DNA of 64,000 nucleotides from Membranipora membranacea (Eukaryota > Bryozoa > Gymnolaemata > Cheilostomatida > Membraniporidae), in assembly GCA_914767715.1 (NCBI GenBank), contig OU612070.1, positions 263,501-327,500 on the forward strand, in the 5' to 3' direction. Both the position numbers and the translations under genes were made by a program. Below the pieces are notes generated by a model that searched no databases, was not told the DNA's origin, and saw only the letters and a program-made list of their open reading frames with translations. Shown one piece after another: positions 1 to 64,000 of this stretch; within the stretch, counting starts at the first letter, position 1; each line of letters opens with the position of its first letter.

Positions 1-258
1 TTCATCTCGGGGCTATTCTGACTCGTGAGTTCAACAATACTGCTTCTACGGTACCACCTTACAACACTTCAAAAGTCTTACTGGAACCTCAACTCCCAAT
101 ATAATATAACCACTTGTTGTCGATGATAGGGTGTGCCCTATGCCCATTGTCTTTGGAAGTGTGTAGCATGCATATAATATATATAATTGATATAATGTAT
201 CTAAATAGCTATTGGTTATGATTTAAAACATGTAGGTGTGTGATTGGTTCTTTTTTAG

Positions 259-2149
259 CCCCAGACAAAGTGACGAGGGTGAAAGCAATGCCACATAACC
301 TCATATTCCAACAGGGTCGTAAAGATCATCCAGAACCTTGTCCTTTGAATGAACTACCCGGACCTAATATTGATCCTGTACCTTTCATTATGGAGAAGTT
401 TCCTGGATTTACTATAGAAGATTCTGTGGCCTTGATGGGTACGCTACACAAGAATAACTTACGTGTACCAGTCCAATTAATTACATTACAACATGAGGTA
501 CAATAACACTATATATACTTAGAACAAGTTTAATCCAATTGCCTGCATTCCTGTTGCTCCCCGTTCACTGGTCTCGCGGCGTGATCAGTGGATCGGGAGC
601 AACTAGGAATGCAGGCAAATGGACCAAACTTGGTCTAATATATACTATTCACTATATAATACCATCATGTTTGTGAGGCCCTAAGGAACACAAAGTTCTT
701 GCTTTTAATGATATTTGAGGCGGTTGCCATTCAAAGTTGTATCACCGAGTTTATTATTATAATTTGTATTGTTATTCCTGCAGGAGCTCATACTCTGGGA
801 AAAGCTCACCTGGTAGCGTCTGGTTATAATAATAAGTGGGTAGAGTTTCCTGATTGGTGTGATAATGAGTACTATAAGGATATGATAGATCGTAGTAAGA
901 AGTGGAAACAGGTGCCCAGATTCAGCCCTATAGATGGATCTCTTCTGTAAGTTTATTTCTGTCTCCCTAGCAGATAATCCTATGTCTGTCTGTCTATAAC
1001 TTTGGCAACTATTGGTAGTTTTATTTGTCTTTGTTCCTCAATGCTTGGTTATAAGTCTGCCAAACTTGTTGCTTTTTGCTGTTCATCAATTGCACAATTA
1101 TTTCCTAATTTAGACCAGTTTTGTCCGTAGCGCTGATCTGTTATGATGAGATGCTGCTTCCATGACTCAGCTTCAGTAAACCACTCACTCTAAGCAGCAC
1201 TACAGTTGTGTATCTTTGGTCAAGCTTTAAAATGTGGGTTAAAATGGCAAGTTTTTGCCTCTGTCGGAACACGGAACACCATATTCGGCGCCAAGTTGCT
1301 CTCAGTTTGCAGGCAGGGCGGAGCACACCTGGGGCGTCAATTGAGCCCAGTAGTCAGTAGACTACAGCAGGATTCGAACCCGAGACCTGCAACGCTTGCG
1401 CGTTAGAGTGCAGGCGCCCTAACCAACTGAGCTTTGAGACGATTCATAGTTTGGATTATATATTGCCATGTGTGGTTCAGTAATAAAAAACAAGCAACAT
1501 TTAAAGTCTGTTACTGATTTAATTTTAGACATCAGTGGGTACTGGCGGACACAGATTCGCGTCTCATGTTACACTGTGATATGGCTATGTGGATGGAGGT
1601 ACTAGTGCCTGAGAATGTAAGTATCTCACTCAAACATGGCCACAGCCACAGATTAAACCGTTAAATGCAAACAATTTGTGCTAGGTGGCTGCATCAATTT
1701 CTATGTGATTTTCATATTTGTGAGGGTCATACCTAATAATCAAATAAACTCTCAGTCTGTGAGATCGCTGCCTACTTCTGTGATTTTCCGCTGCTTACTT
1801 CTGTGAGGTTCCGCAGCTCTGCGGCATTATTACACTATCTCTCAGGTACAAGCCATGTTTATTTTGTGATTTTTTGAGGAGATTAAATGCTTACTTTTAC
1901 GCAGTCATGTTGTAGGTTATTCATGTATTTACTGCTCTTATTCTCAGTGTGAGTCTTATATCATTGTAGACTTCATCGTCAATGTGTGGGTACCCTGGTA
2001 CTTCACCATACGACTGTGGTAGAGGTCCATATGTTGACTTAGTAGAGAAGTTTGCAGCTAATAATAGCCTGTGGCTTGATGCCTTCTGTGATGCGGTGAT
2101 GAAGCTTGTCGCTCTTGGGCATGAAAATCTACAGCCTGTTCTACCATAG
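259..2149 (+). CDS. Class I-like (plant/fungal-type) heme peroxidase, C-terminal part
   Basis: Four exons are visible: 259-438, 784-946, 1529-1616 and 1970-2149 (TAG). All have GT-AG borders and consistent phases, giving the last ~202 residues. The joined protein reads GRKDHPEPCPLNELPGP, then EDSVALMGAHTLGKAH (the GAHTLG proximal-histidine motif, split by intron 1), then a Trp in NNKWVEFP and an Asp in CDNEYYKDM. In ascorbate and cytochrome c peroxidases the Trp and Asp flank the proximal heme pocket. The last exon (VDLVEKFAANNSLWLDAF...) matches the C-terminal helix region of that family. Such enzymes reduce H2O2 with a small-molecule or protein electron donor. The distal His/Arg exons lie upstream of the window, so activity cannot be judged. 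The protein ends QPVLP with no obvious organelle or ER tail. The family is rare in animals. Whether it uses ascorbate is unknown. I am confident of the family, not of the substrate. Confidence 0.85.
520..637. mobile_element. 118-bp foldback MITE with 9-bp target duplication
   Basis: The segment is almost one hairpin. It starts TAGAACAAGTTTAATCCA and its reverse complement from the other end starts TAGACCAAGTTTGGTCCA. The arms share GCCTGCATTCC and GTTGCTCCC, with a short loop near 575. A perfect 9-bp direct repeat, ATATATACT, flanks it at 511-519 and 638-646. It sits in the first visible intron of the peroxidase gene. A 9-bp duplication fits Mutator/foldback-type transposition, but no transposase is encoded, so the superfamily is inference. 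Confidence 0.75.
1140..1441 (-). mobile_element. tRNA-derived SINE
   Basis: On the minus strand there is a tRNA-like head with an A box (AAGCTCAGTTGG, complement of 1423-1434) and a perfect B box (GGTTCGAATCC, complement of 1370-1380). The anticodon arm is enlarged and the acceptor stem does not pair, so it is not a working tRNA. A tRNA-unrelated body follows down to roughly 1140. The 3' edge is not sharp and I did not find a clear target duplication. It lies in the intron between peroxidase exons 2 and 3, antisense to the gene. Confidence 0.6.
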
Positions 2150-2273
2150 CAAGCTTGAGCTTTGGCCCTATTATTGAGCTAATGACAAACTAAATGTATT
2201 TATGATAATTTTTTGCCTTGGCACATTCTTGTAATCATTGGTAGGTTTAAAATGTCGTTTTTCAGAATCTAGA

Positions 2274-2279
2274 AATAAA
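2274..2279 (+). terminator. Poly(A) signal AATAAA of the peroxidase gene
   Basis: An AATAAA hexamer lies 125 bp after the peroxidase stop codon, at a normal distance for a 3' end. Confidence 0.55.
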
Positions 2280-3181
2280 ACAATACCTGACAACAATTGG
2301 TATACATATAACAACTAGAAACTATTTTCTTAGTTATACTCAAGGCATAAAGGTTTCGCCATTTCACAAAAAAACTCAATAAATAAAGCATTTATAAATA
2401 TTGTTTTCATACAATTTCATTTTCTATCATTTTAACACGTGAAAACAACAATTTTTGCAAGGGCGTTAAATTCAATCTGTAAAGAAAAGTTCCTATCCTG
2501 CTAGGTAGGCCTGGGATATCACTAAGCAAAAGCAATCAGGGTCTATTTCACCACCATCACAGTCCTCATTGTCTTCATGACCTGTTGCTAGATTTATCTA
2601 AAGTCAAGCCATCCCTGATGAGCAAGTAGCCTGTCCTGGCAATCTTTGATGTGGGAGGTATATCCCATTCCCATTGCTTTGATCTAATCAGGGAGGGTGA
2701 TCTAATGAGAACGCAGTTAGGTGCAGTATCAGAGATTTTTCAGCTTTTCTACGTTCTAAAATCGTGTTTGTAGATCGTAGATTTGTGGATGGTCGGAAAC
2801 GTAGAAATTACAGAAATTTTTGTAGAATAACACATATGAATTGTTTCAATGAAGGGTCGTCCCCTCACAATATCGGGTAGATAACTTCTTAATAACACTA
2901 ATCAAGTTGTATAAACAATTCGGGAAGACAACTCGGTTTTCTTTATAGTTATCTAACCTTAGAAATTTGACATTGATACTGGCAATAGGCAGTTAATGTC
3001 TATGTGTTAAAAAACTCTGCCCTTATTTTAGTCCCAATACTGTGGAATTGTTAGAAACGTAAAAAATCCATTATAGCATATATGAATTTGTTAGCAGCAA
3101 TCTAAGATTTTGTCGAAAATGATTATCACCTTCACTTCAGAGAGTGATTGAAAAATTGACTGCATTATTCTGGAAGCGCGA
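2280..3181. other. Intergenic, no gene seen
   Basis: No coding signal is visible. The stretch holds one micro-insertion (2680-2706, separate entry). Around 2740-2830 there are several 'gtag/ctac' runs resembling the tandem repeat at 12.6-13.3 kb. Confidence 0.5.
2680..2706. mobile_element. CAGGGAGGG micro-insertion with 9-bp direct repeats
   Basis: The nine bases CAGGGAGGG (2689-2697) sit between two perfect copies of TGATCTAAT (2680-2688 and 2698-2706). The same inserted sequence with flanking duplications recurs near 38.2, 38.3, 50.0 and 60.5 kb. Confidence 0.6.
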
Positions 3182-4081
3182 CAACTTGGCCTGAGCCAAA
3201 CTTGGCCCGAGAGAAACTTGGCCTGAGCCAAACTTGGCCCGAGCCAAACTTGGCCCGAGCCAAACTTGGCCCGAGCCAAACTTGGCCCGAGCCAAACTTG
3301 GCCCGAGCCAAACTTGGCCCGAGCCAAACTTGGCCCGAGCCAAACTTGGCCCGAGCCAAACTTGGCCCGAGCCAAATTTGGCCCGAGCCAAACTTGGCCC
3401 GAGCCAAACTTGGCCCCAAATATATAACTTGGCCCCATGCAATGAAACTTGGCCCCAATTAGTAAAGCTTGGCCCCCAATTAGTAAAACTTGGCCCCATG
3501 CAATGAAACTTGGCCCCAATTAGTAAAACTTGGCCCCAAGTACTGAAACTTGGCCCCAATTAGTAAAACTTGGCCCCAAATATAAAACTTAGCCCGATGC
3601 AATGAAACCTGGCCCCAATGCAGTGAAACTTGGCCCCAATTAGTAAAACTTGGCCCCAAGTACTGAAACTTGGCCCCAATTAGTAAAACTTGGCCCCAAG
3701 TACTGTAACTTGGCCCAAATTGGTAAGACTTGGCCCCAAATATAAAACTTGGCCCCATGTACTGAAACTTGGCCCCAATTAGTAAAACTTGGCCCCAAAT
3801 ATAAAACTTGGCCCGATGCGATGAAACCTGGCCCAAATGCAGTGAAACCTGGCCCCAATTAGTAAAACTTGGCCCCAAGTACTGAAACTTGGCCCCAATT
3901 AGTAAAACTTGGCCCCAAATATAAAACTTGGCCCGATGCAATGAAACCTGGCCCCAATGCAGTGAAACTTGGCCCCAATTAGTAAAACTTAGCCCCATGC
4001 AATGAAACTTGACCCCAATCAGTAAAAATTAGCCCCAATTAGTAAAACTTTGGCCCAATAAATTAAACTTGGCCACATTCA
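3182..4081. repeat. CTTGGCCCC minisatellite, left block
   Basis: The block has two sub-arrays. From 3182 to about 3416 a 16-bp unit (CTTGGCCCGAGCCAAA, itself near-palindromic) is repeated about 14 times. From about 3417 to 4081 it becomes 19-21-bp units that share CTTGGCCCC followed by AATTAGTAAAA, AAGTACTGAAA, AAATATAAAA or ATGCAATGAAA. Long open frames run through it on both strands because of the periodicity; I do not regard them as genes. The array resumes in the same orientation at 6162, after an inserted transposon. Confidence 0.95.
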
Positions 4082-4085
4082 TTAA

Positions 4086-6157
4086 AGTGTTTGTAAAGGA
4101 ACAGGTTTCTTGGTATCATTTTTGAGCTTAAAATCAGATTAAGACAGCTATCACACATGCATTTGCATAGAAAATTAGTCATCAGGGTTATTTGTTCTGG
4201 TAGGTTTGGGGGTTATAAGTTAACAACATTGAGTTGCCTACTCATGCACCGCCCAACTAGTCCAGGCGATTTGTGATGAGCCTGTTATTGGGGAAATACT
4301 GTAATATTAGTGACCATTGTGGTTAGATAACAACTTTTGCAAATAAATGACAAGTCACTCACAAGTCTGTCTGATGACATAAAAGTTCTAAAGAAAGTTC
4401 TATAATTTGTATACACACTATTTGATGAGTTGAGACCGCTAATCAAAACAACCTTTATATCTGTCATGAGCCCATGTCAAAGAAAAGATTAGAAGAACCA
4501 CTGTACATTACAATCAACGACTATGACTTTGACGCATTCCCTGTCTGCTGTTTTTCAAGCATGAAAATGAGTGATTTTCATTTTAGACAGATGTGCTTGT
4601 TTGCTCTGTTAAAATAAGATTATAATGGAGCAATTGATTCTTCCTGCTGACAAAGCCTTGCTTATTTCAGATTCACCCAAAAATGGTCCATGTTTGTACC
4701 AAATCTTGCAATTTACCCAACACTAGCCTCCCAAATCGGATCCATACTGACGAAATAACTAAAAAATCGACAAATTAATTTCCTAAGTGGCTGATGTGTG
4801 CAGTGGCATGTGACCTGCTGCACTCAGTCAGTAATATTGATAGTCTATGTTAAGATGTGCTGAGTATCTGTGATGCACACAGATGGACAAGATCTAATGA
4901 AAAAATAGAAAGTTTCTCCAGGTATCCCACTGCTAACACGATTACCAATACTCCTCTTTAGGAGGCAGTCAAATTCATTAACATTTTACATCACCCTGAA
5001 GTCCGAAACAACTAGATGACATATTTATTGAGTTGAATTTACTTTGTGACTTGTAATTTCTAGTTCTAGTAAAAAAACCTTGAGTGTTTAAACATGAGAA
5101 TATTTGCAAAAATTGTTGAAAAGATTGTCAAAACCCCAAATCACTCAGTATTAATCATTGCATGCTTTGGATTTCAACATCATCCTAATGCCTGAAATGT
5201 CGAGATTTACAAAGAATTTATTTTAGATTTCTGTGCAATTTGGGAATACATATTTTCAAGAAAAACACACAATCTACCTGTGTAAATTTTGTATCTTCCA
5301 TTGAAATTCTATTGAAAGCCGCTATTCATGAAGCTAATAATTGAAGCATATCACTGGTTTTCATGCGGGCTGAAGACGGAGTTTGATTGGAATGTCATAG
5401 CCACAATCTCATTTATTCATCATATTAATGTAAACAAAACCTTGAAATATGTAGCGATGTATTGATCTGCCTTTACATTGCCAATTTCTATCTCGAGCAG
5501 TAACCATGGTTAACAGAAAATGTTGTATCTGCCAAAGCACTGTGGGTTATTTCCAGTGGCCGAAATCATACAGATTTAAACTTGAGTGGTGTGACTACCT
5601 CAGAGATATTTTCCCTCTGATAATCACATGGACTCGACGTCGATTTGCTACAAATGCCTCCTAAATGATGTTCAATCTTGCTCTCACTAGAGCTGTTAAT
5701 CTCCCTGTAATTTTCATTCTCACTGTCGGATGAGCTAGAGCTGTAATTTTTTAGATCGTTAGCTTTGTCATTGAATTATAAAATGTCATACACTATCCCA
5801 TTTTACCAGCTAAACCGCATTGGACAGATAAATAATGCCTTGTATTCACTCATTCATTCAATAGATAAATTCTGTGTGTTTTGATATCACATGCAGAATA
5901 TCAAAACCACTGTGTCATAACAATACGCCTTAGTTCAAAGTACTGTATATTCCCATTATAATCTGAGGTACTAAAAAGGTACTATTTTCAACAAGTGATC
6001 ACAACTCAAAAGGAAAAAAATAGTACCTTCTCATCCCAACTTTGAGGCCAAATAAGTCTGAACTGGGCCACAGGCTGCTTTTGAACATAGAATAATGTTC
6101 TAAACTAGACTGAGATCTCTAGAATGATACCAAAAAACCTGATCCTTTACAAACACT
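4086..6157. mobile_element. TTAA-flanked DNA transposon, decayed (Kolobok- or piggyBac-like)
   Basis: Terminal inverted repeats of about 40 bp bound this 2.07-kb segment. The left end starts AGTGTTTGTAAAGGAACAGG and the right end, reverse-complemented, AGTGTTTGTAAAGGATCAGG; both continue through TTGGTATCATT. TTAA flanks both ends (4082-4085 and 6158-6161), as in Kolobok and piggyBac target duplications. It lies inside a CTTGGCCCC minisatellite that continues on both sides. Only a small zinc-finger-like fragment (5506-5664) is recognisable inside. A fragment resembling THAP would favour Kolobok, since some Kolobok transposases carry THAP domains. The superfamily is inference; the TIR/TTAA structure is seen directly. 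Confidence 0.75.
5506..5664 (+). pseudogene. THAP-like zinc-finger fragment in the TTAA transposon
   Basis: A 52-codon ORF starts MVNRKCCICQSTVG, then YFQWPKSYRF, then LEWCDYLRDIFP. C-x2-C, F-x-W-P-K and a downstream W recall the N-terminal half of a THAP domain. After a +1 shift the sequence goes on with SICYKCLLND, which would hold a second metal pair (C-x2-C rather than the usual C-x2-H). The ORF stops early and no transposase core follows in the 500 bp to the transposon end, so it is a relic. It could instead be another small Cys-rich DNA-binding domain. Confidence 0.35.
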
Positions 6158-6161
6158 TTAA

Positions 6162-6425
6162 AACTTGGCCCCAATTAGTAAAACTTGGCCCCATATACAA
6201 AACGTCGCCCCAGGTTATAAAACTTGGCCCAAATAACTAAAACTTGGCCCCAAATATAAAACTTGGCCCCGCGAAATGAAGCTTGGCCCCAATTATTAAA
6301 ACTTGGGCTCATGTACTGAAAATTGGACCCAGTAACTAAACCATGGCCCCATACAATGAAACTTGGCCCCAATTAGAAAAACCTGGCCCCAAATATATAA
6401 CTTGGCCATATGTACTGAAACTTGC
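6162..6425. repeat. CTTGGCCCC minisatellite, right block
   Basis: This is a continuation, same strand sense, of the left array: about 13 degenerate 19-21-bp units beginning CTTGGCCCC. The units are more diverged (ACGTCGCCCC, ACTTGGGCTC) and fade out near 6425. Confidence 0.9.
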
Positions 6426-6838
6426 CTCTACACACTAAAAGATAATATGAAGTCCAGCCAACTTTTAATGTATAATGTAAGGTGAAATGGACACTGGACA
6501 CAGGGCTAATCAGATGGGGATCTTTGGGAGAACAAACCATGAAAATAATCCAGGAGCGTGACAACCTGTAAAGGAAATGTGTATGTAAGCCTACAGCACA
6601 TCTGGCTGGTCATTGCATCAGCTGGCTGAGGATCTGCACTCGTCTTAGTCTCACCTTGCCAGTACAGAATTTCCTAAACCTGTAGAGAAGGCTGCTCTGA
6701 CAACCTACAAAACTCAGAGTAGCCTTTCAAATCCTTTGCAAGCTTTATTCCAATTTGGATCATGAAGTCTCACAAGAAATAAAATACATACTGGCAGGGC
6801 GTCGCCAAGGATAAAAAGTGCAAACAGCTTATGATCTG
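6426..6838. other. Intergenic, no gene seen
   Basis: Nothing codes here that I can recognise. Around 6548-6571 a GGAGCGTGACAACCTG stretch resembles GGAAGCGCGACAACTTG at the left edge of the minisatellite (about 3172), in direct orientation. This may be part of an older duplicated flank. Confidence 0.4.
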
Positions 6839-7140
6839 AATTTTGCTTCGTTGAACATTAGAACAATGCTTGATCGTGATAGAGCAGATAGACCAGAAGG
6901 CGAAGGCGAAGTGGCATCATTGTACAAGAGCTAAAGAAATAAAGAATTGATGTTGAAGCACTAAGTGAGGCTTGTTTTGGTGATACTGGTAGTACTAAGA
7001 TCTCAGAAATGAAGAGTGAATCAATGCTGTCATCGCCAATATGACTGAAGACCCCCAAATCTGTAAATGATAGAATGATCACCCTTAGACTCCCTCTAAA
7101 CAAGAACAGATATTGTACTATCATTGCGGTGTATGACGAC
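6839..7140 (+). mobile_element. LINE endonuclease-domain fragment (degenerate)
   Basis: Translation with frame changes gives SLNIRTMLDRDRADRPEG, then RIDVEALSEA, then SVNDRMITLRLPLNKNRYCT followed by IIAVYDDD. These are the hallmark blocks of the APE-type endonuclease of CR1/L2-like non-LTR retrotransposons (W/L-N-[IV]-R-T, ALSE, NDR-[IM]-x-T-L-R-L, YATII). Stops and frameshifts show it is dead. The fragment ends abruptly near 7140, where an oppositely oriented reverse-transcriptase fragment begins. Confidence 0.75.
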
Positions 7141-7149
7141 GACTATCAT

Positions 7150-7480
7150 ATGAGTCAGGAAGCGGCTGGTAGAGAATCTATGGTTGCTTAATGTTGATTT
7201 TCCGCCCGACTGCTGGCTGGATAGGGCAGACATGTTGGTTATTTCCTAGGTATCCTCAAAGTTGTGTACAACAAAGGCATTGTCGTCCACAAACATGAGT
7301 TTCCCAACAAGGGCTTGTCGAATTCTTGTTGCAGATTTATATTGGCTGACATTGAAAAGATCTGTTCCAGGCCTGCTCTGTACCCACACACCCCTTCACA
7401 TAGTAATTCTGCAGGCTCTTTGATCTCTTCAATCCCAGGGCATTTCTCCATCCCATTTTGTACAGAAGACGGCCTCAGAG
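7150..7480 (-). mobile_element. LINE reverse-transcriptase fragment (degenerate, opposite strand)
   Basis: Read on the minus strand across frame changes: GYRAGLEQIFSMSANI, then ALVGKLMFVDDNAFVVHNFE followed by DT-EITN, then AVGRKINIKQP and ILYQP. FVDD stands where the YADD catalytic motif is expected. The following ...V-x-H-x-x-E-D and ...K-I-x-I-K...LYQP blocks are typical of the same CR1/L2-like reverse transcriptases. A stop inside the EDT-EITN block and frameshifts make it inactive. Confidence 0.7.
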
Positions 7481-8153
7481 CTGCAAAAGCTTAGTGGTTG
7501 ACCACAGGGACCTCATTCAAGAGCCAGCTGAAGTGCTCTATCTGATGTAATAATTTAGATGAAGATTGGCCATAAAAATATAATATTTATAATTTTTATG
7601 GATACTGTATGAATGGGCATATTTTCAGTTCAGAGGGATTTTAAATTTTTTACAGGATATATACAGCAAGAGCTGATAAAAAGCAAGTATGAAATAGGGG
7701 ATGTGGACGAATAACTTGACACATATTGGTTTTCTGTGATGAAAGGCTGGAGGAAAGTCTGTTTTAATGAAATACGAAAGAAATCCAACAAATAAAACAG
7801 CCTGGCCATGGCAGTGTACAAGACTCACCACAATAAAAAACGACGAGGTGAGAAATGGATTTATTGGAATTATTGGAACTCATAACACTGTGAGGCAATT
7901 GAAAATTGATCATCGCTAATGACTAAATCAGCCTCAATTTGGTGCGCAAGGACTAGTATGTAATCATGATACCATTTGACAGGCTCTCTATCAGAATCCT
8001 AGTAAGGATTTGGTCAATTAAGTTTTCTCATAGTTCTCTCTAGAGTAATCCACCGAGTAAAGCGAGAGCAGGTAACAGTATTGTTTGCTTTAGTGACTTC
8101 TCTGATATAGCTAAGATGACCACGTTAACACAAATTTTTTTTTTCTCCTATAG
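7481..8153. other. Intergenic, no gene seen
   Basis: AT-rich sequence with only short chance ORFs on both strands; no domain or repeat is recognised. Confidence 0.4.
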
Positions 8154-8982
8154 AACAAGCATGTTCAGTACAAGCTTTCCAGTGAGGCGGGAGCTGTCTT
8201 TGAAAAGTTTTTTTGATGGAATGGAAGACAATTGTGACAACATTTCAGCTCAAGGAAACATCAAGCCACTAGGGATGACTGAAAAATATGCTGTAAGTAC
8301 ATTAAGTGTTACATAATCGTTGCCTTGCTGATCACACAACACAGTTTAAATGTCTCGCATGACATACGGAGGCTATTTTTTAATACACAGCTCAGTGATA
8401 GTGCAATACGTGTTGTTCAACCTGATATAGCTTTCAGCTTCCAACATATTTATAACAGCCCAAACATTGCTGAAAATGATTGTTCAAACTACTCAAAAAT
8501 CGGGAATGATAGGAAATCTGTAAGATCAATGCTCCATGGAAAGTAACCAATGATTACCTTGGCAGAAATAGTTGGCGGTTCTACAGTGTGACTTGATTAT
8601 CCGGCATCTGTAACTCACATAAACATATAAATACTATTAGTATTTATTATGTTTATGGTAACTCCTAACAACTCATCATTATCCAGCTTCATTATCGGAT
8701 GTGAAAAAAACAGCAACATCTCACCAATATACCTCATATAAACATAAAAAATATTTTTGGGCAAATAAAAGATAGTTTGGGGCCAAGGGATACCTGTATT
8801 GTACAATATAATTGATACATTTTACAGGGTGCTATGTCAAAGCTATGTAAGGCTTTATAAGCCATTAATCATGCCTTGATCCCTGGGGGCATGGCAGGTG
8901 TTGTGATGGAACAGGTAGCACTGGAGACAGTGAGGATGATGGGTATTATGATGAGAGGAAAGCATATCCTGATGAAGCAGAG
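8154..8982 (+). pseudogene. Two decayed exons of an unidentified gene
   Basis: Segment 8154-8292 has a good acceptor (T-rich tract then CCTATAG) and donor (GCT|GTAAGT). Its first frame reads NKHVQYKLSSEAGAVFEKFF and then stops inside a run of seven T. With six T the frame would stay open for exactly 46 codons, ending at phase 0. A second segment, 8828-8982 (acceptor TTTTACAG, donor CAGAG|GTAATG), reads GAMSKLCKAL, a stop, and later an acidic frame (GDSEDDGYYDERKAYPDEAE). I do not recognise the family. Retained splice sites with a frameshift and stop suggest a dead gene or a captured gene fragment. Confidence 0.35.
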
Positions 8983-10640
8983 GTAATGCCCACCAGAATT
9001 ATTATATATATCCAAAGTTAGTGTTTACCACCTTGGTTTACACAGATATAATAGTGTGTTGTCTATAATTGAGTTGGTAATTCCCCTCCCCCCTCCTTTT
9101 CGGGTCAATACTTGTGACCCCCACAAGTTGTCAATATTATTACATTTGTAAGTGTAATCACCACATCATTTCTGGCCACATTTAAATCTGTAAAAATGGC
9201 TCAAATAGTTCTGCATTTCTTGAATTGTCTTTGTAATCCGCCATAATATGGTTTCTAAGTTTAAAAAGCAGTCATTTCACTAATAAAACATTGTTGTTGC
9301 AACTGGGCTGCTTGATCTGCAGCATGTTCTACACAATGTTCAATGGTATTGACCATCTATGGAGTACTTAGTTTCTCATGTAGTCCAGAAGACACCAAAA
9401 GTTAATTTTTAACCCAAAATAATAAGAGGAGGTTATTCTCAATAATAATAATAATTCTTAACAGGTACTCATTTTCTGTGTGAAGTGTGACCATCCAATA
9501 GTCTGGGCAACTGGGGTTTAGGAGAGGACTAACAGGTAATTTAACAGATATGAATTTAAATAGGTATGATTGAGTGCTATTATTGATCATTCTGTAGGTT
9601 TGTCATGGTGCGGATGCTGTTTCTTGTAATTTAGATTCAAAAGCCAGTAATGTATTCTAATTTAGGTAATACCACTGATTAGGTTTTTTTTCCTCACTCA
9701 GCAGTAGAGGATGTGATCTATATATATCAAAAATACCTTCACGCTTAATTAGCTGATTTTCTGGTCAAGATTTTTGCAAAATTAGTTGGAGCGCATAAAA
9801 TTTGAGACCGAGTGGACTTTCAGAGATAAACCTGCGCTTATTTTTTATAGTATTAACTGAGGGAGACTGAATGTGATTATTATACCTCAAAGTCGAAACC
9901 ACATGCGAGTCGAGCCACATGCGAGTCGAGGATCCCATTCAAATTCATGATATATGCCATCCAGTCCTATCATACAGAATGGAATCCTTCTTTCATCTTT
10001 TTTTTATTGGTGATAGTACAAATTTCCTAGGGAGACAAAGTAACAGAATGTACTCCCATTCGACTCATTCTGGTTCCTCTCTACAGTTCGCGCAGCAGCC
10101 AATGTCATCGATTACATTATATCCACTGATTTGATAGAAGTTGAGCTACCACACGCTACAGGCTATACTTGGGTCAAACAATTGGATTACATAGGCAATT
10201 ATAAGAATTATCTCCTCCTTTTTTGTTTGCAAACTGATAGGTGTAGAACTATGACATAGTATTTAAGCAACCTATCTACACATATAAATGCTGTCAAACT
10301 GTTGTCCTCCTTCTGTTTAGGTAAACTGAATGATAATTTTTGGTGTCTTCTTGACTATAACCCTGAATAACTTTTCAACTGGAAGCTGAAGAAACCAGAG
10401 ATTTGAAATCAGCACAAAATTCTGGGTTAGATTAATGTAACTCAGTGTTGCCCACCTTTTTCAGCTCTCATAGCTAGGGGACTGATGGGTAGTAAGCTGA
10501 TTTAATTTACCATTTTGGTTTGGGCCACGACGACCGATGCAATGCAATGGTCATAATCCCCAGACACAGCCTAGATTATATATTTGAGATCATTTAGGTT
10601 GATATAGCCATATGCAGATATTTATGAAATTTTTTTGTGT
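8983..10640. other. Intergenic, no gene seen
   Basis: No supported gene. A 16-bp direct duplication (CCACATGCGAGTCGAG) lies at about 9900-9930. Confidence 0.4.
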
Positions 10641-10647
10641 ATTTGCA

Positions 10648-10874
10648 GCAGAATGGTGTAGTGGATGACCTTCTGGACAAACAACTCATGACACCAGGGT
10701 TATGTGACTGACCGGTGGCAAAAGTGAAAGCATTCAAATCATTTGATGCAAGAAAGTTAATGCAGCAGAGGAATGACGATATAACTAGGGTATTTATGAA
10801 ACAGTTGGCTAGGTCGGGGTTTGGGAGTGTTTTGCAGGATGGCAGGCAAGATCGTTGGCATTCAGGCCTAACAT
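10648..10874 (+). pseudogene. Decayed coding fragment, unidentified
   Basis: After a TTTGCAG acceptor-like site, the plus strand reads QQNGVVDDLLDKQLMTPGLC, a stop, then VAKVKAFKSFDARKLMQQRN and onward in the same frame as far as GRQDRWHSGLT. Composition and frame persistence look protein-like, but I recognise no domain and one in-frame stop interrupts it. It may belong with the decayed exons at 8.2-9.0 kb or be a transposon remnant. Confidence 0.25.
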
Positions 10875-11046
10875 AACTGAACAGTGTCAGCTTGTCATCT
10901 CTGCCAAAAAAAGACGGCAAGAAGTTACATGTAATTGTATTGCTCAGCTATTGTAAATACTCACTGAATTGAACTATTCATATGTTCAATGTTACTACTA
11001 TAATAGTTAAAGTTGGGTGACTTATACCTACATGATATCATGTTAA

Positions 11047-11701
11047 GGTTATGATACCGACTTTGTTCGATTTTGACATTTCATATATTGTTGGAAAGCT
11101 AATCCAACACTGATTCTGAAAACATCGGTTTCAGCATGACATCATGTCATGGCGTTGTGCTATTATGAGTCGTCTTTGAGGAGGAATTTTTAGGACACTA
11201 TGGTGCAGATACTATGGTTCCAATCAGACTCAACTGCATAATGTTTACAAGAAGCCTCTGAAGGACTCATGAGGAGAAATTTCTGGATCCTGTGGCACTG
11301 AGCACCAGAGGAAAAACTGTCTTTTATGCATCAAATATTAGCTTATTCAGGTCGCTTTGGTTTAATGGATGAGGCTCCAATGTGATGCAAGCCACACGAC
11401 AAAATTACATGTTATTTACTGTGGGAAGACCCTATGCTACATGTCATGACTAATAAATAACAAGGGTGCTTCTTAGGTGTCTTGTAAACATTATTCAGTT
11501 GAAAGTCCGATATGAACCATTGTGTCTGCACCACATCGTTCTAAAAATTCCTCCTCAAAGACCCTTATCCTGCCTTATATCAAAATAGCACAACGCCATG
11601 ACATGACGTCATGCTGAAATCAATTTATTTGCAATCAGTGTTTGATTAGCTTTCCAACGATATATAAAATGTCAAAATCGGTCAATGTTGGTATCATAAC
11701 C
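11047..11701. mobile_element. 655-bp TTAA MITE with ~160-bp inverted repeats
   Basis: The ends are perfect inverted copies of GGTTATGATACC and are flanked by TTAA at 11043-11046 and 11702-11705. Inverted similarity continues inward for about 160 bp per side (shared blocks include TTTTGACATTT, GGAAAGCTAAT, GCACAACGCCATGACATG and GAGGAATTTTTAG). No ORF encodes a transposase. This is a non-autonomous piggyBac- or Kolobok-type element. Its ends differ from those of the TTAA element at 4086-6157. Confidence 0.8.
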
Positions 11702-11705
11702 TTAA

Positions 11706-12619
11706 ACCATACATTAAACCTCTATTTATACTCTTTTCTCATGCTCATATTCTTATTTTATGCTATGGCTCAGGCAGGTAGCGAACAATTAAACACAGAA
11801 GTGCCCTTGGTAAAGACTGTTTTTTGAGGCATGCTATCCATATTTTAAATGATATTCTCTTTTAATCATTCATCAGTGTTTAATCTTATTTTTCCTTGTA
11901 TATGCTGGCTCCTTTTCAGTATGAACACCCTTATCTGCAACATATTATTTTATGTTAGTGATAGAATACAATCAATCAATCAATCAATCATGTGTTTGTC
12001 ATCATAGCCTAGATTATTCATAAATTTTGTGTTTGAAAATTAATAATAATACTAAATATAGCTGTCAGCAAGTTCTAGGCATTCTACTTTCTGGTAACAC
12101 TCTATCTACACTGAGCTTTTACAATGGAAACACAATCATACATTCTTGCAAGAAAATTTAGAAAACTCTGCATTGAATGCAAGAATTCCAGAAACTTGAC
12201 CTGTCACCATTGCCAAGTTATGATTGAGAGTTTGAAGATTAATAGACAAGGAATAGATTGAGAGACTAATCGATACCAGATTTGGAATCTCCATGCTCCA
12301 TTTTGTATGTCCAACATTTTCCAGGGCTATAGGTATCATATTCTAGAAGTAATTCCGAATAGTGCGTAAAAAACGGTTGTAGTTGTACTTGGAGTTATGT
12401 GGAGATAAATCTGAAAATTCGATGACGTCGATAGAGTTCAATGACGATGTGTCATGATTATAATGTGAGTTCCCTATATCTCAACACTGGATAGCAGAAG
12501 AGTGATAGAAATTGGCGGGCATATGTAATGAAGCATGGAGATTCAAAATCTGGCAACCATAAGGCTCTCATATTATCCTGTCTATGTCCCTTTGATGTGT
12601 TCTTCAACGTTGCTACGTT
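11706..12619. other. Intergenic with a short inverted repeat
   Basis: No gene seen. A 22-bp inverted repeat (CCAGATTTGGAATCTCCATG, arms 12277-12298 and 12532-12553, one mismatch) and an AATC tetramer run (about 11970-11990) are present. Confidence 0.5.
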
Positions 12620-13335
12620 TCTTTCTACAAAGTTTATATTACTTTGCATTGATTTCTATGTTTCTAAACCCGACCCAAGTCGGGGCTGTCAACGTTTTCA
12701 TTCTACGTTCTACGATTGACAGTTTATTGCTTTCTCTAACTTTTCTACGTTTTTTCTACAAGGTTTATATAACTTTGCATTGATAATCTACGTTTCAATG
12801 TTTTTACGATCCTGACCCAAGGCAGGACTGTCAACGTTTCATTCTACGTTCTACGATTGAGAGTTTATTGCTTTCTCTAACGTTTCTACATTTTTTCTAC
12901 AAAATTTATATACATTTGCATTGATAATCTACGCTTCAACGTTTTTACAATCCTGATCCAAGGCGGGACTGTCAATGTTTCATTCTACGTTCTACGATTG
13001 AGAGCTTATTGCTTTCTCTAACGCTTCTACATTTTTTCTACAAAGTTTATATAACATTGCATTGATAATCTACGTTTCAACGTTTTTACGATCCTGACCC
13101 AAGGCCGGACTGTCAACGTTTCATTCTACGTTCTACGATTGAGAGCTTATTGCCTTCTCTAGCATTTCTACGTTTTTTCTACAAAACTTATATAACTCTG
13201 CATTGATATTCTACGTTTCTACGATCCTGACCCAAGTCGGGGCTGTCAACGTTTCATTACAAGTTCTTCAATTCAGAGTTTTCTGCTCAATGTAATAATG
13301 CTCTGCTAAAATTTCTACGATACAATATGCTACGT
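12620..13335. repeat. ~141-bp tandem repeat, five copies
   Basis: Starts of the block TCTACAAAGTTTATA recur at about 12624, 12755, 12896, 13037 and 13178, a period of 131 then 141 bp three times. Each unit also contains CCTGACCCAAGGC, GGACTGTCAACGTTTCATTC and TACGTTCTACGATTGAGAG. The last copy degenerates toward 13335. There is no coding content. Confidence 0.9.
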
Positions 13336-13810
13336 ATTTCTACAAAATCTTAATATATGTTATAATGAACGGAGAAATTTTCAAGTTAGACAGGAAATTA
13401 ACATGGGGAGTTTCTCAAAATCTCCGATGCTCTGGAAATAAAGGTTGTGTGCTCTTGTTAACAGAATAGACAACTTCTTTATAGCTCATACTCCTACTCT
13501 ACAAATTATGTAAAACGGGTGTTACAGCCATCAAGTTTGAGACATTCATTCATTGGTTAAAGTATGTCAGTGAGCCAATGCTCAAGTATTTATGTTTCAA
13601 AAGCCACATGCATGTCTTTATTTATGAAGATAGTGAAAAAAGTCTCAGCTGATGTTGGTAGCTTTTATTGCCGATATATTGTACCATTCGGCCAGAATGT
13701 AGCTACAATGTAGCCAAGGCAGCTTGATCCACCAAAATTTCAATTTTAAACATTCAAAGAAGCTATTCAAATGACTGAAGGGGCAACTTAGTCCACCACC
13801 AAAATAAAAT
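13336..13810. other. Intergenic, no gene seen
   Basis: No feature is recognised in this stretch. Confidence 0.4.
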
Positions 13811-13934
13811 AATTGAAATACCTATATGATATAGGTATTTCAATTATTATACCTATAGTATATAGATAATAAATATATTGATATAGTATATCAATATATA
13901 TATATTATATATATACTATAGGTATAGTAATAAT
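13811..13934. repeat. Nested AT-rich palindromes
   Basis: Three hairpins lie close together. AATTGAAATACCTATA pairs with its exact complement across a 3-nt loop (13811-13845). ATATATTGATAT pairs with ATATCAATATAT near 13872-13898. An outer stem of ATTATTATACCTATAGTATA pairs with the complement ending at 13934. This may be the remnant of a small inverted-repeat element. Confidence 0.7.
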
Positions 13935-15074
13935 GGGTGAGTAGAACCAGAAACCCTTCCATTCTCCCTGGTAGAACTAGTAGTAGTAGTACCAAGGAGG
14001 AGTTGCCATCATCATTCTCCCTGTTGTTGCCATCAACTGCAGGCTGATGATGATGGTCGAGGCTTGCATTGCAAGCACCAAGCATGATGATCATCTGCCA
14101 TTCAGTCTAGTGACCACCACCCACGTCACTCACTGCCATGAGTACTGAATTTTGACACTCTTGTGGATTGAGATACTTTTACACACAACCTGTAGACGTA
14201 GTAATTAAAATGTAATTACTCCCAACCAAGGCTATCTACATTGATAATGACTGAGTCATTATTATAATTACTGAATGTTATTCTTAACTTTGTTAATTCC
14301 ATGTGTATTTATCTTCTCTAGCCAGAAAAATAGCACACTATTTAAGTTAAACTTTGAAAAGGTGGGGTGCAAACATTGGCATTGTTCTGGGAACTGGCGC
14401 GTTCTGGGCTGTCGCTGACACATACATAGTCGGAAAACCCTGACTGGCATTCTGGGATGCCATCGGCTTAGCTGGGAAACCCATGACTGGTGGTGTTCAA
14501 CTACTTATATCGAGCACACAATCATACAGATGGTTTACAAGCCATTACTACTAACTTGCTCACTTATCTGACCTAACAAGGTTACTCACTCGCCTCTCAT
14601 GGTACTTATTTCGAGCTCACACAGATGGTTTAGAGGCCATTACTTTTCAACCGCTCAATATATCTGACTACTCAAACATCATCGGTATCCATTCCAATCA
14701 TACTCTCACCTGGACATACTGACTGACAATCTCGACATCTCTCTGGTAAATATTATTTACGTCTTAACCTTATTGTATACTGATATAAACCTTAGCATTG
14801 GGCTAAGTTGGACCACCTTGATATTGCATTCAACCACGTATCACATGGATTAGTTTCTTTCTCTCAAGACCAGGGTGCTGTAACTATATTTGGCTAAATG
14901 CAAAATCACGAACATTACTTACAGAAAAAAAGTTCATCTCTATCAATAGCTGGCAGTGAGTAGCCTAGGCACTTTTAGTTTTACGGGAAACCTTATAATA
15001 ACAAACAATGTAAGAGTATTTGTTGTGCAGCCCATGTTGCTTGCTGGGACAAGGTAGTCAGTACAATGCACAGC
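13935..15074. other. Intergenic with one ~75-bp direct duplication
   Basis: No gene is supported. Two diverged direct copies of a block containing CTTATATCGAGC...CACAGATGGTTTA...GCCATTAC lie about 100 bp apart, at roughly 14501-14575 and 14603-14680. An Asp/His-rich ORF on the minus strand near 13.9-14.1 kb is low complexity and is not called. Confidence 0.45.
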
Positions 15075-15653
15075 TCATACATTGTCCAGAGGTGCCTCAC
15101 AGCGCATATCATTGTCCAGGGGTGCCCCACAGCGCATATCATTGTCCAGAGGTGCCCCACAGCGCATATCATTGTCCAGAGGTGCCCCACAGCTCATATC
15201 ATTGTCCAGAGGTGCCCCACAGCTCATATCATTGTCCAGAGGTGCCCCACAGCGCATATCATTGTCCAGAGGTGCCTCACAGCGCATATCATTGTCCAGG
15301 GGTGCCCCACAGCGCATATCATTGTCCAGAGGTGCCCCACAGCGCATATCATTGTCCAGGGGTGCCCCACAGCGCATATCATTGTCCAGAGGTGCCCCAC
15401 AGCGCATATCATTGTCCAGAGGTGCCCCACAGCTCATACATTGTCCAGAGGTGCCCCACAGCTCATATCATTGTCCAGAGGTGCCCCACAGCGCATATCA
15501 TTGTCCAGAGGTGCCCCACAGCGCATATCATTGTCCAGAGGTGCCCCACAGCGCATATCATTGTCCAGAGGTGCCCCACAGCTCATATCATTGTCCAGAG
15601 GTGCCTCACAGCGCATATCATTGTCCAGAGGTGCCTCACAGCGCATATCATTG
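15075..15653. repeat. 30-bp minisatellite, ~19 copies
   Basis: The unit CAGAGGTGCCCCACAGCGCA + TATCATTGTC is repeated about 19 times with few variants (CAGGGG, GCCTCAC, AGCTCA). The unit near 15437 is 29 bp, lacking one T. Because 30 is a multiple of 3 and the unit lacks stops in several frames, ORFs of 120-234 codons open on both strands. I treat these as by-products of the array. No splice sites or signal peptide support a gene here. Confidence 0.95.
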
Positions 15654-16743
15654 TTGCAGCGTGAATTGGAAGGAACATTGACAAGACAGAGTGTCGACAG
15701 GCATGAACGGGTTGGAATCAACATAGACGGGTGTGAAATTGCTTTTTTATACACTATCCTTACTGCGTGAATGGGACTGCTGACTCCATCTAACCAGTCA
15801 GAGCTAACCAATTGACTAGTGTTTACATAGAGTAAAAATTATGTACTATTACAATTGCCATTCATATCTCTGGAGGTAAAAGAAATTTGACTACGTTGCT
15901 TAAACTTGCTGATATAACAATAGAGAGGCCTGTGATGTGTGCTAAGCTTTTTATACAAAATATCTCGCTATACAATAGATAAATAACCTTGGTTAAATTG
16001 CCTGATACAACAAGTCTGGAAATCTGGGTTTGCATTCACATTTAGTATTGCTCATCTAAAGACGCGCCATATGAAACCATTGGGTTTGTGATACAGACAG
16101 AAAACAAGCTAATATAGGTTTGTATCGCCATTTGATTGTGTGCCTTGTGGCTCTGTCATAGAGCATTGTCGTTGAACACTGCATTGTCCATTTGTAATTT
16201 GATATTATTTTAAACCTACGAGTTCTCAAGACGTGCTCCATTGCGTAAATCCATGACACAACGAAATCTGGTTGTGCATAGCTAGTGCTTACATCCTTGA
16301 CTTAGTCATTGAGAATATTAGAATTATATTAGAATATCAGAATTGAGCACTTATAGCCATTTCCCTCAGACAAATTTTTGCAACTAATTTTGCTAGCAAT
16401 TAGTGGAAGAATTTTCCCCATTCTCCTATTAAAATAAGCCAAAATCTCACCCACCAGCACATCATATTAGATTGAATTTACAGGGCTAGCTGGTTTTGCC
16501 GCTGCTCTTCGTTCTTGTCAGCCACATATTGTAGGTCCTGTACCTGTCTCTTTTACGTACATATTAGAGATGTTACCAGTTTAATACATCTGTTCAGTAC
16601 CAACTTCTGGCTATTGGTTATTATTATAAGGAGTAACAGCTTTCTCCTTGATGACACCAGGGACACCTGTTGACACTAAACCCTAGTTACATGACCGATC
16701 CTATTCTCATGTATTGATCCCCCCCCCCTGTCATGTGTTTTAG
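15654..16743. other. Upstream region of the RBM34-like gene
   Basis: No separate gene is seen. It probably contains the promoter and any 5' non-coding exon of the gene starting at 16750. A pyrimidine tract and TTTTAG end at 16743, which looks like a splice acceptor. Confidence 0.35.
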
Positions 16744-16749
16744 GTGTTA

Positions 16750-19700
16750 ATGATGAGTGCAGCAGATGTAATAAAAGCCGAAACTACAGAATACAAGGAA
16801 GGGAGTCTCTCTCAGCTTATCTCTAACAAAAGTAAAACTAAGAAGAAATCAAAGCTAACCAGCAGCACAATCCCCGTCACCGAGTCTGCTGATACAAAGT
16901 CTGCTGATACCAAGTCTGCTGTAACCGGGTCCACTGATAATAAACTAGAGAATATATTCAATGATCCAACTGCTTCAGACTACTCTGTCAAACAGCAAAC
17001 CTCAACAGCTGATGTGAGTAAACCTACTGAGGGTCGAATATCATCTCTCACTACAAAACACAATGCTGTTATAAGTTTATAGGTGTCACATACTAATGCT
17101 ACATTGTATGGAGATTATCCGTTTAGTCATTTAGTCCTGTAAGTTGTGGCTGTTCTACTACTATAAGATTTATAGTGTGACATATTATTCGTCATATGAT
17201 GAGCAGGTCGAGGTCAAGGTCGAGGCTGAGTCAGATGGAGATGAAGATAAATCAGTGAAAGACAGGAAAGAAGTGAGAGAGAAATCTAAATTACTCAAAC
17301 TGAGACGTAGAGAGAAAGATGAGACGTCTGACAGGACTGTGTTTATCGGTAATCTGCATACAAACACTACTAAGAAGGTAAATCACTATCTTAGTACCAG
17401 CAGCACTACTACAGTACATGGACTACTACATGGACTACTACATGCAGACTGTGTGCCTATTTGTCTCTCAATCTCTGGCCCTTCTGTCTCTTATGTATAT
17501 ATTGTTATTTTTTTGTAGGATCTGCTGAACTTTTTCAAGAAATATGGAAAAATTGAGTCTGTGAGGTTCCGTAACCTGGTGAGTATCTCTCTCTGTCTCT
17601 GTCTCTGTTGTCTCCCCTGGTTGTCTGTATCATTATTGTTATTATTATTAATGTTTAGTCACAGCTGACCGACTTTATTCAATGAAATAAGTTGGACACT
17701 TGGCTAGAAAACACAGATTCTAATTCTTAGAATTGAGGCACCAAGTGATACTGTATGCATACTATATACCCTATATATACTATACGCCCAATATATTTAG
17801 TTTGTTGGATGTTTTATAATATTGAACTGATCTATCAGTATAGTTTTATATCTCCTTGTACTTACCTCACCTCACATACACATATAAATGTGATACTATC
17901 TGTTTTAGATGAGAAAAGACCTGAAGAAGCCGATGAAAGCCAGCGCCATCAAGTAAGATAACAACCTTCTTTCTTAGTTTTATCATCATCACTAATCACT
18001 CAGATTTACTGCTCATGTTAGATTCTCACACTGTGTCAGCTAGGTGTGGTCTTAACATGACATGTGAAAACTTTCTGTGTTCTATCTCAGCTCAGTCAGC
18101 ACCGATTTATTATTCTGTTATTTTTTAGACGAAGAGTTGTTTTCTCTTTGATATATTTTATCAATGAGTGGGTTACTCCGAGAATCTACAGACTTGTTAT
18201 GATTTTATTCATTTTTGACCAGGGAGGGTAGGACATAGCTAACGACTGCATCAATAAAGACTTATGTTATGTTTTTTACTGTTTTGTAGAAGAGACCTGC
18301 ACCCTCTGGCCAAGTCTATGAATGCATACATACAATTCTCTGAAGTTAAATGTGCCACCAGGGCTCTGAAAAGGTTAGTCTAGGTGTCTCTTCAGTGAGG
18401 CAGCAACAACTCAGCTGACTTATATTATCTCATAGATAGCTGACTGTGTGGATTTTACGTACAGCACATATCAAAATGGTTTCCATAACATTTGAGTAGT
18501 AAGGTAGCACAGGCAAATAGTGATGACTTTCAATAGGAAAATTAATAGTTCATAATTTCTCCAACTTTTGATCGTTAGACGAAGGTAGATCAAACTAATA
18601 ACATGCGCTTTATTGGAGCCTCCAACATTCTGTGCCCTCACTCATAATTTATATATTTAATCAGGTCAATTGGCTGTATTGTAGTTTAGTCTGAGTTTTG
18701 CTGCTCTAATAATTATCATTTTATTTATCTTTTTACCTGCTTTGTTGATATAATTACAGGAATGGTAAGGAGTTACTAGGTTCACATATTAGAGTGGATA
18801 TAGCAGCTACACACTCCGATCATACACATGATAGAAAGATTAGTGTCTTCATAGGAAACGTACCGTTCGGTGAGTGACTCATATCATATATACCATCATA
18901 ACCACACCAGACCTACAGCATCAAAATATGGGACTGTCTGTAGGAGTTTTTGATCCTGTTTTATCGATAGTTGGTATTTATATCAATCTGTTGTGTAGAC
19001 TGTAGGATTATTATCATTATTTAGTTCAAAATATCAAATACCAAATATCAAATACTGACGTTTTTAATTTGATTCATCGGTTTCTAGGTAACCCGTATAT
19101 TACTTTGTTCCCCTGTACTGTAATATTGGCCACTCAACTGGAGGTGTGGGGACGGGAGGGGATATAGTGAAAATATCAGTGTAGTTCTAAGCAGTCAATA
19201 ATCTTCTTTTGCAACATATTTATCATTTATGTATTTATTCCATTCAGTGACTAACTTTCTTCTTCACTGCCGAGTTTGCTATCATCGGCTCATTTACTCT
19301 CAAAATGGATTATATAATGTTTATGTATAGTATATAAGTTATATTCGTGAATCAGATCCAATCCAAAATGACTGAGTGTATGGCATTTAGAGCCTTGTCA
19401 CTCACGCATCTTATTGAATAGTATAGTGTATAGCCACTGATATTTTTCTCTCCCCTTATTTTACAGATGCACATGAGGAGGAGTTACGATCTCATTTCTC
19501 TAAATGTGGAGAAGTAGTTAATGTCAGATTAATAAGAGATAAGGAGACCAGGCTGGGTAAAGGCTTCGGTTATGTACAGTTCAAGGTAAGCTTTACAGTT
19601 AGTGATACTATCTGTCTATCTATATGCATCGGATATAGTCCACCATCTATAACAAAGAATTTCTCTTTTCAATGAAACTTCGCTGTGAATCACCAGCTAG

Positions 19701-22700
19701 TTGAATTCGGGAAATATGTTTAGTTAGTATAATATTATAGGAAAAATAGTAAAACTAATGGCCAATATGGGGCTCGAACCCATGACATTCGCGTTATTAG
19801 CACGACGCTCTAACCAACTGAGCTAATCGGCCAGTTGTGAAAGGGAGAAAAATTTAATGATCAGGTCATTAACACACAGCTATTGCATTATTTTTGACCA
19901 ATCAAAGAACTTCCTCGGATTATAGTTGTCCAACCAACTGAGTGCATATTGAATGATTCTAAATTAATAATAGAGCAGAGATTTTTGCTATCGGGAGCAC
20001 AAAATTGAAGGTCGTTTGAGGTCATTCAATCAAGTACTCCTTGATTTGATTGGTTTAAGAAAGATCAACTTTAATTGGTTGATTGTTAATTAATCTCCCA
20101 ACTGATTGTAACCGGAGACTATAGATATATGATATATAGATATATCTATAGCCTCTGTTGTAACTATGTTAGGGATTTCCCACTGTCCATAACTAGGGGT
20201 AATACCTTACTGGTGTGATTGAGGCAGTGTTAGTGCTAGTGAATTCAATGATTGGTAAATGCAAAGTTAGCTTTATTATACATGAAGACTAACAACAAAA
20301 TGTTAAACTAGACAGAACATGGTAATAGATGTGCATTTGCCACGTGAATCAGAAATTATTCAAATACTGACCAAGATGATGTCTGCCAAATAAAAAGCGG
20401 ATATAAAAGAATGCAAACAAAAAAGCAATGCTATAAATTCCCATATCTGAGAAAGTTACAATAAAAATGTTAAGAGCACAGCTATCCCTCTCTCAATACA
20501 TGGACTACATGTAAGTTCTCTAATGCCCCTGTTATTGGGCAGTAGGAGGAATTCGGATGCACCCTTTGTGACACCACTCCCCACATTTAGGACATTCCAC
20601 CACGAATAGTCATTTGTCAATCCATTAACCAGTAAGCTGGCTTCCAACATGTGTTCCACTCTGAAAGCATGTTGAGAGCTTCCTTGATAGAATCAGTGAT
20701 TTCTACGGAAACCGGAAATGTCCCGACAACTTGATATCCTATATTAGTAGGTACTACCACATAGAACATTGGAAGATAATACTTTGTTGTCTTGTAGCTA
20801 GCATCTAGTAAACAAACTTCATCTCCGTAATGATAAATCCGTTTTAGAATTATTGAATTCAATTTCTTGTTCGCAGCGAATGCTCTATGGTTCACATATC
20901 TCATACCCTGTTCAATTTTGCATTCCGATAGACAGGCTAGCAGCATGGAGCATGGTTGAATTGGAAATGAAGTGAGGAATAGAAAAAACACATGCACATA
21001 GCGCTAGACTCGACACGCTACATTCATATTACATAACTAGCATACATGGACAGGCTACATCAAACTCTACTCCATACAAAACAAACATCACATCTATTAT
21101 CTAAAGATGCCGCCCATGTGGTTTTGTTTACAAACAAATAAATGTACACGCCTACCTTGAATGACCTTCCAACGACCTTCAATTTTGAGCTCCAGATAGC
21201 AAAAATCTAGAGCAGAAGCCTAGCGTAGCGTGACTTATTTTGCATAGGAGCTTTAAAGCCTTCACGCCGGCATTATTTTGGGGGATCACAGCTACCTTAG
21301 TGAGTATAAATGATGGCAGATACCACAGTTAGCCGAAGTCATCCTCCCTGGTATGGCCCAGCCCAGAATTTCTTGGGATTTCATGAAGAAAACTAAAAAA
21401 TGACAAAAAGTTGTGGGCCGCACCGATTAAACACTCCAATGAGGTAATCAATTTTAGAACTGAACTCTTTGATTTTACTGAGCTGAATGAGGGAATTGAT
21501 AGTCGTAGAATAAATATAGTTTCTACAAGGAGTCCTCCATGGTTTCTATGAACCACCAGACCCAGTTCCTAAATCATATCTGTTGTGTTGTTTTGCCTAC
21601 CTGGAGATTTCCTCTACTACCTTTCACAGGCAATTTGCCAGGGTTATTCAGGAATCGATATAATAATATCCATCTCTGAGGTTACATGAACAGGATTTGG
21701 ATGGTGCCTGAGAAATATGTTCTTTCATACCACTTGTATAACTTGGCCCTCCTCCATCCCACCCTTCACTCTGACCTGTCGATCAGAACTAAGCAGAAAC
21801 TGGAAGTGTCCTTGAAGAGGTCACTGCTCCATACTTGGTAAGCTCCCCCTGTGTTATACCCGGTTCGTTGATTGAGTAACCTCAGTGTGATATTATCTAT
21901 GTTACAGTCGCCAGACGGAGTTCACTTAGCTTTACAGATGGACGGAGATAAGTACGGTAAGAACAAGCTGAGGGTACAGAGATGTATCCAAACTAATAAA
22001 CCTGACAGCAATAACACAACGTCACAGTCAGCTGGCAGCTCATCTACTGCTACAAAACGTAAATCCTGGTCTGGTACCACATGTAAGTCTGTATTATAAT
22101 ATTAGTATCAAATGTAAGTCTGTATTATAATATAAGAACCACAGGTAAGTCTGTATTATAATATAAGTATCATGTGTAAGTCTGTATTATAATATAAGTA
22201 CCACATGTAAGTCTGTATTATAATATAAGTACCATAGGTAAGTCTCTGTATTATAATATACTTGTACAAGGTCTAGGAGCCTGGTAGGTAGGTCTGCCGG
22301 ATATTAAGCTTTTATCAAGTAGACAGAGGTTTTGGGGTGTTTGTATGGATGTAGGGTGTCACTGTGGTAGATCAGGATAATGCTCTGAAGCGGTATTCTA
22401 TACAGAGTATCTCGCATTGAAAAGTAACTCAAAAATCAGACTATAGAGTCTGATAGCCTGAGAACCTTGGCTATGTTAATAGAAGTGCATATATAGTTAT
22501 CATTTCTGTACTCTTTTTAGGTTCAAAACTTTTTGAAACTTCAATAAACTACCAGTTAAAGAGAAGATTTAATTATTTAATCAGGGGTTTCGGACAGTCT
22601 CAAACTCTCTGGTTTGAGTTTGTGATATTTTAGGTGTGTGCGGATATCCATCCGTTGCTGTCACTAGTGATTTATTTTTCACAATGAATAAATTTCAAAT

Positions 22701-22950
22701 CATAATAATTCTTTTTTTTTCAGCAAACAGCAATGAGAAGGCCGAACCTGCAGCTAAGAAGTCACTGCCTGAGAAGGCTGAGAAGCTGAAGAAGAAACCT
22801 CGCCACGAGATCAGACACGATCGTAATAAGATGCCAATAAAACAGCCTCAGAAAATTAGCGCTGTTACTAAAACTAGCGCTGTCGCTAAAAAACCACATT
22901 ACAACAAAATTAGTAAAGTAAAGAAGACAGCCAAGTTAGTGAAGAAGTGA
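16750..22950 (+). CDS. RBM34: RBM34/Nop12-like nucleolar RNA-binding protein
   Basis: Nine exons join in frame: 16750-17013, 17207-17377, 17519-17578, 17909-17952, 18290-18373, 18760-18869, 19467-19585, 21908-22082 and 22724-22950, giving 417 residues (human RBM34 is about 430). The order is a Lys/Ser/Thr-rich acidic N-terminus, RRM1 (about 132-215, RNP2 TVFIGNL, split by four introns), RRM2 (about 235-312, RNP2 SVFIGNVPF, RNP1 KGFGYVQF) and a Lys-rich basic tail ending KKTAKLVKK. The pattern ...FFKKYGKIESVRFRNL... and ...RDLHPLAKSMNAYIQF... is specific to RBM34. The yeast relative Nop12 acts in pre-60S ribosome assembly, so a nucleolar rRNA-processing role is expected. An in-frame stop lies just before 16744, which is also an acceptor; an upstream exon could add residues. 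The start is therefore the less certain point. Confidence 0.92.
19760..19832 (-). tRNA. tRNA-Ile (anticodon AAT)
   Basis: The 73-nt minus-strand sequence folds fully. The acceptor stem is GGCCGAT with ATTGGCC, the D arm GCTC/GAGC, and the anticodon stem TCGTG/CGCGA around loop CTAATAA (AAT = Ile). The T arm is ATGGG-TTCGAGC-CCCAT. The A box (TTAGCTCAGTTGG) and B box (GGTTCGAGCCC) are intact, and a T-run (TTTTACTATTTTT) follows as a Pol III stop. It lies antisense in the intron after RBM34 exon 7, just left of a MULE insertion. It looks functional. Confidence 0.93.
19979..21208. mobile_element. MULE-type DNA transposon with 51-bp TIRs
   Basis: Terminal inverted repeats of 50-51 bp (19979-20028 and 21158-21208) start AGATTTTTGCTATC and share CAAAATTGAAGGTCGTT and GGTCATTCA. 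A perfect direct repeat AGAGCAG flanks them (19972-19978 and 21209-21215); with the neighbouring T it can be read as 8 bp, TAGAGCAG, the usual size for Mutator-like elements. At 1.23 kb it is short for an autonomous MULE and holds only a piece of transposase on the minus strand (20532-20997). It sits in the large RBM34 intron. Confidence 0.85.
20532..20997 (-). pseudogene. MULE-like transposase fragment with C-terminal zinc motif
   Basis: The minus strand reads ...YGDEVCLLDASYKTTKYYLP then MFYVVVPTNIGYQVVGTFPV and IKEALNMLSEW...KPAYWLMD. This matches the first catalytic-Asp region (D-A-[ST]-Y-K-T-T-K-Y) of MULE-type DDE transposases found in many invertebrate genomes. It is interrupted near 20617. 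Another frame then gives VECPKCGEWCHKGCIRIPPT and a stop, a PHD-like C-x2-C...W-C-H-x2-C motif seen at the end of such transposases. The N-terminal DNA-binding part and the remaining catalytic acids are missing, so it cannot be active. Confidence 0.7.
22080..22265 (+). repeat. Tandem array duplicating the RBM34 exon 8 splice donor
   Basis: A ~38-bp unit (TGTAAGTCTGTATTATAATA + TAAGTACCACA) is repeated about six times, starting exactly at the exon 8/intron boundary. Each copy contains a GTAAGT donor consensus, so the true donor at 22082/22083 is followed by five more. Reading past the first donor meets TAA within 15 bases (22097-22099), so only the first donor preserves the frame. Confidence 0.9.
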
Positions 22951-23035
22951 TAACCTGATTACTCGAGTATGTTTACTGGTTGATGGGCGGAGCAAAGTAT
23001 TTGCAAAGCTTTAATAACCAGACTACACTAGTCTT

Positions 23036-23041
23036 AATAAA
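23036..23041 (+). terminator. Poly(A) signal of the RBM34-like gene
   Basis: AATAAA lies 86 bp after the stop codon. The convergent cathepsin gene has its own signal only about 150 bp further on. Confidence 0.6.
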
Positions 23042-23190
23042 GTTGTACATAAGAACTAGAAACATTGATAGTTTTCACTGTAGTAAATGCCTGAATATGT
23101 CAATAGAGTGTAAGAGGCTCATCTATAAAGTCCTCAGGGTTAGTCAGTGTATTAGAATATAAGAGTCACATGGTTTTTGTTTCCAAATTT

Positions 23191-23196
23191 TTTATT
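23191..23196 (-). terminator. Poly(A) signal of the cathepsin L gene
   Basis: AATAAA on the minus strand, about 250 bp past the stop codon. Confidence 0.5.
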
Positions 23197-23442
23197 CGAA
23201 GAGGATATCAGAATCCAGACATAACAATAAAAGTGAAGATAGTGGAACTTAGATTGTGTTTAATACTTAGACTAAGACATTTTATATTGAGACAAAAAAC
23301 CACAGCAGTTTGTTCTTGAAATGAGGGGCCTGTCTTACTGGGGTTCGGGATCAGAACTGGTCCCAGTACCTCAGTAAGAGAGGACTCAGATATAATGTTA
23401 TAAGAGGGTGGAGATTAGTGTTATGAGAGAGTGGTTGAGAGC

Positions 23443-27157
<3,715 letters not shown>

Positions 27158-27437
27158 CTATAAACAATCAATCGTAAGAAGATAAACAACAGGAAACTTA
27201 GATACGTAGTGAGAATCTGAATACTATCAGTCATAAGAAAACAGACTTGTCTTGACAGTAAGTAACCAAACTTGCTTTCAAAATATTTTAAATTATGAAA
27301 AAAGCTGTCAAATGTTGAGAGTGCCAATAAGAACATCTGAAAATTATTGCAACAGCATGTTTCCAAAGTATATCCAGCAGCAAACCTTGATACCTTAATC
27401 AAAATAATGTTACTGAATGTATTGAATTAAGTCCTAC

Positions 27438-27480
27438 CTTGAGGTTTGGGTTGTTGCTATGCTAAAACTCAAAACTGAAT
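27438..27480 (-). other. Probable 5' non-coding exon of cathepsin L
   Basis: On the minus strand a stretch ending CCTCAAG|GTAGGAC makes a good donor, and the ATG exon has an acceptor (TTTATAG) directly before the ATG. The start near 27480 is inferred from the TATA box. Confidence 0.45.
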
Positions 27481-27503
27481 GCTGAGATTTGAGATACTCT
27501 CAG

Positions 27504-27511
27504 TATTTATA
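27504..27511 (-). promoter_or_regulatory. TATA box of cathepsin L
   Basis: TATAAATA on the minus strand lies about 25-30 bp upstream of the inferred start of the non-coding exon. This is normal TATA spacing. Confidence 0.5.
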
Positions 27512-27519
27512 CGGCCTCT

Positions 27520-30500
27520 TATCTGGGTCTGAGGAGAGAAGCACGTGAACTCAGCTGATAACAGCTTCAGCTCATCACATGGGGTACTCTACCTTATGAT
27601 GATATCATCACATGATCGTCATGTGCTGGTATCATAAACCAGGATTTACCTACCAAACAGTGGTAAAGTTCCAAGCTAAAAACTTTGTTTTGAGGTCAAT
27701 CACCTCATAAAATCTGCAGCGCTTTATGAGTAGAATATGGCTGGCGATCTATAAGGATGTATCCCAAAGTTATCATGTCATTTTTAGTTGTTAGTGCCGT
27801 ACACCTTCAAAAGCTGCAGACCTGCATAATGGAGGCTCTCCAACAACCATCTACCCCTCAGCATTATCCCCACCATCCAGTTACTTAGCTCGACCTAAGT
27901 TTTTAGCAGATTTTGTGGAGCGAAGTTAAAATAACAAGGCTCGTCAAAATACCAGTAAGATAAATATGCGCAGCTCGAGGCCGAGGACGGTATAATTATG
28001 CGCAGCTCGAGGCCGAGGACGAGACTGATGCTTCACATTTTATTTAATTTGTAGAGAAGCCTGAATACTTTCGGCTCCATCGGTCGGAACTCAACTTAGC
28101 AAGTCCAGGACACAGAATCCAGTCTTGTGTGTCATGTTTAGTACTGTCATGGGTCTGTCACGACTTTCCTTCATATCGATATTAATGAATGGTATGTATT
28201 ATGTGTGTATGCTGACCGATTTGTTGTAAGTAACCTTTGATATTTATTCTCATACCTTAAGCTATAGCATTACCCATCACACTCTCTAGACATGATGACT
28301 GTGCAGTATGATCATAACTTATACTAACCGGCCCAAATTTAACCGTTGGTCATATGACCCACAGAGTACAGGTCTTATCTCTGACCAAGTAGATTATCAG
28401 CTATGAGCAGCATGTGCTCATCACTATCTAATAACCTGCACCGGTCACCATCAGTGATAAACTGGGCCTGTGTGCAGTACCCTGAGCTACCCTGAGATAC
28501 CCTGAGAGATTTACTCAGTCACCGGCCCTGGATTATCTGCCCTTGATGAGCCTCATCGATTTACTCATCATGGCTGATAGCTGTCAAAGGTCAGAGGCTG
28601 CCATATTGGGTAAATATCAACTAAGTTAACAACCCGGGCACAGAATGGCCGAGTTCATGGGTATGAATATGACGAGCAAATTTATCTTAAAAATTTTGTA
28701 ATATGAGCTTCCATATTCAAAAATAATTCAAGACAGGCATGCATCCGTCATTTCAGACCATCACAGGGCTAGAAATAAAACTGTTTGGAATATTGTCGCA
28801 AACGGAAAGATTATCGCTCAATAATGTCAGCGCTTTGAACAAAATCTGTAAATCTACCACTATGTAATGTATGTATTATATTATCATCGAATAGTTACGT
28901 CACCAAGGTTGATAGAGACACAGCTCAAAATAATTCATGATCTCACCTCTAACTAGATCATTGTTGACCCAATTTTCCAGTACTATAATTTTTGGTGAAT
29001 CACCAGCGGCTCAAACATTGGAAACTCCAAATATGGGCATACTAGATCATACATGATCTATCCTCATATCCAGTAATTAGTAACCTCATAATTTAGAGAA
29101 ATAAAACGGGCAAAAACAAATTTTTCTCTGGTCTGAGATTATTATTTGAGTTAAATCCTGGTACTGTATTTTGGCACAGATGTGGATTCAAGGTCATTAA
29201 CTTGGCATCAAAGTTTTCCAATCTGCCAATAATTGTTTTTCAATACTCTGGTGGCAAACTCGTTCATTGGTAGATTGATAACCTTTATTATGATGGTGCT
29301 GTCTGCTTACTAGAGCCTGGCATAGTACTGTGTATCTGATATCAGGCTCAGTGTGTATGGATATGAAATGAAGGCTATAACGGTTATCAAGGTTATGTAG
29401 ATATTTGTGCTCTGTGGTTATACCAGACCCTGGTTCAGCTCACAGTTATATCTCAAGCTGCCAACAAACTTTGCTCGCAAAATCATTTTTACACATGTTC
29501 ATTTTTTCCGCAATAATTAAGAGGCGGTCGATGCTATCTAACATGATTCACGTGAGGATGAGCCTTGAGAAGGTAAGATGGCGACCCTGGATCATGAAAT
29601 CTGGAGTTTGAAACAGCAGCAGCTCCATACAATGCTGCCTTATCAGGAGCTTGTCTCAGCGTCTCCTATTGTGACATAAACTATCACGCCACCACTCCTC
29701 CTATCTAACACTATAACACTATAACCCTCCCTAACACTAACCCTCCCTACTATCTAACATTAACAGTTATAGCATGTGATTATAAAATCAGAGTATCACA
29801 TGACAGCATACCTATCTAATGATAAGAGACCTCTCTCTCACACTCACACAATAGAATCCTTGCTCCAAACCTGCCTACTCACTATACCATTTTATGCACA
29901 GGTAAATGTTGCTCACTGACTCTTAATTATATAAACTCAGACAGTTCATCCTACATTATCATATCTTTGGTTCTTTGAGTTTTCCGTCATTGTAGATTCA
30001 GTAGGCTACTTGGTAGAATGTCGAGCACTCATTTTCAATATCCTACTAAGATGACCATGATAAGTAATATAGTCTGTGGTGACCACAATCATCATGAAGT
30101 TATCAACACAAACCTCTCCTGGTGAGGGGTTTGGGCTTCCAGAATTAGTGAGAACATTAATCTTCTTATAATATTGTTTTAATGAACTAAATCAGCCACA
30201 ATCTTAGTACCAGTACTTAGTAAAATTCATCTATTATTTGTCTTACCATGTATAAAGGGAAGACAACACCACCAGATCTGAAAGTTGATATCTCCTATCT
30301 CTTATTATATCTTATTATATTGGGTATCACTGATTAAAAATCAAATAATGAACTTTTTAGGTTAAATAACACAAAAATGTAATTATTCACTTCATTTCAA
30401 TAACAGTATTTTAGGGCATTAAATTAAAAAGTGCAGTAAACATAGAACAGCATATAGGTAGGTCTAGGCAAGGAGTTAAAGTCTTTAAGTCTTTAAGTTT

Positions 30501-30543
30501 AAGTCTTTAACTCCTTGGTCTAGGGGCACCTAATCCGTCTGGA
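27520..30543. other. Intergenic, no gene seen
   Basis: About 3 kb lie between the cathepsin promoter and the 3' end of the sulfotransferase-like gene. ATGCGCAGCTCGAGGCCGAG is directly duplicated at about 27966 and 27997. A hairpin with GGAGTTAAAG/CTTTAACTCC stems lies at about 30471-30519. No coding region is recognised. Confidence 0.45.
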
Positions 30544-33070
30544 TTAATTTATAGGCAAAAAGTATGGAGTGTCAAGCTGAGGCAGATTAAAATTCCTGAG
30601 GATAGAATTACACTTCCTTACAGATTCTTCTGTACGATTCCACACAGGAGAGTTAACTCGATTCTCTCGATCGAAGAACAGTCCAGCCTGACTGTCTGTG
30701 TCCATAGTCTGAAGAGCTAGACTAACATGCTCAGTAGGAATATTCAGGTAGCTGAACAAGTCAGTTATCACTTCTCTCGGATTAGATTGCAGCTGCTCAT
30801 ACTTGAGACATTTAAACTTGACACCAGCCTGCTGATATTCTCTCATCATTGTTATTGTTGTGGCCCAAAATAAAACAAACCATTCCATGACCCCGGGGTC
30901 AGGCAGCGCTGATCTGATAGCAGCCAGGCAGCGATTTTTATCATAGCCATTAGTAAAGCATAACCAGGTCTGTTTACTATGCTTATCGTTATCACCACGC
31001 TTTAACCAGGGGTTTAATATGTAATACACAGCAAATAACATTCCATTTATACTGCCAAATGCCCTAAAATACGACTTTCCACATGTGAGCACATCTCTAT
31101 AGCTAAATAGAATCTTATGTTTGGGGAATCGTTTACGTAATACTGGGATTATATGTGGGTCTACAATATTAGCCTTCCAGAACACAGAGTGTCCTGAGGG
31201 TATCAGTCTGAGATAGAGTCGCACCCAGGCAGTAACCAGCTTCTCATATCTCTCGGTGTAAGATAAAGCTGTGAGCTCACAATCTGAGTGAGAGATTGTG
31301 TAAATATGAGCTTCATTCTCTGAGATTACTGTCCAGTTAGGTAGAGAGTTAAATATCTGAGAGCAGAGGGTAGACCCGCAGCGTCCTGTGTGAAACATCC
31401 ACACTACCTCTCTGTCCTCAGTCTCAAGCTCAGACACCATCCTATCAAAGTCTGGCCTCGACACGTGAATTATCTTCTTAGCGTTCTGCATGTGAGCGAT
31501 CGGTAATATCGGGTATTTACGAGTATCAAAGAGTTGGGCACCCACATCTTTGTCAAACTCGATAAACTTAGTGACATTATGCTCTATAGAGAGAAGGTGT
31601 ATATGCTGCTGTAAGACTGTCTCTGGTCTGGTAAAGTGACTGTGAGTCAGGAGGAATGAGCTCGGTGTTATGTAAGGACTGTGTTTAAATGTGTGGAGTA
31701 TTCTCAACACTTGAGTTGTGTCCCCTGTTTCTCTACCTTCTCTAATATCTCTTAGTTTTTTCCCAACACCTGAAAATCAATTGTAATATATAATATTAAT
31801 GGATATTCCCATCTATTGCAGTGTCATTAACATTGTGTCAAGATTTCACCCCATCTTAAAGGGCAACCAAGGTTTCAAACAAGTTCTCATCGATTGATAG
31901 CAGATTGCACCTTCTGCATCGGGAAAAAGACAAAATCTAATTCTGATGATTATTCAATCAGAATTCCTGTGAAACAATTCATCCATCAGGTACTCAAACT
32001 CAGCTAAAATAGAATACCACAGAGCAGTTTCCTGTTCCTGTTATTACTTAGCCTGTGCTCTATCATTATTACAGCAATGTCTAGAAACCTCCCCTAAACT
32101 GAAGTGTTACCCAGCTTAGAGTCAGCAACTACTTTGAGTTTTGCGCCGCGTCATGCACGAAGCTGGTGCTGCCTAGCACATTATTTACTACCCACTAATG
32201 CATTGCTGCGAAAACTTGGTTGCCCTTTAATTTGCAAATATTACCAGAAAGCAATAATATAGTAAAACCCTCACAGGGCACCGCAATAAGGGGATAATTA
32301 TTATTATACAAGTTTTACTGACAGACTATATGAGTGGCTGCTAAAAAAAGAGCCAAACTATGGTGATGAGAGACTGAGATAAGTCATAGTTACAGAACTG
32401 ATTGCTTATTTACAAAACTTAAAACTGGTTGGACCTGAGAGCTTATTTTCCAGTTGACATTTTCTGTATGTCCTCAATCATCTGTAAGGGGTATTTACCA
32501 GGATCTCATGAGAAGGTTAATGTTGATGTGAAAAATAAGCCACAGGCTAACATGGCTAGGACCAAATAACTTGTGAAGGATATAATACAGAGAGGCCTAC
32601 TAACAGTTGTACAGTTTACAGTTTTACCCGTAGTTCTCAAGTGATGCCACGTACACAGGCCTGCCGGCTACTCTTCATACGGAAAAGAACAAGCATGATC
32701 CCGTACTAAATGTACCTATAGTCCTTGTCCACGAGGACATGGCTAGGACGAATGAAGTGTCAGTACCACCTCAGCAGTAACTGCCGGCTTGCTGCAGATT
32801 TTTATCTCGTGTTATTAACTCGCCTTCCACATCCACAAGAAAAAACTAGAGCACTGATATCAGCAGCTCATAGATTCTGCACACATAAAACACACACACA
32901 CCTATCTATCTACCTATCTTAGTCTATCAGTTGCACAGTGAGATAGTATATGTATAATTATAGCTACCATTAAAACTCCAGATAACTTGTAGGATTGTCG
33001 CCCAGCCAGCTGCTATCATCTCACTGAATACGACAGCAGTAATAGAGACTATCATCGAGAAGGACATCAT
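30544..33070 (-). CDS. Type II membrane sulfotransferase-like protein
   Basis: Two exons on the minus strand (33070-32968 and 31769-30544) join in phase to 442 residues. The first exon encodes an uncleaved signal-anchor (residues about 5-31, MIVSITAVVFSEMIAAGWAT...), as in Golgi sulfotransferases. The second holds FHTGRCGSTLCSQIFNSLPN, a P-loop that fits the 5'-phosphosulfate-binding loop of PAPS-dependent sulfotransferases (R-x-G-S-T-L). Downstream, ILFSYRDVLTCGKSYFRAFG fits the 3'-phosphate-binding region (R-D-[VP]...S). The acceptor substrate cannot be inferred. The long second exon without introns suggests an intron-poor family. An upstream in-frame Met pair (MMSF) was chosen as start. 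Family assignment rests on the motifs, since overall similarity to named enzymes is weak. Confidence 0.75.
31770..32967 (-). other. Intron of the sulfotransferase-like gene
   Basis: A single intron (donor AATG|GTAGCT, acceptor TTTTCAG) of about 1.2 kb with no further feature recognised. Confidence 0.7.
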
Positions 33071-34090
33071 GTCTAACCTCCTTGGTATATTATTATCCTG
33101 TCAAAATCCGCTGCAAAGATTCCATCAGTATGTCTGTTATCTGAGCATAACTCTGATCATAAAATATATTGAATAAATCTGTGCACAGCTTACTTTGTCT
33201 CATCTCAGTCTAACAACATAAACTGAATCCAGGTTAACAAGTGAGTTCTAAGAATTGATTATAACTACAACACCCAGGCAAAAAAAACAATCACTGAGGT
33301 GTGAAAAGAATGGCAATTTAAAAGCATGTAAATCAGATTAAGTTTGTAATTTAATATAACACATATGCTCATTGAAGTGCAAATCTATTATAACATGTCA
33401 ATCATACATATCATACATTGCTCAACAATTCTTATATCTCTGAGTTCTTTTTTAACACACAATACAGGTTTCCAAGAAAACACTCATCTGTTCAAAATAC
33501 CAACCAAGTAAACTACCTGCCACATTGAGAAGCACCACAACTATTCCTATTGCAACACTCATTTAATTCATGGCATAGTCTTATTTTTTATGATTTTTGG
33601 TCTATATTCTTTTTTTTTTGCACTTGATGTTTTTGTCACATCATGAAAATCATTTGCCATGATAAATTGTTGCTGAAAATTAATTTATAAAGTTATACAA
33701 TTCCGGAGATGTCAGTTTTTGACCTGAAATTTTTGCGATTGTTGTTTTTAGTTTTTCCTGGTATCATATACCTATTCAGTACATACATGTCAAAATAAGG
33801 TCACATGACTGAGGATTATATTACAGCCTCCTGGGTCACCGGGTTGTTCTGTTTGGCGATTGGATTCATTTCAGGCTCTGAATTCTAACAGTTACTAGAA
33901 CTTGAACACCTTCTGCTCTTTTTTCATGACCTCCTCTAAATGGCTCACACAGACAAGCTAAGTCTAAGTGCTCAGATTTGGGTAATCTTATAAATCAAGT
34001 GTCTGACTACTTATACAGTCTTACCAGTTGGGAGATAAGAAATTACCATGATATGTGGCAGGCTGATTGATTTAATTGTAGTGAATGCTC

Positions 34091-34141
34091 ATGCAATCAC
34101 AGAGTAAGGAGTAAGGATATATCCTTACTCTGTGATGCAAT
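34091..34141. mobile_element. 37-bp palindromic micro-insertion with 7-bp duplication
   Basis: CACAGAGTAAGGA...TCCTTACTCTGTG (34098-34134) is a near-perfect hairpin flanked by ATGCAAT on both sides (34091-34097 and 34135-34141). Related palindromes occur at 43472 and 44180. Confidence 0.65.
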
Positions 34142-35260
34142 CATCAGACCATTTGGATACACGCAGTATACACCAGGAACTTTGCCTTGTCATTCCACCC
34201 TAGCCAGGACAAGTCCTGACAGAGCCATATATACTAATTCTCTCCTGTGTATTCACTCCTCTTTTTAAAAGGAATCTGACTAGCATCTAAGGAGGGCGAA
34301 TGGTCATCAAAAAATCCCCGAGTCACAGCATGAGCAAAAAGTAAGATTAATCATTGGATTCAGTGAGAAAAGACGCTGGTTTGTAAAATATCTTAATGCA
34401 GCGTCTCAGCCTATAATACCATAATCAGATCATTGCTCACAGGATTTTGAAGGTGCTCCTTATATTTTCACTTATATCGTGAAGACGATGTAATCTCCGA
34501 CAACAAAACTACACGCACACTTTAAGTATTTCTATGCACAGTCTTTGACTTGGATAAAACTAATCTCACTTTGTAGCCCTTCCTCTAAGGATTTCTGTCA
34601 TGAACAAGAGGGGTTTATCACTCTCTGTGATCAGAAGTTATATGAAAAATGCATTTGAAACCCTAAAAATTATTCTAGATTTGCTAGCAAAACTATATGA
34701 TCTTAGCCTTTTTCACAGAGTGCTCTGGTCTGATTCGCCCCCTCAGACTAAGAATCCGTTAATAATAGTAGTATATGTGTACAAAGAGTACCAGTCAATT
34801 TAGCACAGAAGAGTTTTCTGCTCATGGTTAATGAGGAAGCAACTATGATATACATGACTGTATACATATTAGTCTGAGCCCCCCAGACTTTTGCCCCTCG
34901 CCCGACATCCCCCCCGGCGAGGGAATGTAGGCCTACCATTATTATTGTGATGAGTAGATCATCACGAAGACTTATTTGCAGCGTCATAATAATTTATAAC
35001 AGAGAAGCTAACTTCTAACAGTCTGACACTCTGCATTAGACTTTTAAAGAATTTGTCAGAGACACCACATGTTTCAAATGTTTTTGAGTTGATATTGTAC
35101 TTTTTCTCTATAACCCTGCTTCTCGTTTAAGTTTATCTGGTTATTTTATACTGAGTTATTATTTTGTACATTCAAACTGCCGGATATTTGAATTCTCTAC
35201 ATGTTACAATGGACATTCTGCCAATCAAAATCTGAGAACACTTACATTTGTCACATTGAT

Positions 35261-35719
35261 GGGGCTCCCTGCACACAATGCTGTCTTCAATTTCTTCAGA
35301 GAAAATAGAGCAATCTTCAATTTTGAAACTCTAATCTTCAGACTTCAAAATTAATTCTTCAAAACAACTGGACTCGACATAAAACTGCTGTACATAAATG
35401 CCTGTGAGGTGTGAGAACTGAGCCAGCAAGTTTTATAGTTAATGAAGGTGATCTTTTTTTTTGGCAAACAATGCGCCTGGTGGGGCTCGAACCCAGGATC
35501 CTGTGATCCAAAATCAGTAACACTGATGGGTTTTGGTTTGTTGTTGTGTGGAGTTGTCTGTTCAAACCAACAAACCTAACTTGAGTAGATAGCTCCAAGT
35601 TGTTAGACTGAATCCACTCTACTTGAAATATGGAAATCTTCTATTGATTTTTCATTTAAATCTTTCCTTCAATTTTAAAACACTCAATCTTCAATCTTCA
35701 GTGAAATACGGGGAGCCCC
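35261..35719. mobile_element. Short inverted-repeat element with tRNA-like half
   Basis: The ends are GGGGCTCCC and its complement, flanked by ATTGAT (35255-35260 and 35720-35725). Both ends are followed inward by TTCAATCTTCA-rich sequence. Inside, the minus strand carries a tRNA 3' half (GGATCCTGGGTTCGAGCCCC) without a D arm. The short TIR and 6-bp duplication make this call moderate. Confidence 0.5.
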
Positions 35720-37930
35720 ATTGATGCCGACTGCACTCACAGAGAAAGATTTTTGTACCCTCTCGCCATTGTTGGTTGCACGTTTGGGGGTTGCCTGCCA
35801 GTGTTTTACACCTGAGAGTCGCTGCCGCTGGTGGACAAACAAGGGTGTCCAGTATAAAGGCTTGACTCAAGAAGCGTATTGTAGAGCGGGTCGACTCGCT
35901 CTTTCTTATTGTAAGTGGTGTAAGTGTGAGTTTCCGTCATGTAGAAGCTGTGCCGATACCATATGGTGTAGCTAATTGAAACACAAGGAAACCTTAGTTT
36001 CATGTAAGTAGATCAGAATATATAAATCACGATAAACAGTAAACTTGAGCAGGTGACAGTAGATACAATACTCACAAGATAATGTCCATCTTCTATCAAT
36101 GGTGGTTATGATGTTTGACTAGAGAATATACCCTTGAGATACTTGTAGGTCTCGGATTCTTCAGCTAGCTCAGAGGTATTTAGTATAGGAGATTGTAATT
36201 ATAACATTATCTGAGCTTGAGTTTTTTTATGATTGTCAGCTTGTTTGGCTTATCATGACTCTCAGTTGTTGATGAACTTTATGGTCACAGCTGTCAGATA
36301 TATAAATGCCTGTCTGACTAAAAGATCATCACAGAATCACCACGCCCTCACAGGATAGTATTAGTTTCAGGCTATGTAGTCTTATGTCCTGTCCCTGTCT
36401 AAGAGTGTAGGTTATATCAGGTTCATCTATCCAAGTGGTCCGTGTTACAATAGTACTGCTTATATTCAATGATGTGTCTAAATAAATAGGGTAAACATGG
36501 AAAATGTGCCAACCATCACAAAGTATTACAAGCTACGCTATGGAGTCCCTACCTCAGCTAGATCTACCATTTATCACCTAGCCTTCCTCGACAACACAAG
36601 GCTAGCTTTTCTCATATCACTCAGTCTATTGGATCTATCTGATCGATTTTGTGCATGCTGTTCAAAGTAATTCCTGATTTAGAACTTAACTGCCTATTGG
36701 AGAGTTATCATATCATGAACGTAGCTCAGAAAATCTTCCAGTCCAGCACTAGTTTTTACAAAGGCTGGTGAGATGTTTTGTGATGTTGCCACTATGTTAC
36801 TTATACTATTTCCATATCTGCGATGATCACAGTACTTTACAGGGAAGTTAATAGTTAGGTGCTATCAAACTTCATGTCACCCTTGTTCTGTATTATCGCT
36901 GAAATCTGAATGTGTGTCAACAAATGATAGGCTTGTAGAAAACTCAAATTTTATTTTTTCTCTTACAAAATATGACAACAAAAACTGAAAAGATTTTCTG
37001 CATTGAACCATTGCAGCAGTGATGCAATGTTAACAACAATTAAGGCTCCACTGACAATCCCTCACTCACCTTAGTATGTGTGAGATACGGGAGTCCCAAA
37101 GTACATCACCAATTTATAACTAAATTCACTACGTGTTCGTATATATCTTTATATCATAAGGGAACTGGGATATACAATTAGAAAATATTGTACAACAGAT
37201 CGTTATTATATGCCCGTGATTACTTTACATATGTTCTAAAAAATTCCCACCCACACTCAGGGGACTTATCGATAACCAATTTAAAAGGATAGACCATTTT
37301 TAAGAGGATCATACATGATCTAAATGATGAAAAATTACAAAATCTAACGGTGACAAAAATCTTACAAACAGCAAATAATGAGAATTTATGTCTAAAAAGG
37401 AATGAACTGATATAGATAATGGATATTATAATGGTTATATGATTTTGAGATAATAGAAATAATAATTGAAAACAAGTACTTTCTATAAATCCAATGCAAT
37501 ATTGATAAGTGGCTTTGGTATCTCAATCAGTGACCAGCTACTTGTGTATCTCACAGATAGTTGATCTTATGCCATCGATGCGTTGTGCGTAGCGTGATGT
37601 CACACTGTAGTGGTAAGTATGTGTGGACTAGGTGGTTAGAGAGTCAGACTGATGACAACTCCCGCTACATCAGATAGGTGTATTATCATCCAGACTAACA
37701 CAAGCTTTATGGCATCCAGGTTGAGAGAAGAGAGAGAGAGAGAGGTACGACGTCGTCACACTGCTACTTTAGTGCAGTTATGTATATATTGCATTGACTT
37801 TCTATGTGGACAGTACAGTGTACAAATTTTGGGTGATTGAGCGATCAGTCCTGATGACTATAAGCTTTATAAGCTTTACATATGCTCTAGGTGATGATTG
37901 ATCAGTGATGATCTCTAAGCCTGATCAGAT

Positions 37931-37953
37931 CAGCAGCAGCAGCAGCAGCAGCA
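37931..37953. repeat. (CAG)n microsatellite
   Basis: About seven CAG/GCA triplets just beyond the receptor stop codon, in the probable 3' UTR. Confidence 0.9.
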
Positions 37954-37971
37954 GGTGGTGCTGGGCTAACT

Positions 37972-38148
37972 TTATACAGATTCACAGTCCTGTTTATGAG
38001 GCGGAGAAGAGGGAGAAGTTTTACTCATCAGTTTAGTTTTAAGTTGGTCTATAGAGACGTAATCTACAGATTCATATCGAGATGGTATCCTAACAGGCTG
38101 AGAGTCACCCAGATCTAGTTCAGCGTATATTATCTTATCATCACTCAG
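37972..38148 (-). CDS. Receptor last exon with three ITIM-like motifs
   Basis: The 177-nt exon (acceptor ATATTTGTAG) encodes 58 residues with IIYAELDL, SRYESVDYVSI and a Ser/Pro/Lys-rich end (...HKQDCESV, TAA). IIYAEL is a textbook ITIM. The open frame starts at the acceptor in phase 0. Confidence 0.72.
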   Translation of the reverse strand: MSDDKIIYAELDLGDSQPVRIPSRYESVDYVSIDQLKTKLMSKTSPSSPPHKQDCESV

Positions 38149-41100
38149 CTACAAATATCATAAACAAAATAATAAAACATCTGGTCATCATAGCAGGGAG
38201 GGCGGCACCCACCCTCCCTGATCATAGTATTAGTAAAAGGGCAACAAAATATGCTCTAAACTAGGAGTTGTTTTCTCTTGATCAGGAAGAAGACAATTGA
38301 CACAGCACATCACAGCAGAATTATTCTCTCTACTATGCCAGGGAGGGTGGCTGACTATGCCCACATCACAAACTGGAAGGTGATTACAGCAGCTAGCTGT
38401 ATGGCACACAGTTTTGGCATATTGTGCCTTCGTAAGGGCCAGAGGAGAGGTCATACTGAGAACTGAATTGTTAAAGTCTCACGACAACTCCAGTCATTAC
38501 TGACATACGTTACAAAGCTATTTAGATATGGCCGCCATCAGCATCAGCAGTTGGTTAAGTATTACAGCAGCACAGTTTGTAACATAGAAATGGTGATTGT
38601 TAATTATGATAGTGTTAGAATTCTAGATTTACAGCTAAATAAATGTTATAATCGGTGGTTTTATTTAGCAAATCAAAATTCCTACTTGTACAAACCAAAT
38701 CTGCCTGCGATGCTGAAAAAGTGAGCGATAAAAACAATAAGCTCGCTGCAGACCTCGCTGCAGACTGAGATTAACCCAGTAGGTGTCCGTCATGTGACTT
38801 ATACAGCCAGCCAGCAGTCGCGCCGGTGTTTTACAGGATTTTGTGTGTAAGCTGATACTAACATATTGAGGACAAATATTGATTTTAGGTTTGTCAAGTT
38901 AGAGTAGAATATTCTCCTACAGCACAGCGGCTATTTATCAACATAAGGACAGGTGGTGTAATAAGGAGACACCATATTACTGTATACTATAATATACCAC
39001 TGGACCATATGGCAGTGCTACACACAGTCACCTTAATATAACCTACACCAATTACAGGCTAATCATCTTACATTACATCTTACATTAATGGTACAGCAGT
39101 AAGATAATTATACCAATACAGCCCTTTACACAATGTCTATAGCTACGACTGAACAAGAGATAGATTAGCTTCCATTTACTTAACTTAGTACAAAATTCCC
39201 TGTACTTCATACTTGTGTTTGTGAAAGGCTCAAAAACTAATCAATATCAAACTCAAATATCCCACTGCAAAGTACAAGTGAAATGAAGCTTAATATTAAA
39301 CTTACAACTGGGATAAAAACCTAGAAACGTTATTTTAATTTTAATCAGCTGACAGGGGCGATGTGATAAAGAGAACAATCGTGACACTCCTAACTCTGAT
39401 CAGCTGCAGAGAGTGATAAAAATTATCAGTTATTTCAGCTGTTAGCCATGTCTGATAACTCATGTCTGATAACTCATGTCTGATAATTCAACACAAAACT
39501 AAATCAGTCATAAACATGACTATCCCACTGCAGTCTATTGACTATCAGGGTTTTCGGTTGGACCTCAGGTCTGTGCTCCAACCTGCCTAAAACGGAGAGC
39601 AATTTGGCGCAGCAATTGCAGCCTCGCCCTTATGGCTATTAGTATCTTGCCGCCAATGTGGCGTGTGATAAAACAACCTGGTTTTAATCAACAATTTTTT
39701 TTAATTGACCATTTCCACGTAAGTTTAAGCTGTATTTATGTTGCATGTTTTATGTGACTCGCCCAGAGCCCCAGACTGATATTATACACATTTAGACCTC
39801 TCTGGTATTTGAAGGGAATGATTAGTGTATATACTAAACACTAAATACTAAACACATGCCGCCTCCGCCTCCGGGGTTAGCTCCACTTCCTCATACAGAG
39901 ATCAGATAACATGACTCAGGGAAGGGCCGAGGACTGAGGGGGAGGCTGGAGGGAGTGTTGTTGTTTTTTCAGTCAAAGTCAAGAGCAGTATAATATGTTA
40001 CACTTTACTGACTTGACAATGTTTAGAGGTTTGTATGGAATCAATAATCAATATAAAGTAGCTTATAAGCTACTTTGTGACTAATACCATATTACTAAGG
40101 ATTCAATAACAAAGCCTAGTGAATAGCAGACCAACACTCCACACATGTCAGTAAGAGAAATATTGACAAAGATGTTCCACTTTAGCAGCTAAAGTCAAAT
40201 GTAAAAATTCCTTTTGAATAAAAATGTGTCAGAATTGTAAAGGACATCTTTATACACAAGTCGGCATTCAGTCAGATAACTAGGTTCTGGTACCGAGGGC
40301 TTTATATTCTACTATCAAGTGTAAAACAAAGCAGCGCAGCCGGGAATGTGAATCTCATTGGTTAGCTTGTAAAGTTGATACAAAATCTGTTTCAAGTACA
40401 AATAGCCAACCTTCTCAAATCCCAGCGGACTGCATTATTATATGTTTGTAATAAAAAGAAAATCTGTCTATAAGGAGAGCAGCAGTGGAATACATGAGCG
40501 AGGAGAGGCATGACTATATGGCTTATATATGACTGGTGCTTATATATAATTCATGGTCTAGATAATACTCTGACAAAGCAGTCATTGATTTTCCCCCTAG
40601 AGAATCACTCAGCATAAAAACTGTGATAAAAAACACTAGTGTCCTGTATTGTTATATACAAGTGTTGAACTTTTGTCTTCAGCTGAATTTTACACTGGGC
40701 AAATATCCCCATGTATAAATAAATGGCTTTGTAATAATTATCTTAGATTTAACTGGTATTTTTTATGGTTTGTGACTTGAGCATTTAAATATTTGGCAGT
40801 TAGCCAGACCATGAGAGTGAGTATCTGGAATTCCGAGACAGGTTTGCAGCTCAACATGTGGATAGGATATATAATTTGGTTATTCAGCTGAACAACCGCA
40901 ATCCCACAATGCATTGCTCAACCACCACAATGTGGAGCTGTAGCTGTAGCTCGACCAGCGGTACGGTACACCGACAATGTGAAATCTAAATCACAACACA
41001 AACATGGGCCAACACAAATATGGGCATATTTTAATCCCGATTTGAAATTTGCCGTAACAATATAGGTGATTCATCCTGCTGGTCAAATGATTCCCGAATT

Positions 41101-44100
41101 CTGAATCACCGCAAACATTTCTGAGTGTTGCACAACATTAGCCTTATATGTGTGGTAGGACAGGTATTGCAGAAAATTTGACTGTGTGAACAACAAAGTT
41201 ATTATGATCAAGGTTTCATAACTCCCTGATATAATGTGCAGCCTCTTATTCTCTTGCCAGTAACATTCCCAGTACATCCGCTGAGGAGGTCACCTTACCT
41301 TACATTGACTGTAATAGGAAAACTTATTAGCCATATTCTACAACAGTTCTATATACTGTCTTATTTGCCTTGTAGTGTTATTAGGTACAAAAGTCAATAA
41401 AACAGAGCTAATCCTAGCTGTGACCTGGCTAGCTTAGCAAGGCCAATAATATTTACTACACTAAGTCATGTGTATATATGGACCTATAATCTGTCTGCGT
41501 GGAGTAGAGAGGCTGGAGAGTAGATCTGACCACTACTCACTCAATAACTGGGTCAGACTGACATGTGACACCAAATATTACTGACCAGATCCGATAAAAC
41601 ATCAGACTAACTCTCTCCCTAATAGTAGTAAATAATGTCAACCTTGTCCAAAGTCTGCTTCAGATGGCTTCAGATATAGAATACACAGAATACACAGCAG
41701 AGTACCACACAGAGTACCAGCAGGACTGTGTTATTGTTACATTATGTGATGTCAGTATTCAGTCAGCTGATCAGGAGGAGACAAGCTCTGCTGCTGCTGC
41801 TGTGACTCGTATGGGAGCCGTGTGTGAGCAGCAGAGACGACAGCAGAGACAGAGCTTGTAATCCTCTGCTGCCCTGAGCTGATGTCAGATTTTTCTAACT
41901 GGAGGTGCAGGTGTACCGATTATATGATGAGATGACCGATCAGATACCAGCAGGCACACCCAGGCTTCTCTCTCAGTGGTGAGCGGCGGAGTACCTGGTA
42001 TAACTCAGCCACTTAGCAGAGGGTACCTGGCCGACTCTGCTCAGTTATTGAGCTGTTAGGTAATTTTATTGGTCTTGTCTGCTCTTTGTTTAGTGTTTTG
42101 TTTCCTAAAGTATTAATAACTATTAATTTTTATTATTTACGCCTCATACCTGTGGAATAGTTACATAATCCAGGTCATAATACTTGGTACTTGTACGTGG
42201 GTCACTGCCCTTGATGCGCCTAAAATAGGGAAGCCAATTGAGAACTGTCTCAAACTTGGTTAATCAGGAAATTAACGGTGGGTAATTTAAGGGATTAAGA
42301 TTTAAGTTTAATGGCAGCTTGATATGTGGAGAGTAATAAAAAAGCCTCAAATAATGAGATCTGAATTCAGTCACCTCCTCCTCCCTATACCAGTGGTAGA
42401 GGGATATTATCTGTATAGGAATGAAAGAGGAAGCTGTGAGAGAGCCAGAGATAATATATTATCTGTGTACGATCTCTGCTGGTAAAGTGGCTGCAGTCAC
42501 TATCTCTATATCTTAGTTACAATCAGTTATCTGAGTAGTGAGGTAATTACAGACTGTGTGTCCTCAAGCCGAGCCGCCGAGCCGCCGAGCCGCCGAGCAG
42601 CATCACACTATTATCATTGTTTTGTATTTCCTCTCGTTATACTGTGTGAGTCTATCACACCACTAAGATTTACTGTCACACTATACTAGGAGGCATATAA
42701 AGAGAAGGAGGAGGCAAACATGCAGAGTTAATTCATACTTAACATGCGATCTGATACTAGACTCTCTATATAACTATCCCTGCTATCACCACTTCCTAAT
42801 ACTGCCCTAATCGTTATCTCTCCTCCCCCCCCCCCATGCAGTGGTCTCTATATACTACTTATGTATCAGTATCTTAATCACCTGGAAGCACATGGCTTTG
42901 ATGTTGTCCCTTTGTTCTCTTGCCGTACAGGAGGCGGGGGGGGGGGGGAGGGGGTGACTGTGTATCTCACAGACGAGCTGACTTCGTGCAGACCATTACT
43001 CGTATCTGATAATGGCCTAGTGGCTTTAGTGGCTGTTGTTTATTCTTTTTATCAATTGAGATCAAGTCCATCGTTGCAATCTCAAATTATGTTATTATTA
43101 TTTTGTTCAATGTCACAAAGCCTGATGTTGATGTGATGTTGATTTGTGCAGTTATGAATGTGGTGATTTTTGTGATATTTGATTGACATTTAATTAGAGC
43201 TGCAGTAAAAGGCTAGCCAACTCTTCACCATGGTGCAGGGCTTGTAATTCTAACCTTGTAGCTGTAGCTGGGTAGCTGCGAGACAGCTATGCTAATCACT
43301 AACCTATGCCAAGTTTTAGTTGTATATTGTCTACTGGAGGAGCAAGCCTTGATATGCTACAAGAGTCTCCCCTTCAGTAGAAGGCAAACAGACAGCTGAT
43401 GTACAAACATGTTATTTACTCAACCTGTCATCCATAACACAGTATTAATTTAATAAGAGTTTATTATACAAAAGTAAGGATATATCCTTACTCTGTGGCA
43501 TTATAGAAGGTGTCACAAGTATATTCTGTGAGGAAGATGGATGTCATAACGATTATGAGCCGGGTGTCTGTGTAGCCACCGCTAAACTATTAATAAACTC
43601 CTCCTCGTACATATCTCATTCTAAATCTCAATTCTAATACAACTATAATATTCAAACCCCCCTAATCAGCATAAACTGTTTACTCGGCAAAAACAATGAG
43701 CAAACTTGTCTCTCCCACAAGGCTCAGCAGACCCTGGCAGGCAGGATTGTCACAGTAAATTTACTGACAGGTGACTACTTAAATCGGTTATTGACTCCCT
43801 GAAATAATGCCAAGTTACAATCATCTGTACACCAAATCTGATTTAGCAGATAATGATACTACGGTGGTTTCTGGTTACATGCCAAGGACTGAGAGGAGCC
43901 AGGCGGGTAATTTTTGAAATTTTTCTCATGACACCCAGATGGCCAGTCAAGCTACAGACATTGTAAGATTGACGTTATGCAGTCACACAAAGCCTACCCA
44001 CCTCTGCACTTGATCATTACCTATTTTTATGAATAATGACATTTTCTGATGTCTTTGATGTGTTGGAGGATTAGAGATATTTGTAATGTTTTGTTGATGG

Positions 44101-47100
44101 TTTTAGCAGACCAGCGTGTTGAGTGTTTGGTTGCGTGGCTGGCTGAGTGGCTGGTTACCTCTATTATAATACCATCCATCACAAAGTAAGGATATAGATA
44201 TCCTTATTCTGTGATACCATATACCCTCAAAGGCTAACACCTCAGGCTAACACTGTGATTCATATGGTAATCTTTTGTTTACTAGAGTAAAATGTGGAAA
44301 TAAAAAACAAAAATGTTGGAAGCTGTGCAGTGGATGAATAACTGAGATATCTAGACGGATGAATACTTAAATTTGTGAATGATTCTCTCCAGTTTATGGT
44401 GCAGAACTGATAGCCTGTTACATTCTGACTAAGATTTAAATCTGACCTAATTACTATCTGATAATATCGGCACAGCCCGGCACTATTGATTACTTAGTTC
44501 TGGGTCAAACTTTTATCTTGGCTTGGGAAAAAATACAAATGCAGCAGTGATAATATTAGTCATTTAAATAAGCTTGAGTTTAGAGCTTCGGCAGCTCCAG
44601 CTTAGAGCAGCGCTGACTGTGTGAACTGATCAGTACTTTATATTCACTTGTGATTCACAAAATCAATACTAGATTAGACAATCATAATGTAATATCATAA
44701 TTCTTCATCATGCCATGGGACTAAAACTCGTCACTTTCCAATCAACCCTAATTTTCTTATACAAAATGATTTTTAAGTTGAGGGACGGGTGACATAGCCT
44801 CCCGATCTCTAACCAAACCGATGACTGGTATCACAGTGTTTTATAGAGAGTTATTTTAGAACTGGCTAACACCAGTCGAGGGACTCATAAGGGGATATGT
44901 AGAGATTGTTTTATGACAGCTTTTTGCACTTAAGCTTAAGGCCCTCGGGATTCCTAACCTTGCTCTAACTTATCCTTATAATGGCTACAAGCTATCATTT
45001 AAAATTCTCAGCTATGCATAATCGATAAGTTTGTTTTAGGCTCTGTTCGAAATTAGCAGACAAGATGAACTGATTGACATTGTGTTAATTTTTTTATTAC
45101 GCCAATTTAATACTAAACCTATACCCTATAAAACAAACCAGGTACCTAATTATCGTCACCCCCATGTTTTATCTCAACTCGGTTTTTTTAATTTTCTGAC
45201 AGACACACCTAATAATACATTATAATATTCAGGTTACTAAATTAGATTATAAAACAGCTCTTCATATTATCGATACCTGTTATACACAGACTTTGACCTG
45301 CACAAGAGAAGAGCTTCACTAGATTATGTGCCGATTATAATCAGAGTTGTCCCCCCTCCGCCCGAGCGTCGGCTCATGGGTAGAGGATCACCTGGCGTAT
45401 AATACCGGAGGAGAAGTGACAAGCAACCTCAAATTATCCAGACTGTTATCAACTTGTTACCAGTGATGGAGTGTGTGTGAATTATTACATCATCTTACTG
45501 GCGGCGATGTTACTCCAGCGATGTTACTCCGGCCAGTATTACCGTTATATACACACACCTAGTCACCTAGTATATCTATAATACTAGTTAATTATATGTA
45601 TCATGTATCTGTTTATAATGTGTCGGTGATGAAGGAGCGCTGCTGCCTAGGGCCATCTGTCTGTCTGTCAAAGTTAAGTACCGTTATATAGCCCTACCAT
45701 TCATGCTGGTGTGAAATTTGTCGGCTATAAATGTCACGATTCCTACCTAAAGCAGCTCCCCGTGAAGCAGGCTACACTACCAAGCGGTAGAACTCAGGCT
45801 ACACCACCAAGCTGTGTGACTCACGAGCTTGTTTATGCCCCATCAGATTTCTTAGATTAGCCGTGAGTTTATGATGTGCTGGTTTGCTGAGTGATATTAC
45901 CTTGTTACTTTGTTTGCTTTTTGAATGATGTACTTGTTCTTGCTCAGCTTACTTTATGAAAAGCCTTACATCTGGTGATAGTGGTTAAAGGTAGTCTGGG
46001 TTATTTCCTGATAATGACTCAAGTCTACAGGAGGTGCAGCTCTTTATAACAGTAGGACAATCACAGCCAAAGTACTGATACTACAGATTGATCTAATTCT
46101 CTCATATTGTCCTAATACTGTCATAGCTGATTATCAGGCTAACAGATGGTCCCCAGCTAAACTCTCCCAATACTTGAATTATTTTAGTATTCAGTTTACC
46201 AAACAAAATATAAAAACAATGCTAAATATTATTATCAAATTAATATAATAATAAGATAATAAGTAAATAAAGCAGGAGGTATATTTTACTTACATTTATT
46301 GCTTTCCTGATTCGTCAGAAGTGGTTTTGTCGCCTCCTTCACTGTAAACATAAAATAAAACTTCTATTATTGGAGGTCGAGGTCTTGTAAATATAACACA
46401 GCCTATGGAAGATGGTTACCTGTTCGAGGGGGGGTGTTGCCTCCACCCCAACCACAGTTAGCTATCAAAATTAGGCTATGTGTGAGACAGCATGTACCAG
46501 ACATCAGTGAAACAGGTACGGTGGAGACAATCTCTGTGAGGACGTAATGTAATGAGGCATAAATCTCAGACTAAGAAATATTTGAACTCTACTCAATGGG
46601 AAGATATATCAGAGTAGGGATTTATATCTGATAATAAGTGCATCTAACCATTACATAACACACACACTACCTGTAGTACCATATACCAGTATATTCTGGA
46701 GCTAGAGGTACCGCACTAAGTGTTATTAATTGATGGTTTGGGCCAAGTTTGTCCACCACATGAATGGATAGATTTATAGATAGAATTCTAATGGCAGATC
46801 AAGTCTGATTTTTTTGGCTACAAGTGATGACAGATTTGTGTGAGGAAGGGAAAGATGGCATTAACAAATACAAAACATAATGTAAGGCAGAAATGTGCCT
46901 TGTGTTGTGTGCCTTGTTTGTAGGTCAATATAAGAAGTGAAAAGAGCAAATGATAAGTGAATATATACATGAATGCGTGGATTTGCTTGGCGGTAAAATT
47001 AACTGTGGCTTTCAGCGTTTTACAACCTTGTTTGCTTGTCCATTGTTTCTCTTCAAATATGAAAAGCAGTTATATACACAACACAAAATAGCATCAAAGC

Positions 47101-50100
47101 ATTTATGGTGGAAATAGGTAATTGCTCGACTTTGATAAATGGGAGATGGCAAACTGATGTATTAGTCGGCTTTCGTAACTCAATCAGTCAATTCAACCAA
47201 GTTCTAAGTCAGTAGCACAGGGCAGCATGAAGCTGTCCAGGAGAGGGGGAGGGTGGACCGAAGCCGTGTCTCCTAATAGATGTCGCCTAAACTTTTTGTT
47301 CAGTGAAGACTGAAGTATAGCAGAAGTGGGGTGCTCAAAACACGTCTATCATGAGATTGGAGGGTCGTGTGTCCCGGATTTATCATTGAGACTGAATTAA
47401 CAAAGTCATGGTTGAAACGCAGGATTTGTCACAACACCAATAACTACAGATAGCCTACAGAACAAAAACCAACAATAAGAGAGACCTTTTAGCTCTTCTT
47501 TATCTTGATCTGGTTACAGATTGTAGCACACGCCGTATTTTCCACAGGTTTGGGGCATCTGTAGCTCTGCCAGATGCATAGGATAGCTAGGTTAGCTCTG
47601 CCAGATGCCTTGTTGGTTCTATCCGTAGCCAGCTATTCCTTTGTTATTTGTGAAAGAGGTGGGGCTTAATTAAATTACTAAATAGTGATTGGTTTAATTC
47701 ATTCAAGTTGAACAATAGGAAGGCAAAGCAGACCCAAATTGTATTGTAATTGAAAGGAATAGGCCTAGCTATTAATAGGCGTGTGTAGCACCTTGGCCAA
47801 TCCGTAGCCTTACTAAAAGTTTCCCAATCCTATGGATACAACAATACAAATAATACATCTCAATACTAAATAGTGTGTACGACAGGGTATCAGGTGTGGT
47901 GATGAGCTCACAGCTAATACTCGCCAGATAAAAACTCTATTTTTATGGCCAATTACAGCTTTGTGAGTGCCATTTACAAATATTGCCTGTTTCATCAATA
48001 CTTGTCAGTGTAAATACTAATTCACACAAGCCAACATGGAGGTGTAACCTACTGGTGTGATCTAGCTAATATATCAGTGTGACTGACTTTGATTTCTCTA
48101 AGCTAACAGAGCCGGCTGACTATGTAATATTATATACTTCCTGTCTGCTTTATAATTTGACACAATGTCGACCAGTCAGATTCGGAGATAATAATAGTGT
48201 TTTGTGAATCTCCTGGTGATTTTTCTGGACGATCGCAAGTTAAAGCCAGCGATTAAACTGCTGTACCCTATAATCATCTATTGTCTGCCCACTTCAGTCA
48301 GAATGCAGCACGTATCACTTAGATACACAAAATATGTTCGTCTAAATTTTAAATTGTAGTCCAGGGTAGGCGGGTAGAAAGAAATCATTCACGCCATGAG
48401 GAGTTTGACTAGATTCAGACAGGCAGTAGGGAGAGGGGTGGAGGGGGGGGGTTAAGTGATCTTAGTTTTGTCACTCGGGTCGAGGGAGACAAAACTAATC
48501 ACATTGTAGAGATGACCCAGCAGCAGTATCAGCACCTCAGACCAGCGAGCTCACAAACCAGCGAGGTCTAACGATACCACAAAATTATAACTGATTGACA
48601 TCTAAGTGTCTTATAACACCAATTGACTTATTGATTCTTACATAAATACATTATAATGCATTAGTCATTCATGTGTAAATACACACATCAATGCATTATT
48701 GCTGGGCCATTATGAGCGGCTGGCCATATATTGGAATATTGATATTTGCTGGGTCAAAAGGATGCATGTTTTTGAGCAGTTAAAATTGGCGGCAATAACT
48801 TAATATTTGTCTAGCCTAACTAGCCCACTGGAAATTCTAAAGAGAAAGTCACACTGTGTGCAAACATACTAAATATACGGACTAACTAAACATTATTATT
48901 GAGACCTTTCCTTGATACTGCAGCTTATTTGAGGCCTTGAAATCAAAGAATTTTTTTTAGAGCTAATGTGCCAAATAGGTTTTGATTATTTAACAAAGTA
49001 TTTCACTGATTCAGTGAATAAAGTGTGAAAGTCAATAACAGTGGACTGTAAACCTGTGCCGAGAGCCGCAGAGGATTATGGGTCATAGTGTTATATCTCA
49101 TGTGTTATATATATCAGTCTGCTGTGGCAGCTCAGCTCTTATTCTAAAGCTCCGTCATCTTACCTCTTCAGGGAAATAGCCCCCCCCCTCATACCCCCTT
49201 CAGTCCTCCCTCTAACCCCGTGATCATGCTCTAGACGACAGCACTAGACGAGGATTATCCCAGCACTTTGATTATTACACACACCAAACCTTGTAAGAGG
49301 CTCAAAATGACGGAGCCAAATATTATTTATTAGCTTTTCATGCTTTTATCAACAACCAACAACAATTATTATTATTATTCAAGCCTTGAAGTAAACCACT
49401 GCTGCCTGCCGCTGCCTGCAGCTACCCAGTATATACATGAGGCAGCGCTTCAGCCCATAACCGCTGACATAGCCGCTGACATAAGCGCTGACATCAGAGC
49501 ATTAGATCATCCTTACTGTCACTGTGGCGAGATTAACATTACTTATATCAGGGACAGAGTGAGATGGAAGAGAGAAAATGTGATTCACTTCACGGGACCG
49601 GCCAACAACTGCCTACAACATTTTCTGAGCTTCCAGCGTTTAATAATACACTGCACCATTGCAGAGCAGAGACCATATATACAGCCTTCAGTCTCTCAAA
49701 TAAAGCTCAAATTTTAATTAATTAATACGACATGTACTTGGCTCTCACACAAATGAGCGCTTTTTGTTGTTTGCAGTATTTAGCTACCGCAAAACACTGA
49801 AAGCTCAGAAACAACGTGCCAGGCGACCCACAGGCGACCCACAGGCGACCCACAGGCGACCCACAGGCGACCCACAGGCGACCCACAGGCAACCCACAGG
49901 CGACCCACGCGAAAACAACAAACTCTACTAAAGCTATATAACAACATAACTTATAATACAGGATAAAAGCGTAAATGATTAAAGTAAGTAGAAGTAGTGG
50001 AAAATAGATAAAGCCATCAAACGATAATAAGTCTAACCAGGGAGGGGTCCCTGGTCTAACACGATTACTTGTGTTCAGTTATCATACCTTTCCTGAGTTA

Positions 50101-53100
50101 ACATTGGTTCTGTAGGGAACAAAATGAGAGAGAAATAATTACAACCAACATAACAAAGAATCTCAGATTGCATACACAGATATCATCGACACGCATCATA
50201 CAAAACAACGAGACTGTGTACACACTGTCAGTGATTAATATATCGTGTGTGCAAAATAAACTTATCTGATTTAATAAAATATACAACACGCCTAGACTGT
50301 GATACATATCAGGTGGTGGGTTAGGTAAGCAGGAGGCGGAGGAGGTAAGGAGATGTTAGGTCAGTCATTGTGTGTGATGGCTCTGAGGCTAAGATCAGAT
50401 TAGAAAGCCGACATGGTCATTACTCTACTACACTAAATATTCGCCGCCCGCCCGCTCGCTCGCTCCGTAGAGGGTATGAGGGTTGGTTCTTTTGTTCTGA
50501 TGTGACTGTTTATTTTAGTTAGATAAGAGATCGAGATACTTGACTGCCTGTCTGAGGGTGTAACTGAGGGTCAGTGGCTTGTCTCTTGCCTCACTAACCA
50601 CCTCACAAACCGCCTCACTAACAGATCAGATACTGTGAGATTGATATTTAGATAGATCTATATGTAGCGTAATTCTCAGTCTCAGAGATTCAGATATTAT
50701 TCTAATTTCATATTTACATAAACAAGTGGAGAGGATGGGGAGATAATCTGATACTTCATCTCCGATCAGAAGATCAGACGCTGCCAGCGCTGGGTGTAAA
50801 TATCTCACATATCTCATCTCATCTCATACATCAAACTAATATAGGGGGAGGCAAGGCATGCAAGGATGAGGGATTGCGTAGAAAAACTTAATTTGTAACG
50901 CCATGTAACGACACGATCTACGAGTCTTGGCATTGTGATTATCAATTGTGTACATCTTGGCATAATTTCAAATTTGAGGATATTCAAAGTAAGGGTGTGA
51001 AAATTTATTGCTAATACCAAACATAAAATTATCATCTTCAGATGAAGACTTTTCTGGAATAATAACAACACAACATATTTAGAATATTTAAAGCTAAGAG
51101 ACAGAATTGCATCATTTATATTGGGAGGCATTCTGCAGTTAGCCATGCTGGTCACACCAACCAATCAAGGTAACCAGGGAGATAGCATGCAGAGACGGTT
51201 ACAGGTCTGACAGTCATTGGACTGAGAATTATTAACAATGACTTAATCATTTTTTGGATAAATCCCTCAATCTACCTTTTGTGCAGAGCCTGATGTGAAT
51301 TTATTATAAATTCTACCTCAATATTTAGGCGGCAGGCTTGTGAGATAAACTTTGACACTCAGCATTTTTATGCAATAATTCATCAAATATGGCACGCATC
51401 AGTGTCAGCTGTTATATATTATTGCGCCTTCTTCAAAATAAATAGGACATACAAGGCCCCAGTTTGGTTCTCGGGGAAGGGGGGGATTCATGGACGCCCC
51501 ATCATACCAGCATCATACCAGACTTAGATGTGCGGTGATTCAGCTCTGATATATCCTGATTTGTGAGGGCTACTCGTCAGGTAATTTATTCACATGAGAA
51601 ACTGGCACCAGATACTGATATCCTGAATAATCTAAATATATTACAAGTGCAACATTATCATGTGGCTTTCAGTGACACATGTTAACCAACTTCTAACCTC
51701 CTTATAAATCACATAGGATAGTGAACTTTGAACTTACTAAGCAGACGCTGAACAAACTACCAAATATCTGATCCATCCATGATTCCCCTGAGCGGCCCCT
51801 GAGCGGCCCCTGCGAGTTCTCAAACTTTCCCGGCAATATTTGTTTAATATTTAATTTACCAAACCCCATGTACTCTGTACTGTATGTACTTTTTTGTATC
51901 ATATCTAGTATTTAGGTTACAGCAGGACAGCAGCGACAGCCAGCGTCGAAGAGATGTTCTGAGACAAAGAGTTAAGTAGAATGATAAGTAGAATGATAAG
52001 CACTTATTGATTAGCTCATTCCTAGTATTTGTCCCCAGAGAATTATTCCCATTTATAACCCATTTCCTTTTAAACCTAATATAGCAGCAGCCACAGCCAG
52101 CAGCTAGCAGAGGCTGTTGTATACATGTAATGTAACTTCAATAGTTTCCTTTTGATTTTGTTAGAGGCAAACTTGTGTTAAAAAAAAGAAAAGGTTTAAT
52201 TATTGATTGGAGCGAGTTTCGTCATGTTATGAGACTCATCAGTAGTTCGTGTATCATCAGAGCATGATGAGAATAATAATACTTTGTCACATTTTTGTAG
52301 CACTGAAGCTAGCATGCAGCGAAAACATCAATAAATTTAAGATAATTTCAATTTGATGAATAAGACATCTGCCATGCAATGGGATTTCATTGAACAATCA
52401 CATCTGTGACTTGGCTTGTGAAAGTCTTCATTTCCTAATTAAGTAATTAAGGTGAAGTTGACTTGATTCACCAGCTTTTCTTCACTGAATAGAGCTGAAA
52501 CCTTGTACTAGACTTTATTGTATTCTCATACATATGGCATTCTGAACAAGTCTTTGTCTTTACTATGGCCTTTATTATATGTCATGGTGATCCCAGTAAT
52601 TCACTTTTCAAAATGTGCATTAAGCTGTTGAGTACAGAAGAAATTAAGGGTATTTAGTGGTGAATACTTATTGTATTTGTCTCGTTTGTTTGTTTTGAAC
52701 TGATCCACAAATCCACAACAAGAGATGAGTGTTTTGTTTGAGGAAAGCTGGGGAGGATTAGTGATGGTATATTTACATCCCCCTTGCGTGGTGAGATGTG
52801 GTGTACCGGTGGTGAGATGTGGTGTACCGTTTATGTACCCTCTATGTACCCTGTATGTCTGTGGTGAGCTAGTCTTGTGTTAGTTTAAGAGGCGTAGGAG
52901 GAGAGGCGACTTTAGAAGACAGAGAGGAAGGGTTTAATGAACTCTACTTTGTCAAACTTGTGACTATTATTAGCTTCATTCTCACAGGACTTGTGGCCAA
53001 TTAGGTTACATTGTTATTGTTCATGATGAATTAATATTACGTTATTTTGATACAAACTTTTATACGCTGGCACCCCCATATTATGAACCATTTCACAAAC

Positions 53101-56100
53101 TGAGCAGCTCTCCTCAATCAACAAACATGTCATCACTCTGATGCTGCTGCTGCTGACACTGGAACTGCTGACGCTGATGGTAGAGAAATTAGCTTATTTA
53201 TGTCGCTATAATTTTATGTGATCAGTGAGTCTTATTTTGGCCTTTACCTAACAAAGGACATTAAGGAATGAGTAGCCTATAGAGGTGCTAATGAGATATA
53301 AAATATCATTAAATGTGAGATTAATGAGTTAGATATGATCTGAGATTACCACCGCACTAAATCATCTATTACTGAGTCAGCTAGGAGAGTACAGAGATAT
53401 GAGATACTGCAGACTGCCGAGCGAGGTGGTACATAAATACAGCTGACGCTGACAGCAGCAGAATAAGAAGGATGAGATGTAGATAATTGAGTGAGATATA
53501 AGACTCATGGAATGTTCAGACAAAACAATCACCACCATGTGGGCAGATGTGTAATCTGTCTGTCTGGGCCGGCTGACTGTATCATTATAACTTATTTATT
53601 TGTGTGACTACTTATATCCGCTGTAATGCAGATTGTTTCCAGAACCCGGTAGGTAAATGATTCGGATAGCAGGAGAAGCCTTCTCCGTTTCTACCCCCCT
53701 CCCAGAAAATTCGAAGTTTGATAAGCTGGCTGATGAGTTTATCATAATGACTGGAGTTTGTGAAAAGGTTGAGTGTCGGAGGATTGGCCGAGTTAGGAGA
53801 GGATGGGCCGAGTTAGGAGAGGATTGGCCGAGTTAGGAGAGGATTGGCCGAGTTAGGAGAGGATGGGCCAAGTTAGGAGAGGATTGGCCGAGTTAGGAGA
53901 GGATTGGCCGAGTTAGGAGAGGATTGGCCGAGTTAGGGGAGGATTGGCCGAGTTAGGAGAGGATGGGCCGAGTTAGGGGAGGAGTACACATATATATATA
54001 TAACTCTTACCTGTCACATCAGCATCTCCATTTCCTTGTTCCGCATCTTTATCTCTACAAGATTGAAACAGGGTGTTAAATAAATAAGAGCAGTAAGAGG
54101 AGGGGATGGAGGGCAGCTGTCATCGCGAGGAGGGGGGAGGGCAGCTGTCATCACGATGGATCACTGTCATCTGTGGTCATAAGGTCACTAGATTAGGTAT
54201 GCAGATCTTTTGGTAAATCATTTAGCCGAGTAAAACAAATTTTTGTGGTTGGCTGATCATCAAAAGCCTATTAATAACTAAAGCTGATGATGTTAACAGT
54301 TTAATTGGCAGCAGGCAGCAAAGGTGACGATTGAATTATAATAGTTTATATGTTTTTTATTACTCCTCTGATTCACAAAGCTCTGAACACAAACCACCTA
54401 AACCAACAGCGGGCAGTCGGCGCTGATTCAACCAGCAGATGGAAAGTCTTTGAAGGTAGTTTGTTCCACATGAAATAATCATTAGCTATGCATGACTAAT
54501 TTTTCCACTACAGTATCAAATTCACACACACTACTACACTCTGCTGATAGGATAGATCTCACTGATAGATCTCTTGGCTCGGTCCCACGATTCAGGGTCC
54601 TGATAACAGGATACCGCCAGTGCTTTAAATAACTTCACAAATGTACCCGGTCTTTCTTTTTAAAGTGTTTTATTGATGAGGGCTGATCAATGAGATGGTA
54701 ATTTTTTATTTACAGCACAAATAGTGACGCCCTGATGCTGGTAATACAGACTATATTATGATAGTCTAAGAGAGAGAGAGAGAGCTGTTGTGTGTATTAC
54801 TCACTTTTTAGCCGGTGCAGATACAGGTTTCGAATCTGAATCTAAAAACGATAGAATAATAATACAGATTATAGTCTCTCTGCTCTAACAGTTCATTATC
54901 ATAGATTCAGATTAGTTACAGCAGCGGGCCATGGCTGTCCCTGAGCCAGCGAGAACCCAGTGAGATCCCAGCACCCTTAGTCATCCGGAAACTATTAAGT
55001 GTGCTGGGGAAATACCAGGAAAAAGTGAACACTTGAAACTTGACATACACCATTTCGAACACGGGTAACTGTAAATTGCTGAACAGGCTGAACAGCTGAA
55101 CAGAATTTCTCAGACTACTATTATTGTTTGATTCTTTACATGATTGGCTAAGTTTGCGTAAGCATGGACAGTTCTTTATATTCTTCTCATTAAATTATTT
55201 ATTTTAAGTTTGCATTCACCTTGGTTTCTTTCAATTTTATTCACAGTAAATTTTTCGTCGTTACACTTCTAGTGAATGGATGGAAAGTAGCCCCCCCCTC
55301 CCCTATAAACAAAGCTTGTTAAGACTGGCTAGATGAAAGGTTGAGCTGGATAATGTTTCTGGTGTCCAATTTCCAGAACACCATCAGATTTTGTCAGAAA
55401 TGGCACATTGATTGCTTCATTTGCTTGTCCTAAATTGGTTATATTAGGTGCCAACAGGAACTTAGTGATAGTCACCCAGAGAAATGACTACAAATAATAA
55501 TTTTAGTCTGAGAAATTCTGTTCAGCTGTTCAGTCTGTTCAGCAATTTACAGTTACCGTTTCAACACTGATACAATTTGGCAACAAATCATGACATTTTC
55601 TAATTTTTAGATTTGCAAATATCTCAGATCTTTAGTTACATATATTCACAGGCCTCGATGATAAACAGATAGATAGAGCTGGGCAGACACTATTGTGGTA
55701 TATGTAACACCGCGCCGAGTAAGGATATATAAGTAGGCTGAGTAGAGTCAAGGAGGAGATGATGATAACTTACTGCTGCTTCTTCTCTTGATGACGATGA
55801 TAACGATGACGACCACGAGTATCACCACAGTGACCACTACTACTATTATAATAATAATAACAGTAGGATCTTTATCTTCTTTACCTCCCTTAGACTCATC
55901 AGCATCTCCTCCCATATCCTTCTCACCAGGGCTAAGCTTCCCTGTGGTGGTCGGTTTGGGGGTGGTGGATGTGGTGGTGGTTGGGGTAGATGTGGCCACA
56001 TCCCATGTGATGTTATACTTGTAGCTAATAGTATCGGCTGTAATAGATAATAATAATGATATAATAATGCTATTTATTTGTCACCAGCTACTCTACAGGG

Positions 56101-59100
56101 TGGAAAACACATAGGTGATAACGTGAAGATTCTGGGCAACACAGTCTGTACTTAGGTCGGGACTGCTGGGAAGAAACAGAATATAACTTGTATTGATTGT
56201 TTGCATGTCACAACTTCTTATGTTATGACTTTTTTTAGCTGATGGCCAAGTCAAAACACAGAAGAGTATAATTATCACCCCCCCCCCCCCCTCCCCTCTG
56301 TGTGAGATTGAATGCATACATTAGCGTACCTAACTTAGCGTCACCGTTGACAGAGGCGGTACATTCATACATCTCTATAAGAGTCTCGTTCAGAGAAGCA
56401 TCAGCACTTATAACTATAGAGTAAGTAGTGTCCTCCATATCCACACTGTCCTGTGTCCACCTGTACTCGATGGTGGCTCCCTCCTTCAGGTTGTGATTAG
56501 TCGGGCACTTCAGCTCCTGTGTAGTCGATGGGTTAATGGCCAAGCTCTCAACAGCAACCTGTTCTGTTTTCTTAAAGTCTACAAAATACAACCAGATTTC
56601 ACCAGATGAGATGAACTACCTCAAAAAAAAGCAAAGAGTAAAGCTAAGAAATGCTAAGTGATATTATGGCTCATTAGGATTTTTAGTACCTGGCCGGCTC
56701 TCTTTAATCACAGTAGATATAAATATCTTAGTTTAGTAATTAAATTGTAGTCATTGTGGGAAGCTTCCGATTTTACATAACTTAGTTATGGCTATGCTAA
56801 ATAATGCTGTCATCATGCGCAGCTAATAATTCTGATGCATGGCTGATGATAAAAAGGATACAAATAAGCATAACAATGAGCATCAATCTGCATAAATAGT
56901 CTTAATGATCTCAGTTAGACAAAGTGGTCTGGGGGCAGACTGAGGGGCAGAGCCTGCCTACAGGTAAAGTGGCAGACATTATAAGAGGGATAGACTTTAT
57001 TTTAGTACTTAGGCACACAGTTTTATATGAGTGACACATACTTAGATAGTAGTCACTGTTTATAAATTCATTCAGTGTCTCGACACCAAAGTTTAGTATA
57101 ACTCCTGTAATTATCTCACAGAAACAAAGGAGGCGCGGAGTCCAAACGTCCCCTAGACTTTGATAGAATCTTTAGTGGGGAGCCTACTCTTTGTGTCAGA
57201 AGCCTTACCTACTACGGCTTTACCCTAAGCTTTCAACAAGGGGCACCAGCTACAAGCCCCAACAGCTACAGGTACCGATAACTAAGGCTACCAATTACAG
57301 GCTGTAAGAGCAGAATATTGCTCATACATCAGCAACCTTTGCTGCTGGGTGAGATGCTTTATATTGAAACTTCAAATAATATAACCACAAAATCAGGTTG
57401 TTCAGTGAAGAGTAGAGATTATTATTAATGACTTACAGTAGACGGTAATTTTCCTCTCCTGTCTGGTAATGCTGGGGTCAGATTGTAGATTAGCATGAGC
57501 TTTATCTCTGCATGAAAACACGGCTTCATTATCAGCTACCTGTACAGTAAACTGCTCGATACCATTCTCCTCTACTACACCATCTCGTTCTGTAATATGC
57601 ATTAATAAACATACAGTACACGCCATGATGCATTTAGTCATCTCTCTCTCGAGCTTAGGCATAACGGGCAGAGTTTTATACCAACATTTTTTTTTTTGAA
57701 AAAGGGGTGCGGATGGACAAGTAAGGGTTGATATTGGAGTTTATAATCCATATATGCACTTTGTTCTTGAGAAGGACGCCTGTCTTTGTGATGGTTTTAC
57801 AGCAACTAAGAGCCATAACAAAGTGAATATTGTGAGATAAAAATCAATACAGAGGAATTATTGTCACAAATAAATTATACAATACATGCAGCTAAAACAG
57901 TGTAAGCAGGTGGCTTCTGTCTAAACAAAGCCTCATATCCCAGGAGAGAGAGGAGAGGGCTTATGTAGTATTTTTATGCCAAGAACTAAACCTAAGAAAA
58001 CAGGAGTAGTTTGTACTTTGGGTAAGATCAACCCCTACATGACGCACTCATAGTGGTTATATAGGCAGGTTTTATCTCTATAGACACTTCTGGGTGGTCT
58101 GACTATTAAATCATTTACCGCTCAGAATAACACAAGCGCTTGATGTGAATGCCCAGTCCTATATAAACATATCAGACTTTCTATGCTTCTCAGAGTTTGA
58201 GAAAGCCCTAGCTATGGTCGGCACATTTCATGGGAAATATTTAATACAGCCATTTGCATTCAAAAAAATGTTGCTAGATTTGCAAAATGGGGCTTTGCAG
58301 GGCTGACAGATTAAATAAGACTTAATTCTTACCATATTCGAGGTCTGCGGCCGGGTCACCCCCTTCAGATGTGCAGGTCACAGTAGCAGTTGATCCGGCA
58401 TAGAGTCCTGTTGTCCCGTCAACCTCATCCACTGGGGACCCATCGTCTGCGATCTCCATAGTCATGCTAGTCGGGGCGGCTGCAAGATGAATATTCCAAC
58501 TATTATTCTTTTCTCATACAGTGAGTGTTTGAGAGCCGTTTTGGTTTCAAAATCATGAGAAGGGAAGCCTCAAAATATTGGTTATTATGGTAGTAAGATT
58601 CAGAACAACCAACAGCTTACAGTTTCATTGAAACAATTCTGACTAGTATATTGCTCGTGATATTGCATGATGCAACAGCAATCCTTCATCATAACAATGA
58701 CATGGATGTCGTTGTTCAATTTTATACCAAACTAGAAGCTATATATGGAGTGAAATTAATAGGGATTACTAATTTATAGTACCTTACTTCTCACATGTAA
58801 AACAAGAAGTAACCAAATAATCATAACCGCAGCGGTAAATGAGTAATTTTCATATTTGGTGAGAGTCTTTTTGACATTAAAAAGGTAAGGCCAAGAACTC
58901 AGAGAGTCATGACACAACGGTGGCTCAATGTCATTTTCTTCTGAGTGCTACTGAGATGTGAATATGATCGGTGTGTCAGTACAATGCTTGGCAGTACTAG
59001 TGTGAAAGTTGGGTGATAATTGTATACAATCATTGGCAGATACTATCAGTTAAAACAAGGCGGGTTAGCTTTCAATGTTTGAAGGGCCAGTCAGGCTGCG

Positions 59101-60120
59101 CACGGGTATATCAGGAGCAGGTATTTGGAATTCTATAGAAGTCATTTGTCACCAAAAGTAGCTGCAATATTAAAATCGCAGACCAACCAGTTACAGTAAA
59201 AGGAAGTCACAGAATTATATTTACTTACTGTAAATGTCAGAGTCAGAGACATTGTACTCATCACCGAAAAACTCGTAACTTTCTCCAACATTCCATGAGC
59301 TACATCGGTATGAGGCGGCTTGAGACACTTTGAATTTAAGGTCAAGAGATGCGGCTGTATTTCCTAGAAGGGCATTGTACACTTCATCACACTGCTCCTG
59401 TTCAGGTCCAAACTCATTAGCCCCGTTAGGGTTGACAGAGTTCCCTCCTGGACTCATAGTAACAGAACAGCCAATATCGCTTGTTCCGTCAACCCGCAGC
59501 CCAAAACCACCCAGCTTCGTCGGGTCGGCACGGACTCCAAAGTAACATGTTAGCGTGATCTCGTCATCAACATAAAAATCTGGATCATTTGGCAAAGAAG
59601 CTTCAATATCTGAAACAGAAGAAAATACGTCTTATCTAAACATGTGGCGGTAATGATATGAGCGTTCCTTTCCCTTGGATGATGTAATGTGTTTTGAATA
59701 CTACCAAATTAACACACACACACACATCACTAAAAAATAAATAACACAATGCCAACCAATAGTTAGTATAAGGGTCTTATATCTTCAATCTTCATGGATG
59801 CATACATTTTATACCTAGCAAGTAAAGGTAAAGGACAGGTGAATGAGGTTGCACCGCCAGATCTATCTGTTATCTTCAAACTTGTTTATTCAATTTTAGT
59901 GCCAATTGAAATAATTTATAGTCATGCAGTATCAAAATATGAATGGAACTCAAACTGACATGCCTACATGAATTGAATAAGTGTATTAAAAAATGTTACT
60001 AAACACATTCTATGTAGAGATTAATTAAATGTGCAGATCAAATTAGAATATAAAGATCTTACCTTGCGACAATGCGTAAGATAGCAGACATACAGAAATC
60101 ATCCAACTTAGATGACCCAT
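37972..60120 (-). CDS. Ig-superfamily receptor with ITIM-bearing cytoplasmic tail
   Basis: Eleven exons on the minus strand join with matching phases to 533 residues: 60120-60063, 59609-59229, 58479-58333, 57589-57437, 56578-56330, 56037-55774, 54841-54805, 54054-54011, 50109-50088, 42219-42150 and 38148-37972. There is a signal peptide (about 1-19, MGHLSWMISVCLLSYALS). Ig-like domain 1 is exon 2 (TLTCYF...YRCSSW), domain 2 exons 3-4 (TVTCTS...FSCRDK), domain 3 exon 5 (LKCP...YRW...YECTAS). Then come a Thr/Pro stalk, a membrane helix of Ile/Val (389-412) and KRR. The tail carries LDYVTI (Y470), IIYAEL (Y483), SRYESV (Y500) and VDYVSI (Y505), all fitting [SIVL]xYxx[IVL]. TKYYDL (Y465) is a further YxxL. 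ITIMs recruit SH2 phosphatases in vertebrate receptors; an inhibitory role here is inference. Ectodomain exons are nearly all phase 1, as usual for Ig genes. The weakest link is the joining of tail exons across introns of 4-8 kb. Confidence 0.72.
38187..38227. mobile_element. 27-bp palindromic micro-insertion, 7-bp duplication
   Basis: CAGGGAGGGCGG...CACCCTCCCTG (38194-38220) forms a hairpin and is flanked by ATCATAG on both sides. Confidence 0.7.
38332..38360. mobile_element. 15-bp micro-insertion CAGGGAGGGTGGCTG, 7-bp duplication
   Basis: The 15 bases (38339-38353) are flanked by perfect ACTATGC repeats (38332-38338 and 38354-38360). Confidence 0.65.
42150..42219 (-). CDS. Receptor tail exon with LDYVTI motif
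   Basis: This 70-nt exon (acceptor CCTATTTTAG, donor CACAG|GTATGA) encodes RIKGSDPRTSTKYYDLDYVT + IPQ. It requires a preceding exon ending with two bases of a codon; exon 9 (50109-50088) does so. It ends at phase 0, matching the next exon at 38148. The motif and the phase fit support it as real tail sequence. Confidence 0.65.
43472..43497. repeat. AGTAAGGATATATCCTTACT palindrome
   Basis: A second copy of the palindrome family at 34098, with a truncated left arm and an intact right arm (TCCTTACTCTGTG). ATTATA occurs on both sides a few bases out. Confidence 0.55.
44180..44213. repeat. CACAAAGTAAGGATAT palindrome
   Basis: A third copy of the family: CACAAAGTAAGGATAT pairs with ATATCCTTATTCTGTG across a 2-nt loop. 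ATACCAT occurs close by on both sides, but not exactly at the borders. Confidence 0.55.
46294..46341 (-). CDS. Candidate alternative tail exon of the receptor
   Basis: This 48-nt segment has a strong acceptor (TTTACAG) and donor (AAT|GTAAGT). Spliced after exon 9 it reads SEGGDKTTSDESGKQ and a stop, giving a short tail without tyrosine motifs. Spliced after exon 8 with exon 9 skipped it is open (VKEATKPLLTNQESNK) but then shifts exon 11 out of frame. It is therefore not used in the ITIM form. An AATAAA hexamer overlaps its end. Its use needs transcript proof. Confidence 0.4.
49820..49909. repeat. 11-bp minisatellite CAGGCGACCCA
   Basis: Eight head-to-tail copies with one substitution (CAGGCAACCCA). 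Confidence 0.95.
50031..50060. mobile_element. 16-bp palindromic micro-insertion, 7-bp duplication
   Basis: CAGGGAGGGGTCCCTG (50038-50053) is flanked by perfect GTCTAAC repeats. It lies only about 28 bp from the small receptor exon 9. Confidence 0.7.
50088..50109 (-). CDS. Receptor exon 9, 22-nt microexon
   Basis: Acceptor TTCCCTACAG and donor GAAAG|GTATGA bound 22 nt encoding EPMLTQE plus two bases. It is the only phase converter (1 to 2) I found between exon 8 and the ITIM exons, so the ITIM frame depends on it. Confidence 0.55.
50110..54010 (-). other. Receptor intron between exons 8 and 9
   Basis: A 3.9-kb intron with a 20-bp minisatellite at its upstream end (53781-53980) and a duplicated GTGGTGAGATGTGGTGTACC near 52790-52830. 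No exon or gene was recognised. Confidence 0.5.
53781..53980. repeat. 20-bp minisatellite GGATTGGCCGAGTTAGGAGA
   Basis: Ten copies with TTGG/TGGG and GAGA/GGGA variants, ending about 30 bp from receptor exon 8. Confidence 0.95.
54011..54841 (-). CDS. Receptor exons 7 and 8 (juxtamembrane tail)
   Basis: Exon 7 (54841-54805) encodes NSDSKPVSAPAKK and exon 8 (54054-54011) encodes DKDAEQGNGDADVT. Both have consensus splice sites and phases 1-2-1. They follow KRRSS from the membrane exon. The tail here is polar and lacks tyrosines. Confidence 0.68.
55064..55557. mobile_element. ~490-bp inverted-repeat element in receptor intron 6
   Basis: Ends GGTAACTGTAAATTGCTGAA are inverted with about 54 bp of arm on each side, including CTGAACAGCTGAACAG and AATTTCTCAGACTA. 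Flanks read TTTCGAACAC and TTTCAACAC, a possible 9-10-bp duplication with one indel. No protein is encoded. Confidence 0.65.
55774..56037 (-). CDS. Receptor exon 6: stalk and transmembrane helix
   Basis: The exon encodes a Thr/Pro-rich stalk (TSTPTTTTSTTPKPTTTG), an acidic/Lys linker, then PTVIIIIIVVVVTVVILVVV continuing to IVIIVI and a KRR stop-transfer. Splice sites are ACAG at the start and AGCAGCA|GTAAGT at the end, phase 1 on both sides. Confidence 0.88.
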
Positions 60121-63100
60121 TCTTATTATTGAAATTGTCTGAATGTGAATATCAATAATAATCCGATATATTATAGTAAATATGACTTTCAGAATAATAT
60201 AGCAGACAAAAATAATCCACCAGCACCAAGAAGGTAGATCCACTTTTTTACTGTGTTATTAATTTACAGGTCTTGACTTTAAAGTTTCCAGACTCTAAGT
60301 GTTTAATAAGCTTTTATCCAATATGCACTCTCAAGAGCTGTCTACACAATGAGTGGTGATTATGGAGAGCAAATTATCAATAGATTCAATTTTATTCAGC
60401 AAGCCTTGAAATAATATTGGTGAGCCGCTCCACAATAATATACTACAATCTGATTGGCCAACCGGTTCAAAATTATTTGTTGTTATTTCTCAGGGTAGGA
60501 CAACTCTTATTTGCTCAAATTAAAGTAGTTTAATCTCTGCAGCAGGGAGGGTGGTGTATCCCACCCTCCCTGTCTGCAGGGTGAAAAATTCAAAGCCGTG
60601 AGTCTGAGTTTTAGATCTGAGGTATTGCAAACATAGGCTTAAAAGCTTGGGCCTTGCATAAAAGGCAGCAGAGCGAGATATGAGACCACAGTCAGCCCAC
60701 TGGCTGTAGCGCAAACAAGTCAACTCTCTGACTTGTGTATGAGTTGTAGGATGCTCAATGTTGTGAATTTGAGTAGTGTACCATGGCACTAGGGCGGGTG
60801 CCTTGATGATAGCGACTTTGCTCCGATGAGTTGATGGAAAGCGAACCTCCCTGCACTGGTTTGGCTTAGAGTACAAGCATGAGAGTGATGGGGTGGACGT
60901 TGTTGCACTGAAACAATGTAGAGTTGGCAGCCTCCCTGGCTGCCCAACAGCGTAAACACACCGATTATGTCAAAACACTGATACTGATAGTGCACTGAGG
61001 GTTCGATGAGATTGATTGAGATGCTCATCAACAGACAAATGTGGCTTCATGCTGTTTGGGCCGGTTATGAGGAGGATGTACTAGAGAAGGCCTCGAATCA
61101 ACGCTTGACCCATGCCTCTAGCTGAAGACCTGTGTGATGTGCAGTGGTACATGCACCATTGTATGTTGTAACTCTTCTCTTTTTCCAATTCCACTTTCTA
61201 CTCTTCTACTTTTTTGAAAGTTTGAACTCATACCACGTCTATTGTTATTTATATCACTGCCTTTTAAGTTGCTTTAATATGGCTTCAGATATACCCCAGA
61301 GCCCTTAGTTTTAGTGTCCAACTCTCATTGCAACAAACATTTCCACTGGAGGTGTCTAGCCAATATGTTGGCTCTGATTTATGGGTGGGGGAAAAAGGGC
61401 CCCACCCACCAATCAGAGACAACAAATTGCCTAGAGGCGCCCTTCATAACTAATAGGCCATCTATATCCCCAACAACATCAACTCATTTTCCACAAAAAT
61501 AGTTTGCAGCCCTAAAAATCAAGTAAACTCTTTATTCTCATTTTATGTTTATGACGTACAGCGTAGATACTGGGTAACATATTCTAGACTCACAAACATT
61601 TTTTTGTATATGCCTGATATTTGCCATGTAGTTTGAATTAAAAAGTGGAGGATTTCAATTTACAGGGATACCGCACTGCTTCACGCGCACCTGAGTTATC
61701 CACCTGGGGGTTTTGGGGGCAGTGCGAGCCCCCGACAGGATCTGGGGCGGAGCCTCATCTGATGACTTTTTGGGAGCGTTCCTAGCCACTAGGAAGGGCT
61801 CAAACAAATATTTGACCCCAAATAATTTCATGTTCATACTAGTACTAGAATGTCAAACTGAGGTGAAATACACTTTTAACACTTACCATCAACACATGGG
61901 CCCCTGGGACTTGCATGTCCTTACTTTGCCAATGTCCAGTACAGTATCAACCACCCCATTAACAATAATAGTATGAATTTTAATACAACATGTAAGTTTG
62001 TGAACATTATTCAATAGCACAATTCCTTTTAATTATGTGTGCAAAGACCAACAAGTGCTTGGATAGTTGCGAATTTGCGATAGTGTTGTTTTCTCTGAAA
62101 TCTGGAATTACAAAAAAGTGGATAGTTGGTGTGAAAATCTGGAGGGTCCCACCTAAACAGGGAGACTTGGCAAGTGTGCGACGGCTTGTAATTTCTTTAA
62201 ATATGAGTAGTTAAATCCAATGAAGCAAGTTTACACACACATCAAATTTCCAGGGGACTCTCAATACAAAATTGCAAGTCATTAATCTTAGTTTTGAAGA
62301 TTATAAATATTTATTGATTTTTGGTAGCAAAATAAATGTATAAAAATAAATTAACAGGTAAAAAATGAAGTAAAGTAAGGAAAAAATAAAAAAAGGCTAT
62401 AGCGGTAAAGTAGAGTAAAGAAAAATCAAACTTGCCGTAAAAAAATTCTCACTTACTATCATACTGATGGGAAAATAGAAAACAAAGATAAAGAAGAGAG
62501 TTATCTATGGTTGTGTTGTGATAATATCACCGTAGTCGACTGATGACTCATTTCTGTGATCACTGTGATGTGATAGAATACTACAGTGCTAGTCCTCTGT
62601 TAGATCAAAATTTGAGTCCATTTGTCAGGAATGGAAATGATCCGCCTACTCACTATGCTCAGTGTAACAGCAGGAAGGGAGCACCCATACTTACAAATCC
62701 CTTCTACCCTGATATGTGTACACATTCATATTTGTGTTTGTCGTTTATAATTGTATGAACTCATTTATATGTACATTGATGACAAAGAGTTTCAGTTGAT
62801 TGTAATGAATAAATATAAGGGTTTCAGATGGTAAATATACAATCGCCTGTCATAGATAGAAGGTAAGAGAGACCACTGGTGATGATTATAAGAGCAATAC
62901 TGGGATTCCTTAGAGTTGCCCCTCCTGTCCATGTGATTGTGTACATCTGCTTTATAGTGCGATCTAAAAGTATAGATATCAAGTTTACTGTACAATATTC
63001 TATTATCTTATACAAATTGGGGAAATCTGCCGAGCTACTGAAGGTGAACAGATCAATAGAAATTTGATGACTTTGGGTCATTGATTAACATAACGGTGCC

Positions 63101-63825
63101 GTAAATGCTGTTTCAGTCGAGGTGGATATTTACTCTCAGAGTAAGTTCATTTTTGGTTTAAAATATTGGATAATGTGCTTTTTATTTCATGACGTGCCTG
63201 ACATTTTAAATTTGATGTTGAAATGTGAAATTTTAAGGATGGGAACTGATTAAAGGTGTCGGAGCCAAAACCTTAACTACCTTCCTCTGGAGTTCAACAT
63301 CAAAGGGAGATGCATTTTGCGTCATTTTCCATAACCTCAAAAATGTTGCCGTAAGGACCCTTGTTGTGGCCACACTACTCTTTTTTGGAAGTTCTCACAT
63401 AGCACAAAGACTAGATCAAGTTTTATCCAATCTGTATGATTTCGGAGTTGGTCCCCCTTGATTAAAACCACTGCGGTTTTTCGGTGGAGAGGGTGCGACT
63501 CCAATGCAGACAACTAGCAATGAAATTGTAAATTAGGATAATACAGTGTATTTGCAGTTGAAATTCTGGCTTATGTTAATGGGAAAACCCACTGACTGCT
63601 AGAGTGACATGAAATTTGCTGAATAAATAGGCGATTGGTGCTCTAAAATCTAGTTTGTACACCCGATTCTTTATTCTCAATGGTAAAGTCAACGATGCAA
63701 GCACTAGCCATGCACAACCAGAGGTTGATCTGTCACATATTCAAGTAATAATTAAGTCGGGCAACCACTGATGCTATTTCTGTACACATCGTTCACTCTA
63801 GAGTATTTGGACCACTCTGAGTGAC
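60121..63825. other. Region upstream of the receptor, no supported gene
   Basis: This should contain the receptor promoter. It also holds a micro-insertion (60536-60579). An ORF at 62543-62758 (+) is followed by AATAAA about 50 bp later, but has no recognisable domain and no clear acceptor, so it is left uncalled. The stretch 62330-62440 is A-rich. Confidence 0.4.
60536..60579. mobile_element. 30-bp palindromic micro-insertion, 7-bp duplication
   Basis: CAGGGAGGGTGG...CCACCCTCCCTG (60543-60572) is a perfect hairpin flanked by TCTGCAG on both sides. Confidence 0.75.
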
Positions 63826-63990
63826 AACCCACTGTGAGACATCCCACTGTGAGACCACCCACTGTGAGACCACCCACTGTAAGACCACCCACTGTGAGAC
63901 AACCCACTCTGAGACCACCCACTGTGAGACCGCCCACTGTGAGACCGTCCACTCTGAGACCACCCGCTCTGAGACCACCCACTGACACAC
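63826..63990. repeat. 15-bp minisatellite CCCACTGTGAGACCA
   Basis: About eleven copies with minor variants at the right edge of the window. The repeating Val-Gly-Gly-Leu ORFs across it are by-products of the 15-bp period. Confidence 0.95.
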
Positions 63991-64000
63991 TAATACTAAT

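Follow-up and report, generated by a model that had tools for sequence, protein, structure and literature searches.

The sequence [SIVL]xYxx[IVL] is the consensus of the ITIM, which recruits SH2-domain phosphatases in vertebrate inhibitory receptors. SIRP-alpha combines three Ig domains, the N-terminal one of the V type, with one membrane helix and a tail that contains four ITIM-type tyrosines, and in the SIRP family the V domain is followed by two membrane-near domains of the C1 set. Cell-surface receptors with ITIM-like motifs in the inner tail have been described before, in vertebrates, in sea squirts and in one cnidarian. ITIM-type tails on Ig receptors outside vertebrates have already been reported in Hydractinia and Botryllus: a 2025 review (PMC12065747) describes Botryllus FcoR as a receptor with one V-type and two C2-type Ig domains, a helix and a long tail with ITIM, hemITAM or YxxI/L/V motifs, and refers to candidate genes of the Hydractinia alr locus for which ITIM or ITAM motifs were reported. 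For sponges, ctenophores and placozoans, the portions of two other articles that we consulted (PMC11999971, PMC11747439) mention no ITIM receptors.

The window, i.e. the whole stretch of 64,000 nucleotides analysed here (GC content 37-41%, which is near the 39.1% of Mnemiopsis but not diagnostic), probably contains a receptor gene whose product sits at the cell surface and bears four ITIM-like phosphatase-docking motifs on its intracellular tail. From the features of the sequence we propose, with a probability of roughly 0.6, that its minus strand contains a single gene for a type I membrane receptor of the Ig family with a four-ITIM-type tail, either inhibitory or adhesion-signalling. Along this strand, from position 60120 to 37972, a series of ordered exon-like pieces leads from a signal peptide to an ITIM-type tail, and these pieces, their frames, the tyrosine motifs and the signals of membrane topology can be read directly in the DNA (Table 1). 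The predicted product would comprise a signal peptide, a V-like unit, a C2-set Ig domain, a third Ig-like unit, a Thr/Ser/Pro-rich stalk and a membrane helix, followed by a tail assembled from small exons.

Table 1. Exon-like pieces of the proposed receptor gene, in order of reading.
Piece	Positions	Strand	Content	Basis or remark
E1	60063..60120	-	ATG start and signal peptide MGHLSWMISVCLLSYALSQ	signal peptide by eye
E2	59229..59609	-	D1, V-like unit with ITLTC and ASYRC	sequence pattern; no Pfam match
E3	58333..58479	-	D2, first half	Pfam C2-set_2, E 3.7e-5 jointly with E4; weak CD276 match
E4	57437..57589	-	D2, second half	Pfam C2-set_2 with E3; weak acceptor, 80.1th percentile
E5	56330..56578	-	D3, C-W-YxC Ig pattern (C24, W40, C72)	pattern; no Pfam Ig match
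E6	55774..56037	-	end of D3, Thr/Ser/Pro-rich stalk, Ile/Val membrane helix, KRR	leaves in phase 1
E7	54805..54841	-	putative tail exon of 37 nt, SDSKPVSAPAK; entered in phase 1, left in phase 2	splice-score rank 7 of 27
E8	54011..54054	-	putative tail exon of 44 nt, DKDAEQGNGDADVT; entered in phase 2, left in phase 1	splice-score rank 1 of 27
E9	50088..50109	-	putative microexon of 22 nt, EPMLTQE; entered in phase 1, left in phase 2	splice-score rank 4 of 27
E10	46294..46341	-	doubtful cassette, partly alike to E9	splice-score rank 2 of 27; absent from all in-frame subsets
E12	42150..42219	-	tail exon with LDYVTI	splice-score rank 5 of 27
E13	37972..38148	-	last coding exon with IIYAEL, SRYESV and VDYVSI, C-terminus ESV, stop	acceptor at the 87.8th percentile

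An earlier sequence-only reading of this locus had given 60120 and 37972 as its ends, and both are exact, the former being that of an ATG and the latter the end of a stop codon. It was likewise right about the splice sites, GT-AG borders being present wherever the exons it named are joined, about the stalk and the Ile/Val-rich membrane helix, which both lie in E6, and about the four tyrosines, as LDYVTI, IIYAEL, SRYESV and VDYVSI all match the ITIM consensus. Its statement that the phases agree holds for one part of the gene and fails in another. E2 to E6 each enter and leave in phase 1, and exons that encode Ig domains usually start and end in this phase; however, E6 leaves in phase 1 and E12 is entered in phase 2, so a direct joint between them is out of frame. 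Such a joint reads KRRSSSASRAVTHVQVPSIMTWIM followed by a stop, without any ITIM, and was rejected. E13 is entered in phase 0. The donor of E1 (AAG/gtaaga) falls at the 99.7th percentile of the GT sites of the minus strand. E4 and E13 have weak acceptor sites.

An Ig-type ectodomain and a single membrane helix are present, the former indicated by the profile of D2 and the latter, like the signal peptide, recognized by eye. When cut out, D2 reaches 24.1 bits with the Pfam profile C2-set_2, over the cut-off of 21; inside the whole protein it scores 20.9 bits, just below that value. For D1 and D3 no Pfam Ig profile is listed up to E = 5, in a listing from which the program omits most matches above about 0.1. 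The peptide of the D1 exon has cysteines at 21, 47, 73 and 102. Folds predicted from the single sequences had a mean pLDDT of 38.2 for D1 and 40.6 for D3, too poor for a fold search. Compared with solved structures, D2-D3 finds CD276 (E 0.0036) and SYG-2 (E 0.16), with no single stretch passing by itself for either protein and an unrelated exoribonuclease next in line at E 0.86, and the whole ectodomain finds no match among solved structures up to E 10. Thus, of the three Ig domains claimed in the sequence-only reading, D2 is borne out by its profile when cut out, and D1 and D3 are putative Ig domains by their cysteine pattern alone.

The membrane helix consists almost purely of Ile and Val, and its codons form trinucleotide-like repeats (ATT, GTA/GTG and GTC/ATC; 55774-55900, minus strand), as if this coding sequence had grown from a microsatellite. 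Membership of the TMEM154 family was considered and rejected: the score, 30.8 bits in the model and 31.9 bits in the E6 ORF against a cut-off of 30.3, is ascribed to the stalk and the Ile/Val helix. The E6 ORF also matches the Orf78 and glycophorin-type profiles.

The membrane exon E6 lies 13.5 kb from E12, the first ITIM exon of the tail. In one alternative explanation, the two ITIM exons are part of a different gene, or not exons at all, and the Ig receptor ends in a short tail after its helix. Reading through the donor of E6 would indeed yield a 13-residue tail (KRRSSSKLSSSPP followed by a stop), with an AATAAA at 55241, and this alternative gains from the length of the gap and from the fact that the exons proposed to bridge it are not significant. 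We nonetheless regard it as unlikely, in view of four kinds of evidence: the ORFs of the region, the membrane helices, the motif counts and the codon score of E13. Fourteen ORFs of the minus strand that lie between E13 and E6 were scanned singly, and their only Pfam match up to E 0.01 was Imm31 at E 0.004, which is below its cut-off. At the cut-offs used, none of the 27 splice-bounded segments between E6 and E13 (open segments of 12-350 nt with acceptable splice scores, from 38.2 to 55.8 kb) contains a second membrane helix.

The motif counts argue in the same direction. The strict ITIM motif has 401 occurrences in the 119869 six-frame residues of the window, and three motifs within 58 residues are found at three places, one of which is E13. 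Four motifs appear in 12 of 200000 shuffles of the tail residues. Among dinucleotide shuffles of the 18-kb interval, 18 of 600 contain at least four motifs, be it in a last exon or in two exons of matching phase; on the real plus strand of the interval the maximum is 3. If a hydrophilic composition is required as well, by a cut-off that was picked after the real tail had been seen, a single shuffle in 2000 has four motifs. The motif count of the tail therefore exceeds chance, on the assumption that E6 is joined to E12/E13. Just one other of the 27 segments has a strict ITIM, and its score is far lower (4.1 vs 8.3).

As to the coding signal, a codon score as high as that of E13 was reached in 2 of 568 control windows (stop-free and overlapping), and in none of the 568 if the score is trained on neighbouring genes only. 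The score of E12 is not significant, 451 and 385 of 4983 controls being as high in the two comparisons. Codon usage is in general a weak guide in this window, where negative scores are obtained for the sulfotransferase and for one piece of the peroxidase once they are excluded from the training. As for polyadenylation signals, the interval 36500-37975 contains a single AATAAA, at 36955 and thus 1 kb from E13, and no ATTAAA. The Pfam scan comprised 114 ORFs, at least 55 residues being reached by 235 ORFs of the window, 218 of them outside the two repeat arrays; it also returned an RRM_1 match.

Returning to the single receptor gene, the predicted phases imply that at least one small exon must sit between E6 and E12 if the ITIMs are to be read in frame. 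Five small candidate exons can be combined in 32 subsets, six of which leave all four motifs in frame, namely E7; E9; E7+E11; E9+E11; E7+E8+E9; and E7+E8+E9+E11. The chain E7-E8-E9-E12 is in frame, gives a protein of 533 residues and has the top splice score among 255 four-exon chains, where the splice weights are approximate metazoan frequencies. E9-E12 is the best of 41 two-exon chains, and E12 is also included in the best five-exon chain; among the chains with one, three or six exons between E6 and E13, the top-scoring one omits it. Longer chains score higher merely by their added exons. In all, the frame is kept up to E13 by 1858 chains with six exons at most, and only 499 of these pass through E12. 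Nor do the small exons exceed chance: the minus strand has seven good ones and the real plus strand one, and 38 of 200 shuffled intervals hold as many as the former, for which reason we dropped them as standalone evidence. The bridge from E6 to E12/E13 is graded as plausible and no higher because so many shuffles match it and so many chains are possible.

It is tempting to extend this scheme to a switch, in which the small exons of a non-bilaterian receptor with a SIRP-alpha-like layout would decide by their frame whether the four-ITIM tail is made. Splicing through E7-E8-E9, or through E7 or E9 alone, would bring the ITIM exons into frame; with E7-E8 in the absence of the 22-nt E9, or with E10, no ITIM would be translated. 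In both E7-E8-E12 and E7-E8-E10-E12, E12 is read in another frame and a stop is met there, and E7-E8-E9-E10 runs into a stop within E10. E10 and E9 share the sequence AACCA...TCAGGAAAG, with an equal alignment score in 0.5% of 5000 random 48-mers of the interval, and their phase 1 readings are KPLLTNQE and EPMLTQE, respectively; the two may be alternatives to each other in setting the frame of the tail. Motifs of the oligomorphic FcoR loci of Botryllus are described as swapped through alternative splicing (PMC12065747). If the switch were true, splicing would act as an on/off control of the receptor's inhibitory output. We consider it very unlikely, because the small exons themselves are not significant.

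With regard to function, the preferred reading of an Ig receptor with an ITIM-type tail suggests the following course of events. Once the tail exons have been joined to the membrane exon, contact of the Ig domains with a ligand, or with a similar molecule on a second cell, would be followed by phosphorylation of the tail tyrosines through a Src-type kinase, paired motifs would dock an SHP-type SH2-domain phosphatase, and the docked phosphatase would dampen nearby signalling or tune adhesion. A hydrophobic residue at pY-2 together with a small one at pY+1 favours SHP-type SH2 domains, and LDYVTI, IIYAEL and VDYVSI have both.

The same tail can be read in two further ways. The receptor could be activating or dual, YVTI-x9-YAEL across the E12/E13 junction forming an ITAM for a Syk-type kinase, with the other tyrosines in a modulating role. 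The pattern Yxx[IL]x(6-12)Yxx[IL] is matched by this pair, as it is in 1.6% of 100000 shuffles of the tail residues, and candidate genes of Hydractinia bear ITAM as well as ITIM motifs according to the review (PMC12065747). However, the spacing of 9 is outside the tighter form of 6-8, and the residues at pY-2 and pY+1 point to SH2 domains of the SHP type, which makes this reading quite unlikely. The second possibility is an adhesion molecule without ITIM signalling, with YxxPhi tyrosines serving endocytosis and sorting through AP-2, and the ESV end binding a PDZ protein. All four motifs and an additional YYDL match YxxPhi, and the C-terminal ESV matches a class III PDZ ligand; yet all four motifs possess the pY-2 residue of the ITIM, which YxxPhi does not require, and we hold this explanation, too, to be decidedly improbable. 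Of the claim in the sequence-only reading that the gene encodes an inhibitory or adhesion-signalling receptor, the type I Ig receptor with an ITIM-type tail is retained as the best reading and the inhibitory sign is not, the tail being compatible with both ITAM and YxxPhi; the use in self/non-self recognition that this reading thought possible is a conjecture. Whether the signal is inhibitory or activating cannot be read from sequence.

The remaining content of the window gives the genomic setting. The pieces at 261-2150 (plus strand) belong to a spliced gene of a class I heme peroxidase: the joined fragment matches Pfam PF00141 with E 5.3e-9 and contains GAHTLGKAH, and its best relatives among solved structures are ascorbate peroxidases (E 8.3e-13). 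One donor inferred for this gene (ATGG/gtacgc) resembles that of E5 (TTAG/gtacgc). On the minus strand there are exons of a cathepsin L-like protease at 23446-25917 (Inhibitor_I29 and Peptidase_C1) and an uninterrupted frame of 410 codons for a sulfotransferase at 30547-31776 (PF00685, E 2.2e-8), the codon usage of which scores below zero when trained on other genes. Together with the spliceosomal introns and the Ig receptor, the cathepsin L, the sulfotransferase and the class I heme peroxidase fit an animal genome; the early-branching position of the animal in the sequence-only reading is a guess. A fragment at 20620-21003 (minus strand) is similar to the RNaseH-like domain of ZSWIM1/3 (PF21056, E 1.1e-4, below the cut-off) and is perhaps a transposase remnant. 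Two tRNA genes were found at 19758-19833 and 26736-26818 on the minus strand, one of them, tRNA-Ile (AAT), by both ARAGORN and Rfam and the other by Rfam only (37.8 bits). Minisatellites are made of 16-20 bp units with AACTTGGCCC at 3183-4074 and 6159-6407, of a 141-bp unit in 4.2 copies at 12672-13258 and of a 30-bp unit in 19.6 copies at 15069-15654.

Searches for relatives of the receptor were carried out at several levels. The whole model had no homologue at E up to 10 among the 7994 candidates that share most words with it. Seven pattern matches of D1 in IMG/VR and 73 of E13 in the GTDB genomes were not confirmed by tblastn, animals not being expected in either collection.

In layout, the receptor resembles SIRP-alpha in its three Ig units with a V-type first one, its single helix and its four-ITIM-type tail. 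However, its D2 is of the C2-set_2 type, D3 has no Ig profile and the C1-set is not listed, so that membership of the SIRP family fails. With Botryllus FcoR, as this is described, it shares an Ig-family receptor architecture, a membrane helix and a tail with ITIM-type motifs, and it is set apart by the sushi domain of FcoR, for which the receptor has no match up to E = 5; membership of the FcoR group thus fails as well. The Alr proteins of Hydractinia, as the review describes them, are similar in being invertebrate membrane proteins of the Ig family with motifs of the ITIM/ITAM type; in contrast to them, the receptor has a single copy in this window (tblastn). The likeness of D2 to CD276 (B7-H3) and SYG-2 lies in the C2-set_2 domain, and E-values of 0.0036 and 0.16 are too weak for a family assignment. 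If the tail is truly part of the gene and the host is a sponge, ctenophore, placozoan or cnidarian, the locus would represent Ig-type recognition coupled to an ITIM-type tail far from vertebrates. Confirmed in this form, the receptor would be relevant to a proposal made in PMC12065747, according to which recognition receptors that are not related to each other converge on shared intracellular pathways.
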